This document shows positions 1-64,000 of a DNA stretch of 64,000 nt, piece after piece (the first letter of the stretch is position 1; each line of letters begins with the position of its first letter). A program made the translations under genes and the position numbers. The notes beneath the pieces are model-generated. The model did no database searches. It was not told the origin of the DNA and saw only the letters and a list, made by a program, of their open reading frames with translations. Origin of the DNA: Isoetes taiwanensis. Taxonomy: Eukaryota; Streptophyta; Lycopodiopsida; Isoetales; Isoetaceae. The stretch is from contig JAJEKV010000521.1 of assembly GCA_021234155.1 (NCBI GenBank), positions 1 to 64,000 of the forward strand. Direction: 5' to 3'.

Positions 1-470
1 GGAGTAAGTTTAGGCACCCGACCTTTGGTTAAAGGCCGTAATGTATTCATTCCTAATGCCGAAGGATAAACGACTCGTAAGAAAACATAATCACCTTCTG
101 TATAAGAGATATCACGTCTATGCTGATTAGCAGACGTTCGTGCCCTATCTTGAGCTTTTCGCAATGCTTGCTTGCATTGCCGCAGGATTGCATCCATATC
201 ATGAAGCTTGTGTACTGCAACTTTGGTTCTAAGGTACTTATGCATACTAGAATAAGCCCTTGGGTTTCGGCCCATCATAGCCACAAAGGGAGTCATCCAA
301 ATTCCCTTATGATGGCTATTATTATAAGCGAACTCTAGATAGGGTAAATAATCCTCCCATCTAGGCGCTTCGTGGACAAAACCGCCATAACATGTCCTCT
401 AAAGATCATGTTTATGTTTCGGTCTACCCATCCGTTTGTGGATGATTTCCACTACTCATGTATCATCGGA
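1..470 (-). pseudogene. gypsy integrase C-terminal region, degenerate
   Basis: This stretch matches 14470-14848 on the same strand. There the translation reads as the post-catalytic part of a gypsy integrase (a PFVPMMGRNPRAYSG block, then a long basic helix rich in K, R and Q). The left copy carries extra stops and indels and runs off the window at base 1. It continues the integrase at 495-1094 after a frame break near 470-495. Confidence 0.75.
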
Positions 471-494
471 TCCTCAATCCTTTCATGAGATCTC

Positions 495-1094
495 TCAGAA
501 GTGACCCCTGAACTTCATGTCCCGATCACTCACAATGGACAAATGAAGTCCAAAAGTTAGAAATATGTTTTGTATATAGGCAACTGCTACGTCATGTCCC
601 ATAGCCTCCCCTTTTAATGCTATAAACTTAGCATACTTGGTCAGCCGATCCACTACGACCAAAATTCGAGTATGTTGCCTAGTAGTTCTAGGTAATGCGA
701 CTATGAAGTTCATACTCACGCTTTCCCAGCGTTCATTTAGTATAGGGAGAGGTTGTAACAATCCCGGAGTTTTCCCATGATCCGCCTTCACCGCTTGACA
801 CACCAAGCAGTGACTTACCAAGTTCTTGACTTGATATTGCAACTCTGGCCAGTAGTAGAACCTCTTTACCAATTCATACATTTTCCATTCACCTCCATGC
901 CCAGCTTGTGGAATGTCATGGTGCTCCCATAGAATTGACTCCCTAAGGTCCCCACTTGAAGGAACATAAATCCTTCCCTTATAGAAATACAACCCCTCTT
1001 GCTCAGTCCACAGCTCCCCGAGCTTGACTATCGCCGGATCTTGCTGATCCTCGGGATATGCATCCTTGATCCTTTGTATAAGATCACTTGCCAA
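495..1094 (-). pseudogene. gypsy integrase core (zinc-binding plus catalytic domain)
   Basis: Integrase inserts element cDNA into host DNA. About 199 codons are open. The HHCC zinc-binding module is visible (HHDIPQAGH followed by CLVCQ), then the catalytic core with SMNFIVALP, VVVDRLTKYAKFIAL and IVSDRD. The usual first catalytic aspartate of the SMDFI motif is asparagine here (codon at 708-710), while the aspartate in IVSDRD is kept. The frame stops after FRGHF, before the catalytic glutamate. A dead integrase is the natural reading. Upstream the same frame is open into RNase H sequence. Confidence 0.9.
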
Positions 1095-1555
1095 AGTTGT
1101 TAAGGTATTTATATGCTTAACTCTGGATAAAGCATCGACAACTGGATTATTTTTGCCCGGCGTATGCTCAATGGAAAAATGGAACTCATGGAGGAAGTCT
1201 AGCCACCTAGCCTATCTCGGGCTAATTTCGGCTTGACTTTGCAAGAACCTCAATGGTTTATAGTCAGTATAGACGATAAACTTGCGCGGCTCTTGGCTCG
1301 TCCCACTACATATAGTGCCTCCACGTCTTTTAATGCATGCACAATGGCTAGCAACTCTTGCTCATGTCTTTAAGTTGCATAGTTCCTTTCTCATAAGTTG
1401 GACTTAGTTTCCGCAGGACTTAGTTTTTGACTTTCATAAACCACTACATGACCCCTTTGCATTAGTCTTGCTCTTAGCGGCAGCCCTGGCGTCGATTATA
1501 AACCTCAAATGGCTGATTCAAATCGGCATTTTTAGCCTGGGGGCTGCTCACTAGC
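1095..1555 (-). pseudogene. gypsy RNase H and connection region, degenerate
   Basis: On the minus strand the translation includes KFIVYTDYKPLRFLQSQAE, HEFHFSIEHTPGKNN and VVDALSRVKH. These are the hallmark RNase H end and connection motifs of Ty3/gypsy pol, here with an in-frame stop between them. The more N-terminal RNase H segment (1300-1555) is recognisable only in pieces. RNase H removes the RNA strand during reverse transcription. The segment ends at the left border of the internal duplication. Confidence 0.8.
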
Positions 1556-1666
1556 AAATCCTTATGCGCTTGAAACACCTCTTGTTGCTCTCTCCCCACA
1601 CAAAATCGTGATCTTTTTCAAAGATCGATTGGGAGAACAACAACTTTAGAAATTTGGGTACAAATT

Positions 1667-2392
1667 TCACGGTGATGCGATGGCTAACCCCAGAAAACTG
1701 CGTAACTCCGAAACATTTTCTGGCGGGAGACATTGCCGCACTACCTGTACTTTGGCGGGATCTGGGGACACACCGTCACCAGACAGGATATGTCCCAAAT
1801 AGGCCACTTGCTGCTTAAAGAAATCACATTTGGAAATCTTGGCATAGAGCTTGTGTTCCCGCAAAATTCGAAGAACGTGTTCCAAATGGGTGAAATGTTC
1901 TTCAACAGTTTGCGAGTAGACGAGAATATCATCTAAAAAGACCTCGACAAACTTGTCCAAATGCTCAAAGAACACTTGATTCATTAGCCGCATAAATGTT
2001 GCGGGTGCATTCGTAAGCCCAAACGGCATAACTAGAAACTCATAATGTCCTTGATGAGTTCTGAATGCAGTTTTAGGTTCGTCCCCTTCCCGAATCTTAA
2101 TTTGATGATATCCACTGTGGAGGTCGATCTTGGTAAACCATTTGGCACCCCCAAGATGATCCAGAATATCATCGACCCGGGGTAAAGGATATCTATCCTT
2201 TACAGTTGCCTTGTTAAATGCCCGGTAATCTATGCACATCCGCATAGTGCCGTCCTTTTTCTTAACAAGCAAAATGGGACTCGCAAAAGGTGATTTACTT
2301 GGTCGTACAAAACCTTTGCTTAACAATTCTTTCACTTGCTTTTTAACCTCTTCAAGTTCTAGAGGACTTAATCGGTAGGGAGCACGTACCAT
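1667..2392 (-). pseudogene. gypsy reverse transcriptase, copy A
   Basis: A 241-codon open stretch starts within [19 protein letters not shown]. It contains the RT blocks [59 protein letters not shown], the DLHSGYHQI block and the catalytic FLDDILVYS box (plus-strand bases about 1913-1944). All expected residues, including the DD pair, are present, so the core is well preserved. The frame is lost at the thumb after LRSFLGLA, near the duplication border. It synthesised element cDNA. Confidence 0.95.
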
Positions 2393-2407
2393 GGGCTTGA
2401 CCCCAGC

Positions 2408-3548
2408 TCAATTTTGTGCTCGACACCCCCGCGAGGGTGGTGGTCCCTCAAGCAACTCTTCTAGAAAAACATCCTTAAAGGTATGCAAAAGATCGTTTAA
2501 TCTTTGGTCTACCTCAGAGTTTACTCCAGTGTTAAGCACCAATGAGTTACACGATTTGACAATCAAATCATCTTTTCTCAAGTACATCAAAGAAAAAACA
2601 TTTGTATTAACTTTGAAAACTTTCTTAGCCTGAGTGGCTGACATGAGCTTACTAGGCTCTACATGCGGTAAACCTTGAACCCTAACTACTCTATTTGACG
2701 GTAAATTGAAAACTAAGGTGTGTGTTGGCCAGAGAATCTGTGGCTCAACTTGCTGTAACCATTTCATGCCTAGAATGACATCATATCACTTTAATTGAGC
2801 GATGTCTAGATCTATGGACATAGATGTTACAACCCGGGACTCTTTGTCTAACAGCTCCAAACAAACACCCCGTGCTTGCTCATTGTGGCCCGAGTTTGTG
2901 GCCGACCCGGACTTCGATCGTCGCGGAGCCACCTCGTTCAATTATTCCAGCCCTAGATCATGTGCTAGATCTGCAGAAATAGAGTTATGAGTGCTTCCAG
3001 AATCAACCAAAACAACCACGTTTCTACCATTGATTCTACCTAACAATCTGATAAATTTATCTGCATAAGGGCGTGGAGTAGGGCTTACCATCTCTTCTCG
3101 AGCGATAATTGATAACGCCTTTACCTCCGGCTTATCATTTACCTTTGCAGTGCTAGCCAAAACTTTCTTGCGAGGCTTTGTACATTCTCGGGCAAAGTGT
3201 CCGACTACCCCACAATGATAACACCCCTTAGGTTTATCCGTTTTGGCATCACCTTCCTTGGCCTTGCCCCCGGCGACCTTATCCTTATCTTTGGAATCAT
3301 CCTTCTGCTTCTTAGAGGGATCAGATCCCTGGGAGTTTCCCCCGGCCTTCTTTGCCTTCCAATTAGCAAAGTTCTAAGCCTTCTTGAATTCTTCCCTACC
3401 CACCAGTTTCCTGGCCATCTCCACAGCCAACTCAAAGTCAGCAGGTTCTGCCTGCAGCAAATGCGTGCGAATGCTAGCATCCCGGAGACCATTTATAAAA
3501 TGATCCACGTGCATCCCTGCAGTAATCTCGGGTAAACGCGAAAAGAGC
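2408..3548 (-). pseudogene. gypsy gag C-terminus, zinc knuckle and aspartic protease, copy A
   Basis: Minus-strand pieces read, in order: a gag capsid end (VDHFINGLRDASIRTHLLQ and AVEMARKLVGREE), a lysine-rich linker, a complete CCHC knuckle (CYHCGVVGHFAREC near 3190-3230), the protease active site VLVDSGSTHNSISADLAHD (2942-3160), and the protease-RT spacer (2408-2767). Frames change between pieces. The CCHC histidine is intact here but lost in copy B. Gag at the right border fuses directly to RT of copy B, which marks the duplication junction. Confidence 0.88.
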
Positions 3549-3781
3549 AAATCCTTAATGGGCCGAAACGTCTCTTGCTGCTCTCTCCCCCACACAAAAT
3601 CATGATTGTTTTTCAAAAGATCAGTGAGAGGAGCAACAACTTTAGAAAATTTGGGTACAAATTTACGTGGCTAACCCCAAAAAACTGCGTAACTCTGAAA
3701 CATTTTCCGGCGGGAGCCATTGCTGTACCACTTCTACCTTGGTGGTATCTGGGGACACACCGTCACCAGACAGGATATGTC

Positions 3782-4479
3782 CTAAATAGGCCACTCGCTG
3801 CTTAAAATATCACATTTGGAAATCTTGGCATAGAGCTTGTGTTCCCGCAAAATTCGAAGAAAATGTTCCAAATGGGCGAAATGTTCTTCAACAGTTTGCG
3901 AGTAGACGAGAATATCATCTAAAAAGACCTCGACAAACTTGTCTAAATGCTCAGAGAACACTTGATTCATTAGCCGCATAAATGTTGCGGATGCATTCGT
4001 AAGCCCAAATGCATAACCAGACACTCATAATGTCCTTGATGAGTTCTGAATGCAGTTTTAGGTTTGTCCCCTTCCCAAATCTTAATCTGATGATATCCAC
4101 TGCAGAGATGGATCTTGGTAAACCATTTGGCACCCCCAAGATGATCCAGAATATCATCGACCCGGGGTAAAAGATATCTATCCTTTACAGTTGCCTTGTT
4201 AAGTGCCCGGTAATCTATGCACATTCGCATAGTACCGTCCTTTTTTCTAACAAGCAAAACGGGACTCGCAAAAGGTGATTTACTTGGTCGTACAAAACCT
4301 TTGCTTAACAATTCTCTCACTTGCTTTTTAACCTCTTCAAGTTCTAGAGGACTTAATCGGTAGGGAGCACGTGCCATGGGCTTGACCCCAGGTTCAAGCT
4401 CAATTTTGTGCTCGACACCCCACGAGGGTGGTGGTCCCTCAAGCAACTCTTCTAGAAAAACATCCTTAAAGGTATGCAA
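3782..4479 (-). pseudogene. gypsy reverse transcriptase, copy B
   Basis: This duplicates 1667-2392. The motifs [32 protein letters not shown] and [16 protein letters not shown] are all visible. A one-base change of frame near 4010-4024 splits the domain into an N-terminal part (3970-4479) and a catalytic part (3782-4024). It also has substitutions absent from copy A (HLCSGYHQI instead of DLHSGYHQI). It is the RT nearer the gag start. It is not functional. Confidence 0.93.
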
Positions 4480-4487
4480 AAGATCGT

Positions 4488-5462
4488 TTATCTTTGGTCT
4501 ACCTCAGAGTTTACTCCAGTGTTAAGCACCAATAAGTTACACGATTTGACAATCAAATCATCTTTTCTCAAGTACATCAAAGAAAAAACATTTGTATTAA
4601 CTTTGAAAACTTTCTTAGCCTGAGTGGATGACATGAGCTTACTAGGCTCTACATGCGGTAAACCTTGAACCCTAACTACTCCATTTGACGGTAAATTGAA
4701 AACTAAGGTGTGTGTTGGCCAGAGAATCTGTGGCTCAACTTGCTGTAACCATTTCATGCCTAGAATGACATCATATCACTTTAACTGAGCGATGTCTAGA
4801 TCTATGGACCCGGGATTCTTTGTCCAACAGCTCCAAACAAACACCCCGTGCTTGCTCATTGTGACAGTGAGTTTGTGGCCCGGCCTCAGACTCGATCACG
4901 TACGGAGCCACCTCGTTCAATTCCAGCCCTAGATCATGTGCTAGATCTGCAGAAATAGAGTTATGAGTGCTTCCAGAATCAACCAAAACAACCACGTTTC
5001 TACCATTGATTCTACCTAACAATCTAATAACTTTATCCGCATAAGGGCGTGGAGTAGGACTTATCATCTCTTCTCGAGCGATAACTGATAATGCCTTTAC
5101 CTCCGGCTTATCATTTACCTTTGCAGTGCTGGCCATAACTTTCTTGCGAGGCTTTGTACATTCTCGGGCAAAGTTTCCGACCACCTCACAACGATAACAC
5201 CCCTCAGGCTTTTTGGCATCACCTTCTTTGGCCTTGCCCCCGGCGGCCTTATCCTTATCTTTAGAATCATTCTTCTGCTTCTTAGAGGGAGCAGATCCCT
5301 GGGAGTTTCCCCCGGCCCTCTTTGTCTTCCAATTAGCAAAGTTCTGAACCTTCTTGGATTCTTCCCTACCCACCAGTTTCCTGGCCATCTCCACAGCCAA
5401 CTCAAAGTCAGCAGGTTCTGCCTACAGCAAATGCGTGCGAATACTAGCATCCCGTAGACCAT
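4488..5462 (-). pseudogene. gypsy gag C-terminus, zinc knuckle and protease, copy B
   Basis: The largest open piece (4771-5400, 209 codons) runs from AVEMARKLVGREESKK through a lysine-rich linker and a knuckle reading CYRCEVVGNFAREC to the protease active site VLVDSGSTHNSIS. The knuckle has asparagine where CCHC needs histidine, so zinc binding should fail. 4488-4757 is the protease-RT spacer (KWLQQVEPQILWPTHTLVF), a separate open piece. This part is continuous to its right with the gag N-terminus. Confidence 0.9.
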
Positions 5463-6381
5463 TTATAAAATGATCCACGCGCATCCCTGCAGCAATCTCG
5501 GGTAAACGTGAAAAGAGCGCCCTCAGCTCCGTCACATAATCCCACAGAGACCCTGTCTGAGTGAGCTCCTTCAGCTGTATGAGCGCATGTCGCCGGTCAT
5601 AATGAGGTGCATACTCCTGTCGGAATAAATGACAAAATTCCCTCTAAGTACGCAGCTTCTGACCATTCTTGGTGTGAATGTCCCATCATGCAGCCGCCGG
5701 TCCCTTCAGCTTCAGGGTGGCATACATAAGTCGGGCATTCTCGCCCTTCTTCGTGGCTGCAAAATATAACTTCATTTGATTGAACCATCGCATAGCCTGC
5801 TCAGGTGTTACATCCTTGCCATAGAAATCCGGCATTTTTACGTGCTTTAGAGATTTAATTTCTTCCTCAGAAAGTTCCCCCAGGGACTCTTCTGGCTGAG
5901 CAATACCTTCTATGGCATTCTGAGCTGCTGGTTCTTCGGCCAACCCCGTGTTTACTCCCGATGGTGCACTAGGTCCCGGTCGTGCAACCGCGTGAGAAAC
6001 ACCATCATGGCTTGCCCCTGGAGCAGTGGGAACTGCCCCAGCCACCTGTAGAAACTTCTCTACTACACTACTCAAGCGAAGTTCTCGGGCCTTCCCTTCA
6101 GCAGCCCACTTCTGCAGGTTTTCTTGTATCAACCCCAGGGTGTTCTGAAACCTGGCTTGTTCCGCTCTTATATCGTTCAGTTCCCCAGTCAGACGGTTGA
6201 TATGACCTATACTTTCGTCAGGTAAGTTTCCGCCTACCAGACCTCGCTCAGTACTTGCTCCCAGAGCGTTCCCAGCATTCACATTAGCTGCACTTGCAGC
6301 ATTAACATGATCGGCACCCGGGAATAGGCGCCGGGGCGGCTTACGGGGTGCCCCATCGGCTTCAATTTCCGGACAATTCAT
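5463..6381 (-). pseudogene. gypsy gag, N-terminal and capsid part
   Basis: The gag frame opens at the ATG complementary to 6379-6381 (MNCPEIEADGAPRK), 112 bases after the primer-binding site, and stays open to 5686. A coiled-coil-like stretch (INRLTGELNDIRAEQARFQ) is followed by a proline- and alanine-rich linker and the capsid start (MPDFYGKDVTPEQAMRWFNQ, then YATLKLKGPAAA). The 5463-5685 segment continues the capsid in other frames with stops. Gag forms the intracellular particle of the element. Confidence 0.85.
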
Positions 6382-6492
6382 CGTCTAAATGAATCTCCTC
6401 GAGGGCGGGTATTATGCCCTCTTCAGGCGGATGCACTTTAGGCAATCCGTCAATAGGTCCAGCTGGCATATTAGGCACAAGTTCAGCCATTA

Positions 6493-6505
6493 GGCTCTGA
6501 TACCA
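6493..6505 (-). other. Primer-binding site for initiator tRNA-Met
   Basis: The minus strand reads TGGTATCAGAGCC, the standard plant LTR-retrotransposon PBS complementary to the 3' end of initiator tRNA-Met. It lies one base inside the LTR end (..GTGCTGTAACA). It fixes the orientation of the element as minus and the inner edge of its 5' LTR. Confidence 0.93.
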
Positions 6506-7004
6506 CTGTTACAGCACAAAATTTTTTCCTTAAGAACAATCTTTGCCACGTATTAACGCCGACTAGCTTCCACCCTCACCTTGGATCCCGGACCCCCCTC
6601 GTTAATCACACTGGTTGCCGCTATGCAAAGTTCCTACAACAATCCGGATTCTTTCAATGAATCCTCCCGGGTCAGCACCAACCGGTCCTTCACCCAAATC
6701 GATCCTTGGCAGTAGCAATCTGCCTTAGGATCACCAGCACAGCCTTAGGCTGCAAATCCGATCCTATGGGTCAATCCTTGAATCAAACAGAGATCAATCA
6801 CAGCAGAATCGGCTTCCAATTTCATTAACCCGGTTTCTGTACCCCAGCCTATTTCTTCCTCTAGGCTTTATAATTTGTATCTTGAGTTAACTATCAGTCC
6901 TGTCAGACCAAAACCGGCCAGATTAGGCCTTTATCCAATCCGGCCTCTCTAGCTTAACTTAGAGATCTGGCATCCGGATTTCATCCACGAACTCGTTTCC
7001 TTGT

Positions 7005-7383
7005 GTTCTATGGTCCTGTGGTAAGACGTTAAACTGCCATACCTAAAGTCACGGGTTCAACGCCTCGTTGAGAAAGTAGCCATGCAATGTAAAGTTGGTG
7101 GGGGAAGGACCCGCCAAAGAATGTAAAGTGGTGGGGCGGGACCCATCCGGGTGTGTTGTAAAGTGTCCAACGGTAAAGTGGTGGGGGGCGGGGACCCATG
7201 CGGGTGTGTTGTAAAGTGTCACATGTCCGATAGAAGAATCTTGCCTTGTGGCGTGGCGTTAAAATCTTCTTCTTCTTCTTCTTCTTCTTCTTCTTCTTCT
7301 TCTTCTTCTTCTTCTTCTTCTTCTTCTTCTTCTTCTTCTTCTTCTTCTTCTTCTTCTTCTTCTTCTTCTTCTTCTTCTTCTAT
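7005..7383 (+). mobile_element. tRNA-derived SINE-like insertion with TTC tail
   Basis: The 5' part resembles a pol III promoter: an A-box-like TGGTCCTGTGGTAAGACG near 7010 and a B-box-like GGGTTCAACGCC near 7050, one mismatch from GGTTCRANTCC. A short body with repeated GTAAAGTGGTGGGG and GGGTGTGTTGTAAAGTGTC motifs follows, then a pure TTC run. A SINE with a simple-repeat tail explains this order. I could not define target duplications, so the exact ends are uncertain. Confidence 0.55.
7265..7382 (+). repeat. TTC/GAA microsatellite, about 39 units
   Basis: An uninterrupted run of TTC triplets of about 117 bases. It yields meaningless poly-Ser, poly-Phe and poly-Glu reading frames. The strand is pure pyrimidine on one side and pure purine on the other, so triplex formation is possible. 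Confidence 0.98.
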
Positions 7384-7476
7384 ATCAGATATAAGACCCA
7401 TCCAATATTTCGATGCCACGTGTACCTTTAATGTTTATTTAAAACCATAGCTAACATTGCATTCATATATTTTAAT

Positions 7477-7493
7477 AACATTGGCCCCTAGTA
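7477..7493. repeat. Target-site duplication of LINE-1, left copy
   Basis: AACATTGGCCCCTAGTA occurs here and, identically, at 13786-13802, just after the poly(A) of the LINE. A 17-bp perfect duplication is typical of target-primed reverse transcription. Confidence 0.95.
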
Positions 7494-7585
7494 GGATGTC
7501 GAAGATGGCGGTGGCGGACCTAAGGCGGCGACTGCAGGCGCTGGTCTGAGCGGCTGGAACGGATCGAGCTCCGGAGGCATGGCAG

Positions 7586-9890
7586 ATGATCGGATTGGGA
7601 GGAGCGACCCACATGGGATGCACTCGACAACTCCTAGGCGGATTCCAAAGCTGGCACAGGCGGCCCAGCAGACTCGTTTGTTGGGGGTTGGATCTTCCAC
7701 CCAAAAGCCTACTCGCTTCACAAATGATCTTCTTACGTAGAGAATTTGGATGTAGGGCTCGATTTGGCGTCCCGGGGACTCTGAGAGCAAACAAGGGGCT
7801 GCTGTTTTCATCAGATTCTTCGGCAGGTGAGAAGGCTGGCGTTGGGAGGAGTTCGGCTGCTTTAGGGCCACAGGGCCGGCCAGCTGGGCTGGGGTCTGTG
7901 GTGCCTATAGATCCGGCTGCTCCAGTGCCGGATTTGGTCAGGTCGACACTTGAGGCAGGTGCGGAGGGTGGTAGCGGGCCACTTCAATTTGGTGCCCATC
8001 AAGCTGACATGTGCAGGGTTTTGAGGAGCGAAGGGATAGGGAAGATAGGCTTAAGCCCTCTTCTGGGGTGTGCGCATCCCAATCCAGTGGAGCCGGGCAA
8101 GGTTTCTTTTAAGAGATCGAGGCAAGGGCGGAGCGGCCTGCCCTTTGGGTTTGGTGCACATCCAGGGAGTCGGCGAGGTCCTATGGGAGGACTGGGTGAG
8201 ATGGAGGCAAAAATGACTCATCCCTTCAAGTTCAGGTCGGGAGCATCCTATGTACTTGATCTTGTTGGCGTACCGGAGCAAGGAGTGCTTGTGCGGTGGA
8301 TGCCAGTTTAATCTTTGGGGAGGCGGAATTTGAGGTCGGCGATCAAAGATTTGACAATCAGCAACTTGGCATCAAAGAAAAACATTCGCTAACTTTGTTT
8401 AGCGTTGCGGGAGGATCCCGCTGCAAATGGTGGTAGAACCTGGTGTGGGTTTGCGGTTAATTGGCAACGGGGTGTAGTGGTGTGCCCACGGCATCCGCGA
8501 TAAGCCGCCCGATGGGACGGCCCAAGTTTGGGGAGGCATGTGGATGAGGGGCACGGAGTCAGGGCGGCGGGCCCTGCATGGCGGACAAATGATACGGTGA
8601 GCCGGCTTTCACGCCCGTGGTTCTCAGAATGGATCCGGCACACCGTGGCGCCGGCCGACACTTATCGGATGGAGGAGGCTTTGGCCTTCTTGAATCAACA
8701 CAAACGGGAGGGAGTTGCGAGGTGGATCCGACATCATTTGGCCCTCAGAGCTGCCATAGTCGGAGGTTAGATCATCGGTGACATCTCAAGTCTATTTCCA
8801 ACCTAGTCTCGATGGCATCACCTTCTGATCTTTGGTGTACTATCCGAGTCTTTGGACACCAGGAGAGTTGGCGGGTGGCTACAAGCTCACTTCAAGCGGC
8901 TGGGGATCTCGCCGTTTCAGTCCTTGAAGTTCCTGGAAAACAATTTTTTCCTCCTTATGTTTGATGCGCCCGAGATAGTGGAGAGGGTAGTAGCGAGAGG
9001 GGTTGACCTGTGGGGGAATTACCCGATTTACGAAAGTATTACACCCCTGGGGTGAGTGCTCGGTCATTGTCGGCCCTGAAGATCCCGTGTTGATTTCAGG
9101 TAATGGATCTCCCCGCGGATATGTTGTTGCCAGAGTTCATGATTGCGATTGCTAATGGGCTCGGCTGCCATATTGCGCACTCCATAGTTCGAGCCGAAGA
9201 TTCGCGGTGGCTTTTACCATGGATAGTCCACTGCCTCCCTTCCAATTTATTGGGCAGTAGATCGGTAATTTTTTGGTTTCCCTTCGCATCGTTAAACGGG
9301 GGCGTAGATCCATTGCATCAGCTTCCCGCCTCCTGCCCGCAGCTCGGCCTGCAGTTTGGGCCCGTCGCAAGACGAGGCATCACCTGAGGCAAGAAGGAGG
9401 TTCAAGCAGTATGTGGGACTAGGTTTGGTCCCAAACTCGGATGGTGGAGGAGGCTCCTCCGTGCCTGTGACCCAACGGTCCCAAAGGCACGGGATAGACC
9501 ACCCTGCCTATCTCTGGATAATGAGCCTACGTCACGCTACAAAAGCTGGGATCTAGATTCCACGCATCTGGGGTCTGCTGCTTCACATCCAGCCAGAATC
9601 CGCAGCAGTGAGCACTAGCAACCGCAGATGGGTAACGGACGTGGTGGAGGAGCCGGGCGGAGTGCGGTTGTCTCGGACTTCCAGTCGTATCAACCAAGCC
9701 TCCTCGGAGGGGATCTGGATAAGGTGGCCCGGGTACGCTCGTGGGCGGACGAGGTGGATTTGGATGCTGAGGTTGCACTCACAGATAACCCGCTCGTTCT
9801 CGTTCTTGTGCCATACAACTCAGATCAGGGGCCTGCTTCTGCGGCGAGGTGAGGACAGAAGAAGAAGCATCGTAAGAATCCTTCTTCTCA
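7586..9890 (+). pseudogene. LINE-1 ORF1 (DUF4283-like RNA-binding protein)
   Basis: A first open stretch (7586-8311) is proline-, glycine- and arginine-rich. The conserved domain appears in two pieces: 8852-9055 (GWLQAHFKRLGISPFQSLKF then FLLMFDAPEIVERVVARGVD) and 9103-9240 (PEFMIAIANGLGCHIAHSIV). The same domain occurs in LINE-2 (19433-19837) and LINE-4 (57247-58149) of this window. ORF1 proteins of this type coat the LINE RNA. The frame is broken several times. Confidence 0.8.
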
Positions 9891-9897
9891 GTCGTAG

Positions 9898-10690
9898 TTA
9901 TGAACAAAAAGATTGTGATCTGGAACGTTTGTGGAGTGCGCTCGTCACCCACGAAGAGAACGAGAGTGGCGTTGGCTGTTCATTAGTTGGATCCAGATAT
10001 CTTGTGTCTTCAGGAACATAAGTGTCCGCGGGGGGCTCTCGAGCCTTTATTGGATATGTTTGGGCCATATCTGGCTGCTTTGATTTGCCATCTGGGGCCT
10101 CTAAGGGTGGGGCTGCCATTGCGTGGAAGATGCATGTGCAGGTGACTTTTACCATGGCTGATCGTTGGGGCAGGTGGGTCATCATCAAGTGGCGTGAGGG
10201 GCCGCGCGAGTGGGGGATTGTGAATGTCTATGCCCACAATAACGTGGCGGCGAGAGGCGTTATGTGGCGTCGTTAAAGGCATAAGGTCGAGCATCTTTGG
10301 GGGTGGCTGTGGCTTGGGCTGGCGGTGGCGACTTCAACATGGTGAGTCGTTAATGATAGGTGTGGCGCAGGAGCGGAAGTTGTGCAGGATTTTGGCGGCG
10401 GCCGGTGGGTATTGTTGCTGGACTCCTTGCATCCGGCGAGGCGGCAGGCAACTCTTTATTCACGTGGTGTAATCAGTGGACGGGGGCGGTGGGCATCATT
10501 TCGACAGCCAATGCTATGCTAATACCCTACTTGGTAAATGAGCCTCGCCTCAAAGCCGGGGCTAACATTTGTCCACAGCGGTCTCGATCATTTTCCTCGG
10601 TTAATCTCGGGGCGGCGCAGCGAGCCGGTAGAGCCGGTGGTTCCAAGTTAAATACGCTTATCCGAAGGATCTTTGATTTCTCTTAGGGGA
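9898..10690 (+). pseudogene. LINE-1 APE-type endonuclease
   Basis: The translation contains the endonuclease start KIVIWNVCGV, the LQEHK-like block near 10010 (with a frame break), WGIVNVYAHNN, a GGDFNMVS metal-site motif near 10330 and a LDHFPR block near 10575 that fits the C-terminal SDH region. This enzyme nicks the target to prime reverse transcription. Several frameshifts make it inactive. ORF2 continues downstream into RT. Confidence 0.8.
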
Positions 10691-11199
10691 TGCCCAGATT
10701 TTGGTTTCGCGACGCTTCGGGATAATTTGGGATGGCGGGAATGGTGCAAGCCTTAGCTCGAGTTAAGTCATTCACCAAGCCGTGGGGCAGTCTGAGAGCA
10801 CGCCAAGAGAGGGACGTGTTAGACACGTTGTATCGCGAGTTAGAAGATCCGGCGGTCTCAATCGCCCGGATGGGGTGCGGGAGAATGAGATCTTGGCGCG
10901 TGACGGCCAGATGAATCAGGAGGGCTGTTTAGGGCAAGGGTGAAGGCAGGGATCACCCGCTGGCGGAAGGGGACACTAATCTCGAATCGTTCTTCGCGTG
11001 GCCCGTAAGAAGTATCATGACCCCTATGTCGCCACCGCATTGGCCGATGGTCGATTCAATTCGGTACGGTGGACATTAAGCGGGCAACTTTTCATCACTT
11101 CTCTCGGTTCTTCCAGAGAAGAGATACCCCACACAATAGGCGCAAGAGGAGATTGTTCGATGGGAGTGTCATGTAAGGTACCTCCAAGAGAGAGGAGGC

Positions 11200-13400
11200 T
11201 TTTGCCGCTCCTCGCCACAAACAGAGCTTGAGGAGGCCTGTCGTGCCTTGGCCCCTCACAAGTGCCCTGGTCTGGATGGCATTCCAATCGAGTTCTTCCA
11301 AGAATATTGGGATTGGGTGGGGGACTCAGTGCTGCAGACCTATCAAGATTTGCTTCAGGCAGAAGTGTTGGACTATAGGCTCAACACGGGCTGCATCTCG
11401 TTGATACCAAAGGTAAAGGAGCCAGCTGTCATTTCTGATTGGCGCCCCATCACCCTTCTGTCGGCAGTCTACAAAATTATTGCGAAGGCACTTTCGCTTA
11501 GACTGCAAGTTGTCTTGAAAGAGACTATTGATACCATGCAGTCTGGCTTCATTCGGGCGGTGATTCTCAGCAATGTAGCGGCCGACATTGAGGGCATTTC
11601 GGGCACGCCTAATGTGAGCATTCGGCCGGTGTGTACTTGAAGCTGGATTTCGCGAAAAGGCCTATGATAGTGTTGATTGGGCGTTCTTGAAAAGGATGAT
11701 ATTAGCCTTTGGATGTGGGGAGGCCTTTACTAGGTGGCTATGAAGCTCTTAGTGTCGCCGCAGCAACCCTCCAGGTGTCGCGTCGAGTCATCTCCGATAT
11801 TTGGGGTAGGGCGTGGAGTTAAGCGGGGATGCCCTTTGAAGCCCTTCCTCTTCACCATTGTAGCGGAGGCCCTCGACTGTTGACTTCCATGAGTGGGGAG
11901 GTTGGTGTGGTGGGAGGGCCGAGGATGGCAGATGGGTCGCAGCATTGGGAGTCCCGGTATCGACGATTCATTCCTCTTCCCCGCAGGCCGACGAGGGGAA
12001 TCATTAAAACACGAAGGAGATCTTTGGACACATTTTCCTTGTTTTGGCTGCCTCATGAATTGGACGAAGTGCTCGGCACTATGGCCGGCACGCACCGAGC
12101 CATGCCACGTGGGTCGGTGTCCCAATTCCCATGGCGAATCTCGATGCCGCAGAATGCGTGCTCTAGGCTTTTGGGTATTCCGTTCGGCATTGATATCTCA
12201 CGTCGGTGGGGGAGGACATTCGGTGGTGGGGTCGGCATCTCAATTGGTGGAAGGGGGGAGCTGTCCGGGCCCATGGCGTGGTCCACTGATGGGCGAAGTC
12301 CGTCCTATGCTCGACTCATATCTATATGGCCTCTATCATCCTGGCGCCAGAAAGCAAGGTGCAGGAAATCTCTTCTATGGTTCGTAACTTCATATGGGGA
12401 GGCAATGAGGAAGGGGCGGTCGTGAAGGTGGCATGGTGGAAGCAAGGCCCCCCAAAAAGGTCGCTGGGTGGACTCGGCTTCTTTGATCTTTCGCTGCATG
12501 GCAAGGTCCTCTTGTCTAAGTTTGTCTTTGCCATTCTTGAGAATGCGCTCGACTCCCCGGGCATGGTCTTGCTTCATCAATCGATGTCTCACTCGATAGT
12601 TTTCCACAAGCCGTCTGTGTCCGCGCGGCTCCCTTGGGCGTTGTTTGTGGATATCAGGCCGTATGCTCATGCCTCTCCGTTTCTAAAGGGGGCTCCCTAC
12701 GAGCACGGGAGAGGAGTCGTCCATTGTTTCCAATTGACGCCACCCCGTACATCCGGTTGGAGGCATCGCGGTGGTGGATCCCGCTTGGACCCACGCTTTT
12801 GTGGTTGCGGCGACCTCGGTGATCCCCGAAAACCGGCGTAGATGGAAGCGGTGTGGGGGTTTGGCGGTGGCGGATGATTGGTATATGGATGGCAATTTTT
12901 GGCACCTGGCGGCTTTTTCATCCATTTCGGCTTCAAGAGCGGGATTTATGCTATGCGGGTGCGGGTGGCTAATGCTCTACTACTTGCACCCTCCAGGGCA
13001 TCAGGCGTGTGTGGAAGTGTCACCGAAAGTAGATCCCTCAAATTTTGTGAAATCACTTTGTATGGGCACGGCAATTCAAGATGAGACTGCCTCCCTCGGA
13101 TGGGTGGAGTCTTGGTGCCGGGGATGATTGGGTCTTTATCACGGAGATGGGTATGGAACCTAATCTCGCCTCCCAAGATTTGGGTATTCTTTGTGGCGGA
13201 TTGTGCACCGTTTCGAGGGGGTGAACGCGTGGGTTCACCGGGATCAACCCGCTGGATCGGCGACTTGTGTCCTATGTGTGGTGACCGTGTGTGGAGACCC
13301 TGGAACACTGCATGTTTTCTCTGTTCAGATATCCAGCCGGCATGGCAGTGGGTTCAGCGCCTCTTTCAAACCTCGCTCCGCAGTCAAGAGGTTCTTTTGG
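11200..13400 (+). pseudogene. LINE-1 reverse transcriptase and zf-RVT region
   Basis: The RT starts with APHKCPGLDGIPIEFFQEYW and includes GCISLIPKVKEPAVISDWRP, LLSAVYKIIAKALSLRLQVV, the catalytic-box equivalent GIDDSFLFPAG (about 11956-11985) and the conserved thumb block SSMVRNFIWGG with GGLGFFDLSLHGKVLL (12326-12550). A zf-RVT cysteine cluster (DLCPMCGDRVW, near 13260-13300) follows. Many stops separate the blocks. This is ORF2 of a plant L1. Confidence 0.88.
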
Positions 13401-13785
13401 ATGTACCCTAGCAGGTGGTCCCAGCTTCAGAGTCTGGCCTTTCATCTATGTAAAGCCTGGTTGTTGTGGCTCATCTGGAAGCGACGACGCATGAAGGTGT
13501 TCAGGAATGCAGAGATGCAGCCTCAAGCTTTGGTCCCGTAGCTGAGGTACAAACTATATCTTTCATACCTGGCGTCCCCTCGGAAAGAGCAGGTCAAAGC
13601 AGCGGTCTGGGAAAGAACCCTCCACATTGTAGACACTCTGGGGAGATTTGTGGCATGAGTCATAGATAGGTACACATGTTAGGTGGGAGCTTGCTCTGGT
13701 GTGGGCAGGAGTACCCTAATACCGCTCATCTTGTATTTATTTTGGATTAATATTAGTTAATGTGATCCTTCAAAAAAAAAAAAAA

Positions 13786-13802
13786 AACATTGGCCCCTAG
13801 TA
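13786..13802. repeat. Target-site duplication of LINE-1, right copy
   Basis: Identical to 7477-7493; it directly follows the LINE poly(A). The gypsy LTR sequence resumes at 13803. Confidence 0.95.
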
Positions 13803-14099
13803 AGTTATATTAACATTAATATAACTTTGCCAACCATGCACCCATATGAATCTCTTGCCTGCAACCCCGCTAGCTCTTTCTGCACTAATACTTAGTGATA
13901 TTAGTGCCCCGTCTAGCAACCCATTACCCGTTGCTTAGCCATTATCACCATTTACCCCACATCCCGTCACCGTAGACTGGTTACAGTCAACACGGCCCAT
14001 TAAATCACAACTGCGCAATCGCAACCAATAGTACCCCCGTGCTCATGGACGTCCGTCAAGGGCCCGATTCCGACTATGCCCTTGGAAGCACCTGTAACA
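13803..14099 (-). repeat. Shared gypsy LTR, 5' portion
   Basis: This continues the LTR interrupted by LINE-1. On the minus strand it starts TGTTACAGGTGC at 14099, immediately after a polypurine tract. With 6507-7493 it forms one LTR of about 1.28 kb. Confidence 0.85.
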
Positions 14100-14118
14100 T
14101 TCCTCCCCCTCCTTTTGG
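14100..14118 (-). other. Polypurine tract of the right gypsy copy
   Basis: The minus strand reads AAAAGGAGGGGGAGGAA directly before the TGTTAC start of the LTR. This is the plus-strand primer site expected at the 3' end of a gypsy internal region, so 14100-14848 is the end of an element lying upstream of the shared LTR. Confidence 0.88.
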
Positions 14119-14848
14119 ACCTTGCCCTCAAGGTTGATCCTTTAGATGAGGGCGCTACACAAATTCCTCCGTCTCCGGTGGCATCCTCGGGGAGGTCGTC
14201 CCGCCATTGAACCGGATGTTCTACCACATCCCTATTAGCGACTACCAATTGTTTTATCAAAAGACGTCAAGCGTTACAGGAGGAGTTTAAGATGATCGGT
14301 ATACTTTCGCGGACTAACCACATTAGCGGTGATCCAAGATAGCCTTCTTTTGGTCGACTTACATGGAACACAGGATGGATCCCTACTTCCTGTGATAAAT
14401 TCAACTCGTACGCTGTTTCCCCGATCCTTTTAATAATCCTAAAAGGTCCAAAGATACCCTGGCGGTAAGCTTAGGCACTTTCGACCTTTGGTTAAAGGCC
14501 GTGAATGTGTTCATTCTTAATGCCGAAGGATAAGCGACCGTGAAAACATAATCACCTTCCGCGATAAGAGAGATATCACGCCTATGCCTGATTAGCGAGT
14601 TTCGTGCCCTATCTTGAGCTTTTCGCAACGCTTGCTTGCATTGCCACAGGATTGCATCCATGTCATGGAGCATGTGTACTGCAACTTCGGTTCTAAGGTA
14701 CTTATGCATACCAGAATAAGCCCTTGGGTTTCGGCCCATCATAGGCACAAAGGGAGTCATCAGAATTCCCGTGTGATGGCTATTATTATAAGCGAACTCT
14801 AGATAGGGTAATTAATCCTTCCATCTAGACTGCTTCTCGTGGACCCTA
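14119..14848 (-). pseudogene. Second gypsy copy: integrase C-terminus with chromodomain-like end
   Basis: The 14401-14760 minus frame holds the post-catalytic integrase block (PFVPMMGRNPRAYSGMHKYL, KQALRKAQDRARNSLIRHRR). The 14000-14260 frame contains VQWRDDLPEDAT, the typical chromodomain ending of plant chromoviruses, shortly before the polypurine tract. It is homologous to 1-360 of the window. It is cut off near 14848, where unrelated sequence starts, so only the 3' end of this copy survives. Confidence 0.85.
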
Positions 14849-15336
14849 TCAGTTAACCATTTCTTTTAATACAGATCAAAAAAATTCTTACCTTGTGACA
14901 TGCCGTTCTAAGATTTGCAAGGACGTGGATCCTCTTTTAATAAGGCTATACCTTATGAGGTTTCTAATGGAGATATTGACATCCAAATAAAGATTTTCTA
15001 ACTTAGTGGCGTGGATTGCCTTTCCAAAGTTAGCAGGAAATGGATCTTACAAATCTATGCTATCAAAGTAGTAGGAAATCATTTGGAAGCAAAAATGCAC
15101 ATTGTCTCTCCCCTAGTTGTAGATGCTTTCACGATTGGGAAAAAAGCGAAGGTTGTAGATGCAAAGGTTGGGAACCTAAAAGGACAAAAATTTGAATTAA
15201 CGAAGACTTGACTAAAGAGCAGTTCCAATTAAGAAAAGAAGAAGAAGTTCAAAGAGTCCAGGTCCAAGAGGCGAGAAGAGTTATCATCTGGATTAGGAAA
15301 GAGAGACTTTTAGAATTGCAGTTTTGAACATCAACA
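14849..15336. other. AT-rich stretch without an identifiable gene
   Basis: The gypsy homology stops near 14848. A short plus frame at 15011-15211 (66 codons) has no feature I recognise. It may belong to the same decayed element as the endonuclease remnant that follows. Confidence 0.4.
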
Positions 15337-15720
15337 ATGCTCGCAGATGTGATAGTGATGTGTGATTTCAATGGCAGAACATCAAACAACCAATTGCTAA
15401 TTTTAAATCAGGATGGAGATCCTTTGTGGCTGGATGAATTGAATGAGGATGAACACAAAAATAAAAATAGCAAGTTGGGCAAGGTATTCAGAAAAAAAGC
15501 TTACCCCACACAAATGCAAAAACGTTTGTTAAACACGTAATAGTTTGAATTTGAGAATTTTCAATGGCTTACGCAAATTCCTAGTTCAAAAAACTGTACT
15601 TGGAGAGGAAAAAGCATGGCCAACTATGTGATTGGTGGAGAGGAAATTGTCAATTAAATAAAGCAACTGTGGATGAGAACAGTAACCAGACAGTCATATC
15701 ATGTGCCCAGCTGTTACATC
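15337..15720 (+). pseudogene. Endonuclease remnant of a non-LTR retrotransposon
   Basis: The translation begins with VIVMCDFNGRTSNN, then QDGDPLWLDELNEDEH, and in another frame gives NFQWLTQIPSSKNCTWRGKS and MANYVIGGEE. This order (GDFNART-like, an acidic middle, a NGL..T..GKSxxDYV-like end) fits the C-terminal half of an endonuclease/exonuclease/phosphatase-fold LINE endonuclease. Stops and a frameshift are present. No RT follows recognisably. Confidence 0.5.
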
Positions 15721-16600
15721 TTATGAATAAGTCTTATGAAAATAAACCACAAAATCAACATATTAGCATCAAAATGAATTGAAAAAGTTTGGACAACAAG
15801 CAAACTTGTAAACTAAAAATTCCAGAGTTAAAAGATCTCAAACATACAACAAAACTTATTAAAGACATCTTGGTAGCATGGCTGGAGGATGTTTTGTTCT
15901 TCACACGAGAAAATTGAAAGGGCTTACTTATAACAATTGGTTTGATCCTATACAACACAAACTATTACCTTCTACAATTCTAGTTAAATCCCTTTCAAAC
16001 CCTATTGGATGGGCATATTTAAGAGTTGTGCTCAGTTTGGACCGTAGAGAAAGATCCTCGTTTGTGGGGTATGCCTTCACAAGATGGGGTACACCATATA
16101 GCAAAGTTGACAAAATAATATAAGGGTTGAACCAAGTATATTTGAAGGTGTACATGTATTTATACAACTGGAAGGAGGAGCACAAGGGCTCTCGATACCC
16201 TACATCATCCTTCGTATGTGTGAATATGCACGTTTGGATATGCACCTAAACAAAAGGCATTTTCATGAGGAATTTAACTAAGATTGTAGAAGGTGATGTT
16301 TTGTGTTGTTAAAAGAATCAAGCCCCTTTGGGGTCCTGGGGATTCCCCAAAGAATCAAGCCCCTTCCGAAGGTATTGTAGATATTTAGTGACATAAAGAG
16401 CTATAGACAACCATAAAATACATAGAAAGAAATAGCTTGATTATTACTTAAATAGAATTATATAAATGAGATTATAAAAGACAAGCATGATTGACAATAA
16501 AGCACAACCCTAGATTTTAAAGTTAGTCACGACCTTATACAATATATTGTCTTTCAAAGTAATTATCATGCCATAGAAAAAGTAAACATGCCTCATTTTT
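15721..16600. other. No clear gene; possible tail of the endonuclease remnant
   Basis: An 81-codon plus frame (15878-16123, with LKGLTYNNWFDPIQHKLLPS) is the only notable open stretch; I do not recognise it. The rest is AT-rich with many stops. A short T run near 16595-16602 may mark the 3' end of the minus-strand LINE-2. Confidence 0.35.
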
Positions 16601-16849
16601 TTTGTAGGATTTGAAGTGCTTCTACGTACACAACCGTATTTCTTTCAAAGGTTAGGTGCATGCCATCGCTACAACCACACATCTAATATTCAATTTTGGA
16701 AGAACTACGAGCTAAGTGTTGTTTTATATAGAAGCTTGGATCAAACTTGAGAAGGTTTTACCATGAGGCAGTACCTTCCATGGATAAGCAAGAACACATG
16801 GTGGGATTTCATCGTCTAAAGTCCACGGAGCAGAACACTTTTGCCAACC

Positions 16850-17800
16850 TACCATAACTCCAGATGCTAAGGAAAAGCTATCAAGTAGAAGCTTTGCATT
16901 TTAGAAATTATCATCCTCTGCTATCAAGAATAGAGAGGTATCATCCATATACTGATTATGTATTTCTTGAGACCCATTCCCCATAGGTAGACCTCTAATA
17001 ACATCATCATGGGAAACACTAGAGAACAATTGTGAGAGCACCTCTGCCAACTAGTGTAAAAAGCAATGGAGCCAAGGGGCAATCCTGACACCAATAGGAA
17101 ACTCATCATAGGGCTCCCCCTAAAAAAGTATCATCGATCTTGCAAAAATATGATGCTTCATCACATCCCTTGACCAAACCCTAAGGCCAATAGACACTTC
17201 TCTAAACCTAATCCACATTGTTATAAGTCTTAGTAAAGTCAAGCTTGACATAGACAATGCAATGGGCCTTTAGCCTTACCCAATACATACCTTATGCCGC
17301 GACAACATTGTCAAGGATACACTTTCCAGGAAAGAATCATGTTTGCGTAGAAGATATTGACTCAGTAAGAACAATACAATCTGCAAGTACTCCCAATATT
17401 TTTGAAATAGTTCTACTAGAAAATTATCAAGACTAAGACATTTTCCTTTCTCTCCAAAATTGAAAGTTGCTCTGTTGAAACAATAAAATTCATTTTAGTC
17501 AATATAGCGGATTGCATATCCTTCTGTAAAGGTAAGTGCTGCCTAGCCAAGAATGAGGCGAAATGATTGTGAAGGTGATGCTTTTGCTGCATTGGGTCGA
17601 AGACCCATGAGCCATCTGGTAAGAGAGAGAATAAACAAAAATTGCCATTCGCCTCCTTTTAACAACCCTAAAAAGGAAATGTGAGCACCTAATACCAGAT
17701 CTGAACCATTGTAAATTGGCCTTCAACCTAGCTGTATTCACTTCTTCAACCTCAATACCCTTAATTTATGTCAAAATCTGTTTCGCTTTAACTCTGGAAG
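16850..17800 (-). pseudogene. LINE-2 reverse transcriptase
   Basis: Minus-strand blocks are recognisable in shifting frames: a YVKLDFTKTYNNVDW block near 17240 (LDFEKAYD motif), FPIGVRIAPWL near 17080 (GVRQG-P-like) and the catalytic NQYMDDTSLFLI near 16935-16960. Numerous stops make it inactive. Confidence 0.8.
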
Positions 17801-18029
17801 AAGGGGCCTAATCTCTACATATTTGTAACTCCTATAACGATGTCAGTTATCCTCTAGCCTCATGTACTTTTCTATGGGCCCATTCCTTTGCGAATGATTT
17901 GACAACAGCCATGGCAGCATCAACACCGGACATCATCTCGGATTGAGAGAATGCATGTGACCGCCACATCCTTACAACCAGATTTAAACTCTTTAGTCTT
18001 TAAATAAGTGGTGTTAAGTTTGAAAAACA

Positions 18030-18698
18030 TTAAATTCTATTTCCTATTATTTGACAGCAAAGAAGAGAACAATTGTGGGTTGTGATCTGACAGTAAACTA
18101 TCCAAAATATTAGGCCTGTGAAAATTACGTACCAAACCAGCAGCAATAACATTATCATAGCCGCGATCATGGCGAGCATATGCTCTATCACTATCCAGCC
18201 AACCATTACACCATGGGTAGGACTGGTCACCATCAAATTTTATCCATCCACAATTTAGCAAGAAACGTCGCTATTGCTCCCTCTCAAATCCTTAAATTAC
18301 TTGTGATCCTCTACTACATCTATCAGCTTCTGCTTCCACCATATTGATTTCACCAACCATAAGCCATGCAACATTACTTCCAAATTGACAAAACTTTACT
18401 CCTTAGAGAAGCCAATAGGGAACCTCTTTGGCTTGGTCGATTATGAGCATAAACATTCATTACACCCCATTCCTGGTCCTTATCCAACTATTTAACAATA
18501 ATCCAACAATCAGTCTGAGTAAATGTAATATCAATAGAAGACCTCTAAGTAGTGGGGACCCTAGCTTTAACTAAGTCAACTGCCGCAATTAGAACACTGT
18601 AGTCATGACCCAAAATAGAAGCCAACTTGTTGATATGGCCTCTACGATATTTATGTTCTTGAAGGCAGCAAAAATCCATGGGAAAATTTTCGTCCTTC

Positions 18699-18732
<34 letters not shown>

Positions 18733-18793
18733 ATGGAAATTTTGGACAAATACAGAGACAATTTGCTCCTTTTACTTGGGGAAGAAGCAACAC
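18030..18793 (-). pseudogene. LINE-2 endonuclease
   Basis: The N-terminal half shows CCLQEHKYRRGHINKLASIL (near 18610-18670). The C-terminal half shows SDRAYARHDRGYDNVIAAGL and ILDSLLSDHNPQLFS (18037-18261), including the SDH catalytic motif. A run of about 30 A bases is inserted near the N-terminus. This is the APE-type endonuclease of a plant L1. Confidence 0.78.
18691..18743 (+). mobile_element. Very short poly(A) insertion with target duplication
   Basis: Nine bases (CGTCCTTCC) and about 30 A residues lie between two near-identical copies of AAATCCATGGAAAATTTT (18672-18690 with one extra G; 18727-18743). This looks like an extremely 5'-truncated retroposed sequence with its target-site duplication. 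Confidence 0.55.
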
Positions 18794-18817
18794 ACTGAAT
18801 ATTCCACTATAAAATAT

Positions 18818-20239
18818 TCATGATACTGAGTTGGCATGTTCCACTTCCATACTCACTACCTGTGTGTCTATTACGTCAGCACCATGAGACTCTCCTAAAA
18901 GATCCGCCCAGCAAGTCCTAGATATTGGTAAGGAGGAGCGTCCTCTCTGTTCCACCTTTCCATTATGCACTTCAGTTCTTTTTGGAGAAGAGCGTCCTTT
19001 CTGCTCCATCCTCCCTATATATTGTGTAGCTCCACTATATTTCTCAACCAATGAGGGCGAGCCTCCTCTCTGCTCTACCCAACCATGTGCATCTTTTGTG
19101 TGAGTGACAGCTTGATTTGCATAATGAACATATTTATTTCCTGCAGCTTTTTATAAACTGATGTTAATCCATCCTACCTAGCACTTTCATGCCACACTTT
19201 TTCTAATTGAATTGATTGCAATTTAGCATTTGTTGCTAGATAGAAGCCACATTAGTTGTAGCTTTATCAACATCAAATTGTTGCATTTGGACAAGACAGA
19301 GATTGAGGAGGAGAAGAAATAGGATGCATAGAAGTATAGGAAAAAGAAGTAGGATGTGCAGAGAAAGATGGCATAGGCATGCGGAGCACTGCAATAGGAC
19401 GATCTCTCTTTGCTCAAATTACGCAAACATTGCTAGTTGAGGAAATAGTAAAGCAAGATGAGGACCATTAAGCAATTGCAAGTCGAACTTGAGAAATATG
19501 GGGCCACTTTAATGACAAGATACTCTGGCAGAGCACAACCAAAGGGAAGTGGCACACAGATCTTTGCCCCATCAACAATAGAATAGGCCAAGTGAGTGTC
19601 TAATCGATTACCAATGTTAATGAGGAACTCTACTAATAAGTCGAGAGGAAGATTATAGATTGATAACCAATAAGGCATTTGTAGAACATTGAGCATATTG
19701 GGGTTAAGGCTAGGAGAATAAAAGTGGTACAATACATAATCACTCCACATGGGATCAACCCCATATGCCACCAATTGATCTGCTATAACAACATCATCAG
19801 ATACTACCAAACAAAAGTTCTTATCCAACATTTTCAATGTGCGATAAGCAGGAAGACTAATTCTTTAAAAGGTGATCTGTTAACCAGTATCCAAGCTTCC
19901 TAGCATCCAAATAGATACCAGTATAGTGGCCCATAACTCCGAATGACATTAAATTACTAATGCTCTTCTTATATAGATCATGATTCATTTCTAGACATTA
20001 TATCTAGAAGCTTTAAAGGTGTCTCTACATACCTCAACTTGGTAGAACACATCCACTAGTGGTAACTGAAGATCAAGTTGAGCCTCTCGCATTCGAAGCT
20101 CACTCAGAAAGGAACCAATATCTCTCTCATTTTCATGAAGTGTCAATTCAATGGCTCTTGATATACGAGAAGAAGGAATAGCAGAAGACCAAAATTTCTT
20201 TGTTACCCTATTCTTTGAATTTTCAAATGTGGCGCCTCA
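18818..20239 (-). pseudogene. LINE-2 ORF1 (DUF4283-like)
   Basis: The N-terminal part near 20050-20220 reads SFLSELRMREAQLDLQLPLV then DVFYQVE, which parallels the LINE-4 ORF1 (LQQQLPPDDIFYQ). The 19433-19837 piece carries the DUF4283-like core (NFCLVVSDDVVIADQLVAYG, then PYWLSIYNLPLDLLVEFLIN and LDTHLAYSIVDGAKICVPLP). The C-terminal piece (18818-19051) has two copies of a short block, MEQKGRSS and VEQRGRSS. Several stops are present. Confidence 0.75.
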
Positions 20240-21451
20240 TGCTCATATACAATGCCCCGATCATATAAAAATAGGAGATTCCCTCATGTCAGCATAGCTC
20301 GCCAACATGAGGCCGTCTATCTGACATCAAGCTCTTGATGGTGGGCAAGAAGCTGATATGGGAAGAATAGACGTGTCATTCATCCCGTTTCTCTCTGGAT
20401 CATCATAACTACGGAAGAGCATAAATATAAGCCCATAACATCACATAAACATAAATAACCACCTCAAAGGGTGGGATCTCCATAACAAGATACATCAAAA
20501 TGAGTACATCATACACAAACATAACGGAAGTTCTACCGAGGCTCAGACTCATGGGGATCGATTGATGGTTTGAGCCTTCATAAGTCAATGCAGACAGAAT
20601 TCATGGCAATGGATTTGGCTGGCATAAGAACATGGCCGTTGAGCAGTCCACTCTGTCTGCCCCTCCTATGCATACTTTGCAGATAAGTTGATAAGTCCTG
20701 GGGCTTGACCATAGCCTGTCGGATGCATAGTTAGAGGGACTAGTCCTGTGTTGCAATGCTGACTACAGGTGAGCTAGAGGGCGTCATGCCCGTACAAGAC
20801 TTGGACCCTGCTGATGCGATGCATCACCCGGAGATGTCGAATATATACCTTGCCCGCACTTAGTGGCAAGCTATTAGGCCTAGCCCACCACGTTCCCCGG
20901 TAGTCTCTACACACTAGAGGATTCAACTGTAGCTGGATAAGCCTTCCTTATGAGCCGGTCTACCCCCCACCACCCACAGCCAGGCGAGCTCCTATGCATA
21001 GGCCGCATTAATTGGGAATCATCGACTAGAAGGCTCTGAGTCTCTACCCTGCTTCCCAATACACAAGAGGTGCGCACAGAGATATCATATCATACATCAT
21101 CACAATCAATTGAAATAACAGAATGTAGATCTAATCTAATTATTCTAATCAAGCATGATTAGGGTTCTTTAGTTAGTTTAGATACTAGATAAGGTTCTTG
21201 GGCTTTAATGGTCATCCAGGGCCAAGAATAGACACAATTCGGCCTTCTACCCATCGGAAAACATGCATTGGATGTCACAATCAGCACTTACCAGATCCTT
21301 GGCTCAATATGGATGGATCGAGATTCGAATGGAGAGGGCACCTCAAGGTTCAAGCTTGGCCGATTGCTGGAATGCTGGAAAGTGATCGGTGATTGTCCAA
21401 ATGCGTGCTTCAAGGCTAGAATTGAAGAAGGGGAACTTTTAGAGTTCCTGC
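20240..21451 (-). repeat. LTR-like direct repeat, copy 1
   Basis: About 1.2 kb here is closely similar to 22700-23985 in the same orientation, for example both contain CTCGCCAACATGAGGCCGTC. The copies differ by scattered substitutions and an insertion of about 60 bases in copy 2 near 23190-23240. Two long direct repeats around a 1.25-kb centre fit a small or internally deleted LTR retrotransposon. Clear TG..CA ends were not found. Confidence 0.7.
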
Positions 21452-22699
21452 CTTTTTAGGGCACAATCCTAGGTTAGGATCTGAGGGGTCCTTCAGTTTA
21501 TTGCTCTGATGAGCTTCTTTCAATATAGCCTTCTGCCACGTGCCTTTCACTGAGCTTTGGCACATACATCCTTAGCTTCATAAACTCTTATGTGTATTTC
21601 TGCATGGATTTATTTCCCTGCTCTAACCTATAGAAGGCCTGCACCATATGGCATTTATGCTCCTTGGGACATAATGGCATTTGAAAGCCTTGGTGAATTT
21701 TGAAAATTTGCAGCTATTCCTACTCAATCCATGGACTTTAGCATAGCCCATTCACCAGATTCTTTTCTGAACCTTTCAGGTTAGCTGTTGCTGCTCTGTC
21801 CTTGTCCGTATGCATTGCCACATTCCCTTATTTTGTCTAACTAGGCTTTTGCTTGCATTCCAGATCTGTTATTACCTGAGAATTGTTCAAGTATCCCTGT
21901 CCCTATTACGACCTTCTCGGTAGTCGTGTTCACTTTCAACTTCTTCCTTAGATTTTGATTCTCAGGCCGAGCTTCTAGAGCTTGAGTTCCAGCTCGAAGA
22001 TCTGCGTCTGGTCCTCTTCTTCCTTTTTTCTTTGGGCTAAGGGGGTGCTTGTGGTGGTTGGACGTTCTGCTCCTGCTCATTCCCTGCTCTTTCAGCTAAT
22101 ATGGCTTTGACTTCTTGGATGTCCAATCTTATCTAGGACATCTCTTCCTTCGGGGACATCATTCCGAAGTCCTAGTATAGATTCCTCGACTGATATTGCC
22201 TTGCCGGAGTTTGTTGATCTTGTCGTTGCCTGTTGGGTTCGACAATTTTTCCTGCTCTTGCTGCATACATTTTATATTGTCACATATGTTATTACTTCCT
22301 TGGTTCTTGTTCTGTATGTTCAAGACAAGGAAAACAAGAGAACAAATAAAATATGCAAAAAGCTTATATATTTGTATATCCAAAAATGAATACATAATAA
22401 AGCTTTTCTCAATAGAAATAGTAGTCTGGGTTGTTCTGCAGATATTTATGGACTTCTTCAAGCCTAATCCCCGCTCCTAGGCTTTTGAGGGTGCTTTGTA
22501 CTGTTCCTTATAACAATCTAATCCTATTCCTAGCTTGCTTCAAATCCAACATGGGAAAGAAAATTTCCACTACTCGAGTTTCATGCTTGGTTTTAACTCC
22601 AAGACTGACTTCTCCTCTAGGCCAGTTAGCTACTACTGGGTTTACGGCCAATGCTCAATCTCGGTCAACCAAGATCATTTATCTGCTAACAACGCCACC
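21452..22699 (-). mobile_element. Internal region of LTR-like element with gag-like remnant
   Basis: The centre has no pol motifs. A minus frame at 21841-22080 is basic and polar (SPKKKGRRGPDADLRAGTQA, ENQNLRKKLKVNTTTEK), with a DIQEVKAILAERA-like stretch just before it, which suggests a decayed gag. At the inner edge of copy 2 the minus strand reads TGGCGTTGTTAGCAGAT, possibly a degenerate primer site of the TGGCGCCGTTG type. A non-autonomous or deleted gypsy element is likely. Confidence 0.5.
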
Positions 22700-23985
22700 T
22701 GCTCGTATACGATGCCCTGATCGGATAAAAACAGAAGATTTCTTCCTGTCAGTATAGCTCGCCAACATGAGGCCGTCTATCTGACATCAAGCTCTTGATG
22801 GTGACCAAGAGGCTGGCATGGGAAGAATAGACATGTCATTCATCCTGTCTCCCTCGGGATCGTCCTAACTGTGGAAGCGCATAAACATAAGCACATAACA
22901 TCACATACACATAAATAACCACCTCAAAGGGTGGGATCACCATAACAAGATGCATCAAAATGAGTATGCCATACATCAACGTAAAGGAAGTTCTACCCAG
23001 GCTCAGACTCATGAGGATCGACTCACGGCTTCGGCTTCCAGAATTCATGGCAATGGATTTGACAGGCATGGCCGTTGGGTAGTCCACTCCATCAGCCCCT
23101 CATGTGCATACTTTGCAGATAGGCTAATAAGTCTTGGGGCTTGATCGTATCCTGCCGAGTGCATAGTTAGAGGGACTACTCCTGAGTTGTATCTCTCCAG
23201 TCCCAATGAGGCAGGAGGGGATCACTCCCCTCCAGAAGGTCCATGTCGACTATAGGTGAGCTAGAGGGCGTCATGCTCGTACACAACTTGAACCCCACTG
23301 AGGTGACGCATCACCCAGGAGGTGTCGAACCTATACCTTGCCCGCACTCAGTGGCAAGCTGTTAGGCCTAGCTCACAATGTTCTTCGGCAGTCTTTACAC
23401 ACCAGAGGGATCAACTGTAGCCGAAGAAACCTTCCTTGTCAGCTGGTCTAACCCCACCACCCACAGCCAGGCAGGCTTCTATGCACAGGCCACATTAATT
23501 GGGAATTAATGGGCTAATCTAGAATCATCGACTAGAAGTCTTTGGGTCTCTACCCCCCTCCCCAATACAAAAGAGGTGCGCATAGAGATATCATACATCA
23601 TCATAATGAATGAAATAATAGAATGTAGATCTAATCTAACTACTTTAATCAAGAATGAATATGGTTCTTTAGTCACTTTGGATACTAGATGGGGTTCTTG
23701 GGCTCTAGAAGTTGTCTAGGGCCAAGAACAGACACAAATTCGGCCTTTCTACCCATCAGAAAACATGCATTGGAGGTCACAATCAGCATTTACCAGGTCC
23801 TTGGCTGGCTCCAATACTCTGAAAAGCGTCCATGCTATTGTTACGTCTGGATCGAGCTTCAAATGAAGAAGGCACTTCGAGATTTGAGCTTGGCAGCTTC
23901 TCGGATGCTGAAAAGTGTCCGATGATTGTCCAAATGCGTGTTTCAATGCTGGAATTTGAAAAGGAAAACTTTTAGGGTTCCTACC
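22700..23985 (-). repeat. LTR-like direct repeat, copy 2
   Basis: Partner of 20240-21451. Its right end lies within a minus-strand trihelix-like frame, so the last codons of that frame are repeat sequence. Confidence 0.7.
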
Positions 23986-24293
23986 CTTCCTGTACCAGGA
24001 ATGTCCCTCTCATTAGTTACTCCATGTTTAAGCTCCTCCATCACATCAAACCATAGCCAAGTAGATGGCTCAGAACCTGTTCTCTCGAATGCTTCTTTCT
24101 CATCCCTGAATTTTATCTGCAGTTTATCCCATTTATTTCTCCATTGTCTCAATTCTTCTAGACCATGAACCGTGGCTTGCAATTTGATCATAATCTCTCT
24201 CCATTGGCTTGAAAAAAGATTAATACTTCCATTATTATATACCTTATGCTCCTTCATCAGTGCAAGTATGGTAGAAATTGCATTGTTGATCAA
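23986..24293 (-). pseudogene. Trihelix/SANT-like DNA-binding domain fragment
   Basis: About 100 codons read SSQWREIMIKLQATVHGLEE, RQWRNKWDKLQIKFRDEKEA and SEPSTWLWFDVMEELKHG. The spacing of W and the CRNKWD-like centre followed by a WFDxMEEL end is what trihelix or Myb/SANT-like proteins show. It is truncated at the right border of the LTR-like repeat. It may be a gene fragment or part of a Harbinger-type accessory protein; nothing else of such a gene is visible nearby. Confidence 0.5.
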
Positions 24294-24438
24294 TCTATAG
24301 GTGTTTTTCTCTTTTTGGCTCGGTTAAGAGCAATATAACTGCTTTCGTACACAACCATGGCCAAATCATTTGAAAGGGGCTCAGGTTGTACTTCAGGTAA
24401 TTTATCTTTCTGGCTGATCCCTCTTTTCTCCCCTGAGA

Positions 24439-24660
24439 TTGCAATTCGAAACTCTAGAAGGCTCGAAATTTATCTCAATTGCAACAGATTGGGAAATTGA
24501 TCCAGTCATCCTCTTGGTTCTTCTTGGAGCCATTTTCTCGGTCCTTGGGGGAATGAAAGACTTTGCAGCAACTGGCAAAGAGGATCTGGTTGTCTTTGCC
24601 TTGATCTTGAGCCTATTCAGCCTAATTTATGAAGCAATAATGTACTCAACAAGCCGATAA
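24439..24660 (+). CDS. Small membrane-protein exon or ORF, unknown function
   Basis: A 73-codon plus frame follows a pyrimidine-rich tract ending in AG (near 24437), so it could be a last exon. The sequence has two hydrophobic helices: PVILLVLLGAIFSVLGG and VVFALILSLFSLIYEAIMY. The loop between them (MKDFAATGKEDL) is hydrophilic, and the C-terminus is short. I do not recognise the family. No neighbouring exons were found, so it may be a captured fragment. Confidence 0.35.
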   Translation: MQFETLEGSKFISIATDWEIDPVILLVLLGAIFSVLGGMKDFAATGKEDLVVFALILSLFSLIYEAIMYSTSR

Positions 24661-24863
24661 GAGAGTGGCTATTACCAAATAATTCTACAGATTCAAGTGA
24701 AGGAATGCAACAAGTACTTACCGGATTGCCAATTGATGCGATTACAATGCTTGGAGGAAATAATTTGGATCTTCAATTCTTGGAGCCTGCTCACCTTGAA
24801 CAAGGGCCGGAATTAAGGTCGAAATTTCTGGCCTTTGAAACTTGCCTCCAAACATTTTACAGC

Positions 24864-24960
24864 CCGTTGTCCTTTAACGGCCATTCAAATAATGGAAATG
24901 CCCCTAACAACAGTTAGGGGCGAATTGTCTCCTAATGCGAGAGTCCACTTAGTGGACTCT
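24864..24960. other. Four consecutive small hairpins
   Basis: Four inverted repeats follow each other: 24864-24880 (CCGTT/AACGG), 24881-24895 (CCATT/AATGG), 24901-24920 (CCCCTAAC/GTTAGGGG, 4-nt loop) and 24940-24960 (AGAGTCCAC/GTGGACTCT, 3-nt loop). The last two are perfect. Confidence 0.8.
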
Positions 24961-25035
24961 TGCATCTCTCTCCTGATCTCTCCTTCCATTTCATCCCTCA
25001 CATGATCTCTCGTCAATCATATGGCCAACGCCTCC

Positions 25036-25104
25036 CTCTCTCTCTCTCCCTCCCTCCCTCCCTCCCTCCCTCCCTCCCTCCCTCTCTCTCTCTCTCTCTC
25101 TCTC
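25036..25104 (+). repeat. CT/CCCT microsatellite
   Basis: A run of CT dinucleotides flanks about eight CCCT units. Low-complexity pyrimidine tract. Confidence 0.95.
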
Positions 25105-25337
25105 AAAATTCTACTATTTTCTCTCTATATCTCTTTGTGGGTTTGGAGTCCATGAAAAAGAAGCAATTTTAGCATGAATCACCTTTTTTGAATGCACAAA
25201 TTTAACTCAGTTTGAATTTAAGACCCATTCCGTTATAAACTACTAGTGTGCTATCACTATATAAATTACTAGTGTGTTATCACTAAACCAAATGCCAAGT
25301 TGCAATCGATTAAAACAGCATACAATGGAAGATATTT

Positions 25338-25364
25338 AGGAAGGAAGGAAGGAAGGAAGGAAGG
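25338..25364 (+). repeat. GGAA microsatellite next to LINE-3 3' end
   Basis: About six GGAA units. On the minus strand this is TTCC following the AT-rich end of LINE-3, so it may have grown from the LINE tail. Confidence 0.85.
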
Positions 25365-25397
25365 TATTTTTTATCGATCCCGAGGAGACCAATGGGT

Positions 25398-27728
25398 CTA
25401 TGGGACCCAATACAAAAATGCGACAAGCGGACGCTTTGGGATTAAAAACCCCCACCCCGAAGGGTTTTCGAGGGAAAAACCGTGGCAGCAATCAGGCTGC
25501 TGACAAACTGTCCTAACATATAAAATGCCAAAAACACCCAAATATATACAGTCATGCACCGCGACCAGTAGTGCCCAATCAGCTGGCAGACGGGCGGGGG
25601 CAAAGGTGACCTCGCAGTCCGGCACCTTTCGAATGTACGACCCCGGGTGGCGTCGATCGACGGTGTGTTCATCGGCAAATGTAAGGGCAAGTCCGTAGGT
25701 ACTAAGGGGCGTATTTGACCCGGATCCGTGAGAACGCTGGCAACTCTGGAAAGTGTGAGATTCATCCTCAATGGCACCCGTTTGACAAAGACCGACGTGA
25801 GCACATCCCGGCGGGGCTCCCAATCCACCGGCCGCCTCGATCACGAAGATGGTGGGCCTTTGTCTGAATGGAGGCAATGAGTCTCCGCGCTTTTTGGGCA
25901 TTTGGGAACGCAGGTAGAGCTGTGGGCCAGGGCTAACACTGGGGTTGATGTGCTCCTTGTAATGGGCCGTTTTTGACGCTTCTAGAGAGTAGGGGTCCCC
26001 AGCTTGCCAAGGAAGCAAGTGTCTAGGGTACTCCTTACGCCGCGATCCGCGATCGTTGTGTCCACCCACCAAGAGCATCGTTCTCGCGACGTTCCATCAC
26101 GGCGAACCATTGATCTCTTTTTAGCCCCTCCAACGGGCCCCGAGCGGCTGGACCCATTGCCGCGGTGTAAGCAGGGTCGCGGGAGCCGAGCATCACCCAT
26201 AGTAGCAGCTTTCGAAAATAGGCGATGTGTGTCTATCAGGGCTGCCAGAAGCGGCAAGAATCCAGTTTCAATAGACCGATAGGGGTGAGGGTTTCACCCC
26301 AAGTGCCCGTGCCAAAATGCCATACACTTTTGCTCCAAGTCATTCCAGTGCGCCAAAGAGATGGCCAGGGCCCCAAACCTCGACCCGTCTGAAGGGCGAG
26401 GCTTTCGACCGGTGCAAATGAGATGTGGCCCGATGGCCCCAATCATAGAGCTCTGCACGGTGATTTGTTCCTTGCATGGCATAAAAGCTTTCGACCTGCT
26501 ATCACCCATAGCGGATAGGCGCCGCCAGGCGGGGAGGGAACTCCACCCTAGGTACTTGTAGGTGGGCGTGAAGAGGATATGAGAACCACCACGGTCTTGG
26601 CGATTCAGCGCATGTGCGTAGCATGACAAAATGTGTCTAGGGCATCCGTGAGGCCCCGCACCGTGAGGGGGTGTGGGCGGTGGGGCCAACATCGTCAACA
26701 TAGATGGTGGCGGATGACACAGTGCAAAAGTTGTATGCCATCCCCCCATGCTCGATAAGCCCGGGCTCTAGCTGTTGGTGAGGGGGGGCAACGTGGGACC
26801 CCGATACTTTTTTGGTGAATGCTCGCCCGTCGCATCACATCCCCGCCAAAACAACTCTCATACAACTCGTATATGGCATTACGCTTGCGGCGGAGGAGCC
26901 CTGACGTATGATCCTAGCCCACAACTTTTCAGGGGAGGCAGTATTAAAGCCTTGCGAAGTCCACAAAGCGACAATACAAGTCCGCCATGATTGATACCGT
27001 CTTCAATCGATGCCCGATGTAAAGATATGGTCAATCGCGTTGAGTGGCGGGGTCTAAAAGCCCGCTTTTGTGTGAGGGGGCTCGCACATCTGCCGCCTCT
27101 GCCGGGTCAGGTCAGCTGCCGAGAATGCCACCAACGGTTTGGCAAATCTTGAATGACCATGATCGTCCGTAATTGGCCGGACGTGTGGGTCGCCCCCCTT
27201 GTGAATGGGAACAACCACGCTTATGGTCCATTGTCGGGAAACCTTCCCGCAATGCTCGTTGAACAGGGTAGTGAGGACCAGCACAAGCGGTACGCCCATT
27301 TGAGTAACTCGGCCTGCATACCATCGAGGTCAGCTACCTTCCCATTAGCCACCGTTCGCGGGGCCCCACAACATCCTCCTCCACGAGAACCAATGGGGGC
27401 CATCCGTGGGGGTATGGGCGCCCCCTGGTGGGTCATAGTAGAGTCAGCGCAGTCACATTTCCCCTTGCCGGTCGCGATGTCCCCTCGTTTGGTGGCCTTC
27501 GGCCTTTCTGCGCCAAGGTTCGAGGATAGGTGAGTGTCGGTAGAACATCTCCCCACGATGCACGGCAAAGGTACAGCGCCTTTGTCTCCCTTGGATGGGC
27601 GATGCGTGAGTAACTGCTTGAATTTTGGATCGGAATGTGATGGAGCCGCTTGCGTTCTTTACACTCGCATCAAACCATCGGTTACGGGGAATGTTGCCGA
27701 CCGAGCGGCTGACGGTTCGCCAAAGCAC
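25398..27728 (-). pseudogene. LINE-3 reverse transcriptase and C-terminus
   Basis: RT opens with KVADLDGMQAELLKWAYRLC (27221-27568), continues with TTLFNEHCGKVSRQWTISVV and VPIHKGGDPHVRPITDDHG, and holds the catalytic ATIYVDDVG box near 26690-26710. The C-terminal region (25398-26078) ends with VHDCIYLGVFGILYVRTVC. All blocks lie in shifting frames. Confidence 0.8.
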
Positions 27729-27876
27729 TCGTCATTTGCATCGAAGTAATAGCCGGTGTTGGCCTGTCTGCTTTGCTCTAGTGTGGAGGTCACCGAGTGC
27801 GGGAGGGCGCCCATGAGCATCTCGGCGTAGTCCTCGCACGCCATAATCTAGTCTCCAACCGAGGACGGCCGAGGGG

Positions 27877-28760
27877 TCAGTAGTGGGGGGTCCCGGCGGC
27901 TTGCCAAAATGAGGCCCAAATAAAGTGGGAGGTGATCGCTTCCGACCTCCTCATCCCGGACTGTCTGTGCCCACCCGGAACGCCCGATGAGATGCATATC
28001 TTGGCGCAACTACTGAGCACATAGTCCACCACACACTGGACCCTCCCCACGATTGTCCTGTCTGCATGTGCATTTTGAGAATCGGAGACCCTTGGATGAG
28101 CCATTGCAAATTATGAAGTCAAAAATACCACATACAGAGCAACAATGCAGGGAAAGCCAGTGACCCGGTGTCATCCCATCCTCGTGGCGGGGTTTTCGGG
28201 CGGGCGTGGCTGTGCAGACATCGTCGTGAGGGGTCAAGTCGCATGGGGCTCTACTCTACCATTTAGGTGCATTGAAATCTCCAAGAAGGACTGACCCTAC
28301 CCAACCGGGTCTTTGCTTTATGTCATCATATAGATCGACATAAGGGTCCATCCTATCTCCATCGGGTGGCCGCGATAGAAGGTGCTCTGCTTGAGGGGAA
28401 ATAACAGCGCCGTAAAAAAGAGGGTTGCTCGGTATTAAGCGCACAACGTAACCCACAAGTACCGCCAGGTTCCGGCTCTTCCTCGAGGGTAAACCTAATG
28501 TGCCAAGGTTGTCCCAGAGTAGCAAGCCACTCCACCATGACCCCCGGCCCTGCACGGTGTATTGAAGATCGAGAAATGTTGGTAACCCTGCTGCATCGTA
28601 GCTCCCGTCAAAGATGCTCCCATGTCTCCATGAGAAAGATGAGATCCATATCGGCCGCCACTTTAAGTTCGGGACCGCCTCTTCAAGGGAAGCTCGACAA
28701 TTCCATGAGACCACCAGGAGGCACAATTCTATTTTGTCGTGAGGCATAAAAAGGTATCGA
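27877..28760 (-). pseudogene. LINE-3 endonuclease
   Basis: The N-terminus shows LLVVSWNCRASLEEAVPNLK (the WN metal-binding start) and the metal-site motif VLLGDFNAPKW at 28256-28290. A decayed NGSSKG... block with a WW/DY-like catalytic end follows at 28030-28130. One frame (28256-29041) is open for 261 codons across the 5' region and the endonuclease. Confidence 0.75.
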
Positions 28761-29159
28761 GTCGCTGGGAGGGGGGCGAAGCGAGGCCGAAAGTGAGTAG
28801 TGCAGGATGGAGCGGGAGGCAAAGATGTGGGTGAGGAGGCGTGGGTCGTGAGGGGACAGGGGGCGAGGGCGTGGGAAGCGGGGGAGCCGCGGGTAGGAGA
28901 AGCTGAAGCGAGGGGCCGCGTGCGGCTGGGTTGGAAATTTCCGGGGCGGTCTGCGCTGCGGCATACGGTCGCCGGAAAAATGTGCATCTTGCCTCGAACC
29001 AATCTGCGGCACTCCCACGGTGGCCGGAATGCCTCGACCACGACAAGGCCCGCCGTGCCTCACATTTATGCGGGTGTGAGGTCCCCGCCCACATTACATG
29101 GATGTCCCCCTTGACTGTCCCCGGCCCCTAATAATATGGCATCACGGGACTGTGCATCA

Positions 29160-30330
29160 CTAAACCGCGGAATATGACAATCTGCCACGCGACGAGGGGC
29201 CGAGCCCCATAACGGCCGGGTCGAAATGTGAACTGCCCAGGAATGTCATCCCGGACGAGAATGGCGTTAGGATGTTGTGGACAAGACTCTCCCTCAAGCA
29301 TGCGGCATGCCTCGAACTACGGATTGTGGCCTCTCCTAGCATCCCTCGAGTTCTCATGGCCCCTTGGTCAAAAGGTGCAGGGCGAGGGCCGGGTCTTTGG
29401 GGGGTGGTAGTGGTGGCCGGGATGGCGGGAGTGGTCGGAGTGCGAGGCGGCGGTCGCGGGGCACCGTGGCGGCGTGGAGGCCGGTGGCGGTAGTAGCGGC
29501 CCCAGCCGCCGTTCGACCGGAAGCTCGGGGAGCACACCTCTCTTGGTGTGGTCTACACGCTTGGCCATCTCTGCAGCCTGCACTGCGACTATGAACCTCT
29601 AGGGAGACCCTCGCTCGTTTCATGGATGGTTGCCCGCAACCCCGGACTCCGGTGCTCACGGTAGGCGTGCTCGAGCCAACCCCTGTACGGCGTCGGTAGG
29701 AGCTTCAGCGTTAGATCTTACTCGAGGCCGAGCGTATGCGGCATGCGCAAGAGCGACTTCTTGTTGCCCGTGCCATGGTGGTTGCCTCCACCTCCCCGGT
29801 AGGCCCAGAACGTGACCATCGTCTCACGAATTGCGGCTCCTCTCTGTGTCATGGTGTCTAGAGTGATGAACACGGAGGTCTAGGCGGGCGCATGTCCGGC
29901 GGCCTCTGCACGGCTTTGTTGCTTTCGAAGTGTGCGGGCCAGGCCATCTTCCCGTGCGGCGTCGCGGGTCTCGGACACGTGATGCGGTTCTTCGACCATC
30001 GGTTGCCTTTTTGAGCACATGGGATCGCAGGGACTCCATCTCCCTTGTCATGCGAGCGGTAGGGCTTTGTTAGCCTTCACGAACCTTTGTTAGCCTCCAC
30101 TCCGGCTTTGGCGTGGCTCCAATCTCTGCTTAGGCGGGAGTTCCCTATGTGTCACGAGCAATCGATCCCTTAGGTAGGGCTGGCCCATTTGAGGGGCCTT
30201 AGCCTTAGCAGAACCTCCTTCTTCATGGAGGATGACTCTCCCCACAATAAAAGTGATGGTGATCGGGGTGGTTTCTTGCTTGGCTGACCCCTAGCCTTGG
30301 GTTTCTGGGGGTGGCCCATCTTCTGTGGCC
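29160..30330 (-). pseudogene. LINE-3 ORF1, degenerate
   Basis: The minus-strand frames contain TITFIVGRVILHEEGG, RDRLLVTHRELPPKQRLEP and MTREMESLRSHVLKKATDGR, the last compatible with a short coiled coil. Frames shift repeatedly and no zinc knuckle is certain. The position upstream of the endonuclease makes ORF1 the natural assignment; the family is not recognised. Confidence 0.5.
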
Positions 30331-30337
30331 ATGACTT

Positions 30338-30650
30338 CCAAAGTTTGAGGGGTCTCTGGGTCGCGGAAAGGGTGCTTAGAATCAATTTGGGGACTCAAAA
30401 AGCAGTGAGCACCTTTTGGGGGGTTTCGGGGTTTTGGGGGTTCCAAAGTTTGAGGGGTCTCTGGCTGCCTAAAGGGTGCTTAGAATCCAATTTGGGGACT
30501 CAGAAAGGCGGGCAGAGCACCTTTTGGGGGTTTGGGGGTTTTGGGGTGCCAAAGTTTAAGGGGTCTCTTTTGCCTAAAGGGTGCTTAGAATCCAATTTGG
30601 GGACTCAAAAGGCGGGCAGAGCATGGATTTGGGGTTTGGGGGTTTTGGGT
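30338..30650. repeat. G-rich minisatellite, about three units of 105 bp
   Basis: Units start with CCAAAGTTT at 30338, 30442 and 30549, and each includes GGTGCTTAGAATC, TTTGGGGACTCA and a GGGGTTTGGGGGTTTTGGGG-like tract. The array keeps a plus-strand frame of 125 codons only because the units are near multiples of three; I do not treat this as a gene. It sits at the 5' side of LINE-3. Confidence 0.85.
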
Positions 30651-30727
30651 CTAGAGAGAGATTGTAAACCCTAGAGAGAGAAAGCCAGAAAGGGGCAAAT
30701 CAAGGGGGTCTATGCAAGGGCAGTGAG

Positions 30728-30800
30728 GGCGCTAGAGAGAGGGAGTAGGGCGCTGGGGAGGGCGCTGGGTAGGGCGCTGGGCGCTGGGGTGGGCGCTAGG
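30728..30800. repeat. GGGCGCTGG short tandem repeats
   Basis: Five to seven imperfect copies of GGGCGCTGG, ending where GC-rich sequence gives way to AT-rich sequence at about 30805. This is probably the extreme 5' end of LINE-3 (minus). Confidence 0.75.
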
Positions 30801-33800
30801 GATATAGCATCTTGTTAAAGAAGCTTACTATTGCACAAACGTAATTATTATTTGTAGTTCTTTTCAACATAACAATGATGTCAATTTTGAATCATGACAA
30901 AACTTTATATTAAATATAAATATAATTCATTATCTCTAATATATAATTGTAATATGGAGGATAAGGGGGGAGTTTAAATGTGGCTAATGTTAAAATATTT
31001 CTATGTTTGAGGTTGCTTACGTGTAAGCATATGAAAATTTAGGAAGAACGGGAGGCTTTCTAGAAGGTACTAAGCGATTCGTGAAAGTTTCGAGAGCGCA
31101 GGTCAAGAATGTTCTAAGTGTCTATGTGTTGGTATAAAATGGAGTAGCAAGCGGCAATCGAAGCCGTAACTAAGTTTGAGCTTTGATTGCATTTTGGAAG
31201 TTTAGACCGCATGTTTAAGAGATGTCGTTTGTGCGTAGACTGAAGTTACTGTGAGAGTTAGGTGGGGTTTCAGTCTTAAACTGAAGCTCAGTTTTTAGTT
31301 TCGGCTGGATTCCAGTGCCAAAGAATAGAGTTTGAGCTTGCAAAAACCACAATTAATCTAAAAAAAGTTGGGATTGGGTTTTCAATTTTGGCAAGGTTCC
31401 AGTGCCATGGAGTGGAGTTGAGGCTGCAAAAAGCACGAGAAGACCACGAAGAGCCTTGAGGCTCCTTAACAAGCAAGAGGCAATCGATTCTTTTTTATAA
31501 ATAGAGCGAAATCGAAATCTGATTCTTGTGTTCTGCGGATGCTTTGGTGGTTGCCGATTTTTTTTTGCCAAGCAATTATTGGTAACAATTCGTCAAATGA
31601 CGTTTGTTTATATTGGATCTATTTCATACCAGAAAAGGTGTTGCAAAATTTTTTCCTAACAATAGTGCTACAGTAACTGAACAGCACGCATTGATTGAAT
31701 GAAATTTGTGATTACTAGCTTGAGGCAAATTCCTTTCCGGATGAATGGAACAGAAGATTATGGCAGGTTGTGACTGGTGACAATCCCCTGCATCTTTAAG
31801 GCATTTGCTGCTATATTGTGTCCTTGGATACAAAAACAAGTGGATTGACAAGTCCCCCAAATTCCTATTGTATACTGAATTATACAGAGGGGGTTGGGAA
31901 AGGCTGTGATGCTGAATTGAGCATTCCGTCCATTTCTTCAGGTGATGTAAAACTAGGGCGTATATTTTTCTGTAGAACTGAAGAATTCTGTGGCAATGCT
32001 CGATGTTGATGATCCGTAGGGACAATCATATTCAAAATGCGAACTGCAAAAACATGTGGGTTAGGTTCTTACAGGTATGGTAGGACGGAAGCCCTGCCGG
32101 ATTCGAAAATGAAATGAATGCGCACTCTGTGTCCGGACTACTCTGCCAAATTTTGAATGAAGGCAATACAACAGGAAAAATCGCTTCAAGGAAATCAAGG
32201 ATCGCAAGGTAAGGGATTTAAAACCCCACCCAAGAATTGACAAGTAGCACTCGAAAGCAGTAAATATCCATGACTAGGTAGCCGAGCTTTCAGGAAGCCA
32301 TACCACTTTGCTTTGCTTACCTTTAATCTCGAAAACATGGCATGACATACTTGGAATGCCGCGTTAATCAGGAATTCCCAAACCAAGTTTGCGTGTCATC
32401 ACTTTAACCCTACAGAAAGACACTAACATTTAAGCCTACAAGAACTTTCAAATACTAACATCATTTCAGACACTAACATCATTGCAGCCTTTCAATTTTC
32501 CTCCTAATCACGTTTTACATTTTACAGGAGGAGTTTATGCGGTAGTGGCGTGCATTATTAGTTCGAATCTTTCAAACGACGAAGTGTTTCTTTTTTTCAG
32601 AGGTTTGGAACCTCTGCTAAGCTGGGTCGCTAAGGTAGCAGAAGCTCTAAGCTCTGCTATGTTGTCGTAAAGTTCTTAAGTTCTGCAAAAGCTTTAAGCC
32701 CTGCTACGTTTGGCCGGAGTAGAAATAGTCTGAGTTGAGTGATTGAAAAACGAAGTTGCTCTATTTTGAATTAGATAGTTGAAAAGGAAGTTGTTTTGAG
32801 GTAGAATAGAGAAAAAAAAATGGCTCTAAGCTCTGCAGAACCCCTAGGCTCTGCTATGTTGGACTGTGAGTAGAAATATTATGATTTGGATGATGAAAAA
32901 TAAGGCTATTCTATTTGAATTAAATGAACTCAGATTGAAAAGAAAGTTGTTGTATTTGATTTAGATGAACTTAGATTGCAAATAAAGCTGTTCTATTCTG
33001 GAAATTAGAGCAGTGATAATATCTATTGCCAAATGTATCCTGACTTAATCAAGAGCATTTGAATATTGTTTTCCATGTGCAAGCAATTTTGATGGGGAGG
33101 ATTCGGGCTATGAGATCGGAAACAAATCTAAGGACTTTAGAGTAGAGAACAAACATTAAATCACTTAAAACAGCAGAACCAACCAAACCAAAAGACTTCA
33201 TTTCTATTAGAGAAAAATATTAAAACACTGGAAGCAGCAAAACCAACCAAACCAAAAGACTTTTGAAGCAGCAGAACCAACCAAACCAAAAGACCTTGTT
33301 CAAGCTTTCAAGAATTTGTAAGTGAGATAAAAAGTAGATTACTGTCCTTCTTAATGATTTTTGAGCTTTAGTAGAGGGTTTAGGGATAAATTGGCTTGCT
33401 CATCTTTAAATGATAAGTCTGCCTTCCAAGATATCTGGATAGCTTTCTAACGACTTGATTTTCCTTCATTATGCAGCATACGCAGGAGATTCTTGGATTT
33501 TAGTGATACTTTTCGTTATCAGATGAAAGCTTTTAGAGAATTACCCCATCAATTTTGTTAAATTATTGGCAGCCTCTACCGGCCTCACTTCTTTTGTCTC
33601 TATAATAAATCTGGGATGCTAGCAATCGCCAATATGGCCAGTAGTTTCTTGATCCAATTAGACCTGTAGACAGCAAATTCGGCAGCTTACGGTGCTTTTG
33701 GTTCGTCATGATGATGGCTGCCCCCTATATAACTTAGCTTTATACCAACCATTGATGCCCCAACAATATCAGTATGTTAAACTTGCCTTATTTGACATTC

Positions 33801-34700
33801 GCAACCATGGCTTGGACACTTTATGTTGATTGTTATTGTTTTCGAAAAATTAAAGAGTAGCTTTTGTTTAGATCAGTGTTATGGAAGAGTTAAATTAAGG
33901 CTTCATGATATTTTTCAGATGCAATGTTGCGGTGGCGATCGCCGCCGCGATAAAATGCTTGTAATTTATAAAGCAGACATTGAACGTGTAGAAATAACAC
34001 CAATGAACATTCAACGTGTAGATGTAACACAAACTTGACATCAGGTACATTTGTTTGACCATTCAAAAGCATTGAGATGCTATATTTAAAGTGGAACTTA
34101 TGAGTGTAAGAAAGAAAGGTCTTGTCAAAAGTATAGACATTGGCACTTTGTCCATAATGCTCACCGTTTTGACCACTTAGAATGTGGACTCAATCTCATT
34201 GTATAGAAGGTAGTAGAAGCACCACTTATAAGTAGACATTAGTTGCACAGTGGTTAAATAAAAGAATACACTAGGTACAAATTTTCACCTCAGGACAGGG
34301 TAGATATGTCTAATAACAGACATTACTTGCACAATGGTTAAAGGACTGCAACGGCTATAGTGGGTACAACTTTTCATCTCAATGTGTCTATAATGTGAGT
34401 CCAACATGAGGAGAGAAGAATATGGCAGGTGAAGAGTTTGTCTAAGATTCAATGAAGGTCAGGATCAGAGGGTGTGGACATTAACAGGGAAGCAAAACTT
34501 TCAAGCATGGGACCAGGGGAGGCACAAGTCAACAAGAAGGGAATAGACAGAAGGTCGAATATGAATGGTCAAGAACTAGAACTTCAGCCAAAAGAGGGCC
34601 CTGGATGAAATAGGGGAACAGGTCACGACGCGGGGAGAGTTTGGAACGGGGACACGCACACACGCACGCACATACACACACGAGCGTACACGAAGGTTTT
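30801..34700. other. Intergenic region without identifiable genes
   Basis: AT-rich, with short open frames only; the longest, 31624-32025 minus (133 codons), has no motif I recognise. Small local repeats are present: a GTTCCAGTGCCA block twice (31308 and 31396), AAGCTCTGC/CTCTGCTATG repeats at 32580-32860, a thrice-repeated AACCAACCAAACCAAAAGAC (33178-33294), and CA/CG-rich simple sequence near 34650-34690. Confidence 0.5.
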
Positions 34701-34739
34701 ATTATACTTCTATTTCTTTTAACAAATAGTATACCAAAG

Positions 34740-34960
34740 CCAAGCCCACGTGTATGTCCCCCATGCCCCCCAATCAACGACCCCAATTCACGCCCCTTGC
34801 GCGCCACACGTGTATTACGACGTCACCCAATCACAAAATGCCACGTTTGCAGCCCGTAGACAATATCTTATTACATTTTTAATAAATAAAAATTTAAAAG
34901 TATTTATCAAATGCATAAGCATGGGGGCCGGAATAGAGAAGTATTTAACAAATGAGAAGG
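34740..34960 (+). promoter_or_regulatory. Probable promoter of the BES1/BZR1-like gene
   Basis: Two CACGTG G-boxes (34747-34752 and 34807-34812) are followed by ACGACGTCACC and a CCAAT box (34827-34831), then an AT-rich stretch with TATA-like TATTTAAC near 34943. The coding start is about 570 bases downstream. A CATAC/GTAAGT sequence at 35029 is a good donor and suggests an intron in the 5' leader. Confidence 0.4.
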
Positions 34961-35515
34961 CGGAGATGAAGGCGGGGTAGCCGAGGCCTGGCTATGGCGC
35001 AGAGTAGTCTTCCTTATTCTTGGTACATACGTAAGTCTTAAACCTTGCTTTGCTCCCTTTTCCACACGGTTTCTAGTATATTTTAGTTTACTTTGGCCGC
35101 ATTTAGTGGCCCCCTTTGGATGCCCTTTTCTCTGGGCATCTTGGCTCCCACCATAGCTCCGGCAGCAACATTTCTAGTACAGTTTTTTGTTTCGCTATGG
35201 TCCCCAGCCGCTGCATGTGGTAGTTGTTCCATCTATTAAGCAGTTATTTATCCGGGATGCAATGGGGGGCCTATTTGAGCAGGATCGAGTTGTGGGTTTT
35301 CAGGTTTCTGCTCAGAAGATATGGTCGAATGCATCATTAGCCAGACAGGGTTCTTCATTCCCTGCGTTTTAGGCTTTGCGGATTCAAAAGCCTTTTGCAG
35401 AACCTGGCAGAACTTTTCTATACAGGGGAAAGTATTGGGGTGCACTAGATCAAATACTCTGGCGGCTAGGTTTTTGAAGGAAATCTGTGCTGGGATTGTT
35501 TAAGAGGATTTGGAC

Positions 35516-36749
35516 ATGACTTCTAGTTCTAGGATGCCCACATTGAAGGAGAGGGAGAATAACAAACGGCGAGAGCGGCGAAGGCGAGCTATTGCAGCCA
35601 AGATCTTTTCTGGTCTAAGACAGTTTGGGAATTACAAGTTGCCTAAACATTGCGACAACAATGAGGTTCTGAAAGCACTTTGCTCAGAAGCGGGATGGAC
35701 TGTGGAAGAAGATGGCACTACCTATAGGAAGGTGTTATTTTGTTTTATTGCATTTTTCTTTTCTAATTCATTTACAAAGACTTCTTTGCTTTTCTTAGGA
35801 CATCTTTCTGATATGATGGGTATCTATCTTTTTTATGCAGGGTGTGAAGCCATCAGAGCGGGTAGAGGCTTATGGTTCTAGGCCAGGTAGCCCTACTTCT
35901 TCTTTTGCAGGTGTTTCAGATGGTGCTTCATTGATCCCATGGCTCAAAGGACTTTCTGCTGGACTTAGCAGTGGAGCCAATGGCAGTTCTGGTGCCCCTT
36001 CAATGTGTGCTATGCATGGCAGTTCTTCTAGTGCACCGATAACACCTCCTCTCAGCTCTCCTAGGCCCAATAAAATGTTTGTGAAACCTGAATGGGACAC
36101 AATCAGGGAAGGTCAAGCAGTTCTAGGGACAAACAGTGCATTCCACTTTCCTACAACTTCTTCCCCGAATGTTCTGCAACATGGTGCACAGTTGATATCT
36201 TATGAACATGTGGATGGATGCCGAACTCCATGCTCTGAAGTTGGATGCATAACGCCTACATCTGGCTATATAACACCAACATCTGGCTGCTTAACTCCTA
36301 CCTCTGATGTCGGAGATTCTGAACAGCCTGAGCTTGAGTTTTGGAATCGGTATAATGAAAGCAGTGGCACAAGGTGGATCAATGGCATGCGCGTGTGCAA
36401 TTCTAATGGTTCTTTGGCCCTTGCAGGACCAAAGGGTGAGTCTAATTTTGGTCCATTTCCTGTTCCATGCTCAGAACTTATGCCAGAAACAGTTTCAGGC
36501 ATCTGGTGGCCAGGTCGGACTCAATGTTCGCCATGCTCAAGTGTCTGTGGTGTTGTTAAAAATAGACAAGACCCAATGGCAATGATGAAATCCAGTAGGA
36601 ATTCAGAACAAGTGGATCATGTGCCAATGGATTCTGATTTAGAATTATCAAGCTCAGAGCCTAGGGATTCAGCTCAGATAGCAGATTGCTCTCTGCAACG
36701 CAAAGAAAATTTGGAGTTAACACTAGCTACACCTGCATGTTCGATGTGA
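35516..36749 (+). CDS. BES1/BZR1-homologue transcription factor (two exons)
   Basis: Brassinosteroid-responsive plant transcription factor of the BES1/BZR1 (BEH) family, acting in the nucleus. Exon 1 is 35516-35731, the intron 35732-35840 (GT..AG, 109 bases, phase 0) and exon 2 35841-36749. The ATG at 35516 is preceded by an in-frame TAA at 35501. Exon 1 encodes the atypical bHLH DNA-binding domain: [40 protein letters not shown], then [13 protein letters not shown], where the family intron is normally placed. Exon 2 has the serine-rich GSK3-target region ([26 protein letters not shown]) and ends in an EAR-like repression motif LELTL. About 375 residues in total. No stop or frameshift; it appears intact. 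The usual PTWKERENN is PTLKERENN here. Confidence 0.95.
35732..35840 (+). other. Intron of the BES1/BZR1-like gene
   Basis: Donor AAG/GTGTTA and acceptor TTTTTTATGCAG/GGT keep the reading frame and join TTYRK to GVKPSERV, as in the family. Confidence 0.9.
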
Positions 36750-37143
36750 ATGGAGGTGCTGTTGGTGCACTCCATGCTACTGACATTGTACGCATGGCAG
36801 CTCCTAGTAGTTAGTCATTGATCATTTTGTGTTATTGATGATATTTTTCTTGCAAAGGCAGGATTAGTGGTACTTTATCAACGTATAGTTTTAAGCATGT
36901 TTGTAGCCTTTCCTGATTTTCCCTTGACATTTGTATCCTCGCCCTGATTTTCTCTGACATTTACCCACTGATTCCATCGTCGAAACACTGATGGCTCTTG
37001 ACTATTAGAGAAGGTAAACCTGGATGCCATGATTCCCATTGGAGATGTATATAACCTTCTATTTTGGTTGCCTTGAAGGTTTTTCCATGTAATTAATTGA
37101 TGCTCTTAAGGTTGAAACGATGATACCTTTCAGATCTTCTAAT

Positions 37144-37378
37144 CTGATATATATTTCTGGTAGAGATTAATATGCCATGGAACCAAATTTTTCACTGTGA
37201 CTTTGATGATCATGTATTTACCAGTTGGATTTTCCAGGAAATGGTTTTTTATTTCCTAATTTTAAAGTTCTGATATATATTTCTGGTAGAGATTAATATG
37301 CCATGGAACCAAATTGATCATGTATTTACCAGTTGGATTTTCCAGGAAATGGTTTTTTATTTCCTAATTTTAAAGTTT
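37144..37378. repeat. Tandem duplication downstream of the BES1-like gene
   Basis: A segment beginning CTGATATATATTTCTGGTAG occurs at about 37144-37268 and again at 37269-37378. The copies are almost identical except for a deletion of about 15-20 bases in the second, so the event is recent. Confidence 0.9.
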
Positions 37379-37918
37379 TCTAATTTCGGTGTTTCAGTTT
37401 TTCCTTTTTCTTTCTGTACGCAACATATCTAGGAGGCTGCAATGCGCCCTTGGCTGTTCATGATTGCTGTAATAATTGGTCTCATAGACCCAAATGGTCT
37501 CTTGTAGCCTAATCTTCTTTCTTTCTTTTGTTTAAGTGTGATATGCTATGTTTAGCATGGCAATTTTTTGTCCAATGCATAGGCATAGTATTAGCTTCCC
37601 AACTTAGAGCAGAGAGTGGGTTCACTTGGTTTTCAGATTAGGTGCATAGTCCGCACATTTAGGACCGCTTAAAAAAGTAGTTAGTAGTTACTTCAATGTT
37701 ATGTCTCAATAATATGTTACATTGAAGCATTCTACTTGAGGACCCATGCTTTTATTGGCAATGATTAACAGTAAAAAATTATGGCAAAAATTATTGGCAA
37801 TGTAAGACAAATTGCTATTCTTGAATCTATGAGTAAGTCATTTTTATTGGGAAAACTCAGTGTTTGCAATTCTCACATTGGGGCCACACTATGTCGTCTT
37901 TTGGCTTGGCCACACTGA

Positions 37919-38047
37919 TTAAGTGAAGAGTGGTCCTTCTATACTACTACAGCTCTATGTTGGAAAATTGAAGAGAAGCTTTAAGTGAAGCGTGGTCGTT
38001 CTATACTACTACACTACTTCTATGTTGGAAAATTGAAGAGAAGCTTT
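37919..38047. repeat. Small tandem duplication
   Basis: Two copies of about 63 bases starting TTAAGTGAAG and ending GAAGAGAAGCTTT, with a short ACTAC insertion in the second. Confidence 0.85.
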
Positions 38048-39730
38048 TACATTCGGGCAGAAGTGAAAAGCAAAAACGATTTAGAATGGCACAAATGGTT
38101 TAAAGTTGGTTATTGTGGAATAAGAATGCCATTGTTGATGTCTACATTTGTCTCATCCTTCTTGTGGGCACAATCAAATTAACATTTCATAATAGGCTAT
38201 AACTATCCAAAGAATTCTAATAAGACATATAGGTTTTGTGCACTTAGAAAAGTGTTGCCAATGTGGCATGCCGTTTAAATTCATTCCTTCCTTCAAATGT
38301 ATAATACACAATAAATGTTTCTTGTAGAAACAACCTAGTAAAAGCTATACACTACAATTTGACACACTTCCATGCAAGTATCATCGTTGCTTTGTTGTAA
38401 AGAGAGTGCATTTGACATCTCTTGGTGTCAGTTCTCTTGTTTTGTATAAGTGAAATTTGTCTTTTTTTGTGGAAGGATGTACGACCTCTCTTACTTTCTC
38501 CACTTACAATTTTACCAAATGGTGTTCGTATTTACTAGGCTATGTTTTGGCTACGGAAGAAATAAACCATTAGAGTACCTTGTCCGCATGAATTCTCCAA
38601 CTTTACTAAGTATACATCTATCTAACATATATAAAGCATATATATTTCACCTTTAAGAAAAAGCCTGTTATCCATCCTCAATTGCAGAAACAAGCAACAC
38701 CTGTCCACTCGCTGCATTTTCATTCAAGCAGCACTTGTCAACTGCAAAATTTATTATGCATGCACCGCCTTATGTGAAGCCTAGCGCCTCCAAGCCTCGG
38801 TGTCACGAGAGACATCAGTTGTTTGCAGGATCCAAAAAAAAATTGCAGGGCTTGGATGATCCAAGAAGGGACAAGATATTTCTGCCTGAAGTTAGGTCAT
38901 CAAAATGAAAGCGTGGTTTAAAGCAATCATGTCATGCCTTAGCAGAAAGATTTGTTCTGCATGATTGAGGAACTCGGCATGAGATAAGGGGGATACCCAT
39001 CAATGGACCCGTGCCCCAAATGGTCCAACCCAGAAGAATTGAATCAGACAATTGAGATCTCTTCTCCCAAAATTTCTGATTTTTTCTAGAAAGTGAAATT
39101 GTTTTTTGTAGGATGGGCAAAATTTAAAGGGACATGGGGCTTTTTGATGGCATATAAGGTTCAAAATGAGTACCCATATGTACGAGTTTGGGCAGGTTTT
39201 ATCGATGAACTATTTTAGGGCATAGGGACTACTAGGGGTAGAAAGGAGGCCCACTGTCATTGTTCATTGCTTCTCTGTTTAGGGCACCAGAGTAGGCGTT
39301 TAATGGGTCCCTTGAGAGGGCACAATTAGGGACATCCAATGAGCCATTTGCCTCCAAAATCCGAGCCATGGAGGGGCTTCGACGATCCATGTGTTTTATA
39401 TATCGTCTACCAGTGGGCACCCTCCCTTATACAGTATTCTCTGTTGATATTCTTTTGTTTTCCTTCAATAAACTTTCATTGCAATTTATTATTTAAGAAT
39501 AGGCTTATTAATGATACGATCACTAAAATAGGAACATGAAGTGGCCAATGTTATTTGCAAATGTAGCCGATGCCAAAGTTGGAGTTTCTAGATCTAATAT
39601 GTAGCAAAATAACAGGGGGTTCCAGGGGGATTTGATATAGATATAATTCTTGAAACCATAGACCATATCCCTAAAACAATTCAATGGGTTATTATAAAAA
39701 AAAAACATAGATTTAAGATAAAAAATAGTC

Positions 39731-39810
39731 ACATTAGCTCACTAGTTAGATTGGTTAAAGTAGTCTTATTAGGACATTGAGTTATTTTAGTAGAGGTTCG
39801 AATCCCCGTA
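39731..39810 (+). mobile_element. tRNA-like sequence, candidate SINE head
   Basis: An A-box-like TAGCTCACTAGTTAG is followed about 60 bases later by a perfect B box GGTTCGAATCC (39795-39805). The spacing is longer than in most tRNAs and no acceptor stem can be drawn, so a SINE head is more likely than a tRNA gene. Body and tail are not defined. Confidence 0.35.
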
Positions 39811-41674
39811 TTTCATATTCTAAAAGCTTAAATGAAACCGTATAGAGGCACGATATACCATCAAAACCTTAGGCAAACTCGTATTCGACATCTTAAAATC
39901 ATAGGCGTCCCCAATCATAATTGAGCATAATCGAAACGAGAGGTGTCCAGAGGCTCCAACATACGATGCGGGCCGTAGGATTGTGTGATCAAACGGCGTG
40001 GTAGTCGGGGTGCACCTCGTTTAGAATAATGCCGTTGCTAGTGGATGGGCTAAAAATATGAATGTGGCAGATTTAATCGAAGCACACAATGAGATAAATC
40101 ACAAGCTTTTTGCTTAAATATTCACAGAAATATTTTTTTGTAGAAGTTAAATATTTTAAGAATAGAATAGAATAGTTTTTAAGAGGTCAATGGAATGCTT
40201 ATGTTATTATGTATTATGGAATTACAAAAATGACGTTTGTGTGATTTGTTGGCTTAGATCAGGAGGTAGAAGACTTTTTTGATGCATAGTATAAATTGGA
40301 TTGTATGCATGTTCTAGAAAGTGTTGATATTTTACGCAAAAAGATTATCTATGTAGGGAAGAATCTGGCATCTTTGTGTGCAACGGTATATTTTTCGTGT
40401 TTGATATATTTATTTTGCATGATTCAAATAGGAAAACAACCCTCTTCAATGCATGCAGATATATTGTGCACCCACTGGAATAAAATCCAGAGCTATTCTA
40501 TACCGATGCATTTAATTACTTATGTACAGTCAACTACAAAATGGGAGGCAAATGAGCAGGAAGCTGAGGTATCGAGTATCATTGTATTGTGTACTGATCT
40601 GAACATTTGCTGTTGTTAAATGCTATCATGTATTTTCTTATTTTTGTGGCACCATGTATGCTCAACTTGTTTTCAAAATCATTCATGGATAGCTACTTTT
40701 TTGGGTTGTTTTAAACTCAGAAATTGTAAGCTTCTGTCTTTTTCACTGCTTAATGCCACAACCTGTATGATAGGGTTTTTTGAAGCTTGAAGAAGTCTTC
40801 AAGACACTTGGAATTGCCGTTGATGATCTAAAAGAGGTTGATAAGGTGAGGTTTTTAAATGTTGAACTAAGAAGGCATATATGGAAATGAAAGAAAGATA
40901 CAACACGAATAGAAGCCCTCCGAATGATTGTATTATTAAGGAGTTTGCAGCAAAGAGAAATGTGAATAGGTTCATTTTATAAGAAAACAATGAGTTTTTT
41001 TATTTTCATGGCTCGTTTTGAAGGGAGCTGTTTTAATTTCAGGTCTTAAGAGCAATGCCAGTTGTACACCTACATGTTCCTACACTTTGCCTTATAGGGG
41101 CTCCAAATGTAGGGAAATCATCACTTGTGCATGTGCTTTCATCTGAAAAACCCGAGGTATAACATAGATTTAAAATTCATCTCATGGAAACCTTTGGGTA
41201 TGACTTTATTGTGGATAGTTGAAACTTAGGTTTGTAACTATCCTTTTACAACTTAAGGAGTATCAAAGGGGCATATCAGCATAGGAAGTCAGGTATATCA
41301 GATATGTTAACACTTTTTTAATTCTTAAATAAGGTTTCGTATTTAGCTTTCAGGGTGGTAATACGAGTTTTTTTGGTATTTTCATTAGCTTACAGACACC
41401 CTAGGTCTGTTAAGGAGGCCAGAAGGCCCCTGTGGGTCAATACATACCCTGAAGCAATTATTTAAAGGCTATGGTCTTTGATGGTTTTATCTACGAGCAT
41501 TGTGACTATCACAGTTTGCCATGACGTAAGCTCTAGGTTGTTCTTGCAGATGAGCGGAATACTTTGGAGAAACTTACATTGGCTGCACTTATGCATTTGC
41601 CAACAGCCATACTTTATGTCCATGATCTTACTGGAGACTGTGGTGTTTCAGTAAATGACCAAGTAACATAGCAG

Positions 41675-43497
41675 GTATGACATATTCAATAAAACTTAGA
41701 CTTATTCAGATTTAATAGATAGCACTTCAAGAATGTCATTATAAGAATATATGTATTGTTATATTATAATATTTATAAGTTTTAATTATATAAGTTTATC
41801 TTTAAATTAAAAGTATAATGGTTATCAAAGAATAAAATTGCTTTCCAAACTAATTTCCACTTGAATCTACTTAGAAACAGACATTTCAAGAATATAAAAT
41901 TTTCAATTTTTAGTAATTTAAGAAATTTAAAATTTAGCATTCATGATAATTTCTAAATGAAATCTGATGGCTTGATAAGCGATTCACTTAAAACTTTCTC
42001 CTCAAAACTGCCTCTGCAAATTTTGAAAACACTAAAAAGATGAAAGAGATCCAAATGCATGTTGAAGAGCTTATAAAAAACTTCCAGTAGCTTACACCCG
42101 GATGGGGATGGCAAGAATGGGCTCGTGAAGAGATTTTGCTAAAGTTGTATACTGAGGCTTATAAGCTCAGCACTTCTTGGTAAAATCCACAACTTTCTTT
42201 TGGTTTAAATTATTCTTCTTAAGTTGCTTTGTCTGAATTACTACCGTTTTTATATGCAGCCAATGTTGTTCAATGGTGTATAGGATAATTTGTGCTCAGA
42301 AAATAGGCAATGAACTTGATAACCTTGTTACTACAGTCAAATATTTGGATTTGGCAGTCTAAGCAAGGTTGACAGCAAATAAGCTTACAACCATAATGGA
42401 CAGACAAGGAAAACTTTGCACCACTATGCCCTCCTCTAAAGATGAGATTCTCATCGGCAAGGATGAGATCTTGGAGTTTTTAAATATAGGCAAACCTGGC
42501 ATACGCGTTCTTTGCATAGTTTGGATTTGGTGGAGTAGGTAAAACTACTTTGTTGGGCGCTCTTAGAAATTGCATTGTTAAAGAAGTTAGATAGGGAAAG
42601 AACCTAATAACCTACTCCAACTTCAAACAAACATATGACATATTCAATAAAACTTAGACTTATTCAGATTTAATAGATAGCACTTCAAGAATGTCATTAT
42701 AAGAATATATGTATTGTTATAATATTTATAAGTTTTAATTATATAAGTTTATCTTTAAATTAAAAGTATAATGGTTATCAAAGAATAAAATTGCTTTCCA
42801 AACTAATTTCCACTTGAATCTACTTAGAAACAGACATTTCAAGAATATAAAATTTTCAATTTTTAGTAATTTAAGAAATTTAAAATTTAGCATTCATGAT
42901 AATTTCTAAATGAAATCTGATGGCTTGATAAGCGATTCACTTAAAACTTTCTCCTCAAAACTGCCTCTGCAAATTTTGAAAACGCTAAAAAGATGAAAGA
43001 GATCCAAATGCATGTTGAAGAGCTTATAAAAAAACTTCCAGCAGCTTACACCAGATGGGGGAGAATGGCAAGAATGGGCCCGTGAAGAGATTTTACTAAA
43101 GCTGTATACTGAGGCTTATAAGCTTAGCACTTCTTGGTAAAATCTACAGCTTTCTTTTGGTTTTAATTATTCTTCTTAAGTTGGTTTGTCTAAAATAACC
43201 AACTCCAACTCCAAACAAACATATGACATATTCAATAAAACTTAGACTTATTCAGATTTAATAGATAGCACTTCAAGATTGTCATTATAAGAATATATGT
43301 ATTGTTATAATATTTATAAGTTCTAATTATATAAGTTTATCTTTAAATTTAAAGTATAATGCTTTCCAAACTTATTTAGAATTAGACATTTCAAGAATAT
43401 AAAATTTTCAAGTTTTAGTAATTTAAAAATTAAAATTTTGCATTCAAAATAATTTCTAAATGAAATCTGCTGACTTGATAAGCGATTTGCTTAAAAT
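41675..43497 (+). repeat. Three direct copies of a 280-560-bp repeat
   Basis: A block starting TATGACATATTCAATAAAAC occurs at about 41675, 42634 and 43220. Copies 1 and 2 extend for about 550 bases and include an NLR-like coding piece; copy 3 stops after about 280 bases. Copies 2 and 3 also share ACTCCAACT.CAAACAAACA upstream. The first copy begins immediately behind a GTPase exon end. Confidence 0.88.
42000..42640 (+). pseudogene. NLR resistance-gene fragment (NB-ARC P-loop)
   Basis: The plus strand encodes MKEIQMHVEELIK-like N-terminal sequence (42040-42090, repeated at 42995-43030). It then gives ILIGKDEILEFLNIGKPGIR and, after a one-base shift, FGFGGVGKTTLLGALRNCIV (about 42528-42590), the kinase-1 motif of plant NB-ARC proteins. 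Stops are frequent. NLRs are intracellular immune receptors; this is only a fragment of the nucleotide-binding region, lying in the big GTPase intron. Confidence 0.7.
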
Positions 43498-43794
43498 TAT
43501 TATGAGAGTTTTACAATCTTCAAGCTTTTACACTTTTAAAAATACTTTAAAAAAGTTTTAGATTGAGTTTATTGTTGATTAATTTTTATTATATTTTATT
43601 TCATCAATAATAAATTATTCAATAGTTATTATTAAAATATAAACGTAATGAATTTCAATCTAAAATTATCTGCTTTAAATATTTTTAGAAATTAACATTT
43701 TATTCATACAGTCTTTATCTTAGATTAGAATTTAGTTTTAAATAGAATAAAGTGAATATTAGGTTAGAAATCAATTTTATACTTAAGCAACTGT
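43498..43794. other. AT-rich intron sequence
   Basis: Very AT-rich spacer between the third repeat copy and the TIR element; no gene seen. Confidence 0.6.
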
Positions 43795-43825
43795 CATTAG
43801 AGTTTTTTTGAGGTCAAATAAGGGC
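43795..43825 (+). repeat. Left terminal inverted repeat
   Basis: 31 bases identical to the reverse complement of 56081-56111. Homology stops abruptly afterwards, although a GCCACGT block occurs in both subterminal regions. Confidence 0.93.
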
Positions 43826-44200
43826 CCTTACTCGATGCCACGTCAAAAAGCTCGCGGCCAATGGGGAGCCGAGCTTGTACAGAACTTTTTTACCGAGCCT
43901 TGCTTTCGCCTTTCCAGGTGTCAACTGCACGTAGCTTCGGTAATATCCGTGCCCTCTAGGTGGTGTGGGATTACACTGCGTGGCAATTATAACCGTTAGC
44001 TCAGCCCTCAATTCCCGCGCGGGTGTTTTCCACAACGGCGTTTGCTTGCAAGATCGATTGTTCGCGACAAGGGAGCTTCGGTTCACTTCGAACTGCCGAC
44101 TGCGCTAAAGGGAGTTTGACCATTTAAAAACTACGATCAAGGTAAAAATCGTAGCCTTTCCTAGTATTTCGATTCCGGCTCCACATTCTCCGATTTGAAT
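43826..44200. other. Left subterminal region of the TIR element
   Basis: Relatively GC-rich, with no convincing ORF. Probably contains transposase-binding and promoter sequence for the plus-strand genes. Contains CGATCAAGGTAAAAATCG, a short inverted repeat near 44131-44152. Confidence 0.4.
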
Positions 44201-45432
44201 TCGTGGACTAGATGGCTATAAAGCTCTATCACCGATCGGAAATGAGTTTGAAAGCTTCGTGGTGTCGCCAGGGAGCTTTCTTACACTCCAACCTCGCAAT
44301 GCGGAGTGAATGGCGAGTCAAAAGATCGCGGGGAGAAATGATGTTTCACGCATATTGGAAGGCTTTGGTGGTCGGATTCGGGAGAGCAAAGAGATATTTA
44401 TACAAGTAAGGCATGTATACACTCCAAATGAGATATGGCAAAAGAAAAAATAAGTTTAATTAACTTTCCCACGGTTAGAAGCAAATTGTGAGTATGTAAT
44501 TCTATGCAATCCATATTCAAATTAGATCGTTACTTATCCGGTTCATTCCTATTCTCTCAAAGGTTTGTGTATATCCGATGTGGAGAACACCGCCTCTTCA
44601 CACACGATGGCGATTGTATTCCATTGCTTTCACCAAGATATGGGCTCCTTGTTGTTGAAGGTAGCACACCCGGTGCAGCTCGAGAGAAAGGGGTATATGG
44701 TTACGGAGGTATGAATACTCTCCACGAAGATCCAAGCTAAGCGAGCTTCCATTGCTTGACTGTCCGATTTATCTCGTAGGCCTACGGATGCCACTTCTAT
44801 CTTATTAGCACGGAGTAAGTTGTCGCAGGAGAAATGTTCACGGCATTGAAGGAGAAGGGAGGAGTCTCCGGGCATGTGAAGACTAATTTAGGAATTGATC
44901 CATTCATTGCCATATTCAAGAGCCGAAACAATGTAAAGAAGACCTTTGAAGATGTTTACAGTTCAACAAACAAATTGGGTAGTTTTTAGATAAGGTATTT
45001 CTTGAAGGTTGGAGTGCTCGACTGCACGATGGAGCTGAATGTACTGAATGCAGGATAAGTCGAGACACGGTTCGGTTCAGATATTGCATTCGGAAGCAAA
45101 CTCTGTATGTGACTTTTAAGTATAGGAGATGGCGAAATGTCCGTGAAGGAAGAAAGTACGTCTGGATTCCTGTCGAACAAGATGACAATGATGGCACTCA
45201 TTTGGTTGTCATAGACTTGAACATTCATAAGGATAATCGGCTGTTCAAAAGTCTAAGAGCAGAGAGCGAGTGGTCTCTATTCGATGTTCGGCGGCAATTA
45301 GAGTTTGAGACAGACTTAAATTTCTTCCATTTCATGATAGATAGCCAGAAGGTGGGAAAGCGCAGAGAAGAATGCTATAAAGTGGGGTCATGCATGCCAC
45401 CCAAAGTCATATCTGTATATGAATCTATCTAA
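44201..45432 (+). pseudogene. TIR-element gene A, unknown protein
   Basis: The well-supported part runs from an ATG at 44834 (MFTALKEKGGVSGHVKTNLG) to the stop at 45432. One base is missing in a T run at 44983-44987, after which the frame continues VFLEGWSARLHDGAECTECR and ends KVGSCMPPKVISVYESI. The product would be about 200 residues, acidic-basic mixed, with a conserved-looking core (YVWIPVEQDDND, SEWSLFDVRRQLEFETDLNF). Upstream coding-like pieces at 44206-44403 and 44504-44708 may be earlier exons, joined by a GTATGA..CTCGTAG intron at about 44709-44780. I do not recognise the family. Palindrome array 1 starts 128 bases after the stop. Confidence 0.55.
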
Positions 45433-45559
45433 TATAAATATAAGTGATTGTTAATTGGAAATCTATTTTATATTAATTGCAAACATTTGCTTTCATTGGA
45501 ATATAAGACTTCAAGTAGTCATGTTGCGAAATTATATACAACATAAATTGTGGAAGTGT

Positions 45560-45838
45560 TTTCACACCGTACTTACGGTGCGAAATTGTGGATCTCATAA
45601 AATATTGAAGGGCCATTTTCGCACCGTAGCCACGGTGCGAAAATGTGCATAGCATAGAAAATGAAAGGGGCAGTAACATACAATAAGATATTGAAGGGTC
45701 GTTTTCGCACCGTAGCCACAGTGCGAAAATGTGCATAGTATAAGAAATGGAATCGGTATTTTCGCACCGTAGCCACGGAGCGAATTTGTGCCAAACATAA
45801 ATCACGAAGTGTTATTTTCGCATCGTTGCCACGTTTTT
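45560..45838. repeat. Palindrome array 1 (five units)
   Basis: Units at 45560-45585, 45617-45642, 45703-45728, 45760-45785 and a partial one at 45816-45833. Each has a left arm TTTCGCACCGT, a 4-nt loop (AGCC or similar) and a right arm ACGGTGCGAAA. Spacing is 57, 86, 57 and 56 bases, and the spacers are related (ATATTGAAGGGCC, ATGTGCATAG). It lies between genes A and B. Confidence 0.93.
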
Positions 45839-45915
45839 AGTCTCTCTTGCAAATCAAGCCGCTACAAAGGCGCTCACATTCTAAGTGTCATAAATCGAGG
45901 CGCTGGTCCACGAAA

Positions 45916-47393
45916 ATGGCAAATAGCGGGTCAGATAAGGCATGGGAGATATTTAGCGCATGGTATGACAAAATAGTGGAGAAAGAACGGGATTTTCGTC
46001 AGAAGCATCCAAAAGAGTTCGAGGAGGAGCTAGAGGAACCAGTGGATGCAACCACTGTATATAATAATTTTTGCCTCAGCGTAGACATTATGGCAGAGTG
46101 TAACAGGTTTACTGATGCGTATGGCGGCATCCTTCATAGCTTCATGGATAGAGCGGGTCCTAACGTGAAACCATGTCCTGTGACTGGTTTGCCTTCACTA
46201 AGCATGCAAGCTTTACTTAAGATGTTTCCGACACCTGATCAAGACCGAATTAGAAGGTCCTTGAAGAGACTACCTGCAGAACTGTGCAGGCAAGAGGGCA
46301 AGGAAAGTTTTTTCGGCCTAGATATCATGTTCAGCACATACATGATTTACACTAAGCCAAGCAAAGATGCCAGTTCTTCTTCAAGTGCATAGGTCGCTCA
46401 AACAGAACGCCCCGCCTCACCAGTAGAGGAGTCGATAGATCCTGAGGAAGAGAAGCTCGTACTGGGAAATGAGGAGAACGAGGTTGTGGAAGAGGAGGTC
46501 TCGGAGAAAAAATTGTCCACTTGGGGGTTATCGGAAGCATATCCCATCCATGTAGGTGGGAAACCATACTTGTTGCTGCCGGACATATGTGAAGTGACAG
46601 GGTTGATAGAAGACGCGATATTGGGCCAGATATATGCGTATGTTGTAGGCCTGGGAGGACTTATAGACTTTGAGACTGATGTCCCCAGACAAATGATGGA
46701 GGCTGTGACTTATGATGGATCCTCAATACCTCCAGAGGATGCATTTGAACTTGTAATGCAACGTCGGGGGTTGAAGGGTATGAAGCGGTGAAAGATGTCA
46801 AATTTGAAGCTGCTAGCTCTTCAAAAACTGATCCTGTATTCATAGAACGTGAGCTGTCGAAGTCCTCTTTCAAAATAACAAACCCAGCTGTTGTCGAACG
46901 GGACAAAAGAGAGGTATTTATCTGGTTTCATTTTCTATTTCTTCTTGAATCTGATGTTTCTTTTATGCAGGAGTTATTTATTGATGACTTCTGTGCAAGG
47001 CATCAGAGAGTCACCCTAGGTCGGGACGCCAGTATTGCACATTATATGGGCTACCTTCACAAGGGGGAAATTATTGTGTTTCACAATAAATATAGTCCAT
47101 CTGGAGTACAGGAGGTCCTCAAGCTTAAGCCTCTGTCATTAGCTGGCAACCACGTGCCCCTAGCCTCAAACTATGATCGAAAGTGGTAGGTGTGAGATAG
47201 GGCTATCGCGAATGTATGTCTTCGGGGCTTCAAAATGTACTCTGGCCCTTGCAAATAAAGCGACTCTAGGCTTGGGTGGGCGGACAAGGAAACACAGCGC
47301 TTGTCCCGTGTAATGAAGGACCCCGACATATTGTATCCGTTAGATGCAATTGGGGCTGGAGTAAAAGAAGAGGACTTAGAAGATTTTGATTAA
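45916..47393 (+). pseudogene. TIR-element gene B, unknown protein of about 480 residues
   Basis: Starts MANSGSDKAWEIFSAWYDKI and continues through CPVTGLPSLSMQALLKMFPT and RIRRSLKRLPAELCRQEGKE. An in-frame TAG at 46390 is followed in the same frame by a glutamate-rich linker and STWGLSEAYPIHVGGKPYLL. A one-base shift near 46780 leads to VKDVKFEAASSS, FIDDFCARHQRVTLGRDASI and a C-terminus VMKDPDILYPLDAIGAGVKE, with three more stops (47187, 47193, 47256). 46914-46970 has splice-like ends but is in frame and only 57 bases. The N-terminal half is acidic. No family recognised. Array 2 begins 224 bases downstream. Confidence 0.65.
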
Positions 47394-47616
47394 TTACTCA
47401 CGGGCCACGATGCCAATAAAAGGAAATGTACTTAAAAACTTTTGTATTAATATAATGTCTTTTCTATAAATTGTCTTTTTCTATAATGTATCAATTGTTC
47501 ATTAATTGTTAGAATTCAATGTGAGCAATAAATCCTTGTTAGATGTATATGTTAGGTATTCTTTAATGGTGGCTACAATGCAAAAACGGGATGTCGGCAG
47601 TTTTTGGACTGCACGA

Positions 47617-47812
47617 TTTCGACCGTGGGCTATGGTGCGAAAAACATTGTCGGCGATTTTTTGATCGATTTGCGCCGTGGCTACGGTCTGCGAAAATAGG
47701 CTGTCGGCATTTTTGGACTGCCCTATTTCGCGACCGATCAGGGCTGGAAAATAAAACAGATGTCGGCAGCTTTTTTGACTGCCCGATTTCGCACCGCGGG
47801 CTACCATGAACA
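47617..47812. repeat. Palindrome array 2 (four degenerate units)
   Basis: Units at 47617, 47669, 47726 and 47787, spaced 52-61 bases. The arms are eroded (for example TTTGCGCCGTGGCTACGG). The spacers share GTCGGCAGTTTTTTGGACTG and are different from those of the other arrays. Located between genes B and C. Confidence 0.85.
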
Positions 47813-47872
47813 TTTTTCGGCCTAGGGGTTTATGGGATCGGGACGCATAATATTGCTTATTTGAATTTCTTC

Positions 47873-48070
47873 TCCTTGCTAAAATCGCTCATGTCCATGG
47901 AAGGCGCTAGCTCGAAATCCCACAAAATGAGGCGCTTGACCGCCTTTAATGTTGACGAAGTCTCATTACTAGCAAATACCGAGACTTCTATTCCAATCCG
48001 AGGGCGCAGGCGATTATTCCCATCACAAGCCAGCCAGATGGGCGTAGAGGGAGGTTGTCCTTACGGGTAA
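47873..48070 (+). CDS. TIR-element ORF C, short unknown protein
   Basis: Likely start at the ATG near 47891-47897 (MSMEGASSKSHKMRRLTAFN), with an open frame to 48070. The product is basic, with a GRRRLFPSQASQM stretch. It may be the first exon of a longer gene, since the next clear coding sequence (gene D) follows at 48609. No homologue recognised. Confidence 0.35.
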   Translation, partial: SLLKSLMSMEGASSKSHKMRRLTAFNVDEVSLLANTETSIPIRGRRRLFPSQASQMGVEGGCPYG

Positions 48071-48608
48071 GACCGGGCAAACCCCCTTGGACATATGCCG
48101 CCCACACTATTAGTAATAGTGTGGGCGAATATTTTCAAAACCCGGCCAGGTACTTCCTAGTCGGGTCACCTTCTTTGGGCCGTAAGGTTGTTGGGGAAGG
48201 AGTTTCCCGTGGACGCCACCGCCCCGCCACAATATTCCATTTCGGATGACCCAGATTGCGGCAGCGAGTTCTCTCTCGATCCAGCTGCCTGCCGTTCCCC
48301 CATCCGCTGAGAGGAGACATTGAGGAAGCCGCTTCGGGGTCATACGTCGTGTGGCCGGGTTGATGCATCCATGTCCGGCGACGGAGTCACGGCCATTCCA
48401 GTTCTTGTGTAATGAGCTAGGATTACATGTTGAAACCACGAGGGGGTTACACACACGGCCGTGTGCTTTGGCCGGCTGACCAGGCCATGGTGCCCAAAGT
48501 GGGCTCATGAATCGGCCTATCTCCTCGCCTCGCACGTTAGCCACTATTGCATTCCCAAACGTTTGGCGGTGGTGGGGATGAAGAACCGCAGACTATGGAA
48601 GTGCAAAG
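48071..48608. other. Region between ORF C and gene D
   Basis: No convincing plus-strand gene. A 144-codon minus frame (48110-48544) covers most of it, but its composition does not look protein-like. It contains a long palindrome at 48099-48127. It could be an inserted sequence or an intron. Confidence 0.35.
48099..48127. other. Perfect 13-bp-arm hairpin
   Basis: CGCCCACACTATT, a 3-nt loop AGT, then AATAGTGTGGGCG. It is unrelated to the CACCGT palindrome of the arrays. Confidence 0.9.
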
Positions 48609-49317
48609 ATGACCAACATCACCGTCCAAGATGATCGCCAGGATCGGGACGAGCCAAAGAAGGTCAAGATCACCTGGTCCAAGAAGATCGGCAGGATCGA
48701 AAGCAAAGAAGATCATCATCAGGTGGACCAGCATGTTGATCCCGGAAACCTAGTTCGAGTGGAACAGTAATAGAAAGCCCCGGTGAAAGCGGAAATCCAG
48801 CCGAAGAAAAAGAGCAAGAAGCCTCCCAGGCTTGTTCCTAGTTGGAGACAAGCCGAGAGAGATCAAAACCAAGGAGCAGTGATAAGCTTGATAATAAGGA
48901 AGCCTAAGGAAGGGGAGCCTAGTGTTAGATATGGTGGCCCCGAGAAGATAAAGGGTCCTCCTAGCACTTTCCTCGGGCTTTGAGGGAGATTAGGTCTTGG
49001 TGTGCACGCACCCGACCTCGATTCCCAAGCTTGCCTTCGCTAGAATGGTGGGTTTGAGATGCAGGTGAAATTATTGAGAGGAGGAAGGAATCAAGGAGGA
49101 AGAGGAGGGATGTGAGCACCAGACTTCGGTCCGATGGTGGAGGAGGAGGTGAATAGAATCCAAAGGTAGGCCTTGGACATCTTTGCAAGAGGCAGCAGAG
49201 GCTCGCCTAATTAGCCTCTTTGAGGACAGTGTCCACTGTTGTGTGCACAGAGGACGTGTTACTGTGCAGGGCAACGACTATGCCTTAGCTAGATACTTCC
49301 GTGGATGCCTCCCTTAG
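48609..49317 (+). pseudogene. TIR-element gene D: histone H3-like protein
   Basis: Two islands resemble histone H3. Island 1 (frame of 48609-48983) has a lysine-rich tail, KKSKKPPRLVP at 48813-48845, then SLIIRK at 48885-48902. The distance from KKPPR to LIIRK equals that from KKPHR to LLIRK in H3. Island 2 (49153-49317, next frame) reads SLQEAAEARLISLFEDSVHC, then CVHRGRVTVQGNDYALARYF, RGCLP and a stop. This follows the H3 alpha2-loop2-alpha3 pattern LQEAAEAYL..LFED..LCAIHA.RVT...D..LARR.RG. Between them about 220 extra bases suggest an intron or decay; DVSTRLRSD near 49112-49138 fits the H3 DFKTDLRF loop. A double stop at 48768-48773 splits the long N-terminal tail. The tail and sequence are far from canonical H3; a CENH3-like or element-specific variant is possible. 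Array 3 follows by 130 bases. Confidence 0.65.
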
Positions 49318-49446
49318 CATCCTTTTGTAACACTTTTTTGGTTGTTAATATATGAGTGTTTTGGTATTTATCGTGATGAGTGTTTTATATTTATCTGTAA
49401 TTATTTGCTATTCTATTTATTGCGGCTGTGCATTTATCTACTAGTG

Positions 49447-49583
49447 TTGACCGTGGCCACGGTGCGAAAATGACTATTCCACATTCTGTGAGAAGGTCTA
49501 TTTCGCATCGTCGCCACGGTGCGAAAATAGTAATTCCAAAGTTTTTGGAGGGCGCAATTTCGCACCGTGACTACGGTGCGAAA
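49447..49583. repeat. Palindrome array 3 (three units)
   Basis: Units at about 49444-49469, 49501-49526 and 49558-49583, exactly 57 bases apart. It lies between the convergent genes D (plus) and E (minus), so it is downstream of both. Confidence 0.93.
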
Positions 49584-49765
49584 AAGCATGTTCCATATGT
49601 GCATAAAAGACATTACAAGAGCTTTTCAACTTGAAAATCTGCGGTAAATAGATGGATCACATGTATCACTTATGGTTACATACTTATAACTAGGAATGTC
49701 TGAAACATTCTAGTAACAGAATTTAAAACTCATATAAGAGGCATAGCATACATGAATGCAGAAGT

Positions 49766-50050
49766 TCATTCGCAATCGGGATCATCCTGAGCAGGTAGTT
49801 GAGTGATGCGATTTATCTCATAGATGCGATGCTCTGGAACATACCAAAGGTGGATAGAAACACGATAAAACCCGTTGGAAGAACGATTTCGACCCTCTGG
49901 TACTCCTTCCAGCCAGGGATCAAGGGGGATACCCCTCTGAGAACATCTATAAAGATCATTATATGTCATAGTGCAAGTGATGGAGTCTATATCTTCGGGA
50001 CGAGGAGGCAAGGTAGACCCCCTGTAATAAGAATAACCAGGCCGAGACAT
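49766..50050 (-). CDS. TIR-element gene E, 94-residue unknown protein
   Basis: Minus-strand ORF starting MSRPGYSYYRGSTLPPRPED and ending ITQLPAQDDPDCE. It is uninterrupted. Central blocks are MTYNDLYRCSQRGIPLDPWL and VSIHLWYVPEHRIYEI; tyrosines and prolines are frequent. The frame extends further upstream to 50167, but the added residues look non-coding, so I choose the internal ATG at 50050. It is divergent from gene F. No homologue recognised. Its 3' end faces array 3 at 183 bases. Confidence 0.5.
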   Translation of the reverse strand: MSRPGYSYYRGSTLPPRPEDIDSITCTMTYNDLYRCSQRGIPLDPWLEGVPEGRNRSSNGFYRVSIHLWYVPEHRIYEINRITQLPAQDDPDCE

Positions 50051-50372
50051 AGCAAATGGATGCCTTCTGCATTGAATGGAGTTGTACTTATATCGAACAA
50101 AATTATTGACATGCACTGTAGCAGCATTATTGGTTATATATACGAGCATAATGTACAAAATACACATGTAAATATAATGTACGTATATACCATATATATA
50201 TGGTTTCTCTTTAAATAGGCATCTATGCCTTCATTGTCTTTGTCTGTTTCTTGTTTGCATGCTCCTTGCCTCCCTGTCCGCTTCTTGTTGCTCCTTGCCT
50301 CCTTGTCCGCTTCTTGTTGCTCCTTTCTTGCATGCTCCTTGCCTCCCTGTCTGCTCCACTAGTTTCCTGCAA

Positions 50373-50942
50373 ATGGTAAGTTTGCAAGAACATCCTCGTT
50401 GGGCTGATCCGGAATACCTGCAAGCATGCGGCAGAATTAATAATTGCACTTTTGATGATTTTTTTAATAACTTTTGGGAGCACTGAGGGCGTCACGGTCC
50501 AACCACAGAGCTTGCAAGGCAGCTGATCAACTTCATTATCGATCGCTATACTCGTCATCTCCCTCCACTGCAGGAGATCAGTTCGAGTCATGCAAGGATC
50601 AGTCTAAGTGCTTTGGGACTTCTCGAACCCCCCTCAGATTTAGAACATAGGCTAGAACAGTTGAAGGACATGCTTTTCCATGGTTTCATGGCCTACTCTC
50701 TGGATCACTATGCACCTCTGGTCATTCCTACTAGTGAAAAGAATAGGATTTATATCCTCATTGAACTTTACAACTTCCACTACAAATCTTTTGTGGATAT
50801 TGATAAGCTCCTATTCCAATCACTTGACTTCAACATCCTGTGGTTACTGTCTAAATTCCCCGACTGGGATACAATTCCTTGGGATACACGTGACCTATGG
50901 CTACATAGCACACATCACATAATACGTACATATCACAGGTAA
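50373..50942 (+). pseudogene. TIR-element gene F, unknown family (paralogue of G)
   Basis: Starts MVSLQEHPRWADPEYLQACG and runs in one frame to 50942, interrupted only by a TGA at 50484. At that place gene G has arginine in EWRLQHPPT, so a CGA to TGA change is likely. Blocks shared with G are LARQLINFIIDRY, LLEPPSDLEHRLEQLKDM, AYSLDHY, RIYILIELYNFHYKSFVDI and WDTIPWDTRDLW. About 190 residues, probably helical. No known domain recognised. A pyrimidine-rich leader (50230-50370) precedes it, as for G. Array 4 follows by 207 bases. Confidence 0.65.
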
Positions 50943-51148
50943 AGATACTCCAATGGAATATGTGTATAAACTGGTATAAAGATTTTCATATTAATTAAGT
51001 ATATAAGCAAGTGATTTCCGTGTAATTAAGTAACATCCTTATATTATCATGTATTATCTTGGCAATCTTACACTTTTAGTGTAATGGAATGATTTCTTCT
51101 ACCATTTTCCTTGTATTTTCTCATGTGAATGTTCTATTTGTGGTTATA

Positions 51149-51330
51149 TTCGGAACCGTGGCCACGGTGCGAAATCGCCTCTGTTACAAATTATTGAAGG
51201 GCCTATTTCGCACCGTGGCTACAGTGCGAAATACGTGGATCCAGTGTAGTTACAGGGCCCATCTTTCGCACCGTAGCCACGGTGCGAAATCGACTCAGTT
51301 ACAAACTATTGAAGGGCCTATTTCGCCACC
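51149..51330. repeat. Palindrome array 4 (three units and a half)
   Basis: Units at 51149-51174, 51206-51231 and 51264-51289, and a half unit from 51321. Spacing is 57-58 bases; the spacers share ACAAATTATTGAAGGGCCTA with array 5. Downstream of gene F. Confidence 0.93.
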
Positions 51331-51539
51331 ACTGAATGGTATAATACTTCAGCATTATTGGTATTATTTTTCAACATTCTTGGTATTATACTTCAACAGT
51401 ATTAGTATTATACTTCAACATTATTGGATTCGAAGCTATAAATTCTTTCACCCTGCTTTCACTTCTCACCTTCGTTCCATGTTTTCACCTTGCTTTCACT
51501 TCTCGTGTTCTCACTTGCTTTCACTTCTCACCTTGTGTT

Positions 51540-51870
51540 CCGTGTTCTTTGCTAATTGATCTTCCTTGTTCCTTTATCTCCTTGGTCTTTGGTGTTCCTT
51601 GTTCCTTGCTACTTGATCTTGAATGTTTTTCTTTGCTACTTCATCTTCGTGCTCCTTCATGCTAACTGATCTTGTTCCTTGGCTACTTGATCTTTTTCTT
51701 GCTTCCTTGCTACATGATCTTCATTGTTCCTTGATCTTCTTGCTCCTTGTTCTTCCTTGTTCCTTGCTTCTTGCTACTTGATCTTGATCCTTGTTCCTTG
51801 CTTCTTGCTCCTTCTTCCTTGCTCTGCTCCTTGTTCCTTGCTCCGTCGGTGATCCTTGCTTGCTTTTACA
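51540..51870 (+). repeat. Pyrimidine-rich CTTGTTCCTTGCTACTTGAT repeats
   Basis: Irregular repeats of CCTTGTTCCTTGCTACTTGA fill the leader of gene G. A shorter, similar tract (CTTGCCTCCTTGTCCGCTTC) precedes gene F at 50255-50345. It may be a promoter or leader feature common to the paralogues. Confidence 0.8.
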
Positions 51871-51871
51871 A

Positions 51872-52413
51872 ATGATTGGACCCAATCCTCCCTGGACTAC
51901 TCCAGAAGGCCTGGAAGCATGCCCCAGGCATTCTGTGCGGCCTGGAATGGATGAGCTATTTGACCATTTCTTGGAGTGGAGGTTGCAGCACCCTCCCACC
52001 AAGGAGCTTGCAATGGAGTTGATCAACTTCATTCTGGAGCGATTTGATTGTAGTCATGAGAAATTAATCCATCTGAATGTTATAGGAGACTTGCAATGAG
52101 GGGAATGCTTGAACCCCCTCCTTATCTGGACGAGATGCTACATCAATTGAGGCCTCTTCTTCGTGCTGGATATTTAGCACACTCTCTGGATGCATACATA
52201 TCAGAGTTCATTCATGAAATTTCTAAGGGACAGATGTATGGCCTTATTAGGGTGTACTACAACGAGTACAACGGTTTTGTGGAGTTGGGTCCGCTCTTCT
52301 TCCGTGAGTATTATCCTGTGGAATTACTTTTTCTAATGACTAGGTACCCCATATGGTGGGAAGAATCAGGCTGGGATATGCGTGAGCTCTTGACTCCTAA
52401 CCCAGATATCTAG
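51872..52413 (+). pseudogene. TIR-element gene G, unknown family (paralogue of F)
   Basis: First frame 51872-52099 (MIGPNPPWTTPEGLEACPRH, then LAMELINFILERFD); second frame 52096-52413 (MLEPPPYLDEMLHQLRPLL, AHSLDAYISEFIHEI, MYGLIRVYYNEYNGFVELG, WEESGWDMRELL). The two overlap by ATGA at 52096. Since F runs through this point in one frame, a one-base indel is the simplest reading, though stop-restart cannot be excluded. About 180 residues. Function unknown. Array 5 follows by 130 bases. Confidence 0.65.
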
Positions 52414-52542
52414 GGTTACTAGGGACCTTTGCTATCTATCATACATAATTCATATGATACCGTGTTAATAAGTTCTCTAAATGTTCTCTAATATGTTAAT
52501 ATTTTCTCTAATATGTTAATATTCTCTAGTTACAGGCCCATA

Positions 52543-52900
52543 TTTCGCACCGTAGCCATGATGCGAAATCGACTCAGTTACAAATTATTGAAGGGCCTAT
52601 TTCGCACCGTAGCCACGGTGCGAAATCGGTTCAGTTAAAAATTATTGAAGGGCCTATTTCGCACCGTAGCTACGATGCGAAATACGTGGATATTCTCTAG
52701 TTACAGGCCCATATTTCGCACCGTGGACTCGGTTAAAAATTATTGAAGGGGCCTATTTCGCACCGTGAGCCACGGTGCTTAAATCGACTCGATACAAATC
52801 ATTCAGGGCCTATTTCGCACCGCAGGGCTACTGCGGTCGCTAAATACGTGGATATTCTCTAGTTACAGGCCCATATTTCGCACCGTGGCCACGACGCGCA
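52543..52900. repeat. Palindrome array 5 (seven units)
   Basis: Units start at 52543, 52600, 52657, 52714 (truncated), 52756, 52812 (degraded) and 52875, about 57 bases apart. The spacers alternate between GACTCAGTTACAAATTATTG and ACGTGGATATTCTCTAGTTA types, so a two-unit period of about 114 bases is superimposed. It lies between convergent genes G and H. Confidence 0.93.
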
Positions 52901-52985
52901 ATACATGCATCGAGTTTACTTACAATACAACAGTGAGCATTATCGAACTGATAAATAAACCAACTCTTTTACAGTAGAGACAATA

Positions 52986-55280
52986 TCAAGAGCTCTCAAT
53001 ATGGACATAATCTTTGCCTTGCCTATGTCTCAATGATCTCCACTCCCTTAATCGCTCAACAGCTGCGGACTTATACCAAGCTTCCCTCCTTTTTTCCCGT
53101 TGGGTTTTTTGTCTAAACAACTTAGCAAGTGTTAATTCACTCTGGTTCCGTGATTTCTTCACCCATTTGGACACGATCCTTCTGTAAAACTATTGACACA
53201 TCTGCTGTAAGGAATTCCCTGGCCCGAACCTACGTGTTGAGGTGAAACGGAAGAATGCATTCTTTGCTTGCTTATGGGACTTCTCCATTCCCTGTGTATT
53301 CCAAATTCCCAGGCTTCCATATTCCCTGACAAACCACACGCCATGTGCGAATAGAATATGGACATAGTGAGTCAAATTGGCCTCACCCCATGCTGTCAGG
53401 AAAGACTTAGTGAAGTTTGTGACTGCCTCCTGGAATTTGGCAACATCATTTTCCTGCACTACCTTTTCTGCATTTCCTTTACCAGTACAGAGAAATCCTG
53501 CCATGCCTTGATTTTCTTCAGGCGTGATCTACCACGATCATTTCGATCATCCTCAGCTGCAATAAGATCCTTGTAAGCTTCCCAAACACCAGATAAGTTC
53601 TCTTTCGCGGGAGGCAAAAACCTCTTAGCCTTTGGACCACCCATACTAGGTTTCAAGGGAACCTTGCCGGATACCTTTGGATCTTGAAGTATTTTGTAGT
53701 GCCCACCATGAAGTCCCACACTAGATAGCACCTTTTCAACTTCATGCATGGCAGCTTCCCTAGAGCTTTGGGGTGATTTATTCCAAGCAAACAGGATACT
53801 CATGTACACCATCTTGTCTATGATTCTCAAGAAAGCATGAAGGGTGCATATGTGTACTCTTCTTAACGGAATTGGCAGAATTGGCATCAAGGTTGTGTCC
53901 TTCTCTTCTCTATTTGGTGGCTCATCCTGGACACAGTCTAATGTACTCTTGTCCAATCCAATTGAATCTCTTCTTGCATAGAGCGGTAGGGACAAGCATG
54001 AGTAGTCTTACCAAGCACCATGCTTCATTACGTACATGCATTTTATTGTCTTCAAATCTGTAAAGAAGATGCCATTCAACCTCGTACTCACCATATCCGG
54101 AACTGCAAGTTTTTCTCCGATCGAAGTGAGAGGCAATCATTGTGGGAATGGGTGTTTGATCAAAAACCCATTTTGGGATATCGTGATTTTCCTCGGTACC
54201 AAATAAACCAACCCACCAAATGTGATCTTGACCGGACGGAAAACTTACCACCTAGATTTGACTCTTCATTCCACGTATTCAAAGCTCGTTCATTAAACTC
54301 GGTGAAACCCTCTCGTACTTTCGCCTTTCACCAATTCCATTTCATCCGGCTTCAAAACAATTCTTAGTTTGCCGGCAAGACTCTTCTACCTTCATATCAT
54401 AAAATCAAACCAAAAAGCTGAAGCATTCTACTTAAGTCTATCCAAAGAATTGTTATTTTCATTAAGGCGTAAAAGTATCACCAAACTTCGACTTCTTCTT
54501 ACCTTTGGTATAGGATGCCAATGTATCCAAGTTGACAACGCTGGTCAGGTGATACATATCACCAAGAAGCTCTTGCACTTGTCTGTTTCTCGATGACCTA
54601 CAAGTCCTCACACTAGTCATCCTTGGTAGTAGAATAGTTTTGGTAATGCCTTGTTGTTTAAAGCCATCCCGCAAGCATCTGAACAAAGCAATATAAGCTT
54701 GCCTACTTATTGAAACATTGTCACCGCAGTTCTTGCATTGATTCCGAGGTTTGTTGTTCCCCAACTCCAGCGGTTGATGTACTACGACTTGCCTACGGGG
54801 AAGCTTTTAACATTCTCAATACATCATCTTTAGTAACTAATTTCTTTAATAAACCCGGCAATATTAGCGGGTTTTCTCTATTTTATTACGCAAGATTTGG
54901 ATCAACAAGCTTTTTAATAGCCATGACTCTTTTTTGAGCCTCCACCCCGGGGGCTAATATATTTATGGGCTTCATGTTTTTTGCCCTCTCCCTGATCCCC
55001 AGTGGAGTTCTTTTCAAGGTTTGACCCGCTTGTGAAGGGAATCATTTTCTTGCGCAACCCTCTTCATTCCTTGCTGCAGTGCATTCCTTTCAGTCACCAA
55101 TTTCTGATTTTCTACCTCCAATTCATTGAGCTTGCGGCATTGTTGAGACAGAAAGTAATTCGCCTGTTGGAGCTGATTAACATCTGATAAAACTTTGCAA
55201 TTGAATCCATACAAGTGGTTATACATGGCACGCAAATAGAATAGAATAGAATAGTTTTTTTTAACGTCCACGGAGACCAA
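52986..55280 (-). pseudogene. TIR-element gene H, transposase candidate
   Basis: Minus-strand pieces in order: a coiled coil (55280-55014; CRKLNELEVENQKLVTERNA); a block with CKNCGDNVSISRQAYIALFR and KTILLPRMTSVRTCRSSRNR (54764-54462); GFTEFNERALNTWNEESNLG ending at a GTAAG donor near 54250; a middle block (54251-53922); a basic block (53995-53459; HICTLHAFLRIIDKMVYMSI); and the most conserved-looking part, LTHYVHILFAHGVWFVREYG, SLGIWNTQGMEKSHKQAKNA (53504-53190). The H..H..YGSL....QG.EK.H pattern reminds me of uncharacterised transposase-like proteins of other eukaryotes; this is memory, not a search. A one-base shift near 53490 and several stops are present. It is the largest gene and sits near the right TIR. 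Confidence 0.5.
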
Positions 55281-55330
55281 TAGGTCATGGGATCAATATT
55301 ACCATTAACCAAATTATTACAGTAACCTAG
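55253..55330 (-). mobile_element. Short LINE 3' fragment
   Basis: After a T run, GGAGACCAATAGGTCATGGGAT resembles the LINE-3 end at 25386-25410 (GGAGACCAATGGGTCTATGG). It is probably a heavily 5'-truncated LINE copy (minus), inserted between gene H and the captured gene. Confidence 0.45.
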
Positions 55331-55923
55331 TAACCCTTGCTGTCCCTTACAAGCAAATTCAATAAGACCGGATGCAGAGTGGAAGTTTGGATGGGCTCGA
55401 CTGAAAGGATCACATGGATACAGTGGTCTTTAGCCCAGAGGTCTATATTCATGGCTCCAGAAGCTCGCAATGCATCTTCATCTATTGGTTGCTTCCAAGT
55501 GAACTTATTCCTGTAAGGCAGGCATTCTTTTGGCACTTGCACTCTAAATTGACCCTCGGAATTAGTTTGATCCTGAAACAGAAGTATTAGAAGGAAGAAC
55601 ACTCAAAGGAATGCAATGACAACTCGGAAACCAAATACCTTTACCATTGACGTTGCAAAGGACCGAGAACCGGAGCGGAGATTAGAATTAGGAAGATTCT
55701 TGCCAACAAACAGAGCGAAATTGAAATTTTTCGCTCTATTTGCTGGCAAGAATCCGCCATAATTCGAATTCAAAAACTGCCTGGGCACGATGGCAAGATC
55801 GTTGGCGCTCGATGGCGCGATGGCAAAGGTCGATGGCGCGAGGGCAAGCTCGATCGATGGCACTGAAGGTCGATGGCATAAGCTCGAAGGTGGGAAAACG
55901 AAAATCCTAGATGTAATCATCAA
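55327..55923 (-). pseudogene. Two-exon host-like gene near the right TIR, possibly organelle-targeted
   Basis: Exon 1 (about 55914 to 55637) starts MITSRIFVFPPSSLCHRPSV and ends RSGSRSFATSMVK, a serine/arginine-rich, acid-poor leader like a mitochondrial or plastid presequence. A GTATTTGG donor and a TTCTGTTTCAG acceptor remove 55575-55636. Exon 2 continues DQTNSEGQFRVQVPKECLPY, RNKFTWKQPIDEDALRASGA, MNIDLWAKDHCIHVILSVEP and ends near 55327. No stop inside. I do not recognise the protein. It looks like a captured host gene segment; the 3' part may be lost to the LINE fragment. Confidence 0.5.
55695..55754. other. Imperfect 26-bp inverted repeat
   Basis: GATTCTTGCCAACAAACAGA and the following GCGAAA (55695-55720) pair with 55729-55754, with two mismatches and an 8-base loop. 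It lies within exon 1 of the captured gene and encodes the related peptides PANRAKN and VGKNLPN on opposite sides. Confidence 0.85.
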
Positions 55924-56080
55924 ATATTCAGGTCGTTAGGAAATAATGATTGTGGGGTTAGGTTCAGGGGTTAGGTTCGGAGGTTAGGTAGTTAGGTTAG
56001 GGGAGAGTGAAAGTTAGGTATGGAGGGGGGAAGCTAGGTTTGGATCCTACGTGGCGGCCCCCCTAATATATTCTTAGGAG
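55790..56080. other. Right subterminal region
   Basis: Contains short GATGGCGCGA repeats (55800-55880) and a run of GGTTAGGTT-like repeats (55950-56035) before the TIR. Possible transposase-binding or promoter sequence. Confidence 0.5.
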
Positions 56081-56111
56081 GCCCTTATTTGACCTCAAAA
56101 AAACTCTAATG
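56081..56111 (-). repeat. Right terminal inverted repeat
   Basis: Reverse complement of 43795-43825, 31 of 31 bases. Confidence 0.93.
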
Positions 56112-56900
56112 CATACTTTTGATCTAAAGATAAAAATAGATTACTAAAATCAATAAAGTTAAAAATACATATAATCTTATCATGCCACCCTTGAAACATA
56201 TCTATTAGATTTGAATAAGTTTAAATTTTATTAAATATGTCATAGGTTCGTATTTCTGGTATTTGCAGCTTAAATATATGGGCCATAGACAATAGTATTT
56301 AACAAAAAGGATTGAACATAAGAATGGAAGAGAAAGGAACATCTGGAACTTTCAGATAGTAATCTACCGATGATAAGAAAAAAGAAGGAAAATATAATAA
56401 GCAGAAGGGAAGCTTGGACCTTGCTCTAGGTTTAAATGATTTTCTAATAATATTCATCTCTTGGCTAAGCTTTTTTGACTGACTAATGCAGTTCCTTATT
56501 TATAAACATATCAAGCAGAGGTTCTCAGGGTGGCCTCAGTTGGATGCAGTATTTAAGGTAGACCTACTTCTAGAATGCACGATGCATTCCAGAGAGCTAA
56601 TGGATGAAAGAGAGTACTATCAATTGTTTGGACCTTATGGGGCATTGCATTAAAATATCGCAGAGGTAGCTTTTTTCTTTCCTTTCAAAGTTAGAAAGTT
56701 ATTTTGAATGTCATAAAATAAAACAGTAGCGCCAACATGTGATGTGTTGACTTGCAGCTATCTGCCAAAGTTCATTCTCTGCTAGAGGACCTTGCAACAG
56801 AATTTGAAGAATCAACAAAAGAAAGTGATTTGAGTATGTTTTCTGGCTTGGGTTAAATTTGTTGATGCATTGTTGTTTCAGCCAGCATATTAATCATCAC

Positions 56901-56913
56901 ATATATTACTTGG
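56901..56913. repeat. Target-site duplication of LINE-4, left copy
   Basis: ATATATTACTTGG; the right copy at 58880-58892 is ATACATTACTTGG, one mismatch. Confidence 0.75.
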
Positions 56914-58879
56914 ATTTTTTTTTTGAGGGATGACAATCTATTATCAAGGATTATCAAAATACATACAAGGGATCTGTGACATGGGACTCAGAACCTAGTG
57001 GACAAAATAGTTCACTAATCAAAACCACCCATACACAGAATATAATCATACTCTTTTTACCACCTTGAGGCATCTAATAGCCTCATCACAATCATCATGT
57101 TCTGAATCATCGAGATGATCATCAACAGACATCAAATTATCATGCCACTGAATAGTACGAGGCAGGATAGCCTCGTGAGATGACATAACAGATTTCTTCC
57201 TCACTGCCTTCTTCCAATCGACATGTTGCCATGACTCTTTAGCGCACTAAAGATTAGCTATAACAACCTCAGAAGCATGAGAGGCAGAAGCAACATCGTG
57301 GAGAGTAATAGAAACTATAGCTGCAGCTGATGGTGCTAAGGGTGACACCACCGGAACTGTATGTAGAGCATCTTCCATAGCCGAGGAATGCAAAGCAAAT
57401 GGAAAAGGTTGATCATGAATAGATGAAGAAGCAACAATGGGAGCTTGAACCTGGGAAGAATGTTGAACAGATGCCTGAGACGCACGAGTATCTCGATGAA
57501 AACTAACAAAAGCCTCCTTATAAGGAAATAGATGGGCTAATTCTGGACCATTCAGAAGCTTAAGATCCAGCTTTTTATACCAAGGCCCACTCTTCACAAC
57601 TATACAATCTGGTAAAGGCGAGTCCACTGGCATAGAAACACAAATTCTTGGACTATTCATGATGGAATGTGAGATATGAACCCCAAGCCCTATTGCAATT
57701 GCAACTAAAAATTGATGAGCCATTAGATTAGGAGGAAGATTAGGTAACGAGAACCAGCAAGGCATCTTTAATGCACGAACCATATCTGGTGTAAAGCCAA
57801 GAGAATAATACTAGTACATTATATATTCCCCACCAAGTGGATCAATCCCTCTTGATACCAAAGAGTCCACTACATCACTACTTTCAAACATAATAAGAAT
57901 AAAGTTTTTTGTCAGCAACTTGATGGACTGAAAAGGAGAAAAGTGAAGGTGTCTCAAAAACCGAGATAACCAAACACGGAACCAAGAAAAATCTAAATAA
58001 CCACCAGTAAAGTACCCAAGAATTGCACAGGAAGATAAGTTCTCAGCACACTTAATATGATCTTGATGGTCCACCTCAACCACAGGAATACCAGATGCTT
58101 GAACCACACTTTGACGGTTAGACTGGTAAAATATGTCATCTGGAGGCAATTGTTGTTGAAGTTGAATCTATCGGGCTTTCAATGTGTCCAAGATTGTCGA
58201 CAACTCCTCCTTACTCCCTTCAGACAATACCTGTAAAGCAGCTGCTACCCTTGCCTTTCTACATGCATTAGATATATCCTTACAAAGTCAATCACCAAAT
58301 CCTTGATTTGAAACTTTTGTAACTGAATCAGATGACTTCCAAGCACTATCATTTGCCCGAGGCTGAGGAACTACATTAGGATTGGAATCTGTACCTGTTT
58401 GATGCAAATTTCCCCTAACTTTTGCTCCCTTATTCGCAATGCCTTGCAAGGGAGGAAAATCCCTTTCTTCAAGAACCACTGGAGTAGCCACCACCGAAAG
58501 CAAAGAGCTTCCAGTTGAATTATTTACCTCTTTTTGCGCAGCAACTGGAGGATCACATATCACCAAACTAGTGGTAGACTCACACTGTTTTGCCGCCGCC
58601 TTGGCTGCTGGAGCAATATCTGCCTTTCCCATCCCTACTATAACTGGCCGAAATCAAACAGACCCAAATCCGGCCCCTAACCTGATAGCAAACCTTAACA
58701 AAATTGATGTTATGGAGAGCTCTCGGGACAAGCTTTCCAAAGAACTAAAGATTATCAAAAACGGAGTCCAGATGCTCAAGCTACACGGAAAACCACCGGC
58801 AGCCCTAATCGCCATCATCACGAGCGATCATCCTCACCTCCCGCATTTTGTTTGTCTTGGAAGGGTTCTCTAAGCTTCA
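56914..58879 (-). mobile_element. LINE-4: ORF1-only LINE derivative, about 2 kb
   Basis: A minus-strand element with a poly(A) (T run at 56916-56925 on the plus strand) and 13-bp flanking duplications. It contains only ORF1 and short untranslated ends; no endonuclease or RT. It must have been mobilised in trans. It is related to LINE-1 and LINE-2 by its ORF1. It inserted just downstream of the last GTPase exon. Confidence 0.8.
57040..58640 (-). pseudogene. LINE-4 ORF1 (DUF4283-like)
   Basis: Starts MGKADIAPAAKAAAKQCEST at 58632, with ATPVVLEERDFPPLQGIANK, then after a stop LSTILDTLKAR and LQQQLPPDDIFYQSNRQSVV. The domain core is FRVWLSRFLRHLHFSPFQSI, NFILIMFESSDVVDSLVSRG and WFSLPNLPPNLMAHQFLVAI; GLGVHISHSIMNSPRICVSM follows. 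The C-terminal tail is serine/alanine-rich. Only a few stops interrupt it, so it is younger than LINE-2. It resembles the ORF1 of LINE-1 across the whole domain. Confidence 0.85.
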
Positions 58880-58892
58880 ATACATTACTTGG

Positions 58893-59790
58893 GTTTGCTG
58901 CATCTTAAGTGCCTTCTGAGCTATAGAGTTTTGATTTCATTCAGAAGGAAAAAAGATCTATCCACCTTTGAACATCGGTTGAGGCATAGAAAGGCAAATG
59001 GCCTGCCCTGTGCCTTCAATGACCCAAGGTAATGCTTTTCTACATGCAATACAAGTAATGACATTTATAGAAGTGCGTGGTTAGAACAGGTTGCAACCAA
59101 AGCAACATATTTTGATAGCAAAAAGTAGCACTTTTCTTTTGTTGTCTTTTTAATTTCATAATTCCAGAGACTAAATGCCAAGAAAGGAGAATGGCCTCTT
59201 TAACCAACCTTTGTGAAGTTTCGATATTACTAGTGGAAAGCTTTTATAATATGATTGTCTACGTAGGGAAAAAATATTCGAGCATGCAATTCTAAAAAGT
59301 TAATCGAGCATGCAATGAACACTGCCTTAACACAAAGAAACTATCAAACGAGGATATGAACTTAGAAATTCCACATATAAAAGAAGAGCTCAAACAAAAC
59401 CAAAGCTCACACTTGTATAAACCAACAAAAAACCTACAAAAAGCCTAATATGCATGAGCACACCTTAGTAATTCGACACTTCTAACAATTAATGATACAC
59501 ATTATACTATAAGCACTTCTATCATTTCTCTATAGTCATGCTTCAACATCCATCTGCGTGTCTAAACTATCCTCCCGACAATTCTTCGTGTCTAAACTAT
59601 CTTCCTGACAATGCGTCACCAGGTTTTCCTCTTCCACATTGCGATAATGTCGAGCAACCCACATTGCGATAGTGTGAGAGTTGAGTTCATATTATAATAA
59701 GGGTTGCATAATTTATAGTGGAGAATTAAGGATAACTATCAAGAGTGCAGGTCAGAGACTTACCACAGATGTTTATCTAGACAGCTAAAG
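58893..59790. other. AT-rich region, no gene seen
   Basis: Short frames only. A local repeat TGTCTAAACTATC occurs twice at 59561 and 59590. Confidence 0.5.
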
Positions 59791-59796
59791 TTCAAG

Positions 59797-60078
59797 GTGA
59801 ACTTACAGGTTGTTAAAAGTCTATATGGTAGTGCCTATACAGTTGTGAAGATCTCATCGATCCGAGCCATCGGATCGCCATTCTGGGAAAGGACGAGCGC
59901 CTATATTAGGCCATTGTCATTTTTCGCTTGGTTATCGGCGTCTTCTCACAGCAGCATTCTTCGTTCTCGTAGCTTCCTCACAGCAGCTCCTTCTTCTATT
60001 TCCGGTGCTTCCTTTCCTCATCATCTTGCCCCTTTTCTGGCATCTTCTTCATCTTTACCACCATCTTTTCCAGGTAAG
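59797..60078 (+). other. Possible first exon or leader, serine-rich frame
   Basis: A plus frame with SASSHSSILRSRSFLTAAPS and PSSISGASFPHHLAPFLASS ends at a good donor TTCCAG/GTAAGC (60075-60080). Composition changes here from AT-rich to C/T-rich. It could be a 5' exon or leader whose gene lies to the right of the window, or the start of a long terminal repeat. No homologue recognised. Confidence 0.3.
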
Positions 60079-63000
60079 CTTCTCCTCCTATCTCAGGCAC
60101 GATGATTCCTTAATAGGGGTGGTGCCGGCTTTTCATGCTTGATTCCACTATCAATGGGGTTATGGCTGTTCTTATTTGTTGATTTAGCGAGACTTGTTTT
60201 TGGTTGATGAGCCTTTGATTATGGACTTGGGTTGTGTGTCAATTAGGCTTTGTAATCTTGTGCATGCCAATGTTTGGATTATGAGCATTGGGACTTCTCC
60301 AGGTACTCTTCGATTAAATCAAGTTGTTGTTCATGCATGCTAGATTTCATAGTTACATTTGTTCCGCGGCTCCAACCGTTTTTTGTCATCTTACGCAAAG
60401 GGTTTCACATCGACACGGTTGCTTTGTTGCGGTTGGTTTTTTATTATTGTCTTTCTTTGTTTGGTTCCGGCCGGATTGCTCTCGCCAATTTCTATCACAT
60501 CACTATGTGTCTCTCTTGTCCTTTTAATGTTTTCTTTTTGTTCTTTAGAACTTCTCCGCAATTGGCATTCGAATTCTTGCTCATCTCGGTACCTCTTGTC
60601 GCGATTCGAGCTTAGTTTGCGGTGGTCGGAGCTGCATTTTCTTTGGCCCGGATTCAGCGTTTTGGTGGGCGTATTCCATCGTCTCGGACCATGTTCATGC
60701 AGATCTTGCATCTTCAATCTTTTTATATTCGACCGGCTCTTTCGACCCTTTTTTCCACGAATTCGTGTCTCCTTGGTCCTTGGAATTTTCCCATGACCTA
60801 TCGATTGCCGGCTGAGCCATCGATTTTTCACCGAGCATCAGATCTGCACTTCTTTTTTCCATTCCGATCTGGTAGGTTGGATTTCGGCCAGGCTAGCTGG
60901 GCGTGCGCAGGAACGGAGGAGAGTTGGAGCTGCATGCACCATATGCTTCATCGATTTTTCGGTGATGCGGCTTTGCCGTCCGGCATTTCATGTGCCGGTT
61001 TCTTCACTTGTCGAGGGCTCCTGCGGGCTCCACCGCAACCCGGTCTCGGCCAGCTCTTCACTTTTCCATCCCGGTCCTAGCCATCGAATTGGAGCTCTGT
61101 TGGATCACACATCTCTGCTATTTTGGACATCACAACAGCAAACTACCCTGGCCCTATATTTTCATTGCAGGGATTCACTCTGCTGTCGATTTTTTATCAT
61201 GCTCTCGGGTTTGACATTCTTCTGCAATTGCAAATTCTTGTTATCACGGGCAGGCAAGGATGGCTAATTAGATGTTACAAATTCTTGTTATCTGTTATTG
61301 GGAATGCAATGATGTCTAATTGCTATGTTTTTTGCTCTTTTTTCTTCGGATTTTTTTCCTTGCATGCATGGTTCTTGAAGGTGTTGCGTGGAATTTTCCC
61401 ATGATGGAGTTGCCTCCGTCTTCTGTGGTTCATTTTTCAGCTATTTTCAGTTACCTTCTCGATGTATTCCTTACGTTTCATTTCTGGAGTTCGACATCTA
61501 AGTCACTCACTACCTTCTCCCATAGACTATATGTTCTTCTTTTATATGTATTGTCTTGATTATCCCAATGGTGCTGCATTTGAAGTGGCGATTGGGTGTT
61601 GGCCTCCATTTTTTATCTCACTCAATTCTCCTCCTCTTTAGATGCTTGCTATAAAGGGAACGGCTGGATGTGTAGTTTTAGTTTAGATCATGTATAGAAT
61701 TTGCTTTTCTTCTTTCCACCATCAGGTTTGCAATTCCAAGTCCATTATTAGCTCTGCCTTTTTTCACACAGTTGCCATGTGGTTCTTCTACTCCATGCAG
61801 CTATCTAGCCTCTTTGCATTTGCAGGTCATGGAGTCCAATTGACGCTCTCATGTGCCCACAGTTTGTCTACTATCTATATATCGTAAACTAGCCGAGACC
61901 ATAGCCAATTTGGTTCTCTGCACTTTTTGTGAACATCGAACCATTACGGGGCACCCAACTTACTTTCGGCCAGGCTTTTTTGATGCACAGGGTTTGTTGT
62001 CTAGACGTCCTTACTTCTTCTTCTTGTTCTTGCTAGTTATCGATTTGACAGAATCTGGCTGCATTGTTCCTTCACTAGTTTCAGGTTTGCATTGCGTGGT
62101 CGGGTTGCCTCTTCACCGGCATTGGGGGTTGCCGGCGGAGGATCTTTTGCCATGCACAGCGGTTTTCCACACACCCATAGCATTGCGGGTTTCAGCCTTT
62201 CTTTGCATGTATGCCATTTGTGTGCTCTCACGGGCTAGAGGATACATCGTCTTTTCATTGGCCTTGGGCATGTGAGTCGATCGCATTACCTCTTATGTTA
62301 GAGGCCGGTTGCCTTTGGCCTTTGGTTCCTCCCAATTCTTAACTTCGAGTTTGTTTTGCAATATGTTACTATTTTCCTATTTGTTTATTAGGCGGGGTCC
62401 TTGGCTTTTTTCGGTCTGCCCATGTGTATTTAGTGATAGTTTTGCCCTCATAAAATTCTATGTTCGTACTCATGGACTTTTTCTTTGTCATCACACATGC
62501 ACTTAGGTAATCGTTTTTCCTTTATACCATAGTGCATCTTCTCATACCGACATTCCTCCTTGCCCTTGGTTCTTTTTCACTTTCGTCCTCATGGTCCTTT
62601 TCCTCATCCATCCTTTCCATAGGCCCAGAAATTTGTTTTAGTTTTTGGTGTATTTCTTAGCTCATCCATTTTTCTTTGTAGTGGGCTTATTCCTTCCGCT
62701 TGTTATATGGTCTATAAGCATGCCTTTAGCCCTCGATTTGTAGCCATGTGCTATATTCTTCTTCTTGTATTGATAATTTTAGATGCGTTGCCCGTTATGT
62801 CATGTTGAATATTTTCTAGCCCCCTCAATTCACTTGTGGCCTTATATCCTTGTATTTTTATCTTGAGATTGCCTTATATTGGCATTCGTGGTGTTAATGC
62901 ATTTCGTGATTTTGTTTTTCCATTCTTGCCCTTTGGGTTTTGTATTGACCTTTGGATTTTTGTGAATGTTGTTGAATTAATCTCTTTTTATCATCTATCT

Positions 63001-64000
63001 TTGGACCAGAAGAATTCATATTTTCTTTATCATTGGAGCTCTTTGACTATGGCATTGTACATGATGTTATTGCATCTCGTTAATTGTAGGACATTGGCTT
63101 GTTTTTATGCTTTATGGATCTAGAATCCATTATTTAGTTTTTAAATTGGTTATTCACTCTCTCTCATTAAGGTATAGTATTATATTATATTACATTTGTT
63201 TATGCTTCGATTTGCGGTCCATTGGCCTTGATGGCACGAGATCTCTCGCTCTCTCTCTCAATACATAAAAGTTTGATGTAACCTTGCTTGTCACATTTGC
63301 CTATCGCATTTTATTTTTCCATTCTATATCTTCATATTGTCTACATATGCACCTGCATCCTACATTTACAGTGGGTTTTCTTGGATATTGCATCATGTTG
63401 TTGTGACTTGTTATTGTTAATTGTATAAAGGACGTTTACTTATTTTTTGCATTTTCTTTGGCATAAGGTCGATTGAGAACTGTATTTACTTCTCTAGGTG
63501 TTATATGGATGAGTTTTTATTTCTGAAGTTTTCAATAAGATGGTACATTTGCCCACTTCCTATTGCCATTCATATCGATGGATTTGGGGTTGGATTTTGG
63601 ACAGGGCTCATCGGCTTGAATCGTGATCATGTATGCATTTGGCATTTTCGTCTTTTCTCATCGCACATGTTCTTAGCTTTGCTCAATCGCCCATTTTTCT
63701 TTAGACCAAATTTCTTATATGCATGTCATCGATATCAATTTTTGCATCTGGACTTATGCTTGGGTTTTACATTCGGTAGGCATTTAATTGCAGTTTATCT
63801 TATCATCATTTGGGTTTGCTCCTTGGCTTTGGATATAAGGTATATTTGCTAATTATAAATTGGTTAGAAGGTTGGTGGACTTCGGGGTTAGGCGTTCTTG
63901 TTTCAATTCTTGGATCCTCAATGTAGACAATTATTTTGTGAGCCATTTTCTAGCGGAAGTTCCTTTGTGGCCTTTTCAAGTCTCCTTTTATTCGGTCCAT
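60079..64000 (+). other. T-rich, gene-free region
   Basis: Nearly 4 kb with a strong excess of T over A on the plus strand and many CAG/GT-like sites. The longest frames (60622-61080, 152 codons; 60359-60796, 145 codons) are rich in F, S, C and L, as expected from T-rich sequence, and show no domain. A long plant intron, a retrotransposon leader or a long LTR would all fit. Confidence 0.4.

Follow-up and report, generated by a model that had tools for sequence, protein, structure and literature searches.

We asked what the gene-rich, inverted-repeat-ended stretch at positions 43795-56111 of an Isoetes taiwanensis contig is, and how it came to lie there. The sequence analysed, called the window below, comprises positions 1-64,000 of the forward strand of contig JAJEKV010000521.1 (assembly GCA_021234155.1), and all coordinates are window positions. 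We show that 43795-56111 is a single degraded copy of a mobile multi-gene element with terminal inverted repeats (TIRs), and we read the window copy as a dead relic.

Ends and genomic copies

An AT-rich repeat occurs locally in further copies, and the element interrupts a fourth one, in inverted orientation, which resumes at both ends. The ends and flanks are as follows.

43736..43794, no strand: left flank, inverted copy of target repeat R running as far as the insertion point
43795..43826, plus strand: left TIR, 5'-CATTAGAG..., 100% complementary to the right end, with matches in the genome
56080..56111, minus strand: right TIR, 100% complementary to the left end, with matches in the genome
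56112..56251, no strand: right flank, target repeat R resuming directly past the element

The element ends read 5'-CATTAG...CTAATG-3' in the window copy and in other copies, and the termini are of the 5'-CA...TG-3' type. A preliminary description had given perfect inverted ends of 31 bp; the complementarity is indeed complete, but the repeats are 32 bp long. It had also taken the locus for a gene-rich TIR element of unrecognised type, and neither the family libraries used here nor an Rfam scan of 43700-56300 (0 matches) gave any match to it. The window holds no further TIR copy at up to nine substitutions. In the host assembly, by contrast to the reversed control pattern (0 forward, 0 reverse), the 32-mer matched 167 times forward and 176 times reverse, 343 in all, with at most one mismatch. 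Since this figure counts ends, we put the number of element copies at well over a hundred. The related copies that had been surmised thus exist, with fixed ends and collinear genes. Positions were viewed individually for about the first 100 of the 343 matches, and the copy search scored the best 40 of 507 candidates. Both flanks were read for 15 copies, at sites unrelated to one another; nine of these 15 TIR pairs, which were chosen partly by length near 13 kb, are 12.8-13.1 kb long, and the set leaves out two further pairs, C985 with 14.5 kb and C1013 with 20.9 kb.

Gene content and order

As far as each fetched copy reaches, the copies are collinear, with A, B and E forward, G1 and G2 reverse, C and D forward and H reverse, the exceptions being C1036, which lacks B, and C1037, which lacks most of the interior; the C1032 copy contains 3704 N. 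The window copy carries the following genes.

44504..45432, plus strand: gene A, located by tblastn of the open sister frame (302 amino acids), with stops and frameshifts here
45916..47306, plus strand: gene B, open sister frame of 467 amino acids, broken here
47914..48948, plus strand: gene E, open over 347 amino acids in a sister copy but heavily disrupted here; the weakest coding evidence
49769..50230, minus strand: gene G1, 154-amino-acid frame, with 86-92% amino acid identity in C1063, C1039 and C930
50373..50942, plus strand: gene C, 189 amino acids in sister copies, one in-frame stop here
51872..52413, plus strand: gene D, 196 amino acids in a sister copy, frame broken here
52989..55602, minus strand: gene H, candidate transposase, open over 747 amino acids in a sister copy, interrupted here by several frame breaks and stops

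G2, a tandem paralogue of G1 (31-34% amino acid identity), is found in C930, C1036 and C1072 and is missing from the window copy; the comparison of G1/G2 and of the palindromes between copies left out C1032 and C1037. C and D are likewise paralogues (E 3e-20). The coding regions, which the preliminary description had proposed, are real: A, B, E, C, D and H all have open versions in sister copies, at the lengths given above. Across comparisons with at least 80 shared codons, made against one reference copy per gene and hence not independent, dN/dS between copies was 0.20-0.53 for A (below 1 in 10 of 10), 0.30-0.68 for B (below 1 in 9 of 9) and below 1 in 5 of 5 for H. Gene E, at 0.49-1.20 over eight comparisons, looks near-neutral between copies. 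A and B probably serve as helper or anti-silencing genes that selection maintains in source copies, and C and D, less clearly, may do the same.

In the genome at large, a listed B locus lies within 20 kb of 16 of the 60 listed H loci (about 0.13 expected at random), and H and B are convergent, as in the window, in all 16 of these neighbouring pairs. The pairing kept a single row for each locus, which left 60 of 77 rows for H and 88 of 106 for B, from searches that scored the best 60 of 4306 and the best 91 of 4652 candidates, and an H locus without B among the loci listed is no evidence that B is absent.

Pfam was run on 20 window frames taken separately, on the full H product and on five open sister proteins, and no family passed its curated cut-off; weak matches to IML1, NRD1_2, Phage_TAC_18 and coiled coils fell below theirs and were dropped. 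The searches made found no known function for A-E or G1, and a PDB search with gene B returned one chain, which was non-significant. The earlier view was that nearly all of the proteins are unknown; H is plausible as a transposase by its residues.

Palindrome arrays

Seven of the eight genes have a palindrome array directly beyond the 3' end; there are five arrays in all.

45560..45825, no strand: array 1, past the 3' end of A; one unit was folded (z -5.86)
47633..47796, no strand: array 2, degraded, past the 3' end of B
49460..49583, no strand: array 3, flanked by E and G1, whose 3' ends converge on it
51165..51289, no strand: array 4, past the 3' end of C
52543..52885, no strand: array 5, flanked by D and H, whose 3' ends converge on it

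With up to eight substitutions allowed, the palindrome unit matches 18 times in the element, never in the remaining 51.7 kb of the window and once across all 20 single-base shuffles of the element sequence. The arrays already noted from the letters are thus borne out, and within the window the unit is specific to the element. The palindromes are probably terminators or insulators between tightly packed, often convergent genes; we also considered reading "gene plus 3' palindrome" as an integron-like cassette.

Insertion sites

Flank comparison had been proposed as a means of defining the target duplication; what it revealed is that a target-site duplication (TSD) of 3-9 bp occurs in none of the 15 flank-read pairs. 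A 2-bp flank match is seen in one of the 15, at C907 (29391502), where a 2-bp duplication is possible. At four empty sites, the change at the junction is 0, 0, 0 and +1 bp. The junction is exact at C926 in all four empty copies aligned (4 of 40 listed); at C937, the empty site is ungapped in 4 of 4 aligned (4 of 58 listed), with one changed base adjoining the left end; and the window's own empty site is ungapped against two of three local repeats, the third being without the left stretch. At C1025, an extra T appears with 4 of 4 empty copies aligned (4 of 40 listed), and three bases are missing 9-13 bp from the junction. No target bases are lost exactly at the junction in any of the four informative sites; at the C1027 empty site, the flank repeat ends short of the junction. 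The three-base loss at C1025 and the base change at C937 are unexpected under clean flush insertion. The 59 end flanks show no strong target consensus, with a weak A at -3 only. A TA or AT duplication hidden in the element ends was also considered and rejected, the C926 empty sites being without the extra bases that it requires.

Gene H as candidate transposase

By its residue order (D, D, C-x2-C, H-x4-H, E), H is plausibly the best transposase candidate among the element genes. The predicted active-site skeleton consists of D358, D456, C477, C480, H688, H693 and E713; its order and spacing are present in P0002 and kept in relatives, with the D and C residues retained in three of three and the H pair in both of those that reach that part. 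A relative, P0001, matches at E 4.3e-69. The E motif is found also in L094, there in another frame; in C930, the open frame of H ceases to follow that of the window directly past this motif, and its end may thus be frameshifted. The preliminary description saw no known transposase motif, a statement that we would revise: read on the reverse strand, H carries a D..D..C2C..H4H..E order like that of CACTA, Transib and RAG1.

At the level of sequence similarity, the RAG1 matches of H are non-significant, with E values of 0.08-0.84 (0.098 and 0.08 in Pfam, 0.5-0.84 in PDB). The three alignments printed are ungapped, with H, H and E in register; longer queries and a 5-row profile gave no RAG1 match. 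IML1, an unrelated Pfam family, outscores RAG1 over much the same stretch (E 0.029, 0.0033 and 0.025, all below the IML1 cut-off). Two AlphaFold predictions had mean pLDDT values of 35 and 45, a confidence too low for fold assignment. The PDB profile search with the 5-row H alignment returned a single match (E 0.46), which covers the coiled-coil stretch only and is to a chain bearing the name major capsid protein; P0001 alone matched two coiled-coil chains, and the whole H product none. An IMG/VR scan with P0001 gave three pattern matches and no relative. At E values up to 10, Pfam listed no family of the CACTA type for either P0001 or the open H protein.

Comparison with known transposon groups

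The CMCT group, as set out in PMC12730594, comprises CACTA, Mirage, Chapaev, Transib, Plavaka, ESTA and Lanisha; its DDE transposases carry the motifs C(2)C and H(3-4)H after the second D and before the last E, and its elements have 5'-CA..TG-3' termini and make TSDs of 2-5 bp. With this group the element shares TIRs, 5'-CA...TG-3' termini and, at the motif level, the D..D..C(2)C..H(4)H..E order of its candidate transposase. It differs in its lack of the 2-5 bp TSD, in the absence of significant sequence similarity and in having about eight genes with palindrome arrays at their 3' ends. Because the RAG1 similarity is non-significant and the 2-5 bp TSD is absent, we describe the element as CMCT-like, judging by residue order, and do not call it a CMCT member.

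H has in common with Transib, ProtoRAG and RAG1 the spacing of the last zinc pair and the catalytic E (H-x4-H, then 20 residues to E), and with RAG1 the weak, non-significant, ungapped local alignment. Transib makes a 5-bp TSD and has RSS-like ends. The element differs from all three in having no 5-bp TSD, in ends (CATTAGAG) that are not CACAGTG-like and in its plant host, and the Pfam scans found no RAG2-like gene. Plant CACTA/EnSpm elements share the plant host, the CA..TG ends and the large size, but the element ends in CATTA instead of CACTA, is without a 3-bp TSD and has an H with no plant CACTA transposase family listed. The element also differs from two further types. Helitrons have no TIR and encode a Rep/helicase protein; the element has 32-bp TIRs, and its tested coding pieces gave no Rep/helicase Pfam match. 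Maverick/Polinton or virus-like elements carry a set of DNA polymerase B, integrase, packaging ATPase and capsid, to which the tested coding pieces gave no significant Pfam match. Spy, of the PHIS superfamily, is described in PMC4482050 as a cut-and-paste TIR element without TSD that prefers AAATTT sites. The element resembles it in type and in the missing TSD, but its 59 flanks show no AAATTT preference and H has no PHIS-type Pfam match.

Mechanism and alternative explanations

We consider it likely that the element represents a family of large autonomous-type DNA transposons, found at many unrelated sites with collinear genes and no observed 3-9 bp TSD, and we infer that H is a RAG1/CACTA-type DDE transposase with flush insertion. 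As a DDE enzyme whose active-site and zinc residues are of the RAG1/CACTA type, the H product would bind both ends, excise the element and join it to a target. The two target strands would be cut flush or almost flush, where a stagger of 2-9 bp is usual. In an alternative last step, end joining would seal the freed ends into a double-strand break; we leave this open because of the small changes at or near the C1025 and C937 junctions.

A less probable but still substantial alternative is that the element belongs to an already proposed lineage, above all Lanisha, so that its transposase and element type would not be new. This disputes the novelty and not the mechanism, and overlaps with the transposon explanation above. 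Lanisha was reportedly proposed by Maumus, McDaniel and Carey in 2020, two of whom are said to work on a moss genome, and its host group may therefore be close. In PMC12730594 it is placed among the CMCT lineages, shows the motifs C(2)C and H(3-4)H and is similar to EnSpm; against this reading, the same text has CMCT lineages making 2-5 bp TSDs, when none of the 15 pairs has one of 3-9 bp, and P0001 and open H lack a CACTA-type Pfam family.

Another alternative is a linear, TIR-ended extrachromosomal DNA, plasmid- or virus-like, that end joining captures in chromosome breaks without a transposase cutting the target; this seems to us improbable. It would fit the missing TSD, the many genes, the end flanks without strong consensus and the junction changes (the extra T and three missing bases nearby at C1025, the changed base at C937). 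Yet the 32-bp ends are kept at 343 places, all four informative sites keep every target base right at the junction, whereas end joining usually trims, and the tested coding pieces contain no significant polymerase, capsid or packaging family, the capsid-named PDB chain matching the H profile over its coiled coil only; H, moreover, carries what resembles a DDE skeleton. Crypton-like insertion of a circle through a tyrosine- or serine-type recombinase would leave no TSD either, but it needs a core common to target and element, of which the 59 flanks offer only the weak A at -3; no recombinase family matched in the tested pieces, long perfect TIRs would be unexpected, and we regard this as very improbable. 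Two unrelated short MITE-like repeats flanking the locus by chance, which the preliminary description had named along with a lack of other copies as grounds for doubt, are refuted by clean empty sites and by the TIR search, which recovered pairs of ends some 13 kb apart that enclose the same genes.

Returning to the transposon explanation, we put forward tentatively, at somewhat under even confidence, that the element constitutes a separate DNA transposon superfamily expanded in this lycophyte, with RAG1-type catalytic and zinc residues, flush insertion and a conserved set of seven or eight genes with a palindromic 3'-end module. We know of no more gene-rich TIR transposon in any land plant. 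If the superfamily proposal is true, the RAG/CACTA world would have a branch in plants whose strand-transfer geometry is altered and whose helper set is unusually complex. A short target duplication is left by nearly all DDE transposons because they cut the two target strands at staggered positions. A high-copy element that lacks a TSD, and whose enzyme seems akin to the source of V(D)J recombination, would lend itself naturally to testing how that stagger is set.

Results

Ends, copies and gene content

The element spans positions 43795 to 56111 and is bounded by a perfect inverted repeat of 32 bp (43795–43826 and 56080–56111); the preliminary description had placed both outer positions exactly, but its 31 bp for the repeat must be lengthened by one base. 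The end has no further match elsewhere in the window, even at nine substitutions. In the host assembly (1,658,258,908 bases, 1110 contigs), the 32-mer has 343 matches at no more than one mismatch compared to 0 for the control; because these are counts of ends, they correspond to well over 100 copies. With the first 106 bp of the element as query, 507 candidate places were found, and the 40 that were scored proved 98 to 100% identical. The other paired copies for which the preliminary description had proposed a search were found. We read the flanks of 15 pairs, some of them picked for a length near 13 kb: nine measure 12.8 to 13.1 kb (on host contigs C937, C926, C1027, C1019, C907 [twice], C1025, C930, and C941), and the others 3.8, 4.5, 10.4, 14.7, and 18.4 kb, plus the window copy at 12.3 kb. 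The preliminary description had also held that shared ends and gene order in multiple copies would speak for an autonomous element, and collinearity with the window copy was indeed seen in 10 copies read from the left end, over the stretch reached. The copy on C1036 is without B and that on C1037 without the bulk of its interior; nested insertions occur frequently among the sister copies. Alignment blocks of at least 500 bp between copies are about 79 to 97% identical. In many copies (L033, L034, L035, L040, L051, L057, and other loci) what follows the 32-bp end is a right-end sequence of another kind (TTGTAAGAGTATATT...), a hint of several subfamilies or nonautonomous derivatives.

Genes of the element in order, with strand, open frame in a sister copy (contig) that the window copy has lost, and dN/dS between copies (comparisons below 1)
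A, forward: 302 aa (C1100); 0.20–0.53 (10 of 10)
B, forward: 467 aa (C1063); 0.30–0.68 (9 of 9)
E, forward: 347 aa (C1063); 0.49–1.20 (5 of 8)
G1, reverse: outside the dN/dS set (A, B, C, D, E, and H)
G2, reverse: tandem paralogue of G1 (31–34% identity) in C930, C1036, and C1072; missing from the window copy
C, forward: 189 aa (C930); 0.17–0.94 (5 of 5)
D, forward: 196 aa (C1039); 0.35–1.28 (4 of 5)
H, reverse: 747 aa (C930); 0.22–0.65 (5 of 5)

The gene call is least certain for E. Paralogy links C and D (E values of 3e-20 and 6e-13 for the two parts); just upstream of them lie CT-rich low-complexity tandem stretches (50200–50360 and 51540–51860), possibly leader repeats common to both. Genome-wide, H gave 4306 first-look candidates and B gave 4652, with 60 and 91 scored, respectively; relatives of H extend down to about 50% identity, several of them stop-free. 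Among the loci listed, a B locus lies no more than 20 kb from 16 of the 60 H loci, and every one of these 16 pairs is convergent, like that of the window; about 0.13 would be expected at random.

Five arrays, built of a 26-bp palindromic unit (TTTCGCACCGTRGCCACGGTGCGAAA) and variants of it, occupy corresponding positions in the window, C930, C1039, and C1072. C1100 has six clusters, one being a single half-site near another, and two or three arrays are found in the shortened copy on C1036 and in the copies on C974, C1063, and C1045, which are interrupted or cut by the fetched stretch. In C930, each of A, B, E, G1, C, D, and H is followed at about 80 to 305 bp by the start of an array, with the position where E stops less certain. 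No array occurs in the gaps that contain 5′ ends only (from the left end to A, between G2 and C, and from H to the right end). Three well-kept units fold as RNA at −17 to −26 kcal/mol (z of −4.5 to −6.5). We only infer a role at 3′ ends, where the palindromes might act, e.g., as terminators, insulators, or small-RNA sources.

Insertion site

The window copy interrupts an inverted copy of R, an AT-rich repeat of about 300 to 340 bp present four times within a few kilobases.

Copies of repeat R in the window
41676–41993: R
42606–42946: R
43194–43496: R
43736–43794 / 56112–56251: R, inverted, split by the element

Nearby, 43000–43197 repeats 42047–42240 at 91%. Elsewhere in the window are Ty3-type retrotransposon pieces (reverse transcriptase and H2C2 zinc; 495–6400, minus strand), a reverse-transcriptase fragment of another element (11140–12841), and a 105-bp G-rich unit in three tandem copies (30338–30649). 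The host is a land plant, and the host gene that stands out most clearly in the window is of the BES1/BZR1 type (35525–36749), with its transcription-factor domain (BES1_N) at 35525–35698 (Pfam E value of 3e-35).

R is continuous to 43794 and picks up again at 56112; the joined flanks align ungapped with two of the other three copies, and the left stretch is absent from the third. The target-site duplication (TSD) that the preliminary description had wanted defined did not materialize: none of the 15 pairs has an exact TSD of 3 to 9 bp, a single pair (C907, 29391502) shows an exact 2-bp match, and matching positions amount to 23 to 36%. Paralogous empty sites, four aligned per case (of 40 listed for C926, 58 for C937, and 40 for C1025), are consistent with this. 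For C926, all four equal the joined flanks, with no gain or loss of bases at the junction and the closest difference more than 30 bp away. For C937, all four are ungapped, and the base adjoining the left end differs from each of them (L059/L060 versus L087 to L090). For C1025, one junction T of the filled copy is absent from all four (L071/L072 versus L079 to L082), and three bases present in the four empty copies, 9 to 13 bp left of the junction, are missing from the filled copy. No empty copy spans the C1027 junction. There is good support for the absence of a regular TSD; the same cannot be said of exact flushness at every event. The small differences beside the C937 and C1025 junctions may stem from a base brought from the donor, from repair, or from later decay. 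Target bias is strongest at −3, with A in 31 of 59 distinct end flanks.

H as a candidate transposase

The open H protein (P0002, from C930) carries D358, D456, C477-x2-C480, H688-x4-H693, and E713. Its sole relative found in the protein database, P0001 (663 aa, ENA source; E value of 4.3e-69; 1 of 4782 candidates), is without its C terminus. Both aspartates and both cysteines are kept in all three sequences (P0002, P0001, and the genomic relative L094) and both histidines in two of two; the E motif, GMEKSH, is present in P0002, in L094 (in another frame), and in the window. Directly after this motif the open frame departs from that of the window, and therefore the true end of H is uncertain. 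The zinc ligands of RAG1 are C727, C730, H937, and H942. With these ligands, the spacings D-D, second D-first C, H-H, and H-E are 98, 21, 5, and 20 in H versus 108, 19, 5, and 20 in RAG1. The catalytic residues of RAG1, according to PMC9099191, are D600, D708, and E962.

When the C-terminal third of H was searched against the PDB, nine of the 11 listed sequences were RAG1 (E values of 0.5 to 0.84), and three RAG1 alignments ran ungapped across the H, H, E stretch. Pfam RAG1 matched H at E values of 0.098 and 0.08 and was beaten over much the same stretch by Pfam IML1 (0.029, 0.0033, and 0.025). The RAG1 match disappeared with longer H queries and with a profile, and two structure predictions of H were uninformative. 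The preliminary description, which saw no transposase motif of the hAT, Mutator, CACTA, Harbinger, or mariner type, overlooked the D, D, C-x2-C, H-x4-H, E residues in H, of the type found in the CACTA/Mirage/Chapaev/Transib/RAG1 (CMCT) group. No RAG1 match is significant. Whether H is a RAG/CACTA-type enzyme is a main doubt; we regard it as a candidate on its residue pattern, similarity by itself being insufficient.

Discussion

According to PMC12730594, the CMCT group has a DDE transposase with C(2)C and H(3-4)H motifs, termini that are mostly 5′-CA..TG-3′, and TSDs of 2 to 5 bp. The element shares these termini and, as a residue pattern, the DDE-type residues with zinc motifs, but not the TSD. 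On what is visible, it behaves like a CMCT transposon, but as the 2- to 5-bp TSD is absent we do not assign it to the group. According to PMC4482050, Spy elements are likewise without TSDs, but they are part of PHIS and favor AAATTT sites, and they differ from the element in both respects. The other main doubt is that the lineage may be the already proposed Lanisha, which a narrow search of the open-access literature found in PMC12730594 only. A second, similarly narrow search found no paper on DNA transposons with terminal inverted repeats in Isoetes taiwanensis; neither result proves the element undescribed. The mobile element itself is real, large, and expanded in this genome, with an unexplained gene set and an unusual insertion chemistry.
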